DNA of 64,000 nucleotides from Terrimicrobiaceae bacterium (GCA_018402345.1 JAGYIV010000009.1:1-64000), one strand, 5' to 3'. Shown: positions 1 through 64,000, counted from the stretch's first letter. Numbers and translations: made by a program. The notes: generated by a model from the sequence alone, not told the origin.

Positions 1-1670
1 TTGTCCAAAAGGTAATTTATGATAGCCACACATTTAACAATGTTAGATGTAACTGGATGCTCAATTCCAAGCCATTTTTCATAAACCTCCAAGGCGCGAG
101 CAGCGAGTAACAGTGATTTTGCGTTGTCTGCCATGGACTGGTAAAGATTAGACAGATTGTAGAGGCAAACGCCTGTATTCAAATGATCTTTACCGAGCGA
201 TTTTTCAAAAATAACTAACGCGCGCTCGTAAAGCTGCAGTGCCTTTAAATTGTTTCCCATAGAGTTGTAAAGAGCAGCTAAATTGCTTAGGCTTACAGCC
301 GTGACGGGATTTTCAGGCCCATATTTTTGTTCCGAGATCGCCAAGACGCTCTCGAAAAGCGGCAGGGCTTTTTGGTAGTCTCCCATGGAGTTGTAAAGAG
401 CAGCCAGATTGTTAAAACTCTCAACAGTAGATTTATGCTCTTTCCCGAGGGTTTTTTTTCGAAGCTCCAAGGCTTGTTCCATTAGCGGTAGTGCCTTTTC
501 GAAGTCTCCGATTGATTGAAAACTCATAGCCATGTTGTTGAGGCTCATTGATGTATTTGGATGTTCTGGCCCAAGGACCTTTTTATTGATTACCATAGCG
601 CGGTCGAAGAGAGATAGGGCATTAGCGTAGTCACCCAACCGAAAGTAAATAGAGGCCAGATTGTTTAGGCTGCTGGCTGTGTCAGGATGCTCGGGCCCGA
701 GGACTTTTTCACGGATAGCTAACGCACGCTCATAAAGTTTCAGTGCCTTTGCATTGTCTCCCATGGATTTGCAATGAGAAGCTAGGTTGGTAAGGCTATT
801 TGCCGTCCTAGGATGGTGTGGGCCGAGGGCTTTTTCCTCGATCTCTAAAGCTCTTGCGTAAAGACGCATAGCCTTGTGGATGTCTCCCACATTGGAGTAA
901 AGATTTGCCAGATTTTTGAGGCTGCTGGCTGTATTTGGATGCATAGGGCCGAAGGTGTTTTCACGAATCGCCAAGGCGCGTTCAAGGAGCGGGATTGCTT
1001 TGTCGCTGTTGCCCATGGTATGGTAAACTTTTGCCAGACTGTTGAGGCTTGCTGCCGTATCGGGATGCTGCGGGCCGAGGGCTTTTTCCCGAATCGCCAA
1101 TGAGCGCTCGTGGAAACGCTTGGCCTGGGAGTAGTCGCCAATTTCTTCGTAAATAAGACCCAAATTATTGAGGCTTGTAGCCGTATTGGGATGCTGAGGA
1201 GTAAGGACTTTCTCCCAAATCGACAAGGCGCGTTCATAGAGCGGTAGGGCCTTGTCGTTGTCACCATTGTCGCGGTAGACATTTGCCAGATTGTTGAGGC
1301 TTGCTGCTGTATCGGGATGCTGGGGGCCAAGGGCTTTTTCTCGGATTGCCAAGGCGCGCTGATGGAGTGGAAGTGCTTTAATGTTGTTACCCATGGCGAA
1401 GTAAACAATGGCCAGATTGTTGAGACTTTGTGCCGTATCGGGATGCTGAGGATCGAGGTCTTTTTCTCGGATTGCCAAGGCGCGATTAAGTAGTGATATG
1501 GCCTCAAGCGATTTTCCTTGTTCATGAAGTGCACGCCCTTGGGCGGTTAATTCCTCTGCCTCTTCGGCGCTCTGGGCGAAAAGGGGGAGGGGAAGAAGAA
1601 GTAAGAAGTAAGAAGTGAGAAGGAGGAAAGCGAGGCGGGGAAAGCGAGGAATTGAAATTTGAAATAACAT
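1..1670 (-). CDS. Exported tetratricopeptide-repeat protein, 3' end outside window
   Basis: From the ATG at 1668-1670 the frame stays open for 556 codons to the window edge, so the C-terminus is missing. A long hydrophobic signal peptide ending near LPLFAQ is followed by kinesin-light-chain-type TPRs of about 42 residues, each with the pattern ALAIREKALG then HPDTAxSLNNLA. The same repeat type fills the TPR-CHAT protein at 16875-21056, so a CHAT protease domain could follow outside the window; that is inference. TPRs bind protein partners. The gene lies 52 bp after the metallopeptidase-like gene and is probably the last member of a minus-strand operon. The signal-peptide codons are a 7-bp repeat (see 1591-1630). 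Confidence 0.85.
   Translation of the reverse strand, partial: MLFQISIPRFPRLAFLLLTSYFLLLLPLPLFAQSAEEAEELTAQGRALHEQGKSLEAISLLNRALAIREKDLDPQHPDTAQSLNNLAIVYFAMGNNIKALPLHQRALAIREKALGPQHPDTAASLNNLANVYRDNGDNDKALPLYERALSIWEKVLTPQHPNTATSLNNLGLIYEEIGDYSQAKRFHERSLAIREKALGPQHPDTAASLNSLAKVYHTMGNSDKAIPLLERALAIRENTFGPMHPNTASSLKNLANLYSNVGDIHKAMRLYARALEIEEKALGPHHPRTANSLTNLASHCKSMGDNAKALKLYERALAIREKVLGPEHPDTASSLNNLASIYFRLGDYANALSLFDRAMVINKKVLGPEHPNTSMSLNNMAMSFQSIGDFEKALPLMEQALELRKKTLGKEHKSTVESFNNLAALYNSMGDYQKALPLFESVLAISEQKYGPENPVTAVSLSNLAALYNSMGNNLKALQLYERALVIFEKSLGKDHLNTGVCLYNLSNLYQSMADNAKSLLLAARALEVYEKWLGIEHPVTSNIVKCVAIINYLLD
1591..1630. repeat. CT/GA heptamer tract inside a signal-peptide coding region
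   Basis: On the plus strand the unit GAAGTAA recurs every 7 bp with small changes. The coding strand reads ACTTCTT units, which translate to TSYFLLL in any frame. It encodes the hydrophobic core of the signal peptide of the TPR protein. Confidence 0.8.
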
Positions 1671-1722
1671 TACTAAAAGACCTGCTCAGTTTATATTCCA
1701 ATTATCATTTTTAAATGTTTGC

Positions 1723-2181
1723 TCATATCATTTTAAGAAATTCCTCGTTTGAAAATCCTAATTTTTTAGCACAATGAGTAATCGCTGTGTAAAAATTTGA
1801 GTCGTGGCCATTCGCAGTAAATTTATATTTATCTTTTCTCATTAGATTCATTCCTTCCTCACTGGGCTTATTAACACATTTATACTGGTATTCATGGAGA
1901 GTTTCATGGAGAATATCTCTTTTCCATATTGGGTCGAATTGAGCTATTGGGCATCCGCGGATTCGAATGTCATCCTGTAAATCTGATTCCGTCACACATA
2001 TCATTATGCAATCATCATTAAAATAATATGATGAAACTAAATTGGGAATGGATTTATCAATTTCTTCTTGCGTCACTATCCTTAAAAAAATTTTTGCTCG
2101 AATAGTTTTTGGAGGGAATAACTTTCCGTGAATGCGCTTATGTTCTTTTTCAAGTTCTTGTTCTAATTCAGATGGTGTCAT
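1723..2181 (-). CDS. Possible small zinc metallopeptidase (HExxH), SprT-like
   Basis: 152 residues, no signal peptide. Around residue 90 is DILHETLHEYQ, an HExxH zinc-binding motif, and about 35 residues later GHDSNFYTAI could supply the third histidine, as in SprT-like or minigluzincin peptidases. I recognise no wider family. The gene starts 2 bp after the stop of the broken caspase gene, so it is probably co-transcribed with it. It is clearly more AT-rich than the caspase domains beside it, which hints at separate origin. A role as partner of the caspase proteins is only suggested by position. Confidence 0.6.
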   Translation of the reverse strand: MTPSELEQELEKEHKRIHGKLFPPKTIRAKIFLRIVTQEEIDKSIPNLVSSYYFNDDCIMICVTESDLQDDIRIRGCPIAQFDPIWKRDILHETLHEYQYKCVNKPSEEGMNLMRKDKYKFTANGHDSNFYTAITHCAKKLGFSNEEFLKMI

Positions 2182-2183
2182 GG

Positions 2184-5100
2184 CTATGGGGTTGATAAAC
2201 TAAAATCGCCTTCGAGGTTCACGCGGCGGACATTGGGAGTTTGTTTGTTGTTGGTGAGGGCGGCGACACGGGTTTTTACATAGTTGGCGAGTTCGCTCAT
2301 GGTGACGGAGCCGTCTTTGTTGGCGTCGGAGCCTTCCTTGCCGTCAAGGGCTTCGAGAACGGCGTAGGTGAAGAGGCCGTTCTTTTGCTCGCTGCTTTCG
2401 AGGGCGTATTCGGCTCCAGCGGAGGAACTCAGGATCGTGGACCCGCTGCCGCGACGGAGGTCCACGAAGAGGCCTTGGAGGCGGTCATACCACTCGCTTT
2501 TGCCGCGTGCGCCTTCGATGGGCTTGATGGTCATGCCGCGTGCTCCGGAGGGGAGCATGGCGACGACCTGGTTCGGGTTGGTCTGGGCGCTGGCGAGCAT
2601 TTTCTTCTCGTCCTCGTCGAGTTCTCCCGCGTGGCAGGTGTCGATGAGGAGGGATTTGCGCAGGCAGGGGAGTTCGGCCAGGAGGTCGTCAAATTCCTCG
2701 AAGGCGATTCCGTTGCCAGATGGATTGTCGAAGTCGATATCGGAGGTTCCGAAATAGTAATCGTATTTGCTGTCGAGGAGTCCGTGACCTGCGACGAACA
2801 TAAGAACGGTGTCGTCCACGGTGGCTTTGGAAAGGAAATCGCGGATTTTGCCGAGGCTTTCCTTGGTGGCCTCGCGGTCGGTGATGAGGAGTTGCTTGAT
2901 TTCGCCGTAGCTGGAGCCGGATCGCGCCTTGACGCGTTCGAGGATGTCTTGGGCATCCTTGGCGGCATATTTCAGGTTCCACTCAGGGTTGGCGTATCTC
3001 GAAACCCCACTGGCCCGGCGTCGAAGGGTGAAGGCCTGGGACGCTCGAAGGCGCCCTGCAAATGTTCCGCGGCACCTCAGCGTTGGCGTAGAGGGACTCG
3101 GCACCGGCGCTGTTGAGGACGGAGACTTGGATTTTATTGCGCCCGGCGGCGAGTTTGATCGGGATGGTGCGTTCGAGGGATTGGGATTTGGCGTCGCGCA
3201 GGAGTTCGCCCTCCTTGCCGTTGACGGGCACATTGTTCACATAGAGGCGAAGGCGATCGAGGGGGTATTTGCTGTCGGTGGCTTTGATCTTCAGGGCGAG
3301 TTCGCTCTCCGCCGTGGAGGATGGGAGATCGCCGACAATTTCGATTTCAGGCAGGTGGAAATCGGGTTGGAGCATGTCCTCGGTCACGCCCATGCGCTTG
3401 AGGCGCTTCTCGCGGAGTTGCTTGGCGATGGCAAGGGCTTCTTCTGGCGCTCCCAAGCGTTCCAGAACGATATCCGGGCGGTTTAGGCGAAGATCGAATT
3501 GTTCGAAGGGGAAGGTTTTTTTCCTGTCTGAAAAGTGGAGCCCCAAAGACCCTGAACCTTTCGAAGCGTAATAACCATCCGGCAATAGATATAAAGGGTG
3601 GCCATGGAGTTGTGGATACATTCTCAGTGTTTCACTAAGTTGACCCTTAGCATCCCAATTGACGCGACGGATGGAAAAGCCACTGGGATCCTGATACCAA
3701 AAATGATTTGCTTCAGAGCATAAAGCGATATTTTTTAATCTGCCATCAAGATTTCCAGTATGTAAAGTGCTACTTATTTTCTTGTTTATAGTATCGTAAA
3801 TGAGAATAAAATTGCTAGTGTGAATCAGATATCTTCCTGCCTCGATTGGGAATGCAGATTCTACATCGTCGTCAAAAAATAAGCGCGTTGAATTTACATT
3901 ATCTTCTTCAACCATAGTAACGATTGATGAAAAGGAATATTCACTATCCAAATTCCACGCTGTGAAATTTTTTACAGAGATTGAGTTTCTGATTTTCGAA
4001 TTTTTTACAAATAACTTGTCAGTGGGGTTGGATTGATGGTTGCTTGCAAATTTTATTTTTTCATCTTTTTCTATACTCCATTGTGAAGAAATTGATGCAA
4101 AATGGCTATTGGCGAAATCTATTGATACTTTATCGCCTATCGAAATCGAACCTTCACTATCCATCATATCAAAAGGACAAAACTCAGCTGAATTATTAGA
4201 TTCCACAATTATATTATTTGTGAGATCAAACAACAAAGCATTTGATAATGCTCTTCTTTCTAAAAGGCTGCTTCCGCTTCCAAAATGGGGTGTTTGTTTT
4301 CTTTTATTACTAACAATAAAAGCGGCCTTTCGCCCATCATTCCTAAGCATTGAAGACCATATAATGTAGTTAGCAATAGGAATGTCAGAATATGTAAACT
4401 CACTAAAATCTGCTAAAGCAGGCGGTAATCCCATCGCCTGTTTTTGACCGTTAAAGCTAAAGTTTTTCCAGTCAGATGCTAAATTTGATTTAACCCAGCT
4501 TTCATCTATGTTCCATAAGAGTAACTTTCTCCCATCCAATGAGGCTGTAATGCCATCTGCCTTTCGCGCTGATGGCGTGATGATCGTGCGATTTAACCAT
4601 CCTTTTGGTGTCGCTATCGAAACATTTTTTGGCGAATCATCTAACAAGATAATATGAGGCTTGCCTGAAAGCCAAAGCATTTTGTCAAGTGGGAATGTTG
4701 TTTGCCTAAATTTATAATGTCTGCCATTGTGATCACTACTTAATTTTTTTTCAGGTTTTGGTAATTGTAGAAAGTTAATCACCTCGCTCACAGCTTTATC
4801 ATTGTAGCTAGCGACCCATTCACCATTGATATATTCTAAAAAACAATTAATAGGCTTAAATCCCTCCCAAGCGTCGTTATAAAAATTAACTATTGCTAAA
4901 CGCCCATCATTGCTTTGCGAGAACATGCAAGTCATGTATCCATCGCACGCAGACATTCGTCACTTTGAATTTAATGTGTCCCATAGATACCAATTTACTG
5001 TTGCTTAGGTTTATTTTATATACTTCTCCATCAAGTTTTCCATTTTTGCTCAATGATAAAAATACTAAGCTATCATCGTGGGGTGAATAAGCTAAAGGAG

Positions 5101-6031
5101 TTCCCTTGGTTTTAAAATTTATTGGCTTTGTTTGTCCGGTTGATATATCTAAAATCTGAACTTGCTTGCTGTGCCTATTTATTTGGACAATCAATGTATC
5201 GGAACCATCTCTAAAGGAAATATCTGTGGCGATAGATTTAAATGAGCTTAAAAGTCGGCCGCTACCACTTTCATATATAAAAACATGTGTTCCTGTTTGG
5301 ACAGCAATAAGTCTCATGTTTTTCGAGACATCAACAGACCATATTCCGTTCGGTAATTCTTGGACTACAGGTTCTAGAGCTTTCCGCTCGTAACTGCCCT
5401 GAATGGAATTTAATTCATCCAAAGAAATATGTTTAAAATTACTTACGATCCAATCAAGTGCCGGCGGGTATTCTTTGGATTTCGCGTTAACAACATATTC
5501 ATCGCAAATTTCTTGATCTTTTGGTATTCCATGCCCCGCCTGTGCACACATCGCATAGTTGAACTGCGCTGGCGCAAACCCACTATCAGCAGCCACTTTA
5601 AATAGTCGGGCAGCGTCTTTTTTATTTTCCGGTAATACTTTGCCTTCGGCTAACATCTCTCCCAGAGCCGTAATGGCGTAGGGATTGCCCTGCATTTTAT
5701 TGAGCCCCGCGAAGGCTTTTTTCTGAAGTGCCAGACCTTGATCCTCGTTGCGTTCGATTCCCTCTCCAGCGCGGCTCAAGACACCGAGGCGGAAGATTCC
5801 CAATGGATGGCCCTTTCGTGCGCTTGAAGTGGCGTATTTGGCCGCCAATTCTAGATTCTTCTCTGTTTGCCATCCCACGGAGTAATGAAACGCTACCACG
5901 GCCTCGCCGTATGCGTTACCTTGGTCAGCCGTCTGCTTTGCTTCCTTGAATGTGAGAATTCTGTTGTCTTGGGCAAGGGCGATTCCGCTGGTCAGTATGA
6001 ATGCAAGAATTGATAGGAAGATATTCTTCAT
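2184..6031 (-). pseudogene. Sel1 / beta-propeller / caspase protein, copy B, with two frame breaks
   Basis: Paralogue of the gene at 6028-10107, whose stop overlaps this ATG by 4 bp (ATGA). Signal peptide (MKNIFLSILAFILTSGIALA), Sel1-like repeats to about residue 180, a WD/beta-propeller-like middle, an Ig-like stretch (NNVPVNGKEGEL), then a C14 caspase-like domain with the histidine in AGHG and the cysteine in DTCHAG. The frame breaks once near 4910-4955, by 1 nt. It breaks again at 2990-3075, where 77 nt replace 61 nt of copy A and the first caspase beta-strand (ALYAVAMGVSEY in copy A) is lost. The p10-like segment DLRRGSGSTILSSS is intact here but not in copy A. This is a decaying gene or contains assembly errors. 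Confidence 0.85.
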
Positions 6032-9000
6032 TTCTTGGAAAGGGCAAAGTCGCCTTCGAGGTTCACGCGGCGGACGTTGGGGGATTGTTTGTTGTTGGTG
6101 AGGGTGGCGACTCGGGTTTTTACATAGTTGGCGAGTTCGCTCATGGTGACGGAGCCGTCTTTGTTGGCGTCGGAGCCTTCCTTGCCGTCAAGGGCTTCGA
6201 GAACGGCGTAGGTGAAGAGGCCGTTCTTTTGCTCGCTGCTTTCGAGGGCGTATTCGGCTCCAGCGCGAAACTCAGGATCGTGGACCCGCTGCCGCGACGG
6301 AGGTCCGACGAAGAGGCCTTGGAGGCGGTCATACCACTCGCTTTTGCCGCGTGCGCCTTCGATGGGCTTGATGGTCATGCCGCGTGCTCCGGTAGGGAGC
6401 ATGGCGACGACTTGGTTCGAGTTGGCTTGGGCGCTGGCGAGCATTTTCTTCTCGTCCTCGTCGAGTTCGCCGGCGTGGCAGGTGTCGATGAGGAGGGATT
6501 TGCGCAGGCAGGGGAGTTCGGCCAGGAGGTCGTCAAATTCCTCGATGGCGATTCCGTTCGCGGAAGGATTGTCGAAGTCGATGTCGGTAGTGCCGAAATA
6601 GTAGTCGTATTTGCTATCGAGGAGCCCATGGCCAGCGACGAACAGGAGCACGGTGTCGTCCACGGTGGCTTTGGAAAGGAAATCGCGGATTTTGCCGAGG
6701 CTTTCCTTGGTGACTTCGCGGTCGGTGAGGAGGAGTTCCTTGATTTCGCCGTAGCTGGAGCCGGAGCGCGCCTTGACGCGTTCGAGGATGTCGCGGGCAT
6801 CCTTCGCGGCATATTTCAGGTTCCACTCGGGGTTGGCGTATTCTGAAACGCCCATAGCCACAGCGTAAAGCGCGGGCTTGGGACGCGGAGCGGTGCAAGT
6901 GACCTCTGCGTTGGCGTAGAGAGATTCGGCACCCGCGCTGTTCAGGACAGAGACTTGGATCTTGTTGCGCCCGGCGGCGAGTTTAATCGGGATGGTGCGT
7001 TCGAGAAATTGGGATTTGGAATCGCGCAGGAGTTCGCCCTCCTTGCCGTTCACGGGCACATTGTTCACATAGAGGCGGAGGCGATCGAGGGGGTATTTGC
7101 TGTCCGAGGCTTTGATTTTGAGGACGAGTTCACTCTCCACTGTTGAGGAGGGAATGTCGCCTACGATTTCGATTTCCGGCAGGTGGAAATCGGGTTGGAG
7201 CATGTCTTCGGTCACGCCCATGCGCTTGAGCCGCTTCTCGCGGAGTTGCTTGGCAATGGCAATGGCTTCGTCCGGTGCTCCCAAGCGTTCCAGCACGATG
7301 TCCGGGCGATTTAGGCGAAGGTCGAATTGTTCGAAGGGGTAGGTCTTGTGTCCATCGGAAAAATGTATGCTCGAAGACCAATTTTCACGGGAGGAATAAA
7401 AATAATCCTTCGTTAAAAATAAAGGCTGACTATTAAGCCTAGGGAATATTGTTCCTTCAAAAGAGATTTGTCCACTTTCTCTAAGATTAAAAAGTTTAAG
7501 TGTGCCATCAGCAGACCGCAAAAAAGCTCTTTGCCCATCAACAGCAACTGTTAGTTGTTGCTGAACCTCGCTCCAGGGCGCTCCGTAGGATGTATGTCTC
7601 TGTAAATTAATAACCTGCTCAATGTATTGATCTGAGATTGAAATGATGCGATTAATTCGCCAATTCCACATTGCTAAAATTTGGCCCATCTGAACGCAGA
7701 CCAGATTTTTGCCTATGGGAATAGCAACATCAACAACTCCCTGAACTACACAGTGAGAAGCCTGCTTTGTTTGAGAATCATAAGCGGAAATTCTAGTTGA
7801 TTTTGAATATAACTTGTCTGCTTTGCCTTCCCAAGGTTCCCATGATACTGTAATATTTGATAAAATGTTCTGATTGGTCCTTGCAAATTTGCCGGATTTG
7901 CGATGCCAACCATACAAGTTATTGAAAAGATATGGATGAATTTTTATAGTTGGTGGTAATGCATCTCCACTAATGATAAATCTATTATAATCAGATTGAA
8001 GATTGTTATCTTTGAGACCAATTGATGTTTGCTGAAGCCCTAGGTCTGGTCGCAGCCACGCCATGGTATAAGAAGTGTAAGGCCACACCCTTGAAGTAAG
8101 TAAGGTTTTGATATATGAGTCACTTTTACTAATATCATGCATTTCTATATCAACTTGTGTAGATGGAAATATAAAGCCGTCATGGGTGTCTTGCTTATTA
8201 TTTTTATTTGATGCTTTCAAATTACTTGCAGCCACAAAAAAGTTTTCTCCGCATGGCGAAATCACAGCATTCCAAATATGATTACCTGCTTTAGCAGAAT
8301 ACGCTCGCCCATCTAGTATTGATAAATCAAAAGATGTCACTGGTGCCGATCTGCTAAAAATCCAGAAATTCGCGCCTGTTTCCTGTTGGATTTTACCATC
8401 AAGGTCAAACATTTTAAACTGATTGTCGATGCCCCAAAAAATAATTTTGCTGCCATCTGATGAAGATGATACGCCATCGGCGAATGTCGCTGCAGGTTCG
8501 GCAATCTTGCCCTCGACGATTGAATTATTATCTAGAAACAGAGCCCAGTTGAAATAAGGGTTGTTGTTAATCAATTTACCAACACCGCCCCCCAGTGAAA
8601 TGCTTTTTCCTAAATCAAACTCTCGCCCGTTCAGATTGATTGCCACCTCTAAATCCTTAACAGTTGCAAACGAAGAAGGGATTCCAATAAAATCAATAAG
8701 TAGCTTGAATGATTTTGATGATACAGCCTCATCACCATGCCCATTGCGACTTCCATTTGCTAAAGTAATCCAAGGAACTAGAGATAGGTTTCCGTTTGAA
8801 ATAAAGATAAGGCTTTCCAAGCCCATGAAAACCTCTTCGTAGTATGACCATCTCGCAATCATGCAATCGCCCGTCCTATTAAAATATGCAGCAAAAGTTT
8901 CTGCTTCATGTATCTGTGAGTAGGAAAGCTCAGGCATAACATATGAGCCAACCAATTTTTTGTCATTTGCCCTGATGAAAAGCAAGTGTTCATTACCCTC

Positions 9001-10107
9001 CGATAGAATTGCAAGAGTGTCAGTATTCGAGTCGTAGCCAATAATCGATCCCTTTCCTGCCTGAATTTCAAATTCTTTCAAGGAGTTATCATTTATGTTC
9101 CACTCTAAAAGCACATCGGATTGCTCACTGTGAACTGAACCCAGAGTTGCCCAAACTTTATTAGAATCCTTTGCAAAAAAAGCCCTTAAAAATCTATTTT
9201 CATTTTTTAAAACGCTGTCTCCTACAACTGCTTCTGGAATACTTAATAATTTAGTTTTTAAGAGTCGGCCTGTTGGGACTTCGTATAAAAATAATTCATT
9301 CGATGAAACAATTACAACTTTTTTTAAATCATCTGAAAAATTAACCCAGCACACTTTATGGGGGTGCTGCTGAACAATCGGTTGTAATTTTTCCGCATCC
9401 ATATTTTGAACAGCTGAACCAACCATTTTTGCTAAATCAAAAACAACCAATTTAGAGTTCTTTTCAACTTGAATGCCTTTTGGTTCAAATTGTTCATTCT
9501 CTGGACCCCAGGCCTTAGTATTTAGAGTGCAAATTGCAAGGGGATAACCCTTTTCAAATGCCAGCATTAAATATTGATTTTTGACACTTTCGCTCTTTGG
9601 GTTCCATTGGCCATCTTGAGCACACCTCGCGTAGTTGAACTGCGCTGGCGCAAACCCACTATCAGCAGCCACTTTAAATAGTCGGACAGCATCTTTTTTA
9701 TTTTCCGGTAAGACTTTGCCCTCGGTTAACATCTCTCCCAGAGCCGTAATGGCGTAGGGATTGCCCTGCATTTTATTGAGCCCCGCGAAGGCTTTTTTCT
9801 GAAGTGCCAGACCTTGATCCTCGTTGCGTTCGATTCCCTCTCCAGCGCGGCTCAAGACACCGAGGCGGAAGATTCCCAACGGATGGCCCTTTCGTGCGCT
9901 TGAAGTGGCGTATTTGGCCGCCAATTCCAAGTTCTTCTCTGTTTGCCACCCTACGGAGTAATGAAACGCCACCACGGCCTCGCCGTATGCGTTACCTTGG
10001 TCGGCCATTTGCTTGGCTTCATTAAAATTGAGAACGCGATTGTCTTGGGCAAGAGCGTTTGTGCCCATCAATATGCTGGCTAGGATCGGTAGAAAGGCGC
10101 TTTTCAT
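6028..10107 (-). CDS. Exported Sel1 / beta-propeller / caspase-like (peptidase C14) protein, copy A
   Basis: 1359 residues from the ATG at 10105-10107, chosen because it begins a signal peptide (MKSAFLPILASILMGTNALA); the frame is open further upstream without one. Order: Sel1-like repeats (about 25-190), AT-rich beta-propeller-like region (about 200-900), Ig-like segment with PLDRLRLYVNNVPVNG, then caspase-like domain with His near 1157 (FVAGHG) and Cys near 1209 (LLIDTCHAGE). A perfect 12-residue EF-hand-type loop, DANKDGSVTMSE, lies near the C-terminus and would fit the calcium dependence known for metacaspases. At 6264-6308 about 16 codons read GPPSRQRVHDPEF where copy B has DLRRGSGSTILSS, because of two compensating indels. 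Probably a periplasmic or surface cysteine protease with a sensor-like middle; activity is uncertain. Confidence 0.85.
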   Translation of the reverse strand: MKSAFLPILASILMGTNALAQDNRVLNFNEAKQMADQGNAYGEAVVAFHYSVGWQTEKNLELAAKYATSSARKGHPLGIFRLGVLSRAGEGIERNEDQGLALQKKAFAGLNKMQGNPYAITALGEMLTEGKVLPENKKDAVRLFKVAADSGFAPAQFNYARCAQDGQWNPKSESVKNQYLMLAFEKGYPLAICTLNTKAWGPENEQFEPKGIQVEKNSKLVVFDLAKMVGSAVQNMDAEKLQPIVQQHPHKVCWVNFSDDLKKVVIVSSNELFLYEVPTGRLLKTKLLSIPEAVVGDSVLKNENRFLRAFFAKDSNKVWATLGSVHSEQSDVLLEWNINDNSLKEFEIQAGKGSIIGYDSNTDTLAILSEGNEHLLFIRANDKKLVGSYVMPELSYSQIHEAETFAAYFNRTGDCMIARWSYYEEVFMGLESLIFISNGNLSLVPWITLANGSRNGHGDEAVSSKSFKLLIDFIGIPSSFATVKDLEVAINLNGREFDLGKSISLGGGVGKLINNNPYFNWALFLDNNSIVEGKIAEPAATFADGVSSSSDGSKIIFWGIDNQFKMFDLDGKIQQETGANFWIFSRSAPVTSFDLSILDGRAYSAKAGNHIWNAVISPCGENFFVAASNLKASNKNNKQDTHDGFIFPSTQVDIEMHDISKSDSYIKTLLTSRVWPYTSYTMAWLRPDLGLQQTSIGLKDNNLQSDYNRFIISGDALPPTIKIHPYLFNNLYGWHRKSGKFARTNQNILSNITVSWEPWEGKADKLYSKSTRISAYDSQTKQASHCVVQGVVDVAIPIGKNLVCVQMGQILAMWNWRINRIISISDQYIEQVINLQRHTSYGAPWSEVQQQLTVAVDGQRAFLRSADGTLKLFNLRESGQISFEGTIFPRLNSQPLFLTKDYFYSSRENWSSSIHFSDGHKTYPFEQFDLRLNRPDIVLERLGAPDEAIAIAKQLREKRLKRMGVTEDMLQPDFHLPEIEIVGDIPSSTVESELVLKIKASDSKYPLDRLRLYVNNVPVNGKEGELLRDSKSQFLERTIPIKLAAGRNKIQVSVLNSAGAESLYANAEVTCTAPRPKPALYAVAMGVSEYANPEWNLKYAAKDARDILERVKARSGSSYGEIKELLLTDREVTKESLGKIRDFLSKATVDDTVLLFVAGHGLLDSKYDYYFGTTDIDFDNPSANGIAIEEFDDLLAELPCLRKSLLIDTCHAGELDEDEKKMLASAQANSNQVVAMLPTGARGMTIKPIEGARGKSEWYDRLQGLFVGPPSRQRVHDPEFRAGAEYALESSEQKNGLFTYAVLEALDGKEGSDANKDGSVTMSELANYVKTRVATLTNNKQSPNVRRVNLEGDFALSKK

Positions 10108-10225
10108 TATACGGAAACCTCGCCTCTTTTGATGAAAATCGATTGGCGGAACCTTTGCTTGGCGCCTCATAGCGCCATAGAATCTCTGGAAAAAAACATC
10201 CTTCAAGTGCGATGTTTTTAAAAAA

Positions 10226-10597
10226 TCACCGCGAACTCGATCCCATGTAGGCACCGGTTTTGGCGTTGTAGCGGTTCACGCTGCGTTCGGTGGTGACGGC
10301 GATCACACCGCCGCTGACTTGAACCGCGCTGGGTTTGCCGCTGATCGAGATGGAGCCTTGGAACCCGCCGGTTTGGGCGTTGTAGCGCTGGACGGTGCCG
10401 TTGCCGAGAAGCACGGCGATCGTCTCGCCGTCGCACCCGACATCGAGGGCGTTGTTGACGGAGATCGAGCCTTTGTAGGAGCCGTTCGCAGCGTCGCGGC
10501 GTTCGATGGTGGAGGAGTTTTTGAGGACGGCGAGGATGCCATCGGCTTGGAGTGACATGGTAGAAAATAGCAGGGCGAGAAAGGTGGATCTTTTCAT
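10226..10597 (-). CDS. Small secreted beta-propeller-like protein
   Basis: 123 residues with a short signal peptide (MKRSTFLALLFSTMSLQA). The rest is three to four degenerate blades with the pattern VxRYNAxTGxYxGS, as in WD40/PQQ-type repeats (ERRDAANGSYKGS, QRYNAQTGGFQGS, NRYNAKTGAYMGS). Too few blades for a closed propeller, so it may be a fragment or may oligomerise. It ends 118 bp before the start of caspase copy A and may be transcribed with it. No catalytic residues are evident. Confidence 0.6.
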   Translation of the reverse strand: MKRSTFLALLFSTMSLQADGILAVLKNSSTIERRDAANGSYKGSISVNNALDVGCDGETIAVLLGNGTVQRYNAQTGGFQGSISISGKPSAVQVSGGVIAVTTERSVNRYNAKTGAYMGSSSR

Positions 10598-10600
10598 GGG

Positions 10601-10942
10601 TTACCAGCGGTTCGGATAAATGACGGTGCGATTGTTGCAGCGGTGGCGGTTTTCCCGGATCACAACCGGCTCGGAGCGGTAGATGACGGTCTGCGGATAA
10701 ACGACGGGGCGCATTTGCTGATAGGGCTGCATGTAGACGGTCTGCGGTGCGGAGTAGACGACTGGGCGCTGGTAATAGACAGGCGCTGGCACGACGTAGA
10801 CCGGGGCTTGGTAGACGGGTGCGCAGGGTTGCTTGCCCCATTGGAATCCGGCGCCATTGCCGAGGGTGAAGCTCCAGGAATTGGCTTGGGCCGATGCGGC
10901 GAATGCCGTGGTGAGTGTGGCGAGGATGAGGAGTTTTTTCAT
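10601..10942 (-). CDS. Small secreted Pro/Tyr/Val-rich protein
   Basis: 113 residues from the ATG at 10940-10942, chosen because it starts a clean signal peptide (MKKLLILATLTTAFAASAQA). The mature part is low complexity, rich in PVY and PVVY units (APVYQAPVYVVPAPVYY), ending in a basic, cysteine-containing tail. Such proteins are typically envelope or surface structural proteins; no enzyme signature is present. It stops 3 bp before the start of the 10226-10597 gene, so the two are likely co-transcribed. Confidence 0.65.
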   Translation of the reverse strand: MKKLLILATLTTAFAASAQANSWSFTLGNGAGFQWGKQPCAPVYQAPVYVVPAPVYYQRPVVYSAPQTVYMQPYQQMRPVVYPQTVIYRSEPVVIRENRHRCNNRTVIYPNRW

Positions 10943-11040
10943 GATGTTGGTTGCTGGTTGAAGGTTCGGGGCAAATGTATGGAACGCGAGAAGCGGCGTC
11001 AAATTGGAGGTGTTGAAAACCAATGTTTTAAAATATATTT

Positions 11041-11062
11041 TCCGCCGCTTAAGGCGGGCTTT
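11041..11062 (+). terminator. Possible hairpin terminator
   Basis: CCGCC-GCTTAA-GGCGG followed by GCTTTTT on the plus strand. A T-run follows only on the plus strand, yet the neighbouring genes are on the minus strand, so its role is unclear. Confidence 0.3.
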
Positions 11063-11186
11063 TTGCCACTTACCCTTTAAAATCTACCGTTCGGCAAATC
11101 AGTGAAATTGCTCCTCTACCAAAAGCCTCACCACGATCTTGGGATGATTCGGCTCGGTGCGTTTGGATGCCTCGCATCTCGCATGA

Positions 11187-11513
11187 TCACGGGTGCGTCA
11201 GTGTAGTTTCTGACATCTTGGCCGTAATATGGCTCAGGGCTTGTGTAGTATTGGGGTCTGCCTGTAAAACTCCCGCTTGCTGCCGAGAATACATCGGCGG
11301 GATGCCTTGATTCGGCACGCCGCCGTGATCGACCAATTCATAGGAATCGTATTCGCCATCATGGCCGCTGGATTCATCGCCCGACTGCCTTGGGCCAGGA
11401 TGGAAGGTGCCGGGGTTGCCGAACTGAACGAATTCGCGTTGTGGCGCGCAAGAGCAGAGGGTAACAATTGCAAGAATGGCGACGAGCGTTAGGGGGGAAA
11501 TGGATGTTTTCAT
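11187..11513 (-). CDS. Small lipoprotein of unknown function
   Basis: 108 residues. The N-terminus (MKTSISPLTLVAILAIVTLCSC) has a hydrophobic stretch and a lipobox-like site ending in cysteine, followed by a hydrophilic, probably disordered tail rich in Gly, Pro, Asp and His. No domain recognised. It starts only 2 bp from the 3' end of the vapC gene on the same strand, so it may be transcribed through from the TA module. Confidence 0.6.
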   Translation of the reverse strand: MKTSISPLTLVAILAIVTLCSCAPQREFVQFGNPGTFHPGPRQSGDESSGHDGEYDSYELVDHGGVPNQGIPPMYSRQQAGVLQADPNTTQALSHITAKMSETTLTHP

Positions 11514-11514
11514 C

Positions 11515-11940
11515 TTATTCGGGAGGTGCCCACGGATTCAGAACATGGGCGGGGGAATCGATAAAATCCTTCGTATTTCGAGTTACCACCACAAGGTTGT
11601 GGATAAGAGCCGTTGCCAAAATCAGGGAATCGCGGAAGGGGCGAGTGCGCCCTGCGTTTAGCTCTGCGCATTTTTCGGCGATTTCTGGGGTCACGGGCAG
11701 AGTGCGCTTGGAAAATGTAAACCTCACTTTGGTGGCATACCAAGTCTGGAGGATTTCTCCGTGTTTCGGATCGCGGCGGCGTGCCAGTTCGATTCCAAGG
11801 CGGATTTCCATCAAGGAAATGACGCTCAAGTGGCACGCTTCCGTGGATTGAGCGGCTTGCCATGCTGCTACACGCGCATCGCATTTTGCTCCCCGCCGAA
11901 GTTCCGAAACGACATTTGTGTCCAGAAGGAAATCAGGCAT
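11515..11940 (-). CDS. vapC: PIN-domain toxin ribonuclease, VapC/FitB type
   Basis: 141 residues. N-terminal LLDTNVVSE carries the first metal-binding Asp; MEIRLGIE the conserved Glu; FRDSLILATA and VVTRNTKDF the last acidic residues, so the four-acid PIN site looks complete. Family proteins cleave RNA (often initiator tRNA or other structured RNA) and are held inactive by VapB. The start overlaps the antitoxin stop by 8 bp, the usual coupled layout. One of the intact toxins in this window. Confidence 0.9.
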   Translation of the reverse strand: MPDFLLDTNVVSELRRGAKCDARVAAWQAAQSTEACHLSVISLMEIRLGIELARRRDPKHGEILQTWYATKVRFTFSKRTLPVTPEIAEKCAELNAGRTRPFRDSLILATALIHNLVVVTRNTKDFIDSPAHVLNPWAPPE

Positions 11941-12172
11941 CGAGATTGGCGGGTTGCGGGAGGTCTTTCAGCTCCGGAATTTCGAGAGGAATTTCTCCCG
12001 CTGCATCGTCGCGGAGGAGGTCGAGAAGGGTTGTAGCCTCTGCTGCAGAGGCTTTCCGAACTTCCTTCCTGACTAAACCGGCGAGCCAACTTGAGAGGGA
12101 TTTGCCCTCGTCCACAGCCCGATGGCGTGCCTCCCGGCATAATTCGTCGTCCAGTGTGATCGTGACATTCAT
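11933..12172 (-). CDS. vapB: Ribbon-helix-helix antitoxin, VapB type
   Basis: 79 residues. MNVTITLDDELCREARHRA is a typical RHH DNA-binding N-terminus; the acidic, proline-rich C-terminus (EIPELKDLP) would wrap the PIN toxin encoded just downstream. It is expected to repress its own promoter together with VapC. Confidence 0.85.
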   Translation of the reverse strand: MNVTITLDDELCREARHRAVDEGKSLSSWLAGLVRKEVRKASAAEATTLLDLLRDDAAGEIPLEIPELKDLPQPANLDA

Positions 12173-12237
12173 CGTGTTTCAGTGTTTCACGAATTCACGA
12201 ACAATGCAACTATTGATTTCGCTGCAAGTCGCCGAAT

Positions 12238-13452
12238 TCAATCCCAAAACTGATACCACTTCTTTTCCTCAGGCTTGGCATCGCCTTGTGCGGCGACTCC
12301 GTTGGCATTAAAGGCGAGTAGGTTTTCGGTGGAGCGGTCGAGTTTTGCTCGGCCGCTGGTGGCTTTGGTGATTTCCTGGCCGAGGCCCATGTTGTCGAGG
12401 CGGGTTTCGACATCGAGGACGCTGATGCCTTGCGAGTCGAACTCGCGGGGCCAGACGGCGCTGATCTTTTCCGTGTCGGTGAAGTCGGTTTGGATTTTCT
12501 GGAAGTCCTCGGAGCTGATGCCGGAAAATTCGAGGCGCTTCATGGCACCGAGGTCGGTTTCGGTGACCCAGCGGGCGAGGATTTTGTTGAAGAGGGGCGG
12601 CGTGCCACCTTGCTGGCCTCCGGCGCTGCTGAGGACTTTTTGAATCACATCCCGCGCAGCCATTTCCTTGGAGTCGAGGTCGCTTTCGACATTCTCGGTG
12701 CCGGGCAATGCGGCGACCGCGACGACTTCGCCGGTCTCGGGGCGGATGGCGCGCAGTTCTCCGCCGACGGAGAAGACATGCTGGGGCAGGCTCCCGTAGA
12801 AGGATTGGCGGCCGACATAGCGGGCCACGATGTTGCCCTCAATCAAGAAGTCACTCTTCTGCGAGATTCCGGCGGAGCGGAGCTTGGCGTTCTTGTCGTT
12901 GCCGAGGATGGCATCGCGCGCAGCCATCTTGTTTTCCTGCGAACTCGCGGTTCCAACATCGACAAGGTTGAACTGCAACTCTCTCGCCGTCTGCTCCATG
13001 ATCCCCTGGGCGTATTTGGTCGGCGCGGGAGCGCCATCGATCTGCTCCTGCACATTGATCGACACGCGCGGCGAGCCTTTGAGAAGAACGATCTGACGCA
13101 GGGCGAGCGTGTTCTTGGCATCCGGCGCGCCTTTCTCCACCTCGGCTTTGACTTTCACCGTGTAGATTTGGTCTTTGCCTAACCCGGAACTGATCACCTT
13201 GTAGCTCTTCACATGCCCGAAGGCGGAGCTGAGGATGCGGTCGTATTCCAGGGTGAAATCGGAAACGCCGGTGGTGCTCAAGATATCGACTCCGGTGCCA
13301 ACGCGCACGGCTTCACGCAAGGCATCGGCGAGAGCTTGTTCTCTCGCGGTTTTCATGTCGCCGGGCGCTCGGCCCTCGGCTTCGACGGAGGCGGCGGGTG
13401 CTAAGTAAGAAGTCAGAAGGAGGAAGGATGAAGTGAGAATGAGTTTTTTCAT
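12238..13452 (-). CDS. Exported LPP20/FlgT-N-like protein
   Basis: 404 residues from the ATG at 13450-13452, which begins a signal peptide (MKKLILTSSFLLLTSYLAPA). After cleavage comes an LPP20/FlgT N-terminal-like stretch: a short strand, then KTAREQALADALREAVRVGTG, then a long helix-strand region. The middle (LVDVGTAS, FLIEGNIVARYVG, GELRAIRPETGEVV) resembles the curli-secretion/FlgT-type fold that builds outer-membrane-associated complexes. The C-terminus ends in KKWYQFWD. Two other proteins of this type lie at 29494-30525 and 50622-52103. The signal-peptide codons are the 7-bp repeat at 13403-13442. Confidence 0.7.
   Translation of the reverse strand: MKKLILTSSFLLLTSYLAPAASVEAEGRAPGDMKTAREQALADALREAVRVGTGVDILSTTGVSDFTLEYDRILSSAFGHVKSYKVISSGLGKDQIYTVKVKAEVEKGAPDAKNTLALRQIVLLKGSPRVSINVQEQIDGAPAPTKYAQGIMEQTARELQFNLVDVGTASSQENKMAARDAILGNDKNAKLRSAGISQKSDFLIEGNIVARYVGRQSFYGSLPQHVFSVGGELRAIRPETGEVVAVAALPGTENVESDLDSKEMAARDVIQKVLSSAGGQQGGTPPLFNKILARWVTETDLGAMKRLEFSGISSEDFQKIQTDFTDTEKISAVWPREFDSQGISVLDVETRLDNMGLGQEITKATSGRAKLDRSTENLLAFNANGVAAQGDAKPEEKKWYQFWD
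13403..13442. repeat. CT/GA heptamer tract inside a signal-peptide coding region
   Basis: Plus strand GAAGTCAGAAGGAGGAAGG followed by ATGAAGTGAGAATGAG; on the coding strand it reads CTCACTTCATCCTTC units and encodes LTSSFLLLTSY of the 12238-13452 protein. Confidence 0.8.
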
Positions 13453-13486
13453 GGGGTGGGTTTTGCGAGGGTTTTCCAAAGGCTGG

Positions 13487-14701
13487 CTATGGGCAGGGCG
13501 AGGAGTTTTCGCCAAAGGCGATCCGGTGCTGGCCGGTGTAGAGGATGATTCCATTCGTGAAATCTTTTCCAGCTAAGGTCGCCAAGGTTTCCAGCCCCCG
13601 CCAATCGCGAGCGCCGAGGTCCGAGGAGCATTTCACCTCAATGCCGGCGATTCGGCCATCCGGTGCCTCCAGCACAAAATCCACTTCGTTCCCCGCGACA
13701 TCGCGGAAATGGTGAATCGTCGGGCGAGTCCGGTTCCAGGAAATTTGCTTTACCAATTCCATCACCACAAAGTTTTCCATTAGCGCACCGGCGCGGTTGC
13801 GATCTTCCGCAAGCGCTTTTGTATCCACTCCCCTCAAGTGGCATGCCAGACCGGAGTCGTTCAGGTAGGTTTTTGGGGCTTTAATGAGGCGTTTCTCCAG
13901 GTTCCGATGCCAACCGAGAATCTCGATGTGGAGATACAAGCCCTGCAAGAGCGCGATATAGCGCTTGAGAGAACTGGCGGGGATGCCTGCCAGTCGCCCC
14001 ACCTCGGCGAAATTCTGCAAGCCGCCAACCCTCGCGGCCAGGATTCGTAAGAGACGCGGCAATTCGTGCAAGCCCTCTATGTTTGCCAAATCCCGAACAT
14101 CCCGCTCCAGCAGGGTCTTCAGATAGGATTCCCACCAAGCCCTGCGCCGATCCGCGTTGGCACGCTGAACAACTTCCGGATAGCCGCCTCGCTCCATACG
14201 CTCCAGCAAATCGCGCCACTCCACGCCATCCGTGGAAAATGCCTGCCTGGATCCGAAACACGCATCCACAAATCCCTCAGGAGTGCCTTCCATCTCTCCT
14301 TGCGAAAAAGGCCACAACACCTGCACCTCCATCCGCCCCGCGAGCGAATCCGCGATTTTCGGGAGGTTGAGGACATTCGCCGATCCCGTAAGGAGATAGC
14401 GCCCCGCCTGCCGCTCGGCATCCACTCGCTTCTTCATGGGTAAGAAAAGCTCCGGCGCACGTTGCACCTCATCGATTAGGCAATGCGCTCCGGCATCCTC
14501 CAAAAAAGCATCCGGCGCTCGCTTCGCCGCGTGCAAAGTCGCCGGATCGTCGAGAGTCAAAAACGGCATCGCCTGCCCGACTCCCGCCGCCAACTCTTTC
14601 GCCAGCGTGCTCTTACCCGTCTGCCTCGCCCCCGCCAGCAATACCACAGGCGTATCCGCCAACGCCGCACGACAGTTTGATAGAAGATTACGAATAATCA
14701 T
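13487..14701 (-). CDS. AAA_14 ATPase with C-terminal DUF4143 domain
   Basis: About 405 residues. Walker A is LLAGARQTGKSTLAKEL, Walker B CLIDEVQRAPELF, and YLLTGSANVLNL is the sensor region. The C-terminal DUF4143 part has HHFRDVAGNEVDFVLE then GIEVKCSS, resembling a restriction-endonuclease-like D-ExK core. Proteins of this family are common accessory genes of unclear role, often found with TA systems. The ATG at 14699-14701 is chosen over a TTG 36 bp upstream. Direct repeats of GATAATCA lie over the start. Confidence 0.85.
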   Translation of the reverse strand: MIIRNLLSNCRAALADTPVVLLAGARQTGKSTLAKELAAGVGQAMPFLTLDDPATLHAAKRAPDAFLEDAGAHCLIDEVQRAPELFLPMKKRVDAERQAGRYLLTGSANVLNLPKIADSLAGRMEVQVLWPFSQGEMEGTPEGFVDACFGSRQAFSTDGVEWRDLLERMERGGYPEVVQRANADRRRAWWESYLKTLLERDVRDLANIEGLHELPRLLRILAARVGGLQNFAEVGRLAGIPASSLKRYIALLQGLYLHIEILGWHRNLEKRLIKAPKTYLNDSGLACHLRGVDTKALAEDRNRAGALMENFVVMELVKQISWNRTRPTIHHFRDVAGNEVDFVLEAPDGRIAGIEVKCSSDLGARDWRGLETLATLAGKDFTNGIILYTGQHRIAFGENSSPCP

Positions 14702-14736
14702 TGGATGATAATCAACCACTAAACGGGCGATAATCA
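14693..14736. promoter_or_regulatory. Possible operator: repeated GATAATCA
   Basis: GATAATCA at 14707-14714 and 14729-14736, exactly 22 bp apart (about two helical turns), plus AATAATCA at 14693-14700 overlapping the start codon of the AAA/DUF4143 gene. Spacing and position suggest binding by a regulator, perhaps the gene product itself. Confidence 0.3.
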
Positions 14737-14796
14737 ATCATTTTAGCGGCTTGGGTTTGACCACACAGATTGCACAGAGTTGGAGAATGAGTTTTT

Positions 14797-15423
14797 TCAT
14801 GGTTGAATTATGTGCCTGCCAATAAAATACGACATTTTGATTCCGGATGAACCAAGATACTCCCAGGCGATGCAGTCTCCGGTGATGATGGTGGATAGGG
14901 AGTTTTGTAGTTCGACTTCGGCATCATCTTCGTAGCCTTTCGCGCCGATATATAGCACCGGTCGGTTAACTGACTTCGGGCGAAACGCCACAGCAAAACT
15001 GGCCGATCCCCGATCTTGCTGCGGGATTGTTTTCAGCATTTCCTCGGCTTGTGCAGGCGTAAGTTCCAATCGGAAATAGGAATCCATGCTAAAATCCTCA
15101 AATGAGGCGATGATCTTTTCTCCGCTTTGTGCAATATCCAGCAGGTCCGCAATCACAAGACGAGGGGAGTCATCGAATAGCAGGGCTTTCTGGATTTCCA
15201 CAGTATATGCCTCGCCGGAATCCATCGCTCGAAACCATTCCAGATCGGTGCGTTGGCGCTTATGGAAATCTGCAACCTTTTGAATCGATTCGGCTAATTC
15301 GATCTTCCTTTGCTCGGCATAGGTTGTTGGTTTCTTCTCGCAGGACGACAAGAGGAAAACCAATATAGCGGTTGTCGAAAGAATTTTTGTTTTCAATGGG
15401 ATAGCAATGTGGTGCGCAGCCAT
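14797..15423 (-). CDS. Lipoprotein of unknown function
   Basis: 208 residues. The hydrophobic N-terminus ends in the lipobox LLSSC. The body is mixed alpha/beta with FRLELTPAQAEEMLKTI and VLYIGAKGYEDDAEVEL. I recognise no family. It is the last gene of the minus-strand run that begins near 24634, separated from the preceding lipoprotein gene by a short palindromic repeat. Confidence 0.6.
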   Translation of the reverse strand: MAAHHIAIPLKTKILSTTAILVFLLSSCEKKPTTYAEQRKIELAESIQKVADFHKRQRTDLEWFRAMDSGEAYTVEIQKALLFDDSPRLVIADLLDIAQSGEKIIASFEDFSMDSYFRLELTPAQAEEMLKTIPQQDRGSASFAVAFRPKSVNRPVLYIGAKGYEDDAEVELQNSLSTIITGDCIAWEYLGSSGIKMSYFIGRHIIQP

Positions 15424-15496
15424 TTTATGTAGGGCAGGCGTCCCGCCTGCCAGCGTAAGTCTTTTGATGTCAGGCGAGACATCTGACCTACATGAG
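15422..15496. repeat. REP-like palindromic spacer
   Basis: GTAGGGCAGGCGTCCCGCCT continues to GCC and folds into a hairpin (GGCAGGCG/CGCCTGCC class). A second half reads GTCAGGCGAGACATCTGAC. It belongs with the GTAGGG-headed hairpins at 49150-49185, 52300-52325 and 52475-52500. Confidence 0.55.
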
Positions 15497-15532
15497 CGCT
15501 TTCGAAAATCTGCAACCTTGGAGGCATTGTTG

Positions 15533-15982
15533 TTATTCCTCTATGACATAGATCGCCATCCCGCTGGCGGTTTTCATCATGAGCGTGGAGGTCATGCTGG
15601 TGGATGAGCCATACACATTGGCGTAGGCCGTGTTGCCGTAGACTGTTGCATTGGCTCTTCCGTATCCTGATTCCTGAGTGACATTTGCAAAGGGCGCATT
15701 TCCGACATTTGCCAAAAGGACTCCATTTGCGCCAAGTGCCGCCGCCGCGTGCTTCAATCTCGCCATCGTGGCATCCATGGCTCCCTGCTGGGTGAGACGG
15801 AAGGTATTAACGCTGTTGGCATCGACCATGGCCACCTGCTCAAATTTTTTCGGAGGAGCTGTATAGATTTTGACCTGATCGGGCATGATTGGAGGGCGCT
15901 TTTGGCCGATGAGAACATGGGTGGTTGTGTTACAAGCCGTAAGTGTGGCGGCGAGGAGCGTTAGAATGGCGATTTTTTTCAT
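15533..15982 (-). CDS. Lipoprotein of unknown function
   Basis: 149 residues with lipobox LTAC after MKKIAILTLLAAT. The segment MARLKHAAAALGANGVLLA resembles the helix seen in RcsF/DUF4156-type envelope lipoproteins, followed by a repetitive Ala/Asn/Tyr stretch (NATVYGNTAYANVYGSS). Its start overlaps the stop of the upstream nuclease-like gene by 4 bp (ATGA), so it is translationally coupled to it. Confidence 0.65.
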   Translation of the reverse strand: MKKIAILTLLAATLTACNTTTHVLIGQKRPPIMPDQVKIYTAPPKKFEQVAMVDANSVNTFRLTQQGAMDATMARLKHAAAALGANGVLLANVGNAPFANVTQESGYGRANATVYGNTAYANVYGSSTSMTSTLMMKTASGMAIYVIEE

Positions 15983-16863
15983 GGATTAAAGTGGAAAAGT
16001 TTCGGTTTTGATAATTTTATTTTTTCTATTTCATACTTGAGCTCAATAATCTCGAAGCCAACAGGAGGAACAACTACATCATTTATCCAGCAAATCAATG
16101 CATCACACTTTGTATAATCATGCTTATCTCTAAAAAAATCCGATGCTTTATGCTGTATTTCAATCTTCATCTGAACGCGCTCAGTCTTTCTCATACCCCT
16201 CCCGCGGAATGTAATTCGCTCAGCAATACAATCAGGGAAAGCTGATTGCATATGCAGAATTCGAAAGTCTAAAGCATCGGCAAGTATACCAAATAAGACT
16301 ACTACACCCTGCTCATTTACCGGCGCATAGGGATGCGATTTTAGTCCGATCAGTTCATTTTTTCCTTCAAATGACGCTTCTTTTTTTTTGGCGTATATTG
16401 TTGAACCAATTTTATTTCGAATTTGAGTTGTTGAGAAAATTCCTTCGTCAATTAAAGCTTTAATCAGTAGCTTTCGCTCTTCATCATCAAGGCTATAGTT
16501 AGTGTAAATTTCATCGTATGTCGTAAATGGAATTCGTTCATGCCTTAATTCCATCGGAACTCTTTTGCAAACTCGGATTTTTGCACTTACTCTTGGGTAG
16601 CTTTCTCCAAGTTGGCCACAAATTGTCTTAGTTACATCACTAAGCCCCCTGTGTTGCATTAATAAACCCAAATCACCAATCGCCCATTTTGTAAAATTCT
16701 TAGCTCTTAAAAAATGTATAAAAGCACACTCGATATCTTGTTGAGTGGCATTATTTTCATTTTTTAACCTGCAACTGGTTGGTGTGGTTTCAAAATTTGG
16801 ATTGAGGACTTTTTCAACAAAGTCAACCTGAGAGATAATTTCTAATAGTTTATTTATATTCAT
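15979..16863 (-). CDS. Possible PD-(D/E)XK nuclease-like protein next to TPR-CHAT gene
   Basis: 294 residues, no signal peptide, clearly AT-rich. The C-terminal third reads FPDCIAERITFRG, then VQMKIEIQHKASDFFRDKHD, then YTKCDALICWIND. This matches the layout of a PD-(D/E)XK-type family in which a D, an ExE/Q-K pair and a CDxxVCW strand follow each other (family recalled from similar proteins; no alignment was possible). The N-terminal half is helical with no recognised domain. The gene begins 12 bp after the stop of the TPR-CHAT gene and is coupled to the next lipoprotein by ATGA. A cytoplasmic nuclease between exported proteins is odd. It could instead be a DNA-binding protein without activity. 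Confidence 0.5.
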   Translation of the reverse strand: MNINKLLEIISQVDFVEKVLNPNFETTPTSCRLKNENNATQQDIECAFIHFLRAKNFTKWAIGDLGLLMQHRGLSDVTKTICGQLGESYPRVSAKIRVCKRVPMELRHERIPFTTYDEIYTNYSLDDEERKLLIKALIDEGIFSTTQIRNKIGSTIYAKKKEASFEGKNELIGLKSHPYAPVNEQGVVVLFGILADALDFRILHMQSAFPDCIAERITFRGRGMRKTERVQMKIEIQHKASDFFRDKHDYTKCDALICWINDVVVPPVGFEIIELKYEIEKIKLSKPKLFHFNP

Positions 16864-16874
16864 AGTGTTTATTG

Positions 16875-19800
16875 CTAATTTATTATTTCATAAAGCTTTA
16901 ATTGAATTATTTCATAAAGACTTTGCTTTTCATCCGACACCCTCGGCAATGGCGGCAATGGCTTGCCTATTGTGGCCATTACGAAAGGGCCGGCATCGCG
17001 CACGGCTTCCAGAAGGCCCTTTTCTTTGCGAAGTTTGACGAGCCAGTCCCGTTGAACTTTGGCGAGTGAGCCCGGGGCGTTGCCTGTCTTGAGAGCCTCG
17101 CTGTAGAAGTCGGCCATGATTTCCGAGGTGGTATGGTCTGATACTGGCCAGAGGGTCATGAGGAGGTTTTCGGCCCCGGCCATCATAAAAGATCGGCGCA
17201 GTCCCAGCACTCCTTCGCCGGAGCGGGCCTCGCCTACGCCAGTCTCACACGCGGACAGGGCGACAAGCCAAGTGCCTTGCAGATCCAAGGCGGCAACTTC
17301 TTCCGCGGTGAGGATGCCATCGTTCTCGGGATCGGGGGCTTTGCGTTCGGCCCAAGAACGGAGAGTAGATTGGGCACCGGTTAGGGCAATGCCGCTTGCC
17401 CGCATTGGATCAACACCCTTTTTGTTCGTCGTGGAAGTTTCGACTCCGATTACGGACATGCCGCGAGTGCTTTCAATCGGCGGAGTGTAAGAATTGAGGT
17501 AAAATCCATGGGTGGCCAGATGCAGGATGCCGGGTTTGGATGTTCCGCGAATGTTTTTTTCGTCCGCCCGATCACGGGTGAAGGTTTCCAGATCCCACCC
17601 GCTATTGGCGGCGATTTTTTGGATTTCGGCGCACTCCTTTTCCGTGCCGGGCAAGGGAGGGAGTTGAATCTGGCCGAACACATCGACCTCCATACTTCGG
17701 AAAGCCAAGCGATTTTCCTCAACTGGTTCAGTTGCTTGGTCGAAAATCGGGTTGCCGAAAATACGAATGCGATTCGGTGGGTTTGGATTACTTTCCCGCA
17801 ACAAATCCCGGGCGTTCCCGACATAGGAAATGTCGTAGCTTTCGGCTAAAAATTTACCGTCCTCGCTGAGAAGAGCCGCAAAGGAGAGGAAGTTCAGGTC
17901 ACCATCAGGGCTGATAACCAATTGGTTGGTGCCTTCAGGAATCTTTTGAGCGATGGGCCGCCAGAGTTTTTCCGAGAGAAGCTCTGTTTCTTCTTTGACG
18001 CAAGCGGCATCGCCATTGGCGATTCCTTGGCGAAGAGATTCGATGGATTGGCGGATGACTTTGGCGCCATCGATACGAACAAATTCCAGATTGTTGTTTG
18101 CGGCCATGATGATTGCCCCGAGGCAATCCCATTCGTCCCCCTTGAGCTTGGGATCTTGAAATTGAAACAGGTCAATGAGCGCGCTGCCCTCGCCGAGCGT
18201 GGTGGTGATGTCCTCTTGTGTGATCGTGGCGCTCGCCCGTTGGAGATTCCGGCCCAGATACTTTGCGGCCATGTCCCTTTGAAGTTGGCTGATTTCCCCT
18301 TCAATGCGGGCAACTTCCTCTTCCTGACCGGGCTCAAATGCCAATTTGGATAGCCGAGCTTGGAGTTGGGTGATCTTTTTCAAGCTCTCCGAGCCGTCGC
18401 TGCTGCTCTGGGCCGCCAGTGCGATCGAGCGATCTTCGACCAAGGAATCCAGAACAACCCCTTTCATGCGAAGCACCATGTCCGTGATCGCATCCGGCTC
18501 CAAAAGACAGGCCAACCAAAATGATTGATTCACGCTCTGCCAGGAAAGTCTCGTGCCTTCATCTTGGGCGAGGATGGTTTGTAATTCGCTTTGCTTCGCT
18601 GTGATGTGCCGGTCGGCATGGAAGCGTGCCTCGGAGAGGCTTCCCATTTTGTATTTTAGATCAGCTAAGTTACCGAGGCACACGGCCGTTTGCGGATTCT
18701 TTGGCCCAAGGGCTTTTTCATTAATCGCCAACGCGCGTTCGTGAAGCGGCAGAGCCAGCGAGTAGTTGCCCATGGATTCGTAAAGTGACGCCAGATTATT
18801 TAGGTTTTGTGCTACATCAGGATGCTCAGGCCCGAGGGATTTTTCTAAAATCGCCAACGCTCGATCATAAATCGGCAGAGCAGTTGTGAAGTTTCCTTTG
18901 GAGCAATAATAACCTGCTAAATTGTGAAGACTGCGAGCCACATCTGGATGATCAGGTCCAAGGGCTTGTTCTTTAATCGCCAAGGCGCGCTCGTAGTGCG
19001 GTAGAACTTTGGAGTAGTCTCCCATAGATCCATAAAGCAAACCCAGATTATTAAGGCTTAAAGCGATATCAGGATGATTTGGACCGTGTGCTTTTTCCTT
19101 AATCGCCAAGGCGCGCTCAGACAGCGGCAAAGCCTTGGAGTAGTCTCCCATTGCTCGGTAAAGCTCGGCGAGATTGTTAAGACTCGATGCCATATCTGGA
19201 TGCTCAGGACCAAGGGCTTTTTCACGGATCGATAGGGCGCGTTCGTAAAACAGCAGGGCCTGAGTATAATCTCCCATGGATTGGTAAAAACCACCCAGAT
19301 TATTTAAGCTCATACCCGTATCTGGATGCTCAGGACCAAGTGCTTTTTCACGGATCAATAGAGCGCGTTCGTAAAACAGTTGCGCCTGAGTATAATCTCC
19401 CATGGCTTGGTAAAAACCAGCCAGATTATTTAAGCTTAAACCCGTATCTGGATGTTCAGGCCCAAGTGCTTTTTCTTTAATCGCCAGAGCGCGTTCCAAA
19501 AGCGGAAGTGCCTTGGTATAGTCTCCCATGGATTGATAAATATTAGCAATATTGTTGAGGCTTGCTGATAATATAGGATTTTCACTACCATATGTCTCTT
19601 CATGTATAGCTAATGCGCGATTATGAAATTGCATAGCTTTTGCGTATTCTCCCATGGTTGAGCAAACTACTGCGAGATTATTTAGACTGCCAGCAACATC
19701 GGGATGATCAGGTCCGAGTGCTTTTTCTGCAATCGTCAAGGCGCGTTCATGAAGCTGCTGACTCTTCAAGTAGTTACCCATGGCAAGATAGACTTGTGCC

Positions 19801-21056
19801 AAATTATTGAGGCTTGTTGCCGTCTTGGGACTGTCTGCACCTAAGGCTTTTTCATTGATCGCCAAGGCACGCTCTTGGAGTGGTAGTGCTTTTTTGTAAT
19901 CACCTGTTTTTGAATATATTTCCGCAACATTGTTGAGCCCCTGCGCCGTATCCGGGTGATCTGGTCCAAATGCTTTCTCTCTGATGAACGAAGCACGCTC
20001 GCAAAGTGACAAGGCTTTTCCGTAGTCTCCCATCTCACTGTGAAGCATTCCCAAATTGTTAACGCATGTTGCAGTATCAGGATGCTCAGCACCGAGGGCT
20101 TTTTGATAGATCGCCAGTGCGCGTTCTAAAAGCGCAAGGGCCTTAGTATAGTCTCCTATGGATTTATATAGCAACCCCAAACTATTAAGAGTTGATGCTG
20201 TATCGGGATGCTCATCCCTAAGGGCTTTTTCCCTAATTGCCAAAGCGCGATTGAAAAGAGGCAGGGCTTGGAGGTGGTCAGCCATTTCGCTGTAAAGTAT
20301 ACCCAAATTGTTAACGCATGTGGCCGTATCGGGATGATCATTCCCTCGAATTTTTTCATTTACCACGAGAGCCTGAAGAGCGAACGGCAAAGCTTTTGAA
20401 TAGTCGCCCATTGCAGTATAAAGATTTGACAAACTGGTGCATGCTACTGCTGCTTCCAGACTGCTTTTTCCATTCATCTTCTCTGCATTGGCTAAAATAA
20501 TTTCGCAAATTTCTGCAGATTTTGCATAGTTACCCGATGAGTGGTATGATGTCGCAAGAAAGTTCAATGCTGCTGTTGTCTTTTCGCTTTGTTTACCAGT
20601 TTTTTTAGTCTGAAAGCGGACCAAGCGCTCCAACACAGGAATTGCTTTGTCATGTTCCGAGCGCCCCATGTGCATTTGGCTCATTAACTCCAACGCAAAG
20701 GCTGTAGACTCGTGGGAATTCGATTCAAAAATATCCGCCGCCTTATTGCAAAACTCGATTCCAGCTTCTGGATCGCCTTCAAAAGAATTACAAATACCCA
20801 AATACAAATAAGATTTTGCCGTGGCTACATGTTTTTTCCCAAGCAATTTTTCCATTTTGGGAGTTGTCCGCTTGAATATTTCTAACGCCTCCTTGTGTTT
20901 GCCTGAAGTGATTAACTTTTCACCCTTCAACTCCTCAGTGACAACCTGTTCGATGGCTGCAGGAAGGGGTTGGGTGTTAGCCGCTTTAATCTGGAGCGAA
21001 AATGCCATGCTCAATATCACTGCTAAAAAAAGATAATTGATGCATGGTGTTTTCAT
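16875..21056 (-). CDS. Exported TPR-CHAT protein (caspase-HetF-associated-with-TPRs protease)
   Basis: 1393 residues. Signal peptide (MKTPCINYLFLAVILSMAFS), then about 17 kinesin-light-chain-type TPRs of 42 residues (residues about 45-830, with ALAIxEKALGPEHPDxAxSL), a linker, and a C-terminal CHAT domain. The CHAT catalytic pair is visible: His in HLATHGFY near residue 1177 and Cys in LSACETGVG near 1268, followed by the conserved LWPVSD. CHAT proteases are clan CD, related to caspases; some in defence systems cleave gasdermins or other partners, but no gasdermin is evident here. Export distinguishes this protein from cytosolic CHAT effectors. Upstream neighbour 21092-21715 and downstream nuclease-like gene are on the same strand with short spacing. 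Confidence 0.93.
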   Translation of the reverse strand: MKTPCINYLFLAVILSMAFSLQIKAANTQPLPAAIEQVVTEELKGEKLITSGKHKEALEIFKRTTPKMEKLLGKKHVATAKSYLYLGICNSFEGDPEAGIEFCNKAADIFESNSHESTAFALELMSQMHMGRSEHDKAIPVLERLVRFQTKKTGKQSEKTTAALNFLATSYHSSGNYAKSAEICEIILANAEKMNGKSSLEAAVACTSLSNLYTAMGDYSKALPFALQALVVNEKIRGNDHPDTATCVNNLGILYSEMADHLQALPLFNRALAIREKALRDEHPDTASTLNSLGLLYKSIGDYTKALALLERALAIYQKALGAEHPDTATCVNNLGMLHSEMGDYGKALSLCERASFIREKAFGPDHPDTAQGLNNVAEIYSKTGDYKKALPLQERALAINEKALGADSPKTATSLNNLAQVYLAMGNYLKSQQLHERALTIAEKALGPDHPDVAGSLNNLAVVCSTMGEYAKAMQFHNRALAIHEETYGSENPILSASLNNIANIYQSMGDYTKALPLLERALAIKEKALGPEHPDTGLSLNNLAGFYQAMGDYTQAQLFYERALLIREKALGPEHPDTGMSLNNLGGFYQSMGDYTQALLFYERALSIREKALGPEHPDMASSLNNLAELYRAMGDYSKALPLSERALAIKEKAHGPNHPDIALSLNNLGLLYGSMGDYSKVLPHYERALAIKEQALGPDHPDVARSLHNLAGYYCSKGNFTTALPIYDRALAILEKSLGPEHPDVAQNLNNLASLYESMGNYSLALPLHERALAINEKALGPKNPQTAVCLGNLADLKYKMGSLSEARFHADRHITAKQSELQTILAQDEGTRLSWQSVNQSFWLACLLEPDAITDMVLRMKGVVLDSLVEDRSIALAAQSSSDGSESLKKITQLQARLSKLAFEPGQEEEVARIEGEISQLQRDMAAKYLGRNLQRASATITQEDITTTLGEGSALIDLFQFQDPKLKGDEWDCLGAIIMAANNNLEFVRIDGAKVIRQSIESLRQGIANGDAACVKEETELLSEKLWRPIAQKIPEGTNQLVISPDGDLNFLSFAALLSEDGKFLAESYDISYVGNARDLLRESNPNPPNRIRIFGNPIFDQATEPVEENRLAFRSMEVDVFGQIQLPPLPGTEKECAEIQKIAANSGWDLETFTRDRADEKNIRGTSKPGILHLATHGFYLNSYTPPIESTRGMSVIGVETSTTNKKGVDPMRASGIALTGAQSTLRSWAERKAPDPENDGILTAEEVAALDLQGTWLVALSACETGVGEARSGEGVLGLRRSFMMAGAENLLMTLWPVSDHTTSEIMADFYSEALKTGNAPGSLAKVQRDWLVKLRKEKGLLEAVRDAGPFVMATIGKPLPPLPRVSDEKQSLYEIIQLKLYEIIN

Positions 21057-21091
21057 TTCATTGCAAATAAATAAAAAAATAAATATTACTT

Positions 21092-21715
21092 TTATTTAGT
21101 CCGAAGCAGTCTTGGGTTTTCCAGATACCCTCTTGCTTTCAATCCTGCGGAGATTCGATTCACAGCCGCTTCGTGATCCTCTTTGAGGCGATTACTTTCT
21201 TGGCTTGCTTTGAGGTCAAGCGATGCGACACCTTGGCTCTGCGTAACCATATAGTGTCCCGCCCCAAAACTGAGTTGATTGAATCCAATTGTTTTAATTG
21301 TCTTAGGAATCATCGCAGTTTTGGTTCCATTAATCGACACAGGAGTGATTTCACCGATTGCAAAGATGCCTTCGGCAGCTAAAGCTGGCATTTGGGCGCT
21401 GGGGCTTTCCGCTTTTGCCATGGAAAGATACCTTTTGCCATTGGCTCCGAGGACATTAACCGTATTCATGTTGTCGGCTTCAACGATCTGAATGACTTTC
21501 TTCCCCTGATTGGTCAGCGCTGCAATAATCGTCAATCGTTTGCTCTCGGGATCCAGCACCCAAAAGCCGTAGTCGGCTTTGATTTTTTGCTCGCTCCCTC
21601 GCCCTATGACGGTTGCAGTTCCTTTTGTTTTGTAGATGGCTTGATCTGCAAGAATTGTGGTGGATGTCGAGGCGAGAAGAAGCCCGAGGGTTGCGGATTG
21701 GAGGTATTTTTTCAT
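21092..21715 (-). CDS. Exported protein of unknown function
   Basis: 207 residues from the ATG at 21713-21715, which begins a signal peptide (MKKYLQSATLGLLLASTSTTILA). The mature protein looks beta-rich (GTATVIGRGSEQKIKADYGFW, KRLTIIAALTNQGKKVIQIV) with a helical C-terminus. I recognise no domain. It lies 35 bp upstream of the TPR-CHAT gene and is likely in the same transcript. Confidence 0.65.
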   Translation of the reverse strand: MKKYLQSATLGLLLASTSTTILADQAIYKTKGTATVIGRGSEQKIKADYGFWVLDPESKRLTIIAALTNQGKKVIQIVEADNMNTVNVLGANGKRYLSMAKAESPSAQMPALAAEGIFAIGEITPVSINGTKTAMIPKTIKTIGFNQLSFGAGHYMVTQSQGVASLDLKASQESNRLKEDHEAAVNRISAGLKARGYLENPRLLRTK

Positions 21716-21741
21716 AGTTTGTTTTGTCTTGTGGTTTGTTT

Positions 21742-22181
21742 TTATTCTTTGGGAGGAAGGGTGAAATCGATGACGCCTTGCTTGTGGAGTTGTTTTTGGC
21801 GTTCCGGAGATAGCTTGATCCAAATGTGGTGAAATGTGGATGTTGGGCTAAGCGGGTAGGCAAAGTATTCGTAGCGATCCCCGCCGAATTGGGAAACGAT
21901 GGTGTCGAGATTTTCGGACTTCAACTGCCTTGGCCCAGGGGCATAAATCCCCGCGATGATCAAATTTTTCATGTCGATCGTGAGGGTCTCCATATGCTCT
22001 TTGAATTCCGCTTCGTTCTGCAAAAAAGTGGACTTGCCTTGAACGCGAGATGGGTCGGTTTTAGGGGCTGGTTTGAGAAGAACTTCTTGTGGGTAGTAGA
22101 ATTCAGACCAGACCGGATCCTTGGGGGTGCTTGCGCAACCAGCGAGGATCGCAGAGATTAAAAGAGAAGTATTGTCTTCAT
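21742..22181 (-). pseudogene. Lipoprotein with frameshifted signal peptide
   Basis: The ATG at 22179-22181 opens MKTILLF and then hits TAA. One nucleotide off, the frame continues LISAILAGCAST, a textbook lipobox, and stays open for about 135 residues to 21742 (ending in GVIDFTLPPKE). One extra T in the TCTCTTTTAATC run would restore a normal lipoprotein. So this is a homopolymer indel: sequencing error, recent mutation, or phase variation. The body has AGIYAPGPRQLKSENLDTIV and no recognised domain. Confidence 0.65.
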
Positions 22182-22291
22182 GTTTTTTGAGTTAAAAATT
22201 GTTAAGTGATTGTCCTTCATTTTACTATCGGCTAAATTTTTGAATTTTTATTTCCGCTTTCATCCTTCTGACTTTCCCTTCTGTTCCGGTT

Positions 22292-24634
22292 TCATGGGCT
22301 ACGGGCCAAACGAAAGCCTATCGAGTTGCTGCGGCAGTCTGTGTTCTGGTAAGCATCGTAGGAAACAGAGCAGTCCTCTGCAAAGCTACCCCAACCGCCA
22401 CCACGAATGCGGCGGCAGGAGGCATAGGGAGCATCCTCGCACCACTCCCACACATTTCCGCTCATATCGTGCAGGCCGAGTTCGTTCCGCGCCTTGGTTC
22501 CTACCACCTCGGTTCCTTCATCAGAATTTTTGCGATACCATCCTACCTCAATTAGGTCATCACTCCCGCTGTATTTTAAGACTTGGCTTTTGACACCGCC
22601 CCGCGCTGCCCACTCCCACTCCAGTTCACTTGGTAGTCGATAACCATTTGCACTCGCATTCTGTGGCACCAAACTCGAATCCCTATAGCCATATTCTTCG
22701 GCCGTATAAGCTGTGCCTAAGAGCAGCGAGGTCTTCGGTATGGCTTTTCTCCTATAGCCATCCTCTCCGCTCCGATACGGTTTGCCCTTCACTTGGTAAA
22801 CTGGTTCCAAACCCTCCATCTCACTCCGCGCGTTACACCACTTCACGCAATCATACCAATTCACATTCCGCACCGGGTGGTCGTTACCGCTGCCCTCTCC
22901 CACATTTCCAATATCGTAGCCGTGGTCCGATGCCCAGCCCCTCACCTTCTTCCACTCCAACCATGTTACCTCCGTGCGCCCGATGAAAAACGACTTCACG
23001 CTCTTCCCTGCCAATTCCGAAGCATCTGGCAGAGTGCCCCCTTCCACAAATACCATGTCGTCTTTATTGAGAGATTCTGGCGTTGGAGCGGCATTTAGAG
23101 CTGAAACTATCGTAGTCGCATTGCGTGCAAGTCGTAACCCTATGTCACGACTACGGAGACCAGCAGGCTGATTTTGCCCTCTATAAGAAACTTGAGAAAA
23201 TTTCTCTTCATGACCATAAGCGCCTCCTTCCAAACCTTGGAGTCCGGAGGTTAAATTCGAACTCCATTCATAAATATTCCCACTCATGTCATAAATTCCA
23301 AGTTCATTTGGCTGTTTCTGGCAAACAGCATGAGTTAATTCTCCGGAGTTACCTTTGAACCACCCAACAACTTTTAAGTCATTGCTTCCACTATACTTGA
23401 AGCCCCTGCTTTTCACCCCTCCGCGTGCCGCCCATTCCCATTCCCCCTCGGTCGGCAGGCGATATCCGTTGGACTCTTTATTAACCTTTGGAGCACTTTC
23501 ACCGAATTTATAGGTCCTTCCATTTAGGGTGTAAACAGGGCCCAACCCTTCCATCTCGCTCCGCGCATTGCACCACTTCACGCAATCAAACCAATTCACA
23601 TTCCGCACAGGGTGGTCGTTCCCGCTGCCCTCCCCCACATTTCCAATATCGTAGCCATGGTCCGCCGCCCAGTTTCTCACCTTCTTCCACTCCAACCATG
23701 TCACCTCTGTGCGGCCGATGTAGAAGGACTTCACACTCTTTCCTGCCAATTCCGAAGCATCTGGCAGAGTGCCCCCTTCCACAAATACCATGTCGTCTTT
23801 TGCCAATGGGGCAGGTGTTGCATGAGGAGTCGGCGCAGGCGTTACGGCAAAAACCTTCTCTGCTGACAAATCGTCCCCTGCCGGTTCGCCCAAGAACAAC
23901 TCCTCAAAAAGCTGATTGTATTCCCCAGGCGTCTGCTGGCCGCTGGACTTCGCATACACCTCGCTGCGCACGCTTTTCATCACTTGGTCGATCGTCCGTC
24001 CTTTTTGTTGCAGTGCCACAGCCAGGATCGGCGTAAAAAGACCATCCAGCGCTTTGCTTCCTGCCTCCGCCGCGTAGATGACGATGGAATTTTTTGGCTT
24101 CATCCCCACCACCGAGAGACCGCGCGCGAGGTTGCGACCGCTTCCGGCAGGTAGCGGATTGTCGCGACACGCATCGATCACAATAATGCTCGCTCGGGCT
24201 GCGGCGGCATCCATCGCCGTCATGACTTCATCGAGCGCCACCGCCCGCGTGGCAACTCGGCGCTCGTCGGGAATGTCGGCATCCGCTGGGAGGAGGTAGT
24301 TTTTGCCATCCACTTGCACGCCGTGTCCACCGTAGTGGAAAAACGCAATCGCGCCGGTATTGCGCAGCCCGCGCTCGAATTCGGCAATGGCGTCGAGCAT
24401 CTGCTCACGGCTTCCATCGCGCACCACACGCACACGGAAACCAAGCTGCTTGAGTGCGCTTCCCAGCTTTGCCGCATCGGACTCAGGGTGCGCCAACCCA
24501 GCGAAGTGTGAGTATTTCCCATTGGCAATCAGCAACGCTTCCTTCGGCGGCGCGGCGTGAAGAGCGCAGGGGAGCAGGAAGGAAAAAGTCAGAAGGAATA
24601 AGAAAAAAGTTGAGCGCTTGAAAGTGAATGTCAT
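22292..24634 (-). CDS. Exported caspase-like (C14) protease with two FGE/SUMF1-like domains
   Basis: 780 residues. Signal peptide, then a C14 caspase-like domain (about 30-245) with His in FHYGGHGVQVDG near residue 101 and Cys in VIDACRDNPL near 154. Two SUMF1/formylglycine-generating-enzyme-like domains follow (about 280-515 and 525-780). Each starts with DDMVFVEGGTLPDASELAG and has YRLPTEGEWEWAARGG or its variant, then MSGNxxEW and IGxRLAR. The first catalytic cysteine of true FGE seems absent, so these are more likely ligand-binding folds. Caspase plus SUMF1 is a known bacterial architecture. The two FGE-like domains are near-identical at their starts, which points to internal duplication. 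Confidence 0.92.
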   Translation of the reverse strand: MTFTFKRSTFFLFLLTFSFLLPCALHAAPPKEALLIANGKYSHFAGLAHPESDAAKLGSALKQLGFRVRVVRDGSREQMLDAIAEFERGLRNTGAIAFFHYGGHGVQVDGKNYLLPADADIPDERRVATRAVALDEVMTAMDAAAARASIIVIDACRDNPLPAGSGRNLARGLSVVGMKPKNSIVIYAAEAGSKALDGLFTPILAVALQQKGRTIDQVMKSVRSEVYAKSSGQQTPGEYNQLFEELFLGEPAGDDLSAEKVFAVTPAPTPHATPAPLAKDDMVFVEGGTLPDASELAGKSVKSFYIGRTEVTWLEWKKVRNWAADHGYDIGNVGEGSGNDHPVRNVNWFDCVKWCNARSEMEGLGPVYTLNGRTYKFGESAPKVNKESNGYRLPTEGEWEWAARGGVKSRGFKYSGSNDLKVVGWFKGNSGELTHAVCQKQPNELGIYDMSGNIYEWSSNLTSGLQGLEGGAYGHEEKFSQVSYRGQNQPAGLRSRDIGLRLARNATTIVSALNAAPTPESLNKDDMVFVEGGTLPDASELAGKSVKSFFIGRTEVTWLEWKKVRGWASDHGYDIGNVGEGSGNDHPVRNVNWYDCVKWCNARSEMEGLEPVYQVKGKPYRSGEDGYRRKAIPKTSLLLGTAYTAEEYGYRDSSLVPQNASANGYRLPSELEWEWAARGGVKSQVLKYSGSDDLIEVGWYRKNSDEGTEVVGTKARNELGLHDMSGNVWEWCEDAPYASCRRIRGGGWGSFAEDCSVSYDAYQNTDCRSNSIGFRLARSP
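24571..24610. repeat. Degenerate CT/GA heptamer tract in a signal-peptide coding region
   Basis: Plus-strand GCAGGAAGGAAAAAGTCAG continuing to AAGGAATAAGAAAAAAGT. The coding strand gives the core FFLFLLTFSFLL of the caspase-FGE signal peptide. More decayed than the other tracts. Confidence 0.6.
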
Positions 24635-24644
24635 TTTGAGTGGG

Positions 24645-24682
24645 TTATCCGCAGATGACGCAGATTTTCACAGATTTTTTTG
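24645..24682. repeat. Dispersed GCAGATGACGCAGATT-type repeat
   Basis: CCGCAGATGACGCAGATT then TTCACAGATT, a degenerate short-period repeat widespread in intergenic DNA of verrucomicrobial and planctomycete genomes (from memory). Related short forms: CACAGATTGCACAGAG at 14763-14780 and the CACAGAGG repeats near 34940 and 36050. Confidence 0.45.
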
Positions 24683-24760
24683 GAGGACGACTTGGCAGGG
24701 CCGACGGGGACGGCGGCGGTCCGAGCGGCGTGCTGGCGGCGCGAGTAACTGGTGGCGGGT

Positions 24761-24800
24761 GAGGAAAAGCAGGAAGGATGAAGTAGGAAGGAAGAAAGAG
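24761..24800. repeat. CT/GA heptamer tract at 3' end of a decayed gene
   Basis: AGGAAGGATGAAGTAGGAAG with the same 7-bp units as at 28341-28412. It lies just past the recognisable end of the albA-type pseudogene. Confidence 0.7.
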
Positions 24801-24849
24801 CTCGAAGCGAAGGGTTGCGTGATGCGTTTGGGTGCTCTGTTTTCATACT

Positions 24850-25540
24850 TTCTCTTCCTTCCTTTTTCCGTGATTCGGTATTTTTGGAGGCGGCTGTTGG
24901 GTTTGTCGGGGATGGTGCGTTCGATGAGTGAGGCGGCGATGGCGGCTTGCTGATAGTGCTCGCGGAAGTGTTTTTCATCGCGCAGAGCCAAGGTTTGCAT
25001 GATTTCCTGCCGAGTCATCTCGCCATCCAAAATCTGAAGCATTTTGAGAACTTCGGGGGTGACTTCGGGGGTGACTTCGGGGGTGACTTCGGGGGTGGTT
25101 TTTTTCGAAGCAACTGGTTCGACGGAGGCGGGGTGGAGGGTGAATGTGGCGAGGACGCCGCCAGAGTTGGATTCGAAGGTGGGTGTGGGGAGGCCGGCGG
25201 ATTCGCAGGCGTGGGTCATTTTTTCAATGCCGCGGCCCCAGGCGTCGATGTAGCCGGCTTTGAAACAGGCGGCGGCGAGGAGGGGATTGCGGTGGAAAAG
25301 GAAGTGAAAGGTCCCGGGGAGCGCGTCCGCCCTCGGGCGCACCGCCACGCGCCTCGCGGGGCGATTGGGAAAAAATGCGGCCGAAGGCCGGTGGAAATCT
25401 CTGGATGTCGGGCGTGGGGCGCACCCGACGGCACCCGAGGGCGGGCGCGCTCCCCGGGACGAAAATCGGGCCGAAGCGACATTGGCTTTCCATTCGTTGG
25501 TTTGGTCTTCGGGCATGGCGGGGAAAGTGGGAAAGAAAAA
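24850..25540 (-). pseudogene. C-terminal remnant of an AlbA_2 / RecG-like ATP-binding regulator
   Basis: The minus strand encodes RNPLLAAACFKAGYIDAWGR then GIEKMTHACESAGLPTPTF, the typical C-terminal part of putative AlbA_2-domain, RecG-like transcription regulators. A TPEV x4 linker and a winged-helix end (MTRQEIMQTLALRDEKHF to KYRITEKGR) follow. The N-terminal ATP-binding half is missing; only MPEDQTNEW remains, and between it and the rest sits the palindromic element at 25310-25463. The TPEV linker comes from a 12-bp tandem repeat (GTGACTTCGGGG, four copies near 25048-25100). Confidence 0.7.
25310..25463. repeat. Palindrome-ended element inside the albA-type pseudogene
   Basis: The ends are near-perfect inverted repeats of about 26 bp: TCCCGGGGAGCGCGTCCGCC and, 150 bp away, GGCGGGCGCGCTCCCCGGGA, differing by one base. 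The interior is GC-rich with no open gene. Size and ends suit a MITE-like or large REP element that inserted between the PEDQTNEW and RNPLLAA parts of the gene. Confidence 0.55.
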
Positions 25541-25670
25541 GTAGATGGACGGGAATTGGGCGAGGCAATCCGCCGTGGAGATGTGGATGGAGGGGCTGCG
25601 CGTGTTTATGGGAGGATTGAAAGGAAAGCAGAAAAAAGCGGGTGGGGAGAAGGCTATTTGCGTGGCTTTT

Positions 25671-25820
25671 TTAGTGTCCTTGCGGAGTGGGGACGGGGTA
25701 TTCGGCGACGAGGGTTTGTTGGTGGAGTGTGGTGTGGCGGGTGGCAATGACTTTGCGGTCGGGGGAGGCGCAGGCGCTGAGGAGGAGGATTGGGATGAGG
25801 ACGAGGAGCAGGCGGGGCAT
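25671..25820 (-). CDS. Very small lipoprotein (49 residues)
   Basis: ATG at 25818-25820, TAA at 25671-25673. The protein begins MPRLLLVLIPILLLSACASP, a clean signal with lipobox LSAC, and continues with a short tail ending VAEYPVPTPQGH. Size and shape resemble entericidin-like or other small envelope lipoproteins. Bordered downstream by the albA-type pseudogene and upstream by AT-rich heptamers. Confidence 0.6.
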   Translation of the reverse strand: MPRLLLVLIPILLLSACASPDRKVIATRHTTLHQQTLVAEYPVPTPQGH

Positions 25821-25821
25821 T

Positions 25822-25912
25822 TTAAAATGTTGGATGGGGAAGCGGATTTTGAATTTTGGATTTTCGATGTTGGTTTCAATTCAAAATATAAAATTTCCCC
25901 TTGGTTCCATGG
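25822..25912. repeat. AT-rich heptamer repeat, left of the RelE module
   Basis: Units GATTTTG, AATTTTG, GATTTTC follow one another at 7 bp, then ATTCAAAATATAAAATTT. The last 18 bp recur at the other side of the module (26444-26462). Confidence 0.55.
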
Positions 25913-25948
25913 ATTGTGTTTTGTTGGTTTTGTGTTTTGATAGGTCGT

Positions 25949-26176
25949 ATGAGTGCTGTGGAGGTGATGGATTTGGTTAAAGATTTGCCCGAGCGCGAGG
26001 CATTGAATCTTGGGCGTATGCTGGACGATTGGTTGGCCGGTATCGTGGACCGCAAATTTGAAGCCGCTGTGGAAGCGGGGGCCTTTGATGCCATGGCCGC
26101 TGAAGCACTGCGCGAGGCGGAGGCCGGAAAAACGATTCCTCTGGATGAAATCCTCGACGACCGCCGGGTTCCATAA
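25949..26176 (+). CDS. Putative antitoxin of RelE/ParE-type module
   Basis: 75 residues from the ATG at 25949 (MSAVEVMDLVKDLPEREALN). All helical, acidic, with KTIPLDEILDDRR at the end, the kind of C-terminus that blocks a RelE/ParE active site. It overlaps the downstream toxin start by 32 bp. No DNA-binding fold can be named with certainty. Confidence 0.75.
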   Translation: MSAVEVMDLVKDLPEREALNLGRMLDDWLAGIVDRKFEAAVEAGAFDAMAAEALREAEAGKTIPLDEILDDRRVP

Positions 26177-26396
26177 GCAACTGACGGCTTTGCCAGTCCC
26201 GGTGCGCCGACAGGCAAGGAAGCATTTCCGGATTTGGCTGAAGAATCCGCAGCACCCTTCGCTGCATTTCAAACCAGTGGGAAGCTATTGGTCCGCGCGG
26301 GTGAACCGCGATATTCGCGTGCTTGGAATTCAGCGCAACGATGAAATCGTGTGGTTCTACATCGGCGCGCACGATGGCTACGAATCGAGGATTTAG
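26145..26396 (+). CDS. RelE/ParE-family toxin
   Basis: 83 residues from the ATG at 26145 that lies inside the antitoxin gene. HKQLTALPVPVRRQARKHFR then VGSYWSARVNRDIRVLGIQR and EIVWFYIGAHDGYESRI match the RelE/ParE fold of ribosome-dependent mRNA interferases or gyrase poisons (which of the two cannot be told). The frame is intact. The module is bracketed by AT-rich heptamer repeats. Confidence 0.8.
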   Translation: MKSSTTAGFHKQLTALPVPVRRQARKHFRIWLKNPQHPSLHFKPVGSYWSARVNRDIRVLGIQRNDEIVWFYIGAHDGYESRI

Positions 26397-26403
26397 GCGA
26401 AGC

Positions 26404-26478
26404 ATTTTTAAATATTGGATGGTGGATTCGATTCAAAATTGCGCATTCAAAATATAAAATTTGTTTTTGATTTTATGG
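26404..26478. repeat. AT-rich heptamer repeat, right of the RelE module
   Basis: ATTCAAAATTGCGCATTCAA then AATATAAAATTTG; shares ATTCAAAATATAAAATTT with 25822-25912 in the same orientation. Confidence 0.55.
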
Positions 26479-27195
26479 ATTTTCGGAGGTGGCTTCTGTG
26501 ATGCGTTGGCTCCAGATTGCGGCGAGTGGTTGCCAATCGCGGCGGTCGGCGGCTTCAAGGGCTGAAAAGTATAGGGAACGGGCCTCTTCATTTGCTGGAG
26601 CAAGATTGACGAGAGGAAAATCCAAGCGGCGAAGCAGCTCGGCGAGAAAGACGCGGATGGTGCGTCCATTAAAATCCCGGAACGGATGGATGCTGAGAAA
26701 ACGGCCTTCGGCGAATGACAAGAACTCCAAGGTAAGATCCAAGTCATCGGTCTTCGCTTCGTCCCACCGGGCTTGCAAGTCGAGCGCGTAGTCCCGCATG
26801 AGCACTGGCAATCGGTGAGGGGCTGGCGGAGTCAAAGGGCCGACTGTCACATCCACGGTGCGCCATTTTCCCGCCCAATCGGGCGTGAGGTCCCCACAGA
26901 TGCGATGGTGAAAATCAAGAAGCAGATTTTCATCCAAAGGCGAGTTGCAAAACTCTTCGGCCTGCACCGACTCTTCCAAGCGAGTGACGCGCTCACCGAG
27001 AAGGGGAGCTAATTCGGTGTAGCTGAGGATGCCAAATGCCGTTTCAACAAAGCGGGTGGCTCTGTCCGGGCGTGTATCTCGCGAATCATCTGGATGTCCA
27101 CCGGTTCGCGCTCGAAGGCCATGCTGCGGGCCACATTCAGGGGAATGGCATCCCAGCGGAGTTGCATTTTGCGCTCCGGTGTCTGGGCCCTCCAT
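26473..27195 (-). CDS. Fic-domain protein (AMP transferase-like toxin)
   Basis: About 240 residues from the ATG at 27193-27195; an ATG at 27243 is the alternative. The Fic core motif is HPFRDFNGRTIR, with the catalytic His, and upstream is FCNSPLDENLLLDFHHRICG typical of this Fic subfamily. Fic enzymes move AMP (or another nucleotide part) to a hydroxyl of a target protein. Sequence similar to family members starts only at FVETAFGILSYTELAPLL, well inside the open frame. The preceding part is the wrong frame of the antitoxin gene, so the real start or a fusion is unclear. Confidence 0.8.
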   Translation of the reverse strand: MEGPDTGAQNATPLGCHSPECGPQHGLRARTGGHPDDSRDTRPDRATRFVETAFGILSYTELAPLLGERVTRLEESVQAEEFCNSPLDENLLLDFHHRICGDLTPDWAGKWRTVDVTVGPLTPPAPHRLPVLMRDYALDLQARWDEAKTDDLDLTLEFLSFAEGRFLSIHPFRDFNGRTIRVFLAELLRRLDFPLVNLAPANEEARSLYFSALEAADRRDWQPLAAIWSQRITEATSENP

Positions 27196-27221
27196 CGGCG
27201 AATGGCTTCGAGACTGTTCAT
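27009..27221 (-). CDS. Fic antitoxin / inhibitory N-terminal segment, overlapping fic
   Basis: 70 residues beginning MNSLEAIRRWRAQTPERKMQ and containing SMAFEREP, close to the inhibitory (S/T)xxxE(G/N) motif of Fic regulation, with Arg in place of Gly/Asn. It lies one frame away from fic and overlaps its open frame for about 190 bp. A single -1 shift near TTTGTTGAAA would fuse it directly to the Fic core, giving a class II-like protein. An upstream ATG at 27243 in another frame (MPDEPSIHE) looks like its lost true start. Confidence 0.6.
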   Translation of the reverse strand: MNSLEAIRRWRAQTPERKMQLRWDAIPLNVARSMAFEREPVDIQMIREIHARTEPPALLKRHLASSATPN

Positions 27222-27275
27222 GGATGGAAGGTTCGTCGGGCATGGTCAGATTGCAAGTCTGGATGAGGGCATTTG

Positions 27276-27310
27276 GAGAAAGTGAGAAGGAGGAGGTAGG
27301 AAGGATGAAG
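27276..27310. repeat. CT/GA heptamer tract, intergenic
   Basis: AGTGAGAAGGAGGAGGTAGG then AAGGATGAAG, located between the fic module and the 3' end of the FlgO-like gene. Confidence 0.7.
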
Positions 27311-27314
27311 TTTT

Positions 27315-28433
27315 TTACGGCTTTGGGAAGGTGCTGATGACGATGGAGTCCTGGCCCCAGAGCAGGGCGGCGGTGGAGCCGGATTTGGTGGCGGCGAGGG
27401 CGGAGTCGATGCCTTTGACTGCCATGCCGCGGGTGAGGACCTGGAAGGGGGCTGGGCCGTCGGTTTCGGTGGCGTGTTTGGAGAGGGTTTTGTGGAGTTC
27501 GCTGGGCTGAGTGCAGGCGATGACCTCGACGACATCGGAGCCGTAGGGAGGGCCGATTTCGATTTCGAATCCGCTTTTGTGGGTGCCTGGGATGTCGATG
27601 GGTTTGTTGGCGGGGATGAGGGTGTTGCGTGAAAAGCGGTTGGGGAATAGGACGACGGTAGTGCCGTCGCTTTGGTGGCACAGGACGGCGATGTGGCACT
27701 CGCGGGCGCTGCGGACGCGGAAGGAGATGGTTTCTTTCTCCGCGTAGGCGCGGCGGCCGTCGACGGTGAAGATTTCGACTTGGAAATCCTTGGGGACTTT
27801 GGCGAGGCGGTCGGTGGCGATATCTTGGATGTTGGCGAGGCTTTGCTCGATGTTCTGCGGCTTGATCACTCCATCGATCGGCTTGGCTGACGCATCGGCG
27901 GGAGCGGGCCAGATTTTGGCGCGGACGGATTCGGAGGGAATGGCGATGCGGGCTTTTTTTATTTCGCCGCCTTCGAGCCAAGCGAGTTCGGCGAAGATGG
28001 TGACTTCGTCCCCGGTGGCGTAGAAGCGGCCGCGGACGATGCCTTTGACGCCTTCGATGGAAACTTTCTCGACGCCGGTGCCGGGCTCCAAGATGCCCTT
28101 GCCTTGGAACTTGCCTTCCATCTGAAGGTCGGCAAGGCGGTCGCGGGTGACGACTTTGAATTTGCCGGTTTCGCCGAGAGCGATTTCGAGTTCGTCGCGG
28201 AGCAGGGAGGAGAAGGGCGAGAGGAGGTCGGTGTTCTCGTAGGCGAAGTTGCCGACGCCGATGTTCACTTTTTCGCCGGGGGTGTCTTCGCCAAGCGTCG
28301 CAGCCAGTTTTTTAAACGGGTCGTCCTTGGCGGACGCCAAGGAGAAGCGAGAAGTCAGAAGAATGAAGGAAGAAACTAAAGTGAGAAGTAGGAAGTAAGA
28401 AGTAGGAAGTGAATAGTGTGGAGATATTTTCAT
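27315..28433 (-). CDS. Exported FlgO/CsgG-like plus DUF4384 protein
   Basis: 372 residues. A long signal peptide (MKISPHYSLPTSYFLLLTLV and onward to SLASA) precedes a FlgO/CsgG-like domain (VNIGVGNFAYENTDLLSPF, LRDELEIALGETGKFKVVTR, GIVRGRFYATGDEVTI). From about residue 200 is a DUF4384 domain (FQVEIFTVDGRRAYAEKETI, VVLFPNRFSRNTLIPANKPI). DUF4384 often occurs with caspase-like proteases in one protein; here they are separate genes in one region. Likely periplasmic or outer-membrane associated. The signal is encoded by the longest heptamer tract of the window. Confidence 0.85.
   Translation of the reverse strand: MKISPHYSLPTSYFLLLTLVSSFILLTSRFSLASAKDDPFKKLAATLGEDTPGEKVNIGVGNFAYENTDLLSPFSSLLRDELEIALGETGKFKVVTRDRLADLQMEGKFQGKGILEPGTGVEKVSIEGVKGIVRGRFYATGDEVTIFAELAWLEGGEIKKARIAIPSESVRAKIWPAPADASAKPIDGVIKPQNIEQSLANIQDIATDRLAKVPKDFQVEIFTVDGRRAYAEKETISFRVRSARECHIAVLCHQSDGTTVVLFPNRFSRNTLIPANKPIDIPGTHKSGFEIEIGPPYGSDVVEVIACTQPSELHKTLSKHATETDGPAPFQVLTRGMAVKGIDSALAATKSGSTAALLWGQDSIVISTFPKP
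28341..28412. repeat. Longest CT/GA heptamer tract, in a signal-peptide coding region
   Basis: Perfect 7-bp units GAAGTAG, GAAGTAA, GAAGTAG, GAAGTGA near the end, and decayed units before. On the coding strand it yields LPTSYFLLLTLVSSFILLTS. Confidence 0.85.
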
Positions 28434-28458
28434 GGTGATTAGGGGTGGGCGGGATTTT

Positions 28459-28494
28459 TCTTACTTCATCCTTCTGACTTCTTACTTTTCTTCA
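28459..28494. repeat. CT heptamer tract, reversed orientation
   Basis: CTTACTTCATCCTTCTGACT then TCTTACTTTTC on the plus strand. It overlaps the stop and last codons of the minus-strand four-helix-bundle gene. Confidence 0.75.
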
Positions 28495-28828
28495 CGATTG
28501 TGACGAAGATGGCGGTGAGTTCGTGGGTTTCGTTGCGGAGGTCTTTGAGTTTTGTGGCGGGGACGATGCCGCTTTCTTCGAGGAGTTCGAGCCAGTAGGC
28601 GGATTCCTCGATTTCGCGGAGCGAGTCGCCGCATTTGGCTATAAATTCCGCGCGGCTCCGAGCGCGATGGGCCTCTCGATAATTCGCTCCAACCGAGGTT
28701 CCGGAACGCAACAACTGCTTGCCTAAAACTTGTGCCTCTCCGGTTTTGGGAAGCGACACAAACAAGCGAATCACCCGCAGCGCAAACTGCTTCGTCCGCT
28801 CCACCAAATCGTCATTCGCCGACTTCAT
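28466..28828 (-). CDS. Four-helix-bundle protein, S23/IVS-encoded type
   Basis: 120 residues. RTKQFALRVIRLFVSLPK, LGKQLLRSGTSVGANYREA, ARSRAEFIAKCGDSLREIEE and YWLELLEESG are signatures of the small four-helix-bundle family first seen inside 23S rRNA intervening sequences. Its function is unknown; some members act as partners in retron- or DGR-like loci, but neither is present here. CT heptamer tracts lie directly at both ends of the gene (28459-28494 and 28821-28856), and its lysine-rich last residues are written in one of them, so the gene may have arrived between repeats. Confidence 0.9.
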   Translation of the reverse strand: MKSANDDLVERTKQFALRVIRLFVSLPKTGEAQVLGKQLLRSGTSVGANYREAHRARSRAEFIAKCGDSLREIEESAYWLELLEESGIVPATKLKDLRNETHELTAIFVTIVKKSKKSEG

Positions 28829-28856
28829 CCTTCCTACTTCATCCTTCCTACTTCAC
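28821..28856. repeat. CT heptamer tract upstream of the four-helix-bundle gene
   Basis: Perfect alternation CTTCATC, CTTCCTA, CTTCATC, CTTCCTA, CTTCACC at 7-bp spacing. Confidence 0.85.
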
Positions 28857-29197
28857 CTCACGTCCTGATCTGCGGTGGGTGCGGTGGTGGTTTCGATCAC
28901 GGTGGAGATGTCGGTTTCGATCAACTCGGTGACCTCGGTTTCCTGCTTTTGGAGTTTGCCGCGTTTGGTCGTGGATTGGCTCGTGGCGGTGGATTCTTTT
29001 TTGACGGTGCCGGCTGGCTGATCGTCCATTTCCTCGTCGCTCATGGTGGCGAGATGCCTTGGTTCGCTTTCGGAGGAGTGGAGGGCCGACGAGTAGCTGG
29101 CCACAGGGCGGGGCTGGCTGCTGGCGCAGGCGGGGAGGAAGGCAGAAGTGAGAAGGAGGAAGGAAGAAAGAATGGCGTTGGGAAGTTTGGTGGACAT
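28853..29197 (-). CDS. Small lipoprotein with low-complexity tail
   Basis: 114 residues. Signal peptide MSTKLPNAILSSFLLLTSAF ends in lipobox LPAC. The tail is hydrophilic and Ser/Thr/Glu-rich (EVTELIETDISTVIETTTAP), with no domain. The stop is only a few bases from the CT heptamer tract, and the signal peptide is encoded by another tract (29135-29172). Confidence 0.6.
   Translation of the reverse strand: MSTKLPNAILSSFLLLTSAFLPACASSQPRPVASYSSALHSSESEPRHLATMSDEEMDDQPAGTVKKESTATSQSTTKRGKLQKQETEVTELIETDISTVIETTTAPTADQDVR
29135..29172. repeat. CT/GA heptamer tract in a lipoprotein signal-peptide coding region
   Basis: GGAAGGCAGAAGTGAGAAGG then AGGAAGGAAGAAAG; encodes SSFLLLTSAFLPA on the minus strand. 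Confidence 0.8.
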
Positions 29198-29239
29198 GGT
29201 GGCTTACGATTTTGTTGTAGCAGGGTTGAGTGGTGCTCG

Positions 29240-29425
29240 ATGGTTGATTTAATCTTCGAGGTGGTTCAGGAGGGTGATGGCGGGTTTGTGGCGGAGTGCT
29301 TGACGGAACCGATCGTGACTCAAGGCGATGATTGGGTTTCTCTCCGCGAGGCGGTGACTGATGCTGTGAAGGGGTATTTTTTTGATGCTCCCGAATCGAT
29401 GCCTAAAGCCCTACGCTATTGTTAA
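29240..29425 (+). CDS. Orphan HicB-like antitoxin, 3' end altered
   Basis: 61 residues (MVDLIFEVVQEGDGGFVAEC). Strongly similar to the complete copy at 32982-33203, but after SMPKAL the sequence departs (RYC, stop) where the other copy continues RLHLVRDESFALA. No HicA toxin follows. HicB antitoxins bind HicA RNases and often DNA. This looks like a remnant left after toxin loss. Confidence 0.7.
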   Translation: MVDLIFEVVQEGDGGFVAECLTEPIVTQGDDWVSLREAVTDAVKGYFFDAPESMPKALRYC

Positions 29426-29464
29426 TTTTCAGGGCGATGAGCCTGCTCGGTTGGCGGCCTTGTT

Positions 29465-29497
29465 TTCATCCTTCATCCTTCTAATTTCCTACTTCAC
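29465..29497. repeat. CT heptamer tract at 3' end of the LPP20-like gene
   Basis: TTCATCCTTCATCCTTCTAA then TTTCCTACTTCACTG, reversed with respect to the signal-peptide tracts. Confidence 0.75.
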
Positions 29498-30525
29498 TGC
29501 ACCACTGGTCCGGATTGGATGATCTGCTTGATGATGGCGGTGGTTTCAAAAAAGGGATCGTTGCCGGAGATTTTGATTTTGGCATCGAGGATGGGCTGGT
29601 TGGCGGGAAGGGTGTCGATTGCGGTTTCGGCGGGGGTGTCGCCTTGAGCGATGTCGCGCATCGCGCCGCGGCCGGTCTCGGAAAAAGTTTTTTCGTTTAT
29701 CTCGTCTTTGATGGTGGTCGTGACCTTCTCGCCTACGACGGTGCGCTTGGTGGTGCGTAGGACATCTGCGGTTTTGATGGTCATGGTGACTTCGCAGGAA
29801 CCGTCGTCTTTGTTGAATTTAATGCCGGTGGTTTGTGCGCCTTTCAAAACCTGGGAGAGGGAGGCGATCATCTCGTCGCTTTCGAGAGCCATGTCGCGGA
29901 CGGTCGTCTCGCCGGTGATGCGGATGCCGAGCATGCGGGCGGCGAGGAGGCGGTAGGCGTCGAGTTCTGCGGCGCGCTTGGCCATAATTTTCTGGTGGCC
30001 AAGAGAGGCGGGAAGGGCAGCATTGCCCATGACGTCGATGACGCTGTCTTTGACTTCGGAGTTTGTCTTGGACTTGTTCGAGAGGGTTTCAAAAGAGCCA
30101 TCGGCGAGAATTTTTCCCTTCACAGCAGTGTTAAGGGTGTTGACGACCTCTCGGATTTTCACCGCTCGGACGACCTGCACTGTTCCGTCCGGCAGGTAGT
30201 CCGGGCCTTCGGTGGTGACGGAGCCAACGAGAGTGGCTGAGACTGCGGAGCCGATGGTGTCTTCCTTGGCGGCGAGGTCGGCGACTGTGGTCTCGGCATC
30301 GATCTGGAGGCCGTAGATGCGCTCGGCGAGAAGTCGGTCGGCATCAATCTCGGCAGCGCGGGTGGCTTTGAGGCGTTCTCTGGGACCGGCTTTTTGCCAA
30401 ATCTCGGGGAGGTTGGGGCCGGACTCCTCGGTGGGTTTGACTGCGGATTGGGCTGGCGGGGTTGTCCCGAGAGTGGAGAGAACGACGAAGGCGGCGGCGA
30501 TGGCGTGTGGGTGGAGTTTTTTCAT
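29494..30525 (-). CDS. Exported protein with two LPP20-like domains
   Basis: 343 residues from the ATG at 30523-30525 with a signal peptide (MKKLHPHAIAAAFVVLSTLG). Two copies of an LPP20-type unit are visible: RAAEIDADRLLAERIYGLQI then ETTVADLAAKEDTI, and RAAELDAYRLLAARMLGIRI then ETTVRDMALESDEM. Each is followed by a strand with V-K-I or M-T-I-K. LPP20-like proteins are envelope proteins of uncertain role, named after the Helicobacter lipoprotein. Divergent from the kinase gene starting 192 bp away. Confidence 0.75.
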   Translation of the reverse strand: MKKLHPHAIAAAFVVLSTLGTTPPAQSAVKPTEESGPNLPEIWQKAGPRERLKATRAAEIDADRLLAERIYGLQIDAETTVADLAAKEDTIGSAVSATLVGSVTTEGPDYLPDGTVQVVRAVKIREVVNTLNTAVKGKILADGSFETLSNKSKTNSEVKDSVIDVMGNAALPASLGHQKIMAKRAAELDAYRLLAARMLGIRITGETTVRDMALESDEMIASLSQVLKGAQTTGIKFNKDDGSCEVTMTIKTADVLRTTKRTVVGEKVTTTIKDEINEKTFSETGRGAMRDIAQGDTPAETAIDTLPANQPILDAKIKISGNDPFFETTAIIKQIIQSGPVVQ

Positions 30526-30716
30526 GGCGGGCACAGGTTATGGTTGGCTGGAGTGGGCGTAAATCCGCTTTTCAATGGGCGGATGAATTCGGAGGTTGAA
30601 CGGCGAAAACGCGGCGGTGAACGGTTTTTTTGAACATGCGAAATTCGACAGGCGGGAGGGGAAATTCGGAATGGGAGTTGCCAGAGATGCTTTGTGCCGA
30701 CTAGTTGATCGATCAA

Positions 30717-32225
30717 ATGAGCAACGAAAAGAGGTCCATTTCAGTAACGAGGATTTGTTGGGAAAACCTCGGGGTGGCCGCGTTGATCTGGTTGGCGGCT
30801 TTTGGGCTTCGGGCGGCGTTGGCCAGCGACCACTTGGTTGTTTCGCCGGTGTGGCCGGCGGGTGGGATCGCTCTTGCCGCCGCTTTGTTGCTGGGGTGGC
30901 GGGTCGCGCCGGGGATTTTTCTTCCGCTTGTCGCGGGTAGCGTCGCGGGTGGAAATCCATGGGTGTTCAGCGTGCTCGCGCCTGCGGGAATTGTTGGTTC
31001 TGTGTATCTCGGTCGCTGGCTATGCCGGTGGCGTGGCTTTGATCCGGGTCTCAAATCAACGCAGGATATTTTGATTCTCGCTGGGCTTGGCGTGCTCGTC
31101 CCCATGGGCATCGCGGGGTTCTGGACTGCCGCTAGCATGAAGCTCGCGGGGATGATCGAGGCATCTTATGTCCTGCCAATCGGGGGGCTTTACTGGATGG
31201 CGAATGCGGCCGGGGCAATAGTGATTACCCCAGTGGCTCTCTTGCTTGCTGCGGGGCGTTTTTCTCTGCGAGGTCTTGGATTTGGTGTTTCAGTGACGGC
31301 GGCAGTGCAGCTTCTGTTGGTGGCAGCCGCCTCCTGGGTCGCGTTCTTCGGGTCGGTGGGCGCAGATACAACGGGACAGGCGCTCGCCTATTTGCCGTTT
31401 CCCTTTGTGGTATGGGTGGCGTTGTCGCGCGGTTTGTGTGGATCGGCACTTGCCATCCTTTGGGCTGTGGCGATGGCCGTAGCTGCAACCAGCATGGGCC
31501 TCGGCCCGTTTGTTTCCGAAAACGCGCTGGCTTCGATTTGGCAGATTGAGGTCTTCATCGCGATCATCACAACTAGCGGACTGCTCATTGGCGCTGGCTC
31601 TGATGCGCAGCGGCGCGAAAAGGCGCTGCAGGCTGTGGCGGCCACGCGCAAAGCCGAACTGGAGCGGCTGAAAGCGCAGGTGAATCCGCATTTTCTCTTC
31701 AATTGTCTCACGGCGATTCATTCGCTTGTCCGCACGGATGGAAAGGCTGCGGAGGAGGGGTTGACGTCGCTGTCCTCGCTGCTGCGAAAGTCGCTGGATG
31801 TGGCGAAGCACCCGCTGATCCCGCTTGGCGAGGAGTTGGAGATCATCCGTGATGCGCTACGGTTGCAAAAAATGCGCTTTGAGGAGGGGTTGGAGTGGAG
31901 TGTTGCGGCTAACGACGAGGCAGAGAAATTCCGCGTGCCTCCGATGCTTCTCCAACCGCTCGTGGAAAACGCCGTGAAGCATGGCGTGAGTGATGGCTTC
32001 GGACGGGTGGATGTGACAGCGGTGGTGGATCGTGGGGATCTGCTGGTGAAGGTTCGGAACACCGCGCCGGGTGGATGTGATCCCGCTAACTGGGGCGAAA
32101 GTGTGGGGCTCGCCAGCGTTCGCGCCCGCATCGAGGAAGCCTGCCCGGCTGGGAGTGGAGTGGAGTTCAGCAAGACGCCGGATGGGTGGATTCTGGCTTT
32201 GGTGAGGATCAAGCCAGTGGGCTGA
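30717..32225 (+). CDS. MASE1-domain LytS-type sensor histidine kinase
   Basis: 502 residues from the ATG at 30717 (a TTG lies 12 bp upstream). The N-terminal half is a MASE1 membrane sensor with about eight helices (VSPVWPAGGIALAAALLLGW). The C-terminal half is a His_kinase/HATPase of LytS/YehU type: phosphoacceptor His in QVNPHFLFNCLTAIHSL, N-box in LLQPLVENAVKHG, glycine box GLASVRARI. It should pair with the LytTR regulator at 34211-34918. The two are separated by 2 kb of TA genes. Confidence 0.93.
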   Translation: MSNEKRSISVTRICWENLGVAALIWLAAFGLRAALASDHLVVSPVWPAGGIALAAALLLGWRVAPGIFLPLVAGSVAGGNPWVFSVLAPAGIVGSVYLGRWLCRWRGFDPGLKSTQDILILAGLGVLVPMGIAGFWTAASMKLAGMIEASYVLPIGGLYWMANAAGAIVITPVALLLAAGRFSLRGLGFGVSVTAAVQLLLVAAASWVAFFGSVGADTTGQALAYLPFPFVVWVALSRGLCGSALAILWAVAMAVAATSMGLGPFVSENALASIWQIEVFIAIITTSGLLIGAGSDAQRREKALQAVAATRKAELERLKAQVNPHFLFNCLTAIHSLVRTDGKAAEEGLTSLSSLLRKSLDVAKHPLIPLGEELEIIRDALRLQKMRFEEGLEWSVAANDEAEKFRVPPMLLQPLVENAVKHGVSDGFGRVDVTAVVDRGDLLVKVRNTAPGGCDPANWGESVGLASVRARIEEACPAGSGVEFSKTPDGWILALVRIKPVG

Positions 32226-32239
32226 GTGGCGAGTGGCGG

Positions 32240-32667
32240 TTACTGGGGTTCGATTTGCCGCAGTGTCATCAGAAAAGCGAGTGATGGCATGAAGTCCACC
32301 TCCGGATAGTGAATATCCAGATTCAATAAGTGCGGGTCGTAGCTGACGAGATGCGTTGCCCCTCCATTCATTGCGCAGAGCAGAAATGCGATATCGTTTT
32401 CATCGATGGGATAATGACGGAAGTGGAAATATTTGATTTCCACTATTTCGGCCAAGAGGGCGACTTGGCGCAGGAAGGCAAGAATTGTAGGCTCATCAAC
32501 GCCGCAATCTCGAAGTTTGATGGCGTATTCGGCCGCGATATCCCTCGAGATGAGAAGGGTGAATTGACCCTGTAGCCACCGATCTATGATTTCGCGATTT
32601 GGACTGGATGGGGATTCGGATTTGCCGGCAGCGCGGCCACGGTGGTATCCAGAACGGCGCGAATCAC
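32240..32667 (-). pseudogene. PIN-domain toxin with one frameshift
   Basis: Starts GTG at 32665-32667, overlapping the antitoxin stop (GTGA). VIRAVLDTTVAAL opens a PIN domain in one frame; from near 32628 the match continues in another frame as GKSESPSSPNREIIDRWLQG, then DENDIAFLLCAMNGGATHLV and SYDPHLLNL. The first Asp is followed by Thr in place of the usual Asn. Both halves together cover a full PIN_3-type toxin, so a 1- or 2-nt indel broke it. Confidence 0.75.
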
Positions 32668-32918
32668 GACTTGGTCATGTTGCTATGGAGCCGTGCCATT
32701 TCTGCGCGGGCTTCGGCGAGGTCGAATCCTGCGCTTTTGATGTTTTTGGCTTCGGCGAAGGCTTTGTCCACAAGACGGAGGATATCGGAGCCGTAGCGGT
32801 TTTTTTGGAGATTTCGGCGGGAGATTTCGGCTTTGATGAAGCGGGCGACGCGTTCCGGTAGATCGGTGATCTCATTGGCTGCAGTTTGGAGCTCCTCTGG
32901 GATGGGGATGCTTGTCAT
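32664..32918 (-). CDS. Antitoxin partner of the broken PIN toxin
   Basis: 84 residues, intact: MTSIPIPEELQTAANEITDL then ERVARFIKAEISRRN, helical and charged, ending in AEMARLHSNMTKS. It precedes the PIN gene with a 4-bp overlap. DNA-binding type not recognisable. Confidence 0.7.
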   Translation of the reverse strand: MTSIPIPEELQTAANEITDLPERVARFIKAEISRRNLQKNRYGSDILRLVDKAFAEAKNIKSAGFDLAEARAEMARLHSNMTKS

Positions 32919-32981
32919 AGGATAAATATAAGCAGGCCACTCGATGGTCGCAAGTTGCTCATATCAGAGCAGACTTGGACA

Positions 32982-33203
32982 ATGGGTGTGGCTGATTTGA
33001 TCTTTGAGGTGGTTCAAGAGGGCGACGGCGGGTTTGTGGCGGAGTGCTTGACGGAACCGATCGTGACGCAGGGTGATGATTGGCTTTCTCTTCGCGAAGC
33101 GGTGGCAGATGCGGTGAAGGGGTATTTTTTCGACGCGCCTGATTCGATGCCCAAAGCGATCCGTTTGCATTTAGTGCGGGATGAAAGTTTTGCCCTTGCC
33201 TGA
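32982..33203 (+). CDS. hicB: HicB-like antitoxin
   Basis: 73 residues, complete (MGVADLIFEVVQEGDGGFVA to RLHLVRDESFALA), a small HicB-type fold without an extra DNA-binding domain. The hicA start overlaps its 3' end but hicA is only a stub. A second, shortened relative lies at 29240-29425. Confidence 0.8.
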   Translation: MGVADLIFEVVQEGDGGFVAECLTEPIVTQGDDWLSLREAVADAVKGYFFDAPDSMPKAIRLHLVRDESFALA

Positions 33204-33260
33204 ACTGCCACTGATCAGCGGAAAGGCGTGAGATCAGTTTTCTCCGCGCTGGCTCTTGGC
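33181..33260 (+). pseudogene. hicA remnant
   Basis: ATG at 33181 opens MKVLPLPELPLISGKA and stops at 33229-33231. LPLISGK is the classic HicA/YcfA N-terminus. The expected GSH motif with the catalytic His is not found in any frame downstream. Only the beginning of the toxin remains. Confidence 0.6.
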
Positions 33261-33557
33261 TCTTGCCAGATGAATTTCAGATTGGATTTCGGAATCAGGC
33301 ATTGGCTCTCCGGGGAGAGAGCGAAGACCGGAGAGTGTGGATTTGAGCTCGGCAGCGGATTTGCGGCGCGATTCCTACTCCAGCCCAGCCTTTACAAGTA
33401 TGCCAATGAACTGGCGTCTTTCAGAGGGCGGGAGCGCGAGTGCTTTTCGGGTGATTTCGTCGAGCAACATGCGTTCGAATTACGCGCAGTTCAAAGCCAA
33501 GTCTAATGACGAAAAAATGAGGTTTGACGAGTATGCATGATACATTATCGTGTGCAT
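33261..33557. other. Spacer without a convincing gene
   Basis: Open frames here have no recognisable motif, start or codon pattern. It may be further hicA debris. Confidence 0.5.
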
Positions 33558-33797
33558 GTGAAGACAAGGGTGACTCTTACTCTCGATCCTGATGTTTCGC
33601 ATCGGGGTAAACTTGCTGCGCGCGCGCGCGGGACGACTTTTTCGGGGCTGATCGAGCAGCTCCTAAGCAAAGAAACTGTTTCGTCATCGAAGAGACGCTC
33701 GTCGTTTCGGGACCAGTGGAGGGGTAAACTTGCTTTGTCCGAAAAAACCGGGCCGCGCATGAAACATTTGAAGAAGAAATACCAACTCGAAGGTTAG
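33558..33797 (+). CDS. RHH-type antitoxin (VapB-like)
   Basis: 80 residues from the GTG at 33558 (KTRVTLTLDPDVSHRGKLA), chosen since homologous antitoxins start MKTRVTLTL; an ATG lies 21 bp upstream. RHH strand then helix (GTTFSGLIEQLLSKE), basic C-terminus. Intact, 4 bp before the broken PIN gene. Confidence 0.75.
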   Translation: MKTRVTLTLDPDVSHRGKLAARARGTTFSGLIEQLLSKETVSSSKRRSSFRDQWRGKLALSEKTGPRMKHLKKKYQLEG

Positions 33798-33801
33798 ATT
33801 C

Positions 33802-34204
33802 GTGAGAATTTTTCTCGATACCGATGTGCTTCTGGATTTCGCGATGGGTCGCGAGCCTCATGCAGCTGCTGAGTGGTGAATTGTTGGCATGGGCGGAGGC
33901 GCATCCCGGCCGCTGCGCCGTTTCCTGGCATTCGTTGTCGAATATCATCTACATTACTCGCGGGGATTCTCGTGGGTTCCTTCGCGACTTGCTGGAATTT
34001 GTTGAGGTGCCGCGAACCGGTGGCGAACATATGATTGCCGCACTGGATTTGAATTTTCGGGATCTGGAAGACGCGATGCAGGCGGTGGCGGCGATGCTTT
34101 TTGGCGCTCAGTTTATTGTTACTAGGAATACACGGGACTATTTACACTCGCCAATCAAGGCAATCACCCCTTCGCAGGCCCTTGCGATCCTGCGAAAACG
34201 CTAA
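33802..34204 (+). pseudogene. PIN-domain toxin with one frameshift
   Basis: GTG at 33802 opens RIFLDTDVLLDFAMGREPHA. At about 33870 a 1-nt indel in GCAGCTGCTGAGTGG moves the match to the next frame, SGELLAWAEAHPGRCAVSWH, and on to VTRNTRDYLHSPIKAITP. The four acidic PIN residues exist only when both frames are joined. The antitoxin upstream is intact. Confidence 0.8.
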
Positions 34205-34210
34205 AATGAA

Positions 34211-34918
34211 ATGAATGTTCTCATTCTCGACGACGAGCCGCCAGCCCGGCGGAGCCTCAAACATGCGCTGGCGGATATTGGTGTCACTGATGTGCGCGAG
34301 GCGGGTTCTATCGAACAAGCCGTGAAGGCGCTCACTGAGCAACGCCCGGATGTGATGTTTCTGGATGTCGAGCTCCGCGGAGGGAAACAGGGATTCGATC
34401 TTCTGGAGACGCTACCCGCCGAGGGGATCCCTGTGATCTTTGTCACGGCACATCCCGAACATGCCGTTCGCGCCTTTGAGACGCAGGCTGTGGATTATCT
34501 GCTCAAGCCCGTCGATCAGCATCGGCTCAAGGAAAGCCTCAAGCGGATCGGTGAGTCCAGTGACGCGGAAGAGGTCAGAGTTTTCCTCAAACACGAAACC
34601 GCGATGTTCCGCGACGGGACGAGGAATGTGCTCCTGAGGGTGGGGGATATTCATCTGCTGGAGGCTGGGGATTCCTACACGAAGCTGGTTCTCGCCGATA
34701 AAAGCGGCCCTATGGTCAATGGGACTCTCAAGAGTGTGCTGTGCCGGATTGATCCTGAGGTGTTCTTCCAAGCGAACCGCACGCAGGCGATGAATCTGGA
34801 ATATGTCACCCAAGTGGAAGACGGGGAGAGTGGGCTAGTGGCGGTTCTCGCAAACGGGATTCGGGTGGAACTCTCGCGACGCCAGAGCTCGGAATTTCGA
34901 CGCGTCAAGGCGATCTGA
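34211..34918 (+). CDS. LytTR-family response regulator
   Basis: 235 residues. Receiver domain with acidic pocket DDE (LILDDEPPARR), phospho-acceptor Asp in VMFLDVELRGG, and Thr/Lys in FVTAHPEHA and YLLKPVD. The C-terminal LytTR DNA-binding domain holds LLRVGDIHLLEAGDSYTKL and FFQANRTQAMNLEYV. Cognate to the MASE1-LytS kinase by type. Its last codons (EFRRVKAI) and stop are inside the 270-bp direct repeat copied to 36001. Confidence 0.93.
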   Translation: MNVLILDDEPPARRSLKHALADIGVTDVREAGSIEQAVKALTEQRPDVMFLDVELRGGKQGFDLLETLPAEGIPVIFVTAHPEHAVRAFETQAVDYLLKPVDQHRLKESLKRIGESSDAEEVRVFLKHETAMFRDGTRNVLLRVGDIHLLEAGDSYTKLVLADKSGPMVNGTLKSVLCRIDPEVFFQANRTQAMNLEYVTQVEDGESGLVAVLANGIRVELSRRQSSEFRRVKAI

Positions 34919-35161
34919 ACTAAAATTCAGCAGAATTGACCACAGAGGACACAGAGGACTCGGAGAAATTGCACCGACTCGCTGGGGGATCATGATGTGC
35001 GAGCTACCGCTTTCGGAAAAACCGTTCCTGAGAATCCTGTAAATCCTGTCTGAAAAAATCAGTTTCAGGGCTGTAAAAAACGACTTTTTTCGCGATTCCG
35101 GCGAGCGGTCGAATTGCGGGGTCGAACGGCGGAAGGTCACCGGCAAGCGGTCTGCAGAGTC
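34892..35161. repeat. 270-bp direct repeat, left copy (holds the 3' end of the lytTR gene)
   Basis: Nearly identical to 36001-36270 (about half a dozen differences by eye). Starts GAATTTCGACGCGTCAAGG and ends at GGCAAGCGGTCTGCAGAGTC. Includes ACCACAGAGGACACAGAGG and an apparently non-coding stretch. Confidence 0.9.
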
Positions 35162-35244
35162 AGGATGACAGCCTTGGCAGGAACAACAGGAAGGGTGGCG
35201 AGTGATAGGATTTCCTAAAGCCCGGAAATGTCATGGTCCAGCAG

Positions 35245-35430
35245 TCAGGTATTGGAATCTTTAGTTTCAGAGAGCTTGAGAACGATTGCCTCTTTGCGTT
35301 TGAGGAGTTCCTCAAACGAGCGCTGGTGACGGGCCAAGCGCTCTTGGAATGCCAGATGCCGCGTTTCGAAATAGATTCGGTTCTGAGCCATGCGTTTGAT
35401 TTTTACGCAAGGATATTCCTCAATTTTCAT
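35245..35430 (-). CDS. Small conserved partner of PIN toxins (CVKxKR type)
   Basis: 61 residues (MKIEEYPCVKIKRMAQNRIY) rich in charged helices. Short genes with CVKMKR-like starts commonly follow PIN genes of this type (from memory of such neighbourhoods). It is intact and overlaps the 3' end of the broken PIN gene. Confidence 0.6.
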   Translation of the reverse strand: MKIEEYPCVKIKRMAQNRIYFETRHLAFQERLARHQRSFEELLKRKEAIVLKLSETKDSNT

Positions 35431-35876
35431 AGTCGATGACCTCCGCCGGGGTATTGATCGACAGCGTGTCGTAGCCGTTGACCAGGTTGACACCATTGTA
35501 GAGTGGGATTTTATCGAAGTGGACGATGTGTTTGAAGTTCCAACTGACAATCAATCTGCAGTGGTTTGTCGAGGCCAGTGCCACATGCAGTGCGTCGGTG
35601 GCCCATTTCTCCGACGATTCCAGCTTTGAGGTAGGCCAGTTAGAGTTCGAGGCTTTTAGCGGCGACGGGCACCAAATCAGAGAGTGGTAAAAACGATTCG
35701 AACTGTTTGCGCACATGCGTCGGGGCGAGTTCCAGCTCATCGGCAACCACACTCGATGTCACAAGCTCGAAATGGCCGGATTCAATTTGCTCAAAAAACT
35801 TCTTGCTTGCCGAATCGATCCCAGAATCGAAAACCCCGCCGTAAACCGAAGTGTCGGCATAAACGCGAATTGGCAT
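35420..35876 (-). pseudogene. PIN-domain toxin with nonsense codon and frameshift
   Basis: From the ATG at 35874-35876: MPIRVYADTSVYGGVFDSGI to KSLEL, then TAA at 35640-35642. The same frame goes on LAYLKAGIVG, then near 35607 a 1-nt shift leads to KWATDALHVALASTNHCRLI and VSWNFKHIVHFDKIPLYNGV. All parts match one PIN family. Two independent lesions show it is dead. Confidence 0.85.
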
Positions 35877-36000
35877 AAGCAATGAGTTAATGAAGCTAGG
35901 GGAGACTTGCAACAGGCGCTTTTACATTTTTAGAACGTGCGACTCCTCTGGCGTTTTTTTTAAACAGTAGCACAGGCGCGGCGCACGGCGTCAGACCGAC

Positions 36001-36270
36001 GAATTTCGACGCGTCAAGGCGATCTGAACCAAAATTCAGCAGAATTGACCACAGAGGACACAGAGGACTCGGAGAAATTGCACCTACTCGCTGGGGGATC
36101 ATGATGTGCGAGCCACCGCTTTCGGAAAAACCGTTCCTGGGAATCCTGTAAATCCTGTCTGAAAAAATCTGTTTCAGGGCTGTAAAAAACGACTTTTTTC
36201 GCGATTCCGGCGAGCGGTCGAATTGCGGGGTCGAACGGCGGAAGGTCACCGGCAAGCGGTCTGTAGAGTC
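36001..36270. repeat. 270-bp direct repeat, right copy
   Basis: Copy of 34892-35161. The lytTR stop-codon region is present here without the rest of the gene. The 839 bp between the copies contain only the dead PIN gene and its partner. Confidence 0.9.
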
Positions 36271-36339
36271 TGTCTGGAGGCGGCGATCCGGGGGTGGGCG
36301 ATTTGCCATGCGGGAGATTGTGTTGCATGCATGGCGGCG

Positions 36340-37140
36340 ATGAAACGCCACACCACCTATCCCACAGCCCACCCTCACTGGATCGATGAAGACGAGACTC
36401 CCGACGGGAGGAAATCGCGCTTTGGAATCACCTTCACCACCGCCTTCGCCATCGTGCTCGCGCTCCATGTGGCGGGGCTTGGAGGCATCTACGCCTACTC
36501 GCAGGTCAAGTCGCCGAAGCCCGTTGCCTCGAAGTCGGAGCTCAAGCCCGGCCCGGCCTCCGATGCGCTTGCCCGCAATGCCTGGCCCGAGCCCGAGGCG
36601 CAGCCCAAGGTCGTGGCCACGCCTCCGCCCGCCGAAAAGAAGCTGGCGGCCGCCAAGCCCGCTCCCAAGGCCCCGACTGTGGTGGCGGCAAATGAGAAGG
36701 CTGCATCTGTGGCATCAAAGCCCGTCGTCGCGGCGGCCAAGCCACGCCAAGAGGCTCCGGTAGTGGCCAAGGCAGCAGCGACCCCAGCGGTTCCGAATGT
36801 GGAGGCAGAGACGCTCAAAAAAGCATTCCTCGCGTCAAAAGGAAGCACCCCACCGGAACCGCAGAGGGCGATCCCTGCGGCACCACAGGCCGTGGCAGCG
36901 CCCGAAGTTTCTGCCCCGGTGGCTGCATCGCAAAAAGAGAGGATCGTTTCCGCTCCAGTTGAGGTGGCACCGGTGCCCACTGCGCCCAGGCCTACGCGAT
37001 ACACGCTCGCTCCCGGCGACAACCTCTACATGGTCTCGCGGCGTCTGCAGGTGTCCTACAACGCTCTCATGGAGGCGAACAACTTGAGCGATCCCAGACA
37101 ACTCCGCGTCGGTCAGACGCTCGTTGTTCCCAGAGGGTGA
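36340..37140 (+). CDS. Membrane-anchored LysM-domain protein
   Basis: About 266 residues from the ATG at 36340 (another at 36331). A cytoplasmic start, then one membrane helix (FTTAFAIVLALHVAGLGGIY), a long Ala/Pro/Lys-rich linker probably in the periplasm, and a C-terminal LysM domain (YTLAPGDNLYMVSRRLQVSY to LRVGQTLVVP) for peptidoglycan binding. Probably a cell-wall anchoring or remodelling factor. Starts 70 bp after the right 270-bp repeat. Confidence 0.85.
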   Translation: MKRHTTYPTAHPHWIDEDETPDGRKSRFGITFTTAFAIVLALHVAGLGGIYAYSQVKSPKPVASKSELKPGPASDALARNAWPEPEAQPKVVATPPPAEKKLAAAKPAPKAPTVVAANEKAASVASKPVVAAAKPRQEAPVVAKAAATPAVPNVEAETLKKAFLASKGSTPPEPQRAIPAAPQAVAAPEVSAPVAASQKERIVSAPVEVAPVPTAPRPTRYTLAPGDNLYMVSRRLQVSYNALMEANNLSDPRQLRVGQTLVVPRG

Positions 37141-37198
37141 TTTGCCACCTCCGAAATGGGAAATGCGAACTGAGAAATGCCATAACCGCTGAAAATCC

Positions 37199-37738
37199 AT
37201 GTTGTTGAATTTATCCGATAAAAACCCAGTGAGGCTGTTGACGGATTTGCGCGAGGGGATTTCCAGTAGCTCGGGCTCGTTGCACATCGAGTTGCTCGGG
37301 CCCGGGTCGCTGCTGCCCGACACGGCATTGATGTTGTTCCACGAGTTGCGGGGGCGTTCCTCAGCGCTTCGGGTGCACATGCATTCCCACACATGTCTTT
37401 TTGACGGGGCGATCCTGCTGTGGCTTGCCGCCGACACGCGAACGATGCGGCCCGACGCCTGGATTCAGGTCACGGAGATTCCCGAAACGCCGTCCACCGG
37501 CCGGAGATCAAGGCATGGCGCGAGCGACTATGCGGCATCCATCGTGGCCGAGGAGGAGTGTCCCGCCGACACCGACTTGCGGAGCATCATGGACCACCTC
37601 GACGAATGGTTGCCCGTGCATGAAGTGGCCGGGTTGCGCCTGTTTCCCAAGGACCTCGGCGACCTCGGGCTCCTCAATGACGACAAGGAAAACAAAGCGC
37701 TGGCGGGGTATTTCAAGAGCAAGGTTCAGATCAAGTAG
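37199..37738 (+). CDS. Protein with possible ClpP/crotonase-like fold
   Basis: 179 residues. LHIELLGPGSLLPDTALMLF, then HSHTCLFDGAILLWLAADTR and TMRPDAWIQVTEIPE recall the helix-strand order of ClpP-like proteases, but the Ser-His-Asp triad is not clear, so this is tentative. The C-terminal 75 residues (RHGASDYAASIVAEEECPAD onward) are copied at 39618-39866. The first part is not copied. Confidence 0.45.
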   Translation: MLLNLSDKNPVRLLTDLREGISSSSGSLHIELLGPGSLLPDTALMLFHELRGRSSALRVHMHSHTCLFDGAILLWLAADTRTMRPDAWIQVTEIPETPSTGRRSRHGASDYAASIVAEEECPADTDLRSIMDHLDEWLPVHEVAGLRLFPKDLGDLGLLNDDKENKALAGYFKSKVQIK

Positions 37739-38452
37739 CCAAGTGCTTGCGGTTGGGGGCAAAGCCCACTGGGATTTTTTTGTATAAAAAAATCCGGTCC
37801 CCCAGCGGATGTCCTATCAGCCGTGCGAGGGTTGCCGCCTTATGACGATTGCTTCATTCCTGTTCAAGCTCCTCGCGGGTATTCCTGCCTGCGCACGACA
37901 CGTCGGATACCGCCCCCTGCGCTGCCGCGCATCGGCACGACAGATGGAATTTCGCTTTTGAAATCTCGAGACCCGACCGAGGATTGATCCGACCCATGCT
38001 GCCCATGTTCTCCCGCCTGTTGCATCTCTCCCGCCTGCTTCTTGGCCGCTTCAGAACCCAAAGACCGCTTCCCGAGACCGCTGTGCTGCAGCGGAACGGC
38101 CCCGCAACAAAACAACCGGACCCCGAGGCCGCCGCCCGGCGGCGAGAGCGACGTCTGTTGAGATTTCGCCCCTCCGGCAACAGCGAACTCGACGACCGCC
38201 GATTGTTTTCCATCGACGCCGGGGATTCCATTCTCGCCGACCCAATCGGCAAAAACCCCGCCTACGCCGAGATCTTCCGCGCGGCACGGGCGAGGGTCGA
38301 CGCCGAGGTTGGCACGCCCTATGAGTTCGGCACCTGCCACAAACGCTGGCGCCTCCTCCAAAAAATCCTCAAGGAGGAACACGGCATCACCTGGTATACG
38401 CCCAAAGAAATGAACCCCACGATGATCTTTGATTAGTCGGGACGATCGGCAT
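37509..38452. repeat. 0.94-kb direct repeat, left copy
   Basis: Covers the 3' part of the 37199-37738 gene, the spacer with GGGATTTTTTTGTATAAAA, and the whole 37996-38436 gene. Nearly identical to 39637-40576 except for a few substitutions and about 4 bp of small indels. Confidence 0.92.
37996..38436 (+). CDS. Conserved basic protein, left copy
   Basis: 146 residues from the ATG at 37996 (MLPMFSRLLHLSRLLLGRFR). A basic, arginine-rich N-terminal half, then LFSIDAGDSILADPIGKNPA and FGTCHKRWRLLQKILKEEHG before ITWYTPKEMNPTMIFD. I recognise no family. An almost identical copy lies at 40120-40560, differing at about one residue (D to A in VDAEVG), so both may be translated. Confidence 0.6.
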   Translation: MLPMFSRLLHLSRLLLGRFRTQRPLPETAVLQRNGPATKQPDPEAAARRRERRLLRFRPSGNSELDDRRLFSIDAGDSILADPIGKNPAYAEIFRAARARVDAEVGTPYEFGTCHKRWRLLQKILKEEHGITWYTPKEMNPTMIFD

Positions 38453-38959
38453 GAGAATCAGTCCCTCGCATTGTTTTGAAATTGCTCCATCCATGGGAAA
38501 TGCTGAACACTGAACGATAGTTATGCCAGTGACAGACCAATCCGATCCCATGGCCTCGGTCTATCGTTCCGCAAAAAAGAAACACCTCCAGACTTTCGCC
38601 AGAAGGCGTCGGGCCGGGGCTGCTCACCCAGGCGGGGTTAAAACATTCTCGAAAAGACCATCCATTCGGCCTTTTCAAAAACAAACGGGGCCGAGGCCCG
38701 CTACGCAGTCCCCAACCCACCCTGACAGCTTCCCATTTCAATCCGACCAGTCAATTCCCTCCTTGCCAGCAAGCGCATCGAAAATTCCGCCGGATTCGCT
38801 AAAGCTGGTAGTTGACTGCCACATTTTTTTCGAGCAGCCTTTAGATACATCTCTCCCGTTTGTTTCGACGGCGGGACGCGGGGCGGTTCCTTCGGGAACC
38901 GCCCCTGCATTTTATGGCGGGAACAATCCGGGGTCCGCTCCATCACCTGCTCTTTTCTC
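38453..38959. other. Spacer before the NYN gene
   Basis: Open frames on both strands lack a convincing start or motif. The one firm element is the UUCG hairpin at 38880-38905. Confidence 0.5.
38880..38905. terminator. 11-bp perfect stem with TTCG loop
   Basis: GGGGCGGTTCC-TTCG-GGAACCGCCCC. UUCG is an unusually stable tetraloop. Only a weak T-rich tail (TGCATTTTA) follows, so it may be a terminator or a REP-type element. It lies 55 bp before the NYN gene. Confidence 0.5.
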
Positions 38960-39604
38960 ATGAGGACATACCTCTATGTCGATGGCTTCAACCTCTACTA
39001 CAGCGCGCTAAAAGGAACTCCCCTGCGATGGTTGAATCCCCTGGAACTCGCGGCTCGCGCTTTTCCTCGAAACGCCATTTCCCACACAAAGTTTTTCACC
39101 GCGAAGGTCGCCGAGCTTCCCGGCGATCCCCAGCAACCCATGCGGCAACTTCTCTACTGGCGCGCCCTCCGCACGATTCCCAATCTCGAAATCATCCTCG
39201 GCGAATTCCGCAAACGCATCGTGAGGATGGCCGTCGTGAATCCTCCGCCAAACACAATCGAAGTCTTCAAAACCGAGGAAAAGGGATCGGATGTCAACCT
39301 CGCCGCCCACCTTCTTCTCGATGGATTTCAAAACCGCTACGAGGCCGCGATTGTGATCACGGGCGACTCGGATCTTGTCACTCCCATCAAAATGGCCCGT
39401 TCGATTCTAAAAAAACCGGTGGGCGTCTTGAATCCTCAGCGTCTCTCCGGTCCCGATTGCCGACTGCCCAGAAAAAGCGCGGGACTCAAGCACGCAGCCA
39501 GTTTTTACCAAAATGGCCTCAGTTGGTCGCAACTTGAGACAGCCCAATTTCCAAACCCTCTCACCGACGCCCAAGGCTCCTTTCACAAACCACCTTCCTG
39601 GTAA
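38960..39604 (+). CDS. NYN-domain (LabA/DUF88-like) PIN-fold nuclease
   Basis: 214 residues. YLYVDGFNLYYSALKG carries the first metal Asp, KGSDVNLAAHLLLDGFQN the second, and AAIVITGDSDLVTPIKMA the last Asp pair, so the NYN active site is complete. NYN domains are PIN-like RNases. The C-terminal 60 residues have no recognised domain. The gene sits alone between two 0.94-kb direct repeats, starting about 0.5 kb after the left one and ending 33 bp before the right one. Confidence 0.9.
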   Translation: MRTYLYVDGFNLYYSALKGTPLRWLNPLELAARAFPRNAISHTKFFTAKVAELPGDPQQPMRQLLYWRALRTIPNLEIILGEFRKRIVRMAVVNPPPNTIEVFKTEEKGSDVNLAAHLLLDGFQNRYEAAIVITGDSDLVTPIKMARSILKKPVGVLNPQRLSGPDCRLPRKSAGLKHAASFYQNGLSWSQLETAQFPNPLTDAQGSFHKPPSW

Positions 39605-39617
39605 AATAACTCCACCC

Positions 39618-39866
39618 ATGCCCACCGGCGGGAGGACAAGGCATGGCGCGAGCGACTATGCGGCATCCATCGTGGCCGAGGAGGAGTGTCCCGCCGACAC
39701 CGACTTGCGGAGCATCATGGACCACCTCGACGAATGGTTGCCTGTGCATGAAGTGGCCGGGTTGCGCCTGTTTCCCAAGGACCTCGGCGACCTCGGGCTC
39801 CTCAATGACGACAAGGAAAACAAAGCGCTGGCGGGGTATTTCAAGAGCAAGGTTCAGATCGAGTAA
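39618..39866 (+). pseudogene. 5'-truncated copy of the 37199 gene
   Basis: Begins MPTGGRTRHGASDYAASIVA at a fortuitous ATG and carries only the C-terminal 75 or so residues of the 37199-37738 protein. It starts at the edge of the right direct repeat. Confidence 0.75.
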
Positions 39867-40576
39867 CCAAGCGCCCGGCGGACCGCAAAGCCCACTGGGA
39901 TTTTTTGTATAAAAAATCCGGTCCCCCAGCGGATGTCCTACCAGCCGTGCGAGGGTTGCCGCCTTATGACGATTGCTTCATTCCTGTTCAAGCTCCTCGC
40001 GGGTATTCCTGCCTGCGCACGACACGTCGGATACCGCCCCCTGCGCTGCCGCGCATCGGCACGGCAGATGGAATTCCGCTTTTGAATTTTCGAGACCCGA
40101 CCGAGGATTGATCCGACCCATGCTGCCCATGTTCTCCCGCCTGTTGCATCTCTCCCGCCTGCTTCTTGGCCGCTTCAGAACCCAAAGACCGCTTCCCGAG
40201 ACCGCTGTGCTGCAGCGGAACGGCCCCGCAACAAAACAACCGGACCCCGAGGCCGCCGCCCGGCGGCGAGAGCGACGTCTGTTGAGATTTCGCCCCTCCG
40301 GCAACAGCGAACTCGACGACCGCCGATTGTTTTCAATCGACGCCGGGGATTCCATTCTCGCCGACCCAATCGGCAAAAACCCCGCCTACGCCGAGATCTT
40401 CCGCGCGGCACGGGCGAGGGTCGCCGCCGAGGTTGGCACGCCCTATGAATTCGGCACCTGCCACAAACGCTGGCGCCTCCTCCAAAAAATCCTCAAGGAG
40501 GAACACGGCATCACCTGGTATACGCCCAAAGAAATGAACCCCACGATGATCTTTGATTAGTCGGGACAACCGGCAT
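39637..40576. repeat. 0.94-kb direct repeat, right copy
   Basis: Copy of 37509-38452 in the same orientation, offset about 2.13 kb. Confidence 0.92.
40120..40560 (+). CDS. Conserved basic protein, right copy
   Basis: 146 residues, nearly identical to the protein at 37996-38436 (VAAEVG instead of VDAEVG). Intact frame with the same start (MLPMFSRLLHL). Function unknown. Confidence 0.6.
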   Translation: MLPMFSRLLHLSRLLLGRFRTQRPLPETAVLQRNGPATKQPDPEAAARRRERRLLRFRPSGNSELDDRRLFSIDAGDSILADPIGKNPAYAEIFRAARARVAAEVGTPYEFGTCHKRWRLLQKILKEEHGITWYTPKEMNPTMIFD

Positions 40577-40856
40577 TCGATTTTCCGTTTTAAGCTGATG
40601 AACAAATTTCTCGCCCAAAAAAGGCCGTCCCGGCTATGCCTCATGGCCTTTACTCCTAAGCTCGGGAGCAGTCCGATTTAGTGCGCAGACCTCGAGCGGA
40701 TTGACCTATAATTCGATTTGCACAAAACCGCCAAAAAAGTTCAAATTGGCTATGCCTCACAGCTCATTTTCTGCAATGCTTTCGGCGCTCCTCCCACCTC
40801 TGTCGTGAGTTTTCAAATCGTGACTTTTTTCAGATTCGATTCGGGAGGTTTATAGA
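40577..40856. other. Spacer upstream of the helicase gene
   Basis: No gene seen. GGCTATGCCTCA occurs twice (near 40634 and 40748). It must hold the promoter of the 40857 gene, but no clear -35/-10 pair stands out. Confidence 0.45.
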
Positions 40857-43800
40857 ATGCCACCCGTTCACCAAATACTGGCAGAGACCCGCCGAGAATT
40901 GCTAGATCTCTCTACGCGGAATCGGTTGCTTTCAATGCCGATCGAAACCAAGTCGGCTCGCGTTGTGCATGTGAGTGATGAAAAAAGCGATCATGCGTTC
41001 CGTTTGCTGGTTGGGGAAAAGAGGGCTTTTGTTTTTACGCCGAGCACTGATAAGCGAGCAGCCTCAAGTGCCAAGCTGGATGTAACCCAAGGAAACCATG
41101 ACCTTGAGGTTGAAAATGAGAACCAGCAGGAGCCAGAAGGTAGCCAAGACTCAAGTGCTCCAGCTCGCCGCCATCTTGATACGAAGCTTCAGACCTCATT
41201 GAGTCCCGACGGCCTGCAAAGGCGCCTACTTTCGATATACCGGGATTCTAAAAGCATGATCGAGGAACAGGGTGTTAATATCCTCTACCTCGCTCTTGGC
41301 CGATTGAAGTGGTTCGAAGCTAATAAAGCGGACACGCCCCGATACGCGCCGTTGATTCTTGTGCCGGTGGAAATAAAGCGGAGAGGTGCGGATGAACGAT
41401 TCACGCTCCATTGGCGAGAGGAGGATGTGCAGGAAAATCTTTCGCTTTCGGCAAAATTGCGGTCGGAGTTTGGAATTGAAATGCCAAAGTTTCCTTCTGA
41501 GGAAGAACTTATGCCCTCCACCTATGCCGAAGCTGTGTCCCGTGCTGTGGCTGGGCAAGAGCGCTGGGAAGTTCAAGCCGATGCCATATTGCTTGGATTT
41601 TTCTCATTTGCGAAGTTTCTCATGTATCGGGATTTGGATCCTAAAAGCTGGCCTTCCACCGAGCTTTTGCTTACCCCCACTCTTGAGCGTCTGCTGTGCG
41701 ATGGTTTTGTAGCCGAAAGTCCGCCGTTTCCTCCTGATGGGCACCTTGATGAAATTATTCCGGCATCGCGTTTAGACCATGTTGTTGATGCGGATGGATC
41801 TCAATCAATAGCCATCGAGATGGTCAGGGCGGGCAGAAGTTTGGTGATTCAAGGTCCTCCGGGCACCGGGAAAAGCCAATCGATTACAAATCTCATTGCG
41901 ACAGCCGTGCTTGATGGAAAGAAGGTGCTGTTCGTTTCTGAAAAGCTTGCAGCCCTTCAAGTAGTAAAGCGTCGGCTTGAGGCTGCTGGGCTGGGTGCTT
42001 TGTGTCTCGAACTCCACAGCCACAAGGCACACAAACGCGCGGTAATCGAAGAAATTGGAAGAACTTGGCAACTGGGACGACCTTGTGGTGAGGAACTTGA
42101 GGATATTGTTTTACAGCTTGAACGAACTCGGGCACGGCTTAATCGACACGCGGCAATGCTCCATGCCTCCATCGGAGCGACCAGAACAACTCCATTTAGA
42201 ATTTTCGGGGCATTAGGATTGCTTGGCGAGCGGGGAAGGGAATTAGGTGAGCCGGATATTTCGGGTGCGGAAAATTGGAATGAGGAAGCAGTTCGGGAGC
42301 GTCGCGGGATCATTTCTGAACTTGCAAAGCGGATTGATCAAATGGGTGTTCCTTCCTCTCATCCATGGCGCGGTGTGGAACGAGAAGTCATCCTGAACAT
42401 CGACCTTCCTCGCATTCAGGAAATGCTGAAACGAATTTCCAATGCATTGCCCCCAATGATACTGGCATCAAAAGAACTTTCCATTTCTTTAGGGCAACCG
42501 GAACCATCGACATTCTCCGAGGTCGAGACATTGCGGAGAATGGCACATTATGTGGCCTCCGCGCCAAGCCTCGACCCAGCAGCCATCGGAAATGAAATTT
42601 GGGACTCAGGCTTGGAAAATCTTTACGCGATAGTAAACCACGGTCGCGATGCGACCAAACTTCGCCAAAAACTCGCCACGGTCGTTATCGATTCAGCTTT
42701 TGAAAGCGATTTCAGCTCGGATCGCAGGACAATAGCCGCTCATGGGCAATCCATCTTAAGATTCATCAACGGAGATTTTCGCAGGGCTATAGGCGCGCTC
42801 AAGGGAATCACCCGAGGTGAACCTCCAAAAAACTACCTCGATCGAGTCACGCTGCTTGATGAGGTGATCCTTGTTCACAAACATTTAACTGCAATTCGCA
42901 AAGGAGATGAGGATGGGAAAAAGGCCTTTGGCAGGTTGTGGATGGGTGAGGATTCGAATTGGGATCAACTCTCTGCGATCGTAGAATGGGTAAGCGCTGG
43001 TAAAAGCGAGATATTGGCAAGTAGCGAATTACGCAAGAGATTTGGCGAGTTTGATCAAAGTAAGAGTTTTGGAGCCTTGGGTGAAAGTCTTAAATCACTC
43101 GTCGGCGAAGCTTGGCAAGCAGCCGAGGCTTTAAAAATTGAAGTTTCGCTAAACCTCTCAACTGCATTTGGCAGTGAAAGATTGGAGGAGGTTTCTATTA
43201 AATCTCTCTTTGATCGCCTGAGGCAATGGCAGGAAAACCTTGAGGATATCACTCGATGGAATTCTTGGTTCACACGATCCACCCGCGCAAGGCAACTGGG
43301 GCTCGGCATTCTGGTTGATTCGCTTGAATGCGCCAGACTCCCTCATTGCTCAGCGGTAGATGTTTTTGATCGGGCATATTTCTCGCACCTTTTGCGCGAG
43401 GCGATTAAGGCTTACCCCGATTTGGCTCAATTTGATGGGCTCGAGCATGAAAGAGTGGTCGAGGATTTCCGGCGTGCCGATCTGGATAGGATCACTCTGG
43501 CCAAATACCGAGTTCTTGCGAAGCATTACGAGGCAATGCCTGCTCGCCATGGTGGTGCCGGCGCGACAGGAATTGTTCTAGGGGAACTTGAAAGAAAGCG
43601 TGGCCATCGACCAGTTCGCAGGCTTCTAAAAGACGCTGGCTCTGTAGTTCAGGCGATCAAGCCTGTTTTTATGATGAGTCCTCTATCTGTAGCTCAGTAT
43701 CTCGAGCCAGCTGCGGTGCAGTTTGATTTGCTTATCATCGATGAAGCCAGTCAGGTGCAGCCAGTTGATGCGCTGGGGGCCTTTACGCGTTCTGCACAAC

Positions 43801-45596
43801 ATGTCGTGGTAGGCGATAGTATGCAATTGCCGCCGACGCGCTTTTTTTCGCGCCTCACCAGCAACGACGATGAGGAGGAGGATGGCGACGATGAAGCGCC
43901 CGCCGTTGTGCAGGCGAAAGATGTGGAAAGCATTCTCGGGCTTTGCAGTGCTCGCGGACTACCTTCTGAAATGCTGCGGTGGCACTATCGGAGTCGACAT
44001 CACTCGCTGATCGCCGTGTCGAATCGCGAGTTTTACGAGAACAAGTTATTCATCGTTCCGAGTCCTCATAAAGCCGATGGGGAGTTGGGGCTGAAATTCC
44101 AATTTGTCGAAGGCGGCGCCTATGATCGAGGAGGTTCAAGCACCAACCGTGTCGAAGCCCGTGCCGTCTGCAAAGCCGTTCTTGAACACGCTCGGCGCAA
44201 TCCTGGCCTAAGTCTGGGCGTTGCGGCGTTTTCAGTTAAGCAGCAACAGGCTATTGAAGATGAACTCGAGCTTTTACGGCGCGAACAGCCAGATTTTGAA
44301 AGTTTTTTCCAGTCCCATCCTCATGAGCCATTTTTCGTTAAGAACCTTGAAAATGTGCAGGGCGACGAAAGAGATGTGATTTTCATTTCCGTGGGTTATG
44401 GGCCTGATCCGAGTGGCTATATGGCAATGAATTTCGGTCCACTGAGCAGTGAGGGAGGCGAGCGGCGTTTAAATGTCCTTATATCCAGAGCAAAGCGGCG
44501 CTGCGTTGTTTTTGCTTCGTTCCGGGCTGATGACATTGACTTGGAGCGAGTCACTGGCCGGGGCGTGCGATCATTTAAGACATTCCTGAAGTTTGCAGAA
44601 ACTGGAATCTTGGCCACTCCTGCAGAGTCTGTCGGCGAAGAAATGTCCCCGTTTGAAGTAGCTGTGAGGCGCGCTATCGAGACCCTTGGCTATGAAGTTC
44701 ACCCGCAAGTAGGCGTGGCGGGATTTTTTGTTGATTTGGGCATCGTCGATCCTGAAAAGCCCGGGCGCTATCTCCTCGGCATAGAGTGCGATGGCGCAGC
44801 CTATCACTCCTCCCGTTCAGCTCGGGACCGAGACCGGCTCCGACAAGCTGTCTTGGAAGATCACGGATGGATCATTCATCGAATTTGGAGCACCGATTGG
44901 TTCCAACGACCGGGTGAACAACTTCGCAAAGTGGCCGCAGCAATAGAAAATGCCAAACTGTCACTGGCTGAATCAGCGCAGACATCTCACGAAGTAGATA
45001 ACGAAGACGAAATTAAGCGCGAGATTGAAGCCTCTACCGAATCAGCGCTATCCACGCCATACATCGAGGCCGCTTTTACTGTGCCACTTAGAAAGCCACC
45101 TCACGAAATTTCTTCCTACAAGATGGCGGAGGTCATTTTTAAGATCGTCGAGGTAGAAAGCCCCATCCATGAGGAAGAGATTGTAGTTCGTGTCCGCGAT
45201 CTCTGGGAATTAGGGCGTGCTGGTTCAAGAATTCAAGAAAGCGTAGCCGAGGGGATACGGGCTCTTGTTCTCTCGGAGCGTTGTCAACTTGATGAAGAGT
45301 GCTTGCTCATCCCGGGAGCACTCGTGCCGATTCGTAATCGGGAAGCGGTGCGCTCGAGCACACTGCGCAAACCGGAATTTTTGCCTCCTCAAGAAATCCG
45401 GGCAGCAATCGAAAAAGTGATTTCCGAGCATCACGGCGCCGAGGAAGGCGAAATACTGCAAACCGTGTCAAGGCTCCTTGGATTCAAGACAACAAGCGCC
45501 GCACTTCGAATTCTGATCCAAAGCCAAATTCATCAACTGCGAGAGATCGGCAAGATTATCCAGCAAGATGGAATGCTCCGAGATAAAGGGGGCTGA
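40857..45596 (+). CDS. DUF4011 / SF1 helicase / Vsr-like nuclease / DUF3320 protein, probable defence protein
   Basis: 1579 residues. DUF4011 N-terminus (AETRRELLDLSTRNRLLSMP), Walker A GPPGTGKSQSITNLI near residue 333, Walker B LLIIDEASQVQPVDA near 961, helicase motif GERRLNVLISRAKRRCVVF near 1200. A Vsr/MTES_1575-like nuclease domain follows at about 1260-1375 (MSPFEVAVRRAIETLGYEVH, LLGIECDGAAYHSSRSARDR), then a DUF3320 C-terminus. This architecture is described in defence-island surveys (DUF4011-helicase-Vsr, named Hhe as I recall). It likely unwinds and cuts foreign nucleic acid. A nuclease fragment and TA modules follow it. All motifs look intact. Confidence 0.93.
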   Translation: MPPVHQILAETRRELLDLSTRNRLLSMPIETKSARVVHVSDEKSDHAFRLLVGEKRAFVFTPSTDKRAASSAKLDVTQGNHDLEVENENQQEPEGSQDSSAPARRHLDTKLQTSLSPDGLQRRLLSIYRDSKSMIEEQGVNILYLALGRLKWFEANKADTPRYAPLILVPVEIKRRGADERFTLHWREEDVQENLSLSAKLRSEFGIEMPKFPSEEELMPSTYAEAVSRAVAGQERWEVQADAILLGFFSFAKFLMYRDLDPKSWPSTELLLTPTLERLLCDGFVAESPPFPPDGHLDEIIPASRLDHVVDADGSQSIAIEMVRAGRSLVIQGPPGTGKSQSITNLIATAVLDGKKVLFVSEKLAALQVVKRRLEAAGLGALCLELHSHKAHKRAVIEEIGRTWQLGRPCGEELEDIVLQLERTRARLNRHAAMLHASIGATRTTPFRIFGALGLLGERGRELGEPDISGAENWNEEAVRERRGIISELAKRIDQMGVPSSHPWRGVEREVILNIDLPRIQEMLKRISNALPPMILASKELSISLGQPEPSTFSEVETLRRMAHYVASAPSLDPAAIGNEIWDSGLENLYAIVNHGRDATKLRQKLATVVIDSAFESDFSSDRRTIAAHGQSILRFINGDFRRAIGALKGITRGEPPKNYLDRVTLLDEVILVHKHLTAIRKGDEDGKKAFGRLWMGEDSNWDQLSAIVEWVSAGKSEILASSELRKRFGEFDQSKSFGALGESLKSLVGEAWQAAEALKIEVSLNLSTAFGSERLEEVSIKSLFDRLRQWQENLEDITRWNSWFTRSTRARQLGLGILVDSLECARLPHCSAVDVFDRAYFSHLLREAIKAYPDLAQFDGLEHERVVEDFRRADLDRITLAKYRVLAKHYEAMPARHGGAGATGIVLGELERKRGHRPVRRLLKDAGSVVQAIKPVFMMSPLSVAQYLEPAAVQFDLLIIDEASQVQPVDALGAFTRSAQHVVVGDSMQLPPTRFFSRLTSNDDEEEDGDDEAPAVVQAKDVESILGLCSARGLPSEMLRWHYRSRHHSLIAVSNREFYENKLFIVPSPHKADGELGLKFQFVEGGAYDRGGSSTNRVEARAVCKAVLEHARRNPGLSLGVAAFSVKQQQAIEDELELLRREQPDFESFFQSHPHEPFFVKNLENVQGDERDVIFISVGYGPDPSGYMAMNFGPLSSEGGERRLNVLISRAKRRCVVFASFRADDIDLERVTGRGVRSFKTFLKFAETGILATPAESVGEEMSPFEVAVRRAIETLGYEVHPQVGVAGFFVDLGIVDPEKPGRYLLGIECDGAAYHSSRSARDRDRLRQAVLEDHGWIIHRIWSTDWFQRPGEQLRKVAAAIENAKLSLAESAQTSHEVDNEDEIKREIEASTESALSTPYIEAAFTVPLRKPPHEISSYKMAEVIFKIVEVESPIHEEEIVVRVRDLWELGRAGSRIQESVAEGIRALVLSERCQLDEECLLIPGALVPIRNREAVRSSTLRKPEFLPPQEIRAAIEKVISEHHGAEEGEILQTVSRLLGFKTTSAALRILIQSQIHQLREIGKIIQQDGMLRDKGG

Positions 45597-45607
45597 AAAG
45601 AAGTAAT

Positions 45608-45954
45608 TCTTTGACCACGGAGTGGATGTTGTCGTGCTTGGACATGTGAAGCATGGCAGCGTATTGATCCAAATCAAAACAACATCGACAGGCATCTTGG
45701 ACAGCGAGCAGGCGATTCAAGAATTGGAAGGGGGGCGAATTTTCTACGAGCAGGGTCTTGGGGTCAAATTCAGTAAAATGTTGCTCCACACAAACGTCAC
45801 AAATTTTTCCAAACGCACCGCAAGGGCCGCCAAGCTCTACAAAACGGACACACTCGGTGCGAACTGGGTTTCGAGCGCTCTCAAGAAAAACCCGCTTTCG
45901 CTCGGCGATATCATCTCCCGCAATGGAAGCAGAACATCGATCAGTGTCCGGTGA
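45608..45954 (+). pseudogene. 5'-truncated restriction-endonuclease-like fragment
   Basis: Reads FFDHGVDVVVLGHVKHGSVL then IQIKTTSTGILDSEQAIQEL up to 45954. The order G-V-D then I-Q-I-K is the core of Mrr/PD-(D/E)XK nucleases. A stop at 45604-45606 cuts the frame just before, so the N-terminus is lost. A GTG at 45622 might allow translation of a short protein. Confidence 0.6.
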
Positions 45955-45966
45955 AGGTCTGCCGAT

Positions 45967-46240
45967 ACCAATGTCTCCAAGGCTGTGGTTTTTTGATCGC
46001 GGTTCTGTGGGTTTGTTTATCTCGCCGGCGGGAAGCCCGCGCCAGACTCCAGATGCTCTGAACGGATCGGTTTTTTTGCATGGCTGGGGGCGTGGGCTGG
46101 GGCCTGATTTTTTTGGTGAAATTTTTTTTGGTGTGACAGCTTTTGACTCACCAAGGTCGGCAGGGTGTCGCGTGTGAAGACGACATTGAGATTGCTTTGG
46201 CGGGGGGTGCCGGTGGATTGGGCGTGGTGTTCAAGATGTG
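45967..46240. repeat. Direct repeat, left copy (5' end of the PEGA lipoprotein gene)
   Basis: Matches 50007-50258, best from CTCCAGATGCTCTGAACGG to GTGTCGCGTGTGAAGACG and ACATTGAGATTGCTTT. It includes the upstream region, start and first codons of the PEGA gene and then breaks off. More diverged than the other two repeat pairs, mainly by poly-T length. Confidence 0.85.
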
Positions 46241-46382
46241 ATCGGGAAACTGTTGTTCGTGCAACATTTCCTCTCATTTTGCTGTGGGTGGGAGCTCGCG
46301 ATTTGTATTGAGCACCCGTCTCTGAGTGAATCTCGGTGGTTTCCCTTGACGATGCGGTGGCGGAGGCATTCTTTATGGCGTT
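46241..46382. other. Spacer before the antitoxin gene
   Basis: Nothing recognised; probably contains the promoter of the following TA module. Confidence 0.4.
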
Positions 46383-46586
46383 ATGAGTTCCGTTGCCGAA
46401 ATCGAAGCTGCAATCGAAAAATTGCCAGTTTCCCAAGTTGACCAATTGGCTCAGTGGCTGGAGGGTTTTTTACAACGGCGCGTATCGACGCCTGCCTTGG
46501 AAAATTGGTTGCTGAATGCAAAGGGCGCGGCTGTTCCGGATGCACAAACTCAGGCGATCATGAACTTGACCCGCGGTGAAGAATGA
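46383..46586 (+). CDS. Antitoxin partner of a dead PIN toxin
   Basis: 67 residues: MSSVAEIEAAIEKLPVSQVD then QLAQWLEGFLQRR, a short helical antitoxin of the type often written upstream of PIN genes. Stop overlaps the toxin start (ATGA). Frame intact. Confidence 0.75.
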   Translation: MSSVAEIEAAIEKLPVSQVDQLAQWLEGFLQRRVSTPALENWLLNAKGAAVPDAQTQAIMNLTRGEE

Positions 46587-46984
46587 CCCTGCTGGACACC
46601 AATGTGTTGTTGGACATAGCCGCCGCCGATCCGGTCTGGCTTGAATAGTCGGAAAATCAAAGTCGGTCCGTGGCGCTTGAGGGGCCGATATGCATCAATC
46701 CGATCATCTATGCGGAACTTGCTCTCGCATTTTCCTCGGCAAGGGAATTGGATCGTTGGCTCGCTCCTGAAGTTTTCAAGCGCCTGCCGCTACCTTACTC
46801 CGCCGGTTGGCTGGCGGCGGAAGCGTTTCTCCGATACCGCCGAAGTGGTGGCGTGAAGACATCCCCTTTGCCTGACTTCTACATTGGCGCCCATGCAGAG
46901 GCCGAGGGGCTCGTTCTGGTCACGCGTGATCCGGTGCGGTATCGCACTTATTTCCCCAAGGTCAGACTGGTAGCCCCAGCATAG
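46583..46984 (+). pseudogene. PIN-domain toxin with a single nonsense codon
   Basis: MTLLDTNVLLDIAAADPVWL then E and TAG at 46646-46648; the same frame continues SENQSRSVALEGPICINPII to FYIGAHAEAEGLVLVTRDPV. The TAG stands where such proteins have Trp (EWSE), so TGG to TAG explains it. No other lesion, so a single base change would restore the gene. Confidence 0.85.
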
Positions 46985-47159
46985 AAACCAATGAGAGAAG
47001 GTGTCAGTCCCGCGTTTTATCGCTTTTTTGACAACCCCTCGCGGGCGGTATAGGCTTACGCCGTCCTCGGCGGAGGTGTCTGAAAGAAGGCTCGGACCCC
47101 GGGGCGAGGGGGATGGGTTAAGGAAGGGGGATAGGGGGTTGAATCTCTCCCAATGCGTT
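46985..47159. other. Spacer
   Basis: No gene recognised. G-rich, no clear structure. Confidence 0.4.
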
Positions 47160-47460
47160 GAAAAATGAGTTTTAAACTCTGTCGTCCGACTTCGGAACTC
47201 GGCGTTCGGACTTCCAGACTCCGCCGCCCGAGTCTCGAACTTCGTGCTCCGATTTTTGAACTCGGCGGCTGCACTTTGAAAGAAAGACGGCCATGTTTAG
47301 GAGTCCGGCCATGGACTTGGGAAACCCGGCAGGCCGATTTGCGAACTCGGGGTTCGAACCAAAAAACAAACCGCTCCGAGGTTGGAACTCGGAGCGGCTG
47401 CTTGGGGGAGATCGGCGGCGGTGTTGGGAACTCCAACCGCCGTCTTTGGAACCGCGACGC
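47160..47460. repeat. Degenerate heptamer repeat (GAACTCG family)
   Basis: Read in steps of 7: GACTTCG GAACTCG, then GCGTTCG GACTTCC, AGACTCC GCCGCCC, GAGTCTC GAACTTC, GTGCTCC GATTTTT. The phase is kept to about 47260 and partly beyond 47320. It resembles STRR-type heptamers known from cyanobacteria but with another unit. Confidence 0.65.
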
Positions 47461-47940
47461 CTAACTCGCTGGCTCGGGCGTCGGAGTCTCCGGGCTGGTG
47501 CCCTTGGTTTTCTTGAACCGCCGCTCGAGAGTGGCGCGTCCGGTTTTCATTCCTGCTCCCAACAGCGGCCGACCAGCCAGTTCGTAGACCGTGAGGCACA
47601 CGGCATACAGCTCGCTGCCGAACTGGATGCGGACATCTCGGACGGTCTCCAGCGTTTGCTCGATGCGGGCCTCGAGGCGCAGGAGGTTGGCGTGGGCCTC
47701 GGCCTTGCTTGTCGTCTCGGCGACATCGATGGCCCGAGGGAGAATCTCGGGATTCGAGACGCAGAGTTCGACGGCCTGAGAGACGAACGCGAGGTTCTTG
47801 TCTCCAACGGTGGCGAGGGCTTGGCGTTGTTTCGGGGTGAGTGCCGGACGGGCCGGCAGTTGGCTCTGGAGAGTCGCGAGATTGCTCTGCGCGGCCTCCA
47901 GTGTGGTGGCGTCGTAGGACGATGTGCTGGTTGCTGTCAT
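47461..47940 (-). CDS. Helical protein of unknown function
   Basis: 159 residues from the ATG at 47938-47940 (MTATSTSSYDATTLEAAQSN). Long helices (EARIEQTLETVRDVRIQFGS) and a Lys/Pro/Thr-rich tail (KKTKGTSPETPTPEPAS). No catalytic residues or signal. I recognise no family. Its 3' end meets the heptamer block 47160-47460 with no spacer, so the tail may itself be repeat-derived. Confidence 0.6.
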   Translation of the reverse strand: MTATSTSSYDATTLEAAQSNLATLQSQLPARPALTPKQRQALATVGDKNLAFVSQAVELCVSNPEILPRAIDVAETTSKAEAHANLLRLEARIEQTLETVRDVRIQFGSELYAVCLTVYELAGRPLLGAGMKTGRATLERRFKKTKGTSPETPTPEPAS

Positions 47941-48466
47941 TTTGTTGTTTGGTTGAGAACGCATCGCGGATTTTTTGTTTGGGCGATCAGCCGCTGTTGG
48001 CCAACCGTCCGAAAAATCCGTGCGTTCAACACGGCGCGGAATGTCAAATCCGCGAGCGGGGGGCGCGAATGCGGGAGCGAACAAATGCGGCAGGGAATTT
48101 GACATCGCGCACGGGGGTGAGGGGGAGGTGTGTCTTGGCATTTGGGAGGGCCGCGTTTGATGACAATGCTCAGGCACCCGGCGGCGCGGATTCCCTACCA
48201 ATCATTCGCGGGGATTAGCGTGGTTTGCGGGCATAACCCGCACTGATTTTCTCAGCGCCTCGGCGTCTCTGCGGGAGGTTTTTCAGATGTGCGAAATCAA
48301 CGGCGCTTCGCGCCTGAAGTTCGGGCGCAGCGAGCGAGGCGCGAGAAAGGCAAAGCATCGCCCTCCAAAGATTCGCGGGAGTTGCCACATTCGCGGTTCC
48401 TTTCCTTTCACGTCCGAGACAGCCGCCCCCTTGACACAGGCCAGATTGTTGGCCAGCTTGAGAATC
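47941..48466. other. Spacer with a GCAGAGACGC-type repeat
   Basis: CTCAGCGCCTCGGCGTCTCT then GCGGGAGG at 48255-48285; related units near 49193-49222 and 52688-52720. No gene recognised. Confidence 0.5.
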
Positions 48467-48721
48467 ATGCAATCAGCCAAAGCCATCTCCCTCGGCACCT
48501 TCGAGGCCAAGAACAAGTTCTCCTCCCTCGTCGATCTTGCCTCTAAAGGCAGCCGCATCTGGATCACCAAGCGCGGACGGCGAGTCGCCCTTCTCTCCTC
48601 TGGCGTGGAGGGTGCCTCCAAGACCGAGGCCGATCTGGTGGCGGTTTTTCGGAAAATCCGCTCGCGATCCAAGGCCGGGAAGGGATCCTTGAAATCCCTG
48701 ATTGAAGAGGGGCGGCGATGA
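48467..48721 (+). CDS. Phd/YefM-type antitoxin
   Basis: 84 residues from the ATG at 48467. ISLGTFEAKNKFSSLVDLAS then GSRIWITKRGRRVALLSS is the Phd DNA-binding domain; the C-terminus is a basic helix. Overlaps the PIN toxin by 4 bp (ATGA). Confidence 0.88.
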   Translation: MQSAKAISLGTFEAKNKFSSLVDLASKGSRIWITKRGRRVALLSSGVEGASKTEADLVAVFRKIRSRSKAGKGSLKSLIEEGRR

Positions 48722-49128
48722 AGCAAGTCGTTGCAGACGCGTCTTTCTGCGGGGCATGGATTCTGGTCGACGAATTCTCCGAGGAAGCGGACCGGCTTCT
48801 CTCCCAAGTGATCAAAGGAACCGTGCAACTTTCAGTGCCTGCGCTTTGGCACTATGAGATGATGAATTTGCTACGCTCGGCTCTGCGTCGAAAAAGGTTG
48901 GCACCGGAGGATGTTGCGGAGGCCATCGATGCCTTGGAGCAGGTGCCGATCACTCTGGAGGATCTTCCCGGCGGCCCGGCTCGTCGCCGGATGTTTCATC
49001 TGGCCGTGCAATTCGATCTCTCCGCCTACGATGCCGCCTACTTGGAGTTGGCTGATCGGCTCAAGATCCGGTTGGTCACCTGCGATGCGAAGTTGAAAGC
49101 GGCTGCCAAGAGCCTTGGATTGTGCTGA
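48718..49128 (+). CDS. PIN-domain toxin, intact
   Basis: 136 residues: VVADASFCGAWILVDEFSEE (first Asp), LWHYEMMNLL (Glu), LSAYDAAYLELAD and LVTCDAKLK (last Asp pair). Typical VapC of Phd-partner type, complete and in frame. RNA target unknown. Confidence 0.9.
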   Translation: MKQVVADASFCGAWILVDEFSEEADRLLSQVIKGTVQLSVPALWHYEMMNLLRSALRRKRLAPEDVAEAIDALEQVPITLEDLPGGPARRRMFHLAVQFDLSAYDAAYLELADRLKIRLVTCDAKLKAAAKSLGLC

Positions 49129-49149
49129 ATTCGGTTTCGTTCGTGGGCC

Positions 49150-49185
49150 AGCGCCTTTCTCGACCGGGACGGCCGTGCCCCCTAC
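49150..49185. repeat. GTAGGG-headed hairpin
   Basis: GACCGGGACGGCCGTGCCCC then CTAC; its reverse strand starts GTAGGGGGCACGGCC. Same class as at 15422-15496. Confidence 0.4.
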
Positions 49186-49192
49186 ATTTTAC

Positions 49193-49594
49193 TCAGCGCC
49201 TCGGCGGCTCTGCGTGAGGTTTTGGGAAGAAGCGGACGTTGGGGAGATCTTGAAAGTCGGAGTCTTGGGTCCAGAGGGTGGCGTTTTGGGTGCGGGCGGT
49301 GGCGTAGATCAGGGCATCGGCCATGGCCAGTTGGTGGCGAGCGCCGAGATTTGCGGCGTGGGCGGCGATCTCAGGGGAGACTGGTGTGATTGTGTGCTGG
49401 TTAAGAAATGCAAGAATCTCCTCTGCGGCATGTTCTCCGGCGACGCGGGTGGTGTAGCGGGCGATTTCGTAAAGGCTGATGGTGGAAACGATCAGCGGGG
49501 TGGGAGACGAAAGGGCTTTGGCAAAGGCCTGCGCATTCGGGCCGCCGTGGGTGATTTCGATCCACGCGGAACTATCGAGGCAGTTGGCGTTCAT
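49193..49594 (-). CDS. PIN-domain toxin, intact
   Basis: 133 residues. MNANCLDSSAWIEI has the first Asp, SLYEIARY the Glu, LAMADALIYATARTQNATLW then TQDSDF the last acids. Start overlaps the antitoxin stop by 4 bp. VapC family RNase. Confidence 0.88.
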   Translation of the reverse strand: MNANCLDSSAWIEITHGGPNAQAFAKALSSPTPLIVSTISLYEIARYTTRVAGEHAAEEILAFLNQHTITPVSPEIAAHAANLGARHQLAMADALIYATARTQNATLWTQDSDFQDLPNVRFFPKPHAEPPRR

Positions 49595-49809
49595 GGCAGG
49601 GAACGGTCGGTTTTTTCACGCTCGAAGGGTATGTGCGCTTGGTTCTTCAGATAGCCAATGAGTTGATCAGCCGTGAGAATGGGACGGAGTTCGATATGGC
49701 CATTTTTTTCCACAACGTGGAGTCTCTGACCGGGTTTTAACGCAAGAGACTTACGGATTGCTTTTGGGATAACGACTTGGAACTTGGGTGACAAAAGCGA
49801 GGTTGTCAT
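49591..49809 (-). CDS. AbrB/MazE-type antitoxin
   Basis: 72 residues: LLSPKFQVVIPKAIRKSLAL then PGQRLHVVEKNGHIEL is a swapped-hairpin AbrB fold that binds DNA as a dimer. The tail PFEREKTDRSLP would contact the toxin. Confidence 0.88.
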   Translation of the reverse strand: MTTSLLSPKFQVVIPKAIRKSLALKPGQRLHVVEKNGHIELRPILTADQLIGYLKNQAHIPFEREKTDRSLP

Positions 49810-50006
49810 ACGTTTTTCAACTGTGGGTGAAATTCATGGTTTGGCAACGGAATTGTTCGCTGTAGGAAAAAAAGCTCCTCCCATAGATTGTCCCGGAACC
49901 GGATTTTATTCACAGGATGAACAGGATGTGGAGGATTCACAGGAGTTCGTGGGGGGCTGGATTGGAAGAGCATCCAAGCCATGAACTTCCTGTCGGGGTT
50001 GGCGGA
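49810..50006. other. Spacer with TTCACAGGATGAACAGGATG repeat
   Basis: Contains a short-period repeat, CACAGGATGAACAGGATG, around 49910-49930. No gene recognised. Confidence 0.4.
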
Positions 50007-50258
50007 GTTCGATACCAATGGTTCCGAGGTGGTGAATTTTCGACTGCACCTATGGATGGCAGGTCTTCGCTGGCGGAAAGCCCGCGTCTGACTCCAGATG
50101 CTCTGAACGGATCGGTTTTTGGCATGGCTGGGGGCGTGGGCTGGGGCGTGTTTTTTTTGGTGAAAAATTTTTTGGTGTGACAGCTTTTGACTCACCAAGG
50201 TCGGCAGGGTGTCGCGTGTGAAAACGACATTGAGATTGCTTTTGAGGGGGGCGGGTGT
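50007..50258. repeat. Direct repeat, right copy (native 5' region of the PEGA gene)
   Basis: Counterpart of 45967-46240. Here it continues into the complete PEGA gene, so this copy is taken as the original. Confidence 0.85.
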
Positions 50259-50619
50259 TGCCGGCGGGATGCTTGCGGTGGCGGGTTGTGCCTTGGTTTC
50301 AAGCCCGCCGGCTGGGGATTATGTGCCGCCGGTTTCATATTCCGCGCCGATTGTGGATCCGGATCCGCACTACACGATTCTGGTGGAGTCGAACCCGCCG
50401 GGGGCGGTGATCGAGTTCAACGGGGCGAACATGGGCACGACGCCGTGCCGGATCAGAATTCCTGGGAAGGAGGGGCGGAGGTTCAAGGACAAGCTGGATT
50501 CCAACGAGATCATGGCGCTTCCGGGAAGCCGTGGTGGCTATACCCAGCGCAAGCGATTTCGGGGTGGCGATGACATTCCCGAGCGATTGCATTTCGACAT
50601 GGGGCTCCACTGGAATTGA
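50218..50619 (+). CDS. PEGA-domain lipoprotein
   Basis: 133 residues from GTG 50218 (another GTG at 50209). Signal RLLLRGAGVAGGMLAVAGC ends with a lipobox cysteine. PEGA domain follows: YTILVESNPPGAVIEFNGAN then MGTTPCRIRIPG. PEGA folds are found in surface-layer and envelope proteins. Its stop lies 2 bp before the ATG of the LPP20-like gene, an operon. Confidence 0.85.
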   Translation: MKTTLRLLLRGAGVAGGMLAVAGCALVSSPPAGDYVPPVSYSAPIVDPDPHYTILVESNPPGAVIEFNGANMGTTPCRIRIPGKEGRRFKDKLDSNEIMALPGSRGGYTQRKRFRGGDDIPERLHFDMGLHWN

Positions 50620-50621
50620 CC

Positions 50622-52103
50622 ATGAATCGTCTGTTTTGTCTTTTGGTTGTGGCGGTGGTGCTGTGGGCTGGAAACGCTCTGGCGCAGGAGTCTGCCGCTC
50701 CTTCAGGGCCGCCGAGCGGGTCGATCCTGGAGGTGGAGGCGCGGGGGGAGGGGGCGACGCGCGAGGAGGCGCTGCGCGCGGCATTTGTGAATGCGTTGCA
50801 ACGCGCCGTGGGGGTGGTGATCCACTCGAGCACGACGGTGAGGAACTTCGAAATCCAGGAGGATTTGCAGCGGTTGCTCACCAATGGCTGCATCGAGACC
50901 TACGATGAACTCTCTTCAGAGACGGCGGATGGCACGGTGCGGGTGGAGATCAAGGCGAGGGTGCGGCGGGGGATGGTGGCGGATTTTTATGCGGTGTCGA
51001 AAAGTGCGCGGGTGGTGAATCTGGATGATGAGTGGGCGCGGTTGACGACAAGCATCGAAGGGCGGAAGCAGGCGTTGGAATTGTTGCGCTCGATGATGCC
51101 GCGCATCCGCGAGTCGCTCTACAAGGTGAGCCTGCTGGATATGCACACTGGCAGCGAGATCGGACCGTCAGGCATGCCCACGCCGTATTTGCAGACGTCG
51201 GCGGATGGCAGGACGATTGCTGTCTGGGCGGCGTTGCTGCGGCCGGATCTGGAGTTTTGGGATGAGCATGCGGCGCCGCTGGTGGCGGGGTGTCTGGATG
51301 TGCTGTCCACGCGGCGGGGGCGGTTGTTTGTGCGCATGGAGGGTGACAGTCCGGGGATGGGGTATTTCGATGGGGCGGCGCGTGAGTTCGACGGCGGCTT
51401 TGCGCGCGCGCCTCGGCGGCTCTGGCAGAAGATTCCTCCCTATGGCCTCCTGCCATGGGCCGGTGCGCCGCCAGTGCCGCACCACGCGATCGCGCCCCAC
51501 CGGATCGCGCTGCAGCAGAGGGCATCGAATGCCGAGGCGCTCGACTTGCGCCTCTACCATCTCGACGCCGAGACGCATGAGCGGCTTTTCGCTCCGTTGA
51601 TTCCCACCCAGAATCCACAGAAAAATCCGCGCACGTTGAAAAATCAACCGCTCTACGTGCGGGCGACGATCACGCTGGCGAATGGCGCCCAGGAGCAAGC
51701 GGTGGTGGGACAGAGCGCGCCGTTTTTCCTCTCATGGGGCATTCCATGGACCGGTGCGGCGGAGAGCGACTATTGCGGGCCGTTTTTTCCCGCTGGGTGG
51801 ATGCGCTCGGGGTGGTCGCACCTGTCGGCGTGGCCGGTCTGGGAGGGGCCGGTGCTACCGGTCATGCATCATCCGGCGTTCGATGCCTTTGTGATCCACG
51901 ACGGGCGGCTCATGCGTGCCGATGGGCATTACCAAGACGCGTTTGAGAAAATGATCCGCGTGCGGCGTGGCAGGAAGCACCGCGAAGCGCCTGCGAAATG
52001 CGAGTTCGACACTGAGCTGATCGTGCCTCTCGTCTTCACGCTCGACGTGGAGAAACTCAACGATATCCGGCAACTCTCGGTCGAGGTGATGAAGGGGAGG
52101 TAG
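50622..52103 (+). CDS. Exported LPP20/FlgT-N-like protein
   Basis: 493 residues from the ATG at 50622. Signal MNRLFCLLVVAVVLWAGNAL ends AQE. ILEVEARGEGATREEALRAA then FVNALQRAVGVVIHSSTTV is the LPP20/FlgT N-terminal pattern, like the 12238-13452 protein. The rest has VWAALLRPDLEFW and many Trp/Pro/His loops, no known domain. Last codons (QLSVEVMKGR) reappear in the tandem repeats downstream. Confidence 0.75.
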   Translation: MNRLFCLLVVAVVLWAGNALAQESAAPSGPPSGSILEVEARGEGATREEALRAAFVNALQRAVGVVIHSSTTVRNFEIQEDLQRLLTNGCIETYDELSSETADGTVRVEIKARVRRGMVADFYAVSKSARVVNLDDEWARLTTSIEGRKQALELLRSMMPRIRESLYKVSLLDMHTGSEIGPSGMPTPYLQTSADGRTIAVWAALLRPDLEFWDEHAAPLVAGCLDVLSTRRGRLFVRMEGDSPGMGYFDGAAREFDGGFARAPRRLWQKIPPYGLLPWAGAPPVPHHAIAPHRIALQQRASNAEALDLRLYHLDAETHERLFAPLIPTQNPQKNPRTLKNQPLYVRATITLANGAQEQAVVGQSAPFFLSWGIPWTGAAESDYCGPFFPAGWMRSGWSHLSAWPVWEGPVLPVMHHPAFDAFVIHDGRLMRADGHYQDAFEKMIRVRRGRKHREAPAKCEFDTELIVPLVFTLDVEKLNDIRQLSVEVMKGR

Positions 52104-52279
52104 CGGGGGAAGGATGAAGGATGAACACCCGCGCGATAGCGCATAGGCTACGGGAAAGTCGAATGTGTAGGCTGGGAGCCAACCGAAGCGAAGCGGAGGA
52201 GGATGAAGGATGAACACCCGCGCGATAGCTACGGGAAAGTCGAATGTGTAGGCTGGGAGCCAACCGAAGCGAAGCGGAG
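52079..52279. repeat. 89-bp tandem direct repeat with heptamers
   Basis: Two copies, from 52112 and 52201, share AGGATGAAGGATGAACACCC and TACGGGAAAGTCGAATGTGT then AGGCTGGGAGCCAACCGAAG. The first has about 9 extra bases. Confidence 0.8.
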
Positions 52280-52610
52280 CAGGATGAAGCGGACGGCTCG
52301 GAGATCCGTCCCTACCATCGGCGTGGATTTTGCGGGAAAGGTAGGGCGATTTCTCCGAAAGCGCCGAGGCGGGTTGCGTTGCGGGCACAGTTGAGGTGCG
52401 GGATTCGGCAAATTTCTCCCGAGGTGATGAAGGGGGGGGGTAGCTGGGTAGCAGGATGAAGCGGACGGCTCGGAGATCCGTCCCTACCATCGGCGTGGAT
52501 TTCGCGGGAAAGGTAGGGCGATTTCTCCGAAAGCGCCGAGGCGGGTTGCGTTGCGGGCGCAGTTGAGGTGCGGGATTCGGCAAATTTCTCTTGAGGTGAT
52601 GAAGGGGGGG
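52279..52610. repeat. 172-bp tandem repeat, two copies, with REP hairpin
   Basis: Copies begin at 52279 and 52451: GCAGGATGAAGCGGACGGCT, CGGAGATCCGTCCCTACCAT (REP-like hairpin), then AAGCGCCGAGGCGGGTTGCG, then CGGCAAATTTCTC before GAGGTGATGAAGGGG. The last segment resembles the 3' end of the 50622-52103 gene (GAGGTGATGAAGGGGAGGTAG region). Confidence 0.85.
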
Positions 52611-52807
52611 CTGAGATTTGGCGGAGTTTCTGGGTTGTGATCGCGGGGTGCTGGTGCCGACGGGGACGTCGGCGTTCCGGCTGGGAACATTTTCTCCGCG
52701 CTTCGGCGGCTCTGCGGGAGGAATGCTCTCACGAAGGGGGTGGGTGGTGAGGAATCTTGTGGGGCGGGGCTTTTCAAGGGGGAGGGGATCTGAGTAGAGT
52801 TACTGGC
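52611..52807. other. Spacer upstream of hisB
   Basis: Holds another hairpin (GCCGACGGGGACGTCGGC near 52650) and a GCTTCGGCGGCTCTGCGGG unit. It probably contains the his promoter. Confidence 0.45.
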
Positions 52808-53398
52808 ATGTCACGCGCAGCGGCACTTGAACGCACTACTTCTGAAACGGCCATACGGCTTGGGCTGGAGGTCGACGGGTGTGGAACCTCCCGGATCGAC
52901 ACCGGCATTGGATTTTTTGATCACATGTTGACGTTGTTCAGCCGCCATGGGCTGTTCGATCTGGAGTTGGAGGCGAAGGGGGATTTGCAGGTCGACTCGC
53001 ACCACACGGTCGAGGACACGGGGATTTTGCTCGGGCAGGCGTTTGCGAAGGCGCTTGGCGACAAGAGCGGGATTTGCCGTTATGGATTTTTCTACGTGCC
53101 GATGGATGAGGCGCTGGTGCGGGTGGTGCTCGATCTGAGCGGGAGGCCGTTTCTGGCCTACAACGCGCCTGCGGGGGTGGCGGATGCCGGGGTGGCGTTT
53201 CCGTTCCAGTTGGTCGAGGAGTTCCTGCGCGCGTTTTCGACGCAGGCGGGGATGAATCTGCATGTGGATGTGTTGGCGGGGAAGGATGCCCACCACATGG
53301 CCGAGGGCATCTTCAAGGCGCTGGCGCGGGCGCTCGACCAGGCGACGCGCCTCGATCCGCGAGTGACAGGCATTCCGAGCACGAAGGGTGTTCTCTGA
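52808..53398 (+). CDS. hisB: Imidazoleglycerol-phosphate dehydratase
   Basis: 196 residues from the ATG at 52808. GIGFFDHMLTLFSRHGLFDL, HHTVEDTGILLGQAFAKALG and KDAHHMAEGIFKALARAL carry the paired histidine and glutamate metal ligands. It dehydrates imidazoleglycerol phosphate to imidazoleacetol phosphate in histidine synthesis. Monofunctional (no phosphatase domain). First of a hisB-hisH-hisA run. Confidence 0.97.
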   Translation: MSRAAALERTTSETAIRLGLEVDGCGTSRIDTGIGFFDHMLTLFSRHGLFDLELEAKGDLQVDSHHTVEDTGILLGQAFAKALGDKSGICRYGFFYVPMDEALVRVVLDLSGRPFLAYNAPAGVADAGVAFPFQLVEEFLRAFSTQAGMNLHVDVLAGKDAHHMAEGIFKALARALDQATRLDPRVTGIPSTKGVL

Positions 53399-53414
53399 GG
53401 TGGCCGCGGAAGGA

Positions 53415-54029
53415 ATGAGCGGCAGGCAACTCGGCGTCGTCGATTACGGCAGTGGGAATTTGCGGAGCGTCGTGAAGGCGCTCGAGGCGGCGGGTGCCGC
53501 GCCGCGGTTGATTACCTCCGCGGGAGAAATGGAGTCGGTCGACGCGCTGGTGGTGCCTGGTGTTGGCGCGTTCGAGCAGTGCGCGGCGAATCTGCGCGCC
53601 TCCGGCCTGTGGGAGCCTGTGCGGGAGTGGGCTGCCGGCGGGAGGCCGTATTTGGGAATTTGTCTGGGCTATCAATTGTTGTTCGAGTCCAGCGAGGAGT
53701 CGCCGGGAGTCGAGGGGCTTGGGGTGTTGAAGGGCCGCGTGCGACGCTTTGAAGGCGGGGGGCTGAAGGTTCCGCACATGGGGTGGAATACGCTCTCGAA
53801 CCAGCGCGGGCCGCTGTTCGCGGGCTTTGAGGGGCCGGTAGCCATGTATTTTGTTCATTCGTTTTATCCTGTGCCGGAGGATGCCTCGCTGGTGTGCGCG
53901 ACCTGCGACTATGGCGTTGATTTTGCCGCTGGTGTCTCCTTCGGCGCGCTCCATGCGGTGCAGTTCCATCCGGAAAAAAGCCAGACTGCTGGCCTCGCGC
54001 TGCTGCGAAATTTTCTATCCACTTTATGA
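53415..54029 (+). CDS. hisH: Imidazole glycerol phosphate synthase, glutamine amidotransferase subunit
   Basis: 204 residues from the ATG at 53415 with GGAAGG just upstream. Class I amidotransferase: nucleophile in GICLGYQLLFE, catalytic His-Glu in HAVQFHPEKSQ. It supplies ammonia to HisF, whose gene is not in the window. Its stop overlaps hisA by 4 bp (ATGA). Confidence 0.97.
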   Translation: MSGRQLGVVDYGSGNLRSVVKALEAAGAAPRLITSAGEMESVDALVVPGVGAFEQCAANLRASGLWEPVREWAAGGRPYLGICLGYQLLFESSEESPGVEGLGVLKGRVRRFEGGGLKVPHMGWNTLSNQRGPLFAGFEGPVAMYFVHSFYPVPEDASLVCATCDYGVDFAAGVSFGALHAVQFHPEKSQTAGLALLRNFLSTL

Positions 54030-54745
54030 TTCTTCTACCTGCCATCGATCTCATGGGCGGCGAAGTCGTGCGTCTGCGGCGCGGGCTTGCCACTCAGAAA
54101 GTCGTTTATTCGTCCGACCCAGTCGCCTTCGCCAGAAAGTGGGAGGATTCCGGGGCTGATTGGTTGCATCTGGTCGATCTGGATGCCGCGTTCACCGGGG
54201 TTCCGTCGAATCTCGAGGCGGTGGCCGCGATCTGCGCAGCGGTCGGTGTGCCATGCGAGTTGGGCGGCGGCATGCGGAGCGTGGAAACGATCCAGGCGGC
54301 ATTCGATGCCGGCGTGAGCCGTGTGATTCTCGGGACCAAGGCGTGGCAGTCGCCCGAATTGCTGGCGGAATTCTGCGCGCGCTTTGGCGGCGAGAGGTTG
54401 GCGGTGGGGATCGATGCGAATGGCGGCAAGGTTGCTGTGAAAGGCTGGACGGAGACCACGGAGACAAGTGCCGCCGATCTTGCGTTGACCGCGCAGAATG
54501 CCGGGGTGGGGACGATCATTTATACCGATATCGCCACCGACGGCATGCTCGAGGGGCCGAATTTCAGCGAACTCGGGAACATGCTCGGGCTGCTTGATTG
54601 CAACCTGATCGCCAGTGGTGGGGTGTCTTGCGCCGAGGACCTGCAGCGTCTCGCGGCGATGCCCGGGCTGCATGGCGCGATCATCGGCAAGGCGCTCTAC
54701 GACGGGCGCATCACCGGCAACCTGCGCGACATCATCGGCAAATGA
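54026..54745 (+). CDS. hisA: ProFAR isomerase
   Basis: 239 residues, TIM barrel. LLPAIDLMGGEVVRLRRG (first Asp), GGGMRSVETIQAA and TDIATDGMLEGPNFSEL (second Asp), ASGGVSCAEDL mark HisA. It isomerises ProFAR to PRFAR in histidine synthesis. Complete and coupled to hisH. Confidence 0.97.
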   Translation: MILLPAIDLMGGEVVRLRRGLATQKVVYSSDPVAFARKWEDSGADWLHLVDLDAAFTGVPSNLEAVAAICAAVGVPCELGGGMRSVETIQAAFDAGVSRVILGTKAWQSPELLAEFCARFGGERLAVGIDANGGKVAVKGWTETTETSAADLALTAQNAGVGTIIYTDIATDGMLEGPNFSELGNMLGLLDCNLIASGGVSCAEDLQRLAAMPGLHGAIIGKALYDGRITGNLRDIIGK

Positions 54746-54812
54746 GCGGGCCAGGGCCGCGCGCAGCCTATCCGCTTGCGCAGCTCCCCGCTCTGGAATA
54801 GCAAGAGCGCAC

Positions 54813-56597
54813 GTGAATATCTACGCGAGGTCGTTCCGATACTTTCGGCCGTTTTTTTGGCCCACTGTCGGCGGCATTGTTCTCACGCTGCTGTCGATCC
54901 TGCTGAATCTGCTCAAGCCATGGCCGTTCAAATTCATCGTCGACGGCATCCTCGACACGGCGGGGGGAACGGCCGACGCGCGGGCCTTTGTTGAGCGGTG
55001 GTTCGGCGGGGGGCCGGCCGCGACGACGATTCTATGGCTGTGCGGCGTGATGGTGGTGATCAGCCTGCTCGGGGGATTGGTGAATCTTTTGTCGAACTAT
55101 CTTTTTGTGAATGTCGGGTTGCAGGCGCTGCTCAAGTTGCGCACGGAGTTGTATGGAGCGTTGCAGGCGCTGCCGCTGAAGTTCCACGATGCGCGGCGGA
55201 GCGCCGACTCGAGTTTCCGCGTGGCGTATGATTCGCAGAGCATCCAGACGATCTACAACAAGGGGTTCGCGACGGTCTTTTCCTCGTTGGTGATGTTGGT
55301 GGCGACATTTTTTGTCATGTGGCGGATGAGTCCCCCGCTGACGCTCGCCTCGTTGGCGATCCTGCCCTTTGTCGTGTGGGCGATCAGGTATTACGCAGTG
55401 AGGGTGAGAACGCAATCCACGCTCATCCAGGAACGCGAGAGTGCTCTGCTGGTGCAGGCGCAGGAGGGGTTGAGCCAGATTCGCATGGTGCATGCGTTCG
55501 GGCGCGAGACGCACGAGGTCGAGCAATTCCGCGGCAAGGCGTCGAAAAGCCTGGAGGCGAATATGGGGTTGAACATGACCACGGTCGCCAGCGCGCTCGT
55601 CGTGGGGACATTGATGGCAGCGGGGACGGCCGTGATGTATGCCATCGGGTCGCTGCAGGTGCTCGAGCCCGGCTCGGGATTCACACTCGGTGACCTGCTG
55701 GTGTTCTCCGCCTATTTGCTCATGCTTTACCAACCCCTCGAGCAATTGACCTACACGGCGTGGGCGATGGAGGGGGCAGCGGCGGGGGCGCAGCGGTGTT
55801 TCGAGGTTTTGGACAAGGAGGACGATGTGCCCGAGGTGGCTGGCGCTGTGGCGATCGAAGGGGTGGCCGGGAGGGTTGTTTTTGAAAATGTATCGTTTTT
55901 CTACACGCCCGAGAGGCCGGTGTTGAAAGATGTGGGTTTTACGATCGAGCCAGGGCAGCAGGTGGCGTTTGTCGGCGGCACGGGGGCAGGCAAGAGCACG
56001 TTGTTGAGCCTGGTGCCGCGGTTTTACGATCCGACCGCCGGCGTGGTCTCTGTGGATGGGCAGGATGTGCGGCGGGTGACGAAGAAGAGCCTGAGGGCGC
56101 AGATCGGCATGGTGCTGCAGGACACGCTTCTGTTTTCCACCACGGTGCGCGAGAACATCGCCTACGGCAGGCCCGGCGCGACTGACGAGGAAATCCACGA
56201 AGCGGCCCGCAAGGCGCAGGCGCTGGATTTCATCAATGCCATGCCGCAGGGCTTCGACAGCCCGGTGGGCGAGCGTGGCGGGCAATTGAGTGTCGGCCAG
56301 CGCCAGCGGATCGGGATCGCGCGCGCCTTTTTGAAAAATGCCCCGATCCTCCTGCTGGACGAGCCCACCAGCGCGCTCGATCCGAGCACCGAGCAGGCGA
56401 TCATGGAGACGATCAAGGAACTCATGCGCGGGCGGACGACGCTGATTATCACACATCGATTGACGACGATTCACGGCATGGATCGCATCTTGGTGTTGAA
56501 AAATGGAACGATTGTGGAGGATGGCAGCGGGCCGGAGTTGGTGGCGAGGGGTGGGGTGTATGCGGGGCTGTATCGCGACACGATGTCGCATAGCTGA
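54813..56597 (+). CDS. ABC exporter, fused membrane and ATPase domains (MsbA-like)
   Basis: 594 residues from GTG 54813 (VNIYARSFRYFRPFFW). Six membrane helices in the first 330 residues. ATPase: Walker A FVGGTGAGKSTLLSL, signature LSVGQRQRIGIARAFL, Walker B ILLLDEPTSALD, H-loop IITHRLTTI. Half-transporter that would dimerise. Substrate unknown; glycosyltransferase genes nearby hint at lipid or glycolipid export. Confidence 0.95.
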   Translation: MNIYARSFRYFRPFFWPTVGGIVLTLLSILLNLLKPWPFKFIVDGILDTAGGTADARAFVERWFGGGPAATTILWLCGVMVVISLLGGLVNLLSNYLFVNVGLQALLKLRTELYGALQALPLKFHDARRSADSSFRVAYDSQSIQTIYNKGFATVFSSLVMLVATFFVMWRMSPPLTLASLAILPFVVWAIRYYAVRVRTQSTLIQERESALLVQAQEGLSQIRMVHAFGRETHEVEQFRGKASKSLEANMGLNMTTVASALVVGTLMAAGTAVMYAIGSLQVLEPGSGFTLGDLLVFSAYLLMLYQPLEQLTYTAWAMEGAAAGAQRCFEVLDKEDDVPEVAGAVAIEGVAGRVVFENVSFFYTPERPVLKDVGFTIEPGQQVAFVGGTGAGKSTLLSLVPRFYDPTAGVVSVDGQDVRRVTKKSLRAQIGMVLQDTLLFSTTVRENIAYGRPGATDEEIHEAARKAQALDFINAMPQGFDSPVGERGGQLSVGQRQRIGIARAFLKNAPILLLDEPTSALDPSTEQAIMETIKELMRGRTTLIITHRLTTIHGMDRILVLKNGTIVEDGSGPELVARGGVYAGLYRDTMSHS

Positions 56598-56642
56598 CAA
56601 AAACGGTTGTTGGCGCGCCCTCTCCGGGAGCATGGTGGACCG

Positions 56643-57266
56643 ATGCTGAAGTTTCTTGTCAAGAGCCTGGCGGCGGGGGCGCTGGTGCTCGCCGGGTATG
56701 CGCTGTGGCCGCGGCAGCCCACGCTTGTGGAGTTTTCTCCGCGAGATGTGGCGGAGTTGGATGTCGCGGCGTGGCGTGATGCCACTGAAGGGCGCAAGGG
56801 GGCGGCGATGTGGGCGCTTTATCGGCTTTATGAGGGGCAATACCGGTTGCCGCCCGCGGATGCGGCGAGGGCGGCGTGGAACACCTTGCAGGCGATCGAG
56901 GTGTTTTCAGTGGCAGCCGACCGGGCGGATCAGGAGCGGGCGTTGCCGTTTCTGGAAAAGGCATTCGAGACGCTCGCCGCGTCCACTGGCATGGCGGGCG
57001 ACAGTCGTGTGGCTGCGAGGCTCGAGTTGTTCGAGTGGATGATGGCCGCGGATGCCCGCAAGCGCGGCGAGTTGGCGACGGTGGTAGCGGAGAAGTTGGC
57101 CTTGGTGCACGGGGTGCCTGCAGGAAGTGTGGAGCGGGCTGCGGAGCCTCTTGCCAAGGGGCTCGGCTTGCGAGCGCAGCGGAAATGGGGTGCCGCCGCG
57201 AGGGAGCTCGAAGTGGGGTTGGAAACACTCCAGGAGCGGGTGTCGAAAATGGACGAGGACCGGTGA
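56643..57266 (+). CDS. Membrane-anchored helical protein of unknown function
   Basis: 207 residues from the ATG at 56643. One N-terminal helix (MLKFLVKSLAAGALVLAGYA), then an all-helical, Ala/Arg/Glu-rich domain (ALPFLEKAFETLAASTGMAG) that could be TPR-like. No family recognised. Follows the ABC exporter by 45 bp. Confidence 0.65.
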   Translation: MLKFLVKSLAAGALVLAGYALWPRQPTLVEFSPRDVAELDVAAWRDATEGRKGAAMWALYRLYEGQYRLPPADAARAAWNTLQAIEVFSVAADRADQERALPFLEKAFETLAASTGMAGDSRVAARLELFEWMMAADARKRGELATVVAEKLALVHGVPAGSVERAAEPLAKGLGLRAQRKWGAAARELEVGLETLQERVSKMDEDR

Positions 57267-57332
57267 GCTGATTCAGGAACGCCCGTGAACTTAACTCTTC
57301 GTGAGTCCTTTGGGGTGGGGTAGGGTGTGCTC

Positions 57333-58224
57333 ATGGGATTGGTGAGCGTCATTGTTCCGGTTTACAACCGGGCGCATTGTGTGTTGAGGGCGTTGGATTC
57401 TGTGCGAGCGCAGGGGCTGGGGGAGTGGGAGTTGGTGATCGGGGATGATGCATCGACGGATGGAACTTGGGATGTGGTGCGGGCTGAGTTTCCCGAGGCG
57501 CGATTGGCGCGGTTGGAGGTGAACTCCGGGGCGGCGGCCGCGAGGAATGCCGCGCTGCGGGTGGCGCGGGGAGAGTTTCTTGCGTTTTTGGATTCGGATG
57601 ACGAATGGCTTCCCGGCAAGCTCGAGGCGCAGTTGGCGTTTTTGGAGAAGCATGCCGAGGTGTCGGTTTGTGCGACATCGCATGTGTTTTGCCGGAGGGA
57701 TGGGGGGCGGCGTGAGGTGAGGGTGGAGACTCCGGCGGATTGGAGGGTCGCGTTGCATGCGGGGCAGTGGTTCCACTGGGGCAAGCACGCCGGTGGTGCG
57801 GCGTGAGGTGTTGGACTCGGTGGGGTTGCAGGACGAGTCGTTGCGGGTGTTGGAGGATTGGGATTGGATGCTGAGGATCGCGCAGCGGCGCGGAATTCAT
57901 GTGCTTCCCGAGCCGCTGGCGGTGATTCACGAAAACGGCCCGTCGGATGCGGGGTTCACAAAGTTGGCAACGGAGCGATTTCTTGCGAAGCACGGGGAGG
58001 ATGTTCGCGTGGTGGGGAGCCGGCATTTTCGGAGAATGGCGTCGCAGCACTGGGAAAACGCCTCAAGGTGTTTTTTTCGTCATGGGCGAAATCGCGAGGG
58101 CATGGCGTGTGTGCTGAGGGCGCTTGCGTTTTCGGTGGGGAGGAATCCGGCGTTGGCGGCGGCGCTGCCGCTGGCCAGTGTGCCGATGGCGTGCTCGGAA
58201 CGCGGTTGCTGCGGCGGGTGCTGA
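57333..58224 (+). pseudogene. Family 2 glycosyltransferase with one frameshift
   Basis: VSVIVPVYNRAHCVLRALDS, DDASTDGTWDVV and FLAFLDSDDEWLPGKLEAQL form the GT-A donor site with its DxD. At 57773-57780 (CCACTGGGGCAAGC) the match jumps frame: QWFHWG in one, then STPVVRREVLDSVGLQDESL and VLEDWDWMLRIA in another. One G fewer or two more would repair it. Acceptor unknown. Confidence 0.8.
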
Positions 58225-58296
58225 GGGTGCGGGGGGGGTATTCGATTTTGTGAAAATCGGGTCGATTCGGCGGACGGGTTGTGTGATTTTTCGCTT

Positions 58297-58632
58297 ATGC
58301 CATACGACCCGGGACCGGCGGATGCCGCGCGCTTGAAGATGTTCCGCTTGATCGCCGACAAGATCGAGAGGGATCCGGTGTGGTTGCAGACCGGCTTGGA
58401 CAATATCGCGCGGTGGATCGCGAATGGTGCCACGCAGCAGGAGAAACTGCGCGAGTGGGAGCGGATGATTCTCGCGGCGAAGGAGTCACGGGAGGGGATG
58501 GAGGTGCTGTTGAGGGCACTTCGTGAGGATAGCGAGAGGGCAGTTTTTTTACGGAACTTCGCGCCGTTTGCAGGGGTGCTGGATCAGGGGGAGCATGAGA
58601 TCATTGATGAAATATGCGCGTTCGCTCATTGA
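58297..58632 (+). CDS. Small helical protein paired with a nucleotidyltransferase-like gene
   Basis: 111 residues (MPYDPGPADAARLKMFRLIA), all helical (WIANGATQQEKLREWERMIL). Overlaps the next gene by 19 bp. The layout resembles two-gene TA-like modules with a nucleotidyltransferase, the helical member being the partner, but this is position-based inference. Confidence 0.6.
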   Translation: MPYDPGPADAARLKMFRLIADKIERDPVWLQTGLDNIARWIANGATQQEKLREWERMILAAKESREGMEVLLRALREDSERAVFLRNFAPFAGVLDQGEHEIIDEICAFAH

Positions 58633-59156
58633 ATCATTTGCTTGAGGAGCTGCGTCTGTGGGATGCGAGGCGTAGGATTGTTGTTTTGGGTTCAAGTTCC
58701 CTTTTGACCTTCCATCCAGAACTTGGAGAGCAAGGCGGACCTTTGGATTTGACCTACGATGCGGATTTTCTTCTGGAAGATGTGAACAAGGAAATTGCGT
58801 TGTCGCTTGGCCAGGTGCTTGGGGAGAATAAGGCGTTTCATTTGGAATTCGGCTATCACGCGGACATCCTGCATCCGTCAATCGTTGAGACGCTGCCGCC
58901 GGGGTGGGAGGGGCGTTTGGTGGCGGTGGGGGGATTCGATAATGTGTTCGCGCTGGAGCCACTTGATTTGGCGGCGGTGAAAATCGTGGTGGGGCGTGAG
59001 AAGGATTTGGCGCTGGTTCGCCGGTTGCTCGAGCTGAGGAAAATCGAAGCACCGGAGTTGAGGGCGCGCTGGGAGTCGATGCCGTTGGGGGAGCGGGAGC
59101 TTTTTCGAAGCGGGCGGAATTTGGCGTTGGTTATCGAGGGGGTGGGTGGGGAATGA
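58614..59156 (+). CDS. DUF6036-like / AbiEii-related nucleotidyltransferase-fold protein
   Basis: 180 residues. RIVVLGSSSLLTFHPE then LDLTYDADFLLEDV are the G-S and D-x-D segments of minimal nucleotidyltransferase folds. VFALEPLDLAAVKIVVGREK is the usual second half. Members act as toxins in some TA systems. Overlaps the glycosyltransferase gene by 4 bp. Confidence 0.65.
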   Translation: MRVRSLNHLLEELRLWDARRRIVVLGSSSLLTFHPELGEQGGPLDLTYDADFLLEDVNKEIALSLGQVLGENKAFHLEFGYHADILHPSIVETLPPGWEGRLVAVGGFDNVFALEPLDLAAVKIVVGREKDLALVRRLLELRKIEAPELRARWESMPLGERELFRSGRNLALVIEGVGGE

Positions 59157-60268
59157 AGATTCTTTTTCTTTCGAGTTACGCGCATTTGGTGTTGGAGCGG
59201 AGTGCGACGAGGGTGTCGGGCGGGGCGGAGTTGCAAGTGGCGTTGCTCGCGCGCGAGTTGGCCGAGCGAGGGGTGGAGACAGTGATTCTGGGCGGTGACA
59301 CTGGGCAGCTTGATGGAGAGGTGCTTGAGGGGGTGAAAATCAGGACCGGCGGGCAATTTCACAGCGGGAATCCGGCGGCGATGCTGGGTTCGGCGCCGAG
59401 AGTGTTTTCGGTGATTGCCGAAGAACGGCCGGATTGGGTTTTTCTGCTCGGGTGGACGGCTTGGATGGCTGCGGTAGTGGCGCTGAGGGGGGTGTGTGGG
59501 TATCGTGCGGGGTTTATTTGCGGGTTGGATAGTGAGTTGACGGGGGATTTCCGGCGCGAGAATCCGCTGCGTGGGGGCTTGTTTGAATGGGGTGTGGCGC
59601 GGTGCGATTTGCGGTATGCGATGACGGAGCGTCAGCGTGCCCTTTTCAAGAGCCGGGGGTGGAGTTGTGAGATGTATCGGAATCTGATCCTGCCGAGGGC
59701 GTTTCCGTATGGCGGGGTGAAGGAGGTGGATTTCCTTTGGGTGTCGCGTTGCCAACCGGTGAAGCGTCCGCATTTGTTTTTGGATTTGGTTGAGGCGCTG
59801 CCGGAGCGGTCGTTTGAGATGGTGTGTCCGAGGGAGGACGCGGCGCTGTGGGATGCTGTGGCGGCACGTGCGGCTGGGTTCGCGAATCTACGGTTTGTCG
59901 AGAAGGTGCCCTACCATGAGATTCAGCGACGATACGATGCGGCGCGGGTTTTTGTGAACACGTCGGAGTGGGAGGGGTGGCCGAACAGCTTTATCCAAGC
60001 GGGTCTGGGGCGTGCGGCGTTGCTATCGCTGGCTGTGAATCCTGACGGGATTTTCGAGCGGTTCGGGCTGGGGTGTTTCGCGGACGGAGAGTTGGAGCGG
60101 CTCAAGGGGCAGGCGCGGGAGATGGTGTCCGATCCGGCAGGCTTGGAGCGGATGCAGGAGGGGTGTGCGCGTTTTGTGGCGGAGATGCATGACAACGCCA
60201 AGGAGACGCATGCGTTTTTGGCGGGGTTGACTCGGAGTGGTAGTCCCGGGCCCGCTCGAGGTCTTTGA
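59153..60268 (+). CDS. Glycosyltransferase, GT-B fold (GT4-like)
   Basis: 371 residues. Starts MKILFLSSYAHLVLERSATR with GGAELQVALLARELAERGVE, a GT-B N-domain; the C-domain has FLWVSRCQPVKRPHLFLDLV and VFVNTSEWEGWPNSFIQAGL (donor-binding ExxWPxxxxQAGL variant of the E-x7-E motif). Likely sugar transfer to a cell-surface glycan, given neighbouring glycosyltransferase and exporter. Confidence 0.88.
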   Translation: MKILFLSSYAHLVLERSATRVSGGAELQVALLARELAERGVETVILGGDTGQLDGEVLEGVKIRTGGQFHSGNPAAMLGSAPRVFSVIAEERPDWVFLLGWTAWMAAVVALRGVCGYRAGFICGLDSELTGDFRRENPLRGGLFEWGVARCDLRYAMTERQRALFKSRGWSCEMYRNLILPRAFPYGGVKEVDFLWVSRCQPVKRPHLFLDLVEALPERSFEMVCPREDAALWDAVAARAAGFANLRFVEKVPYHEIQRRYDAARVFVNTSEWEGWPNSFIQAGLGRAALLSLAVNPDGIFERFGLGCFADGELERLKGQAREMVSDPAGLERMQEGCARFVAEMHDNAKETHAFLAGLTRSGSPGPARGL

Positions 60269-60482
60269 GGCTGTTGGACGAAAATTGGGCCCAATCTTTA
60301 CAGCGAGACATCCCGAAATCGATTCAGGAAATTTCAAGCCGCCTATATCTCAACTCGCAGCTTGTTTCCATGATGATCCATGGGCTATTCCACGAAGTAT
60401 GTCCAAGACCTCTCGGAAAACCTCTGCCCAAGGCCATCAAGCACACACCCAAGATTCCAGTATTCGCGGCCTGGCCGGGAAA

Positions 60483-61832
60483 ATGCAACGGCCCGTGAAA
60501 ATCACCATGCTCGGAGCTGGCAGTGGCTTCACCCCACGGTTGGTCAACGATGTCTTGAAAACCCCCGGACAAAGCGGCGGTGAAATCGCCCTTGTGGACA
60601 TCGACCGCAGGCGCCTTTCTGCGATGAAGGAAGTCCTCCTCAAGTTGATCGCTAAGACCAATGCCAAGGGGTGGAAAGTCACCGCTTCCACTGATCGCCG
60701 CAGCCTGCTCAAGGGCTCGGACTACATCGTCAATTGTATCGAGGTGAGTGGACTCGCCTGCGTGCGCCACGACAACGACATTCCCGCGCGATACGGCATC
60801 GACCAGTGCATTGGCGACACCCTTGGGCCAGGCGGCCTTTTCAAGGGGCTGCGCACGATTCCCGTCTGGCTCGATGTGCTGCGCGACGCGGAGAGGCTTT
60901 GCCCAGAAGCCCTGTTGCTCAATTACACAAATCCCATGGGCATGCTATGTGTGGCAGCCGGCCGGACCTCGTCGATGCGCGTGGTGGGCTTGTGCCACTC
61001 GGTGCAGGGGACCGGCCACCTGCTCGCGAAGCGCGCGGGTGTGCCCTACGAGGAGATGGAATGGGAGTGCGCCGGCATCAACCACTTGGCCTGGTTCGTG
61101 CGTCTGCGCCACCAAGGCCGCGACCTCTACCCCGGCCTCATGAAAAAGGCGCGCGCCGATCTCGCCGGCAAGCCCTCCGATCCGGAGGATGCGAAGGATT
61201 TGATCCGAAAAGACATGATGTTGCATTTCGGAGCCTTCATCACCGAATCAAGCGGGCATCTCTCCGAATACCTTCCCTACTACCGCAAGCGGAAAGATCT
61301 CATCGAAAAATACTGTCGTGACAGCTACGATGGCGAATCGGGATTCTACGCTGCCAACTGGCCGATGTGGCGCAACAAGTGCGACGAGGATCGCGCCGCC
61401 ATGCTGAAAGGTAAATCGGAACTCGGTTGGGAGCGAAGCTGGGAATATGCCAGCTGGATCATCGAGGCCCGCGAGAAGGATTGCCCAACCCGCATCCACG
61501 GCAATGTGATGAACCTTGCAGGCGGGGCGGGTCCGCTCATTTCCAATCTTCCTCTTGATGGATGCGTGGAAGTCGCCTGCATGGTGGATGGCGCCGGTAT
61601 CCACCCCACGCGCTTCGGCGCCCTTCCTTCCCAAATGGCCGCGGTTTCCGCTTCGAACATGGGATTCATCGGTCTTGGTGCTCAAGCGGCCATAGAGCGC
61701 AGCAAGGAGGCAGCGATCCATGCGCTCCTGTTAGATCCGCTCACTGCGGCTGTGCTCTCCCCGGCAGAAATCAAAAAAATGGTTTTGGAGATGTTCGCCG
61801 CCGAGGCTGAGCATCTGCCCGGATACCGCTGA
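60483..61832 (+). CDS. GH4 family NAD-dependent glycosidase (alpha-galactosidase/glucosidase-like)
   Basis: 449 residues from the ATG at 60483 (QRPVKITMLGAGSGFTPRLV), which starts the NAD-binding fold. Metal-site cysteine in GLCHSVQGTGHL and histidine in AGINHLAWFVRL. NYTNPMGML is conserved in GH4. The enzymes use NAD and Mn to split glycosides by a redox-elimination path. An earlier ATG at 60402 lacks family similarity. Convergent with the nagA pseudogene 6 bp away. Confidence 0.93.
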   Translation: MQRPVKITMLGAGSGFTPRLVNDVLKTPGQSGGEIALVDIDRRRLSAMKEVLLKLIAKTNAKGWKVTASTDRRSLLKGSDYIVNCIEVSGLACVRHDNDIPARYGIDQCIGDTLGPGGLFKGLRTIPVWLDVLRDAERLCPEALLLNYTNPMGMLCVAAGRTSSMRVVGLCHSVQGTGHLLAKRAGVPYEEMEWECAGINHLAWFVRLRHQGRDLYPGLMKKARADLAGKPSDPEDAKDLIRKDMMLHFGAFITESSGHLSEYLPYYRKRKDLIEKYCRDSYDGESGFYAANWPMWRNKCDEDRAAMLKGKSELGWERSWEYASWIIEAREKDCPTRIHGNVMNLAGGAGPLISNLPLDGCVEVACMVDGAGIHPTRFGALPSQMAAVSASNMGFIGLGAQAAIERSKEAAIHALLLDPLTAAVLSPAEIKKMVLEMFAAEAEHLPGYR

Positions 61833-61838
61833 GCGGGA

Positions 61839-62425
61839 TCAGGGGGTCGGCAGGTCGTGGAGAGTGATTCCGATGAGTTCAGCAATCCGGGTGGAAAATA
61901 GCGCTTGGGCTTTTTCCAGGGTGAGGTCGAGCCAGCGTTAGAGATTTTCGGCGCCTTCATCGGTGGGAGAGGCTGGATCCAACGTAGCAGGTTTCGCCCG
62001 GCTTGCGCACGATGCGGTCCAAGCCGGCCTCGACCACTGTGTTGGTGAGCCGGTAGCGCCCCGGAGGGGCTCCGGCAGCGGTCATGCAATCGGTAGTGAA
62101 GAGGGGTATGCCTGCAGGGTTGGCGCGGAAGAAATTTTTCAGGACTGCTGGTGAGAGCTGGTTTCCATCCGTGATGAGGAAGACCACGAGTCCATTCCGC
62201 GCTTGAAGGCGCTGCATGACATTGTCATGGCTGTGGAGCATTTTGGGGTGCTCCTTTTCCATGGTGTGTGCAAAAACGTGCTCCGGCTTTGATGGCTGCG
62301 GCGATTTGGAATTCCGAGGTAGTTGTGTGTCCATAGGAGACATGCACTCCTTGTGCGACGAGTTCGCAGGTGACCGCCGGAGAGTCTCACACCCGACACA
62401 TCTGATGTGCTGCGCTACAGTGTTC
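61839..62425 (-). pseudogene. nagA-like amidohydrolase remnant
   Basis: Three frames in series match a NagA-type deacetylase: VAQGVHVSYGHTTTSEFQIA then AAIKAGARFCTHHGKGAP; then KMLHSHDNVMQRLQARNGLV, DGNQLSPAVLKNFFRANPAG, TTDCMTAAGAPPGRYRLTNT and GSSLSH; then TDEGAENL, stop, RWLDLTLEKAQALFSTRIAE. The N-terminal third with metal ligands is missing. The family removes the acetyl group from N-acetylglucosamine 6-phosphate. Confidence 0.75.
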
Positions 62426-62709
62426 GTTGGATGAGGAATTCCTGCCCGATGTGAACCTCGATCAGGGAAACCTCAACTACACCGTGGTGATCGGCGAGGT
62501 TCTTGGGGACTATAGGGCGGAGACGAATTAGCCATGTCTACAGCAAATGCAAATTCCCCTTGGGCGCATATGGCGTCATATGGCGTCGAACGGGAAAGAA
62601 TCGAGGAGGGAAGCGGGCCGTTTTTCACCACCGCCTCCGCATGCGGTAAAGCTCGTGGAGCCAGTAAACAAAGGGATCAGCGGGATTCGCAGCCGCTCCC
62701 GAATGGGAG
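62426..62709. other. Spacer between nagA remnant and tRNA
   Basis: On the plus strand LPDVNLDQGNLNYTVVIGEV then LGDYRAETN, stop near 62531, looks like the tail of a lost gene, but no family is recognised. No other gene seen. Confidence 0.4.
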
Positions 62710-62783
62710 CGGAGCCTACGGGACTCGAACCCGCAACCTCTGCCGTGACAGGGCAGCGCTCTAACCGATTGAGCTAAGGCTCC
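62710..62783 (-). tRNA. tRNA-Asp (anticodon GTC)
   Basis: On the minus strand the acceptor GGAGCCT pairs with AGGCTCC, followed by discriminator G. D-arm AGCTCAATCGGTTAGAGC, anticodon arm CTGCC-CTGTCAC-GGCAG with GTC, T-arm with GGTTCGAGTCC. 74 nt, no encoded CCA. Confidence 0.95.
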
Positions 62784-62900
62784 TGGAAAAGGAGGCGTGA
62801 GAGTAGGAGAGTGTTGGTGCGGGTGCAATGATTTTGTTGGGAAAAAAACGGGGGTGTTCCGGGCGTTGCATTTTTGGGGTGGCGGGTATGCTCGGGAGCG

Positions 62901-64000
62901 ATGAAGACGTTTGATTCGCGGGATGGGACGGGGGAGAAGGCGTTGCAGGTGAATCTGGATTCTGAATTCTACGGCACCTTTGCTGAGATCGGGGCGGGGC
63001 AGGAGGTGGCGCGGCATTTTTTCTCCGCTGGCGGGGCGGCGGGGACGGTGGCGAAAACGATGTCGGCTTACGACATGACGTTCAGCGATGCGATTTACGG
63101 GACGAGCCGCAGGTATGTGAGCCGGGAGCGGTTGGAGACGATGCTGGCGCATGAGGGGCGGTTGTTGCTCGAGCGGCTTGGATCCACGCTCGGGAGCGAG
63201 AAGAGGTTCTTTGTGTTTGCGGATACGGTGGCGGCGCGGAGTTTCCGGCGTCACGACGAGTCGCATGGGTGGATGGGGCTGCGGTTCCAACACGAGCCGG
63301 GTGCGGAGTTCAGCGATATCATTCTGCATGTGCGGATGCTGGATGCGCAGAATTTGACGCAGCAGGAGGCGCTGGGTGTGGTGGGGGTGAATCTGATTCA
63401 TGCGGTGTGTTGCGGGGCTGGGGGACCGAAGGAGTTGATCGGTGCGTTGCTGGACGATCTGAGCCCGGGGAGGATCGCGGTGGATATGATTCGTTTCAGC
63501 GGGCCGGCGTTTCCAGAGGTGGACAACAGGATCATGGGGTTGGAGTTGGTGGTGCAGGGGCTGACGAAGGCCGCGTTGTTCAGGGCGGATGGCGAGGTCG
63601 TGCAGGCGGCGGATGCGTTTTACAAAAAGCCGATTCTTGTCGAGCGCGGAAGTTTCCGGCCGGTAACTGTGGTGACGAACGACATGCTGGATGGGGCGCG
63701 GGCGTTGTTCGAGCGGGAGAGCGGCGTGGAGGAGCGGCAGGCGGAGATTTTGATGGAGATCACGATGAAGAATCTGCTTGAGGGTGGGGAACTGGATTTG
63801 CGGGATTTTTTGGATCGGGTGGACATGCTGGGGGCTCTGGGGCGGACGGTGCTGATCTCGAATTACGGCGAATATTACCGTCTGGTGAATTATCTCATGA
63901 TCTACACGGAGGGTCCGATCGGGCTGCCGATGGGCATTCCTGGGTTGGCGGAGATTTTCAACGAGAAGCACTATGAGGAACTCGAGGGGGGAATCCTCGA
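62901..64000 (+). CDS. Large conserved protein of uncertain role, 3' end outside window
   Basis: At least 366 residues from the ATG at 62901. MKTFDSRDGTGEKALQVNLD, EIGAGQEVARHFFSAGGAAG then TVAKTMSAYDMTFSDAIYGT and RFFVFADTVAARSFRRHDES. I recall this as a conserved family in several phyla, often labelled TonB-dependent receptor or nicotinamide-nucleotide adenylyltransferase, though I can verify neither label and no membrane barrel is seen. It is not preceded by a signal peptide. Gene order gives no hint. Confidence 0.6.
   Translation, partial: MKTFDSRDGTGEKALQVNLDSEFYGTFAEIGAGQEVARHFFSAGGAAGTVAKTMSAYDMTFSDAIYGTSRRYVSRERLETMLAHEGRLLLERLGSTLGSEKRFFVFADTVAARSFRRHDESHGWMGLRFQHEPGAEFSDIILHVRMLDAQNLTQQEALGVVGVNLIHAVCCGAGGPKELIGALLDDLSPGRIAVDMIRFSGPAFPEVDNRIMGLELVVQGLTKAALFRADGEVVQAADAFYKKPILVERGSFRPVTVVTNDMLDGARALFERESGVEERQAEILMEITMKNLLEGGELDLRDFLDRVDMLGALGRTVLISNYGEYYRLVNYLMIYTEGPIGLPMGIPGLAEIFNEKHYEELEGGIL

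Follow-up and report, generated by a model that had tools for sequence, protein, structure and literature searches.

WD40, TPR and Sel1 modules are listed as the commonest partners in a survey of prokaryotic caspase homologues (Asplund-Samuelsson 2012, PMC3501461), and a propeller/Sel1-caspase architecture is already known. The two tandem genes analyzed here, from a Terrimicrobiaceae bacterium, resemble the metacaspases and orthocaspases of that paper in their Peptidase C14 domain, their His-Cys dyad and their fused propeller or Sel1 modules, but differ in having a signal peptide, a C-terminal caspase, an Ig-like linker and, in tandem, constant ends with divergent middles; we found no mention of Verrucomicrobia in its text (PMC3501461). 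EACC1-caspase conflict systems (Kaur et al. 2020, PMC7159879) also join a constant caspase module to strongly varying partner domains. However, their caspase is N-terminal, their variable part is C-terminal and they are paired with another core gene; we did not assign our genes, whose caspase is C-terminal, to these systems. The fungal NWD genes het-d and het-e (Paoletti 2007, PMC1805685) share a WD-repeat recognition part, concerted evolution and the presence of inactivated members. The difference is that in NWD genes it is the WD repeats that are homogenized, whereas here the propeller-like part is divergent and the effector homogenized. Gingipains are peptidases of family C25. Those of Porphyromonas gingivalis, surface proteases in which an Ig-like fold comes after a caspase-like one, undergo allelic exchange and domain rearrangement (PMC5266723); they belong to another peptidase family and have another domain order than our proteins. 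For bacterial caspases, we found no description in the open-access literature of recombination that maintains one unchanging effector alongside divergent sensors.

The window, by which we mean the whole stretch of 64,000 nucleotides analyzed, forms the beginning of one (C3) of the 17 contigs that make up a 3.1-Mb genome, and it contains all three caspases that Pfam identifies in that genome: two tandem copies and a third caspase fused to an FGE-sulfatase-like domain (22292-24634, minus strand). Copy 2 (10107-6028, minus strand) is a single open frame of 1359 aa from an ATG at 10107, and its stop overlaps the start ATG of copy 1 (6031-2184, minus strand) in the sequence ATGA. The constant 5′ block of copy 2 (9594-10107) encodes a signal peptide and a Sel1 repeat (residues 117-151 by Pfam). 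It is followed by an AT-rich variable middle of ~740 codons (7380-9593), propeller-like by position and motif, and then by a constant 3′ block that consists of linker helices (EQFDLRLNRPD...) with an Ig-like domain (6868-7379), as delimited by alignment and by helices and strands in an AlphaFold2 (AF2) model, and of a Peptidase_C14 domain (6028-6867; PF00656 at residues 1081-1354). Copy 1 is built alike, with a constant 5′ block (5517-6031, by blastn and Pfam), an AT-rich middle (3552-5516) whose ends are weakly homologous to those of copy 2, and a constant 3′ block (2184-3551) of linker, Ig-like domain and caspase, the last at ~2202-3002. The caspase domains score 47.6 bits in copy 1 and 40 bits in copy 2 against PF00656, for which the Pfam curated cut-off is 21.4, and the alignment places a His-Cys catalytic dyad (AGHG and DTCHAG) in both copies. 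The Sel1 repeats (PF08238) score 34.0 and 48.2 bits against a cut-off of 30.7, and we assigned the signal peptides of the two caspases by visual inspection of the sequence.

Neither copy is undamaged. The first-pass annotation had spoken of two genes, and they are indeed tandem caspase paralogues, but copy 1 is split by two frameshifts over three frames (4907-6031, 2983-4956 and 2184-3233). One frameshift lies where two of these frames overlap (4907-4956), and the other is a frame change with a scrambled stretch at the Ig/caspase junction (2990-3080), where identity drops to 0.53-0.63 inside the block. Copy 2 carries a compensated double frameshift (6267-6307; +1 near 6307, -1 near 6267) that scrambles ~13 caspase residues and replaces the strand motif DLRRGSGSTILSSS, which is kept in copy 1 and in all aligned relatives covering that site. 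Because of these frame lesions, proteolytic activity of either copy is uncertain.

The ends had been described as almost identical, and each end block is indeed ~90% identical in DNA. Comparing the two copies by blastn gives just two matching blocks, a 5′ block (5517-6020 in copy 1, 9594-10096 in copy 2) with 89.9% identity over 505 columns and a 3′ block (2202-3551 and 6046-7379) with 90.0% identity over 1352 columns, and no DNA match between them. In bins of 15 bp along copy 1, identity falls from at least 0.87 to at most 0.47 within ~30 bp at the inner edge of the 5′ block (5560-5530), and from 0.93 at 3515 to 0.53 at 3530 at the inner edge of the 3′ block. Maximum-likelihood change points in GC, computed for each copy alone and independently of the alignment, fall at 5531 and 3481 in copy 1 and at 9582 and 7357 in copy 2, within ~50 bp of the identity edges. 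Identity along the alignment therefore breaks abruptly instead of declining smoothly, with the shift in GC at the same places. The edges, which had been proposed as a sign of recombination, are real, but they also coincide with a domain boundary that recurs in the single-copy locus of an Akkermansiaceae MAG contig (L110), so their sharpness alone is no proof of recombination. The contrast of AT-rich middles with GC-rich ends holds in that GC steps at the identity edges, with the qualification that the 5′ block has a lower overall GC than the 3′ block (52% versus 58%). GC3 in copy 2 is 0.56 in the 5′ block, 0.32 in the middle and 0.73 in the 3′ block, and the other long ORFs of the window mostly range from 0.48 to 0.79. 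The 3′ block thus has the codon composition of many neighboring genes, the 5′ block is intermediate, and it is the middles (~0.31 in copy 1) that deviate. For this reason, GC-biased conversion as the source of GC-rich ends is not supported.

Synonymous divergence between the two copies forms a mosaic. Along the 5′ block, dS is 0.94 in codons 1-45, then 0.14, and 0.50 in codons 126-172, with one 60-codon window in the Sel1 part at 0.02. The middle looks saturated, although alignments at just 20-35% identity can show saturation and nothing finer. Beyond the middle, dS is 1.09, 0.57 and 0.31 (0.31-0.57 across linker and Ig-like domain), and then ~0.28 in the caspase, ranging from 0.13 to 0.47 along it. 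Divergence is higher near the nonhomologous edges and lower away from them, as conversion dependent on flanking homology would predict. The longest identical run is 153 bp in each of the two blocks, a length reached in none of 5000 permutations of the differences. The same codons vary freely in comparisons with relatives (pS 0.44-1.04), hence synonymous constraint does not explain these runs. Part of the length of such runs could stem from consensus errors where the copies are near-identical. The pair shows both heterogeneous synonymous divergence within the gene and identical tracts beyond chance, the combination by which we recognized gene conversion. Copies 1 and 2 group together in the tree (99/97), in a genus that offers no close relatives for comparison.

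The middles had been called unrelated. They are hardly alike and have no DNA match, but their first and last blade-like segments are still ~30% alike: by BLASTP, the first segments are 29% identical over 49 aa (E 4e-7) and the last 36% over 56 aa. One blade-like motif common to both is conspicuous by eye, and the remainder yields no convincing alignment; a codon-identity test on the well aligned middle positions could use 11 sites only (p 0.08). On this sequence evidence, the two middles are best called strongly diverged homologues. No relative of the copy 2 middle, or of the 3′ part of the copy 1 middle (3592-4956), was found among 213 genomes of the order; an order-wide search with the Ig-caspase block returned close full-length matches in two further families. 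Pfam gives no match for either middle, the constant block retrieved nothing when searched against PDB sequences, and the AF2 model of copy 2 residues 170-1359 (mean pLDDT 40, ~25 in the middle) has no usable fold for the middle. At the middle's position in relatives, Pfam finds PQQ_2 (1.3e-6, G201A) and WD40 (3e-7, G297). An AF2 model of another relative, L106, made from 12 sequences (pLDDT 72.9), shows many consecutive short strands, then helices, Ig-like strands and a caspase, and its residues 325-680 match β-propellers, including the WD40 propeller of Apaf-1, with Z of ~18-20. These matches and the predicted fold support WD40/PQQ-like β-propellers in the relatives. The proposed propeller-like nature of the middle thus has its direct support in the relatives and not in the window's own two middles, which we infer to be propellers as well.

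Other Verrucomicrobiota also have tandem arrays in which the 3′ end is constant. The close relatives from the order-wide search belong to families f6 and f13; the 14 congeners gave only a weak caspase-only match (G011, 28% identity), and a scan of named genome contigs with the whole copy 2 protein found no relative. There are four copies in G201, three in G208 and two in G063, with more arrays in G258, G297, G300 and G249. Copies A, C and D of G201 have in common a 1335-bp 3′ block at 85-87%, with hardly any match upstream, and the edge of this block lies at the same place as in the window. A G201 block also had matches in four named MAG contigs, from uncultured Spartobacteria and one Akkermansiaceae. 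Stronger evidence than edge sharpness comes from G492 and from the pair G201A-D. In G492, the middle of copy 2 is closer to that of copy 1 (43-72% aa) than to that of copy 3 (~20-34%), but one of its caspase windows is like the corresponding one of copy 3 (96% aa, dS 0.50) and unlike that of copy 1 (65%, saturated). In the syntenic pair G201B/G208C, the middle is saturated, and dS over the 180 codons around the junction is 0.10-0.19. The pair G201A-D has an identical run of 113 bp, reached in none of 2000 permutations, and no such run occurs in pairs of G201 with G208A. Constant blocks of G201 do not cluster by genome in the tree, being ~86% identical both within G201 and between G201 and G208, and from these comparisons ongoing homogenization appears weaker in G201 than in the window. 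G063B groups with copies from another family, and G063A does not. Broken copies are common (an internal stop in G201A, a frameshift in G063B, a remnant in G208B), G201D (1156 aa) being an intact one, and the N-terminal module is Sel1 in the window copies and LprI-like in relatives. A GC step was looked for and is absent in G063A, G062A, G258, G297, G300 and G249, so that an AT-rich middle is not the rule across the family.

Gene conversion of the ends, with middles that diverge or are exchanged, is in our view the best evolutionary account, with a probability of about 0.7. The homogenization of the ends proposed in the first-pass annotation is upheld by the dS mosaic, the identical tracts beyond chance and the conflict between middle and caspase in G492. 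Its suggestion that the middle was swapped or evolves fast needs to be narrowed. Fast protein change since a recent duplication is not enough, since synonymous sites in the middle look saturated; both old divergence that stayed in place and import of another middle are possible. The strongest competitor, which is compatible with conversion of the ends but to which we give clearly less than even odds, is that one copy gained another middle, from a copy or a strain, with the ends serving as crossover arms. This would fit the finding that the middles have no relatives in 213 genomes while the caspase end does, their composition unlike that of the ends and most neighbors, and the movement of the constant block between lineages, as seen in L110 (80% aa identity, with the same neighbors) and in the grouping of G063B with another family. 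However, in the segments at either end and in the blade motif, the two middles are more alike than either is to anything else found, suggesting one ancestral sensor and not two imports, and such an exchange leaves a dS of 0.02 beside 0.94 in the 5′ block unexplained. With two sequences, it is possible either that the ends were copied or that the middles were replaced. The mosaic also weighs against a history free of recombination, in which, after plain duplication, the sensor evolved very fast while Sel1 and caspase were kept under strong purifying selection. Although the edges are domain boundaries that recur in other pairs, and middles diverge past detection even between species, protein-level selection alone does not account for a dS of ~0.3 at the 3′ end against a saturated middle, or of 0.02 against 0.94 in the 5′ block, and the identical tracts exceed chance without the strong synonymous constraint that this history would require and that relatives do not show. 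We consider it improbable.

Hardly more probable is an assembly or consensus artifact, by which the identical stretches and the frameshifts would be errors in a tandem repeat on a contig of probable metagenomic origin. Polishing is difficult where tandem copies are near-identical, and both copies have frameshifts, that of copy 2 within a near-identical stretch of ~280 bp; but over most of their length the two blocks differ by 10% and were hence resolved, long genes elsewhere in the window are intact, and other assemblies contain similar arrays and broken copies as well. Caspase-domain proteins are targets of diversity-generating retroelements in cyanobacteria (PMC7517822), but the sole RVT_1 match of this genome is on contig C4 and the window on C3, and the divergence spans ~700 codons with indels instead of a short adenine-directed patch. 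Action of such an element on the middle is very improbable, and with no reverse transcriptase close by, we rejected the window caspases as its targets.

The genes around the two copies bear on where the proteins might act. Farther along the minus strand are an FlgT_N-like exported protein (12238-13554), with 49-54% identical homologues beside caspases in G063, G062, G201 and G208 and a DNA match in L110; a TPR-CHAT protein (16875-21056), CHAT being another caspase-fold peptidase family, with homologues in the G062 and G208 loci; a DUF4384/CsgG-like protein (27315-28433) that is 46-53% identical in G063, G201 and G492; and a conserved protein with no Pfam match (29494-30534), 49-53% identical in G201 and G063. 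On the plus strand, a MASE1 histidine kinase (30705-32225) and a LytTR response regulator (34211-34918), identified by Pfam, are conserved in the G201 locus. The L110 copy appears to be flanked, by DNA match, by homologues of the FlgT_N-like and CsgG/DUF4384 proteins and, from position and sequence start, by one of the protein with no Pfam match. Signal peptides and locus neighbors together point to an envelope-associated function. PADLOC returned only a generic caspase model, TPR models and, for the neighboring ATPase, a PDC-S01 model, which we did not take as evidence of defense.

We therefore picture a tandem family of apparently exported sensor-caspases, each with a signal peptide, a small N-terminal module, a divergent propeller-like sensor, a conserved linker bearing an Ig-like domain, and a C14 caspase. 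Tandem copies would recombine, and this would repeatedly copy the homologous ends from gene to gene but stop at the middle, where homology is too low. As conversion could not cross it, the ends would evolve in concert while the propellers diverge or are exchanged as cassettes, and the likely result would be a set of proteases with a common output and different triggers. Tentatively, and at somewhat less than even odds, the propeller might bind a partner, the Ig-like linker transmit this binding and the caspase cleave. The middle may sense a ligand or partner, possibly in defense or regulated death at the envelope; a role specifically against phages or competitors is doubtful.

The pattern looks like a way of keeping one protease tool while varying what switches it on. 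A bolder and rather unlikely extension is a recombining repertoire of exported tandem caspases in Verrucomicrobiota, in which decayed as well as active copies act as donors, exchange proceeds through the homologous ends and propellers are renewed under diversifying selection; if true, bacteria would have a parallel to the variable receptors of immunity or allorecognition, with the death effector held constant. If our main reading is true, these caspase genes hold the protease constant and change the sensor only, with homologous recombination doing the upkeep. Trees of the caspase part would then say little about the history of whole genes, and the divergent middles would offer a direct route to asking what bacterial caspases respond to.

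The two tandem caspase genes lie among other features that deserve mention. Adjoining copy 2 on its upstream side, a gene at 10229-10600 (minus strand) encodes a small protein that looks exported and contains blade-like repeats (GETIAVLLGNGTVQRYNAQTG...); it may represent either a free-standing piece of a propeller or the remnant of a sensor. A putative toxin-antitoxin pair, VapB-like and PIN/VapC-like (11518-12178, minus strand), identified by visual inspection of the translation, separates the caspases from the FlgT_N-like gene. A second TPR gene (3-1670, minus strand), resembling the TPR-CHAT protein of the window, is truncated by the contig start and lacks its 3' end. Repeats also occur within the window: an internal 270-bp repeat in the caspase-FGE-sulfatase gene (22292-24634, minus strand; 22796-23065 and 23531-23800, 90% identical), a direct repeat of ~959 bp (37494-38452 and 39622-40576, 97% identical), and a further one at 34892-35161 and 36001-36270 (98% identical).

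Two observations concern the C-terminal ends of caspases from relatives. In G201C, a Sel1-like region (L066:1776-2429, plus strand) that shares ~40% identity with its Sel1 counterpart in copy 1 is located after the caspase, and the Sel1 module is thus found at either protein end. The G063A caspase ends in the tail EKSFFGRLFGR (L068:3082-3222, minus strand), whose resemblance to the tail EKSILQRLLGR of the neighbouring FlgT_N-like protein suggests fusion or exchange between adjacent genes.
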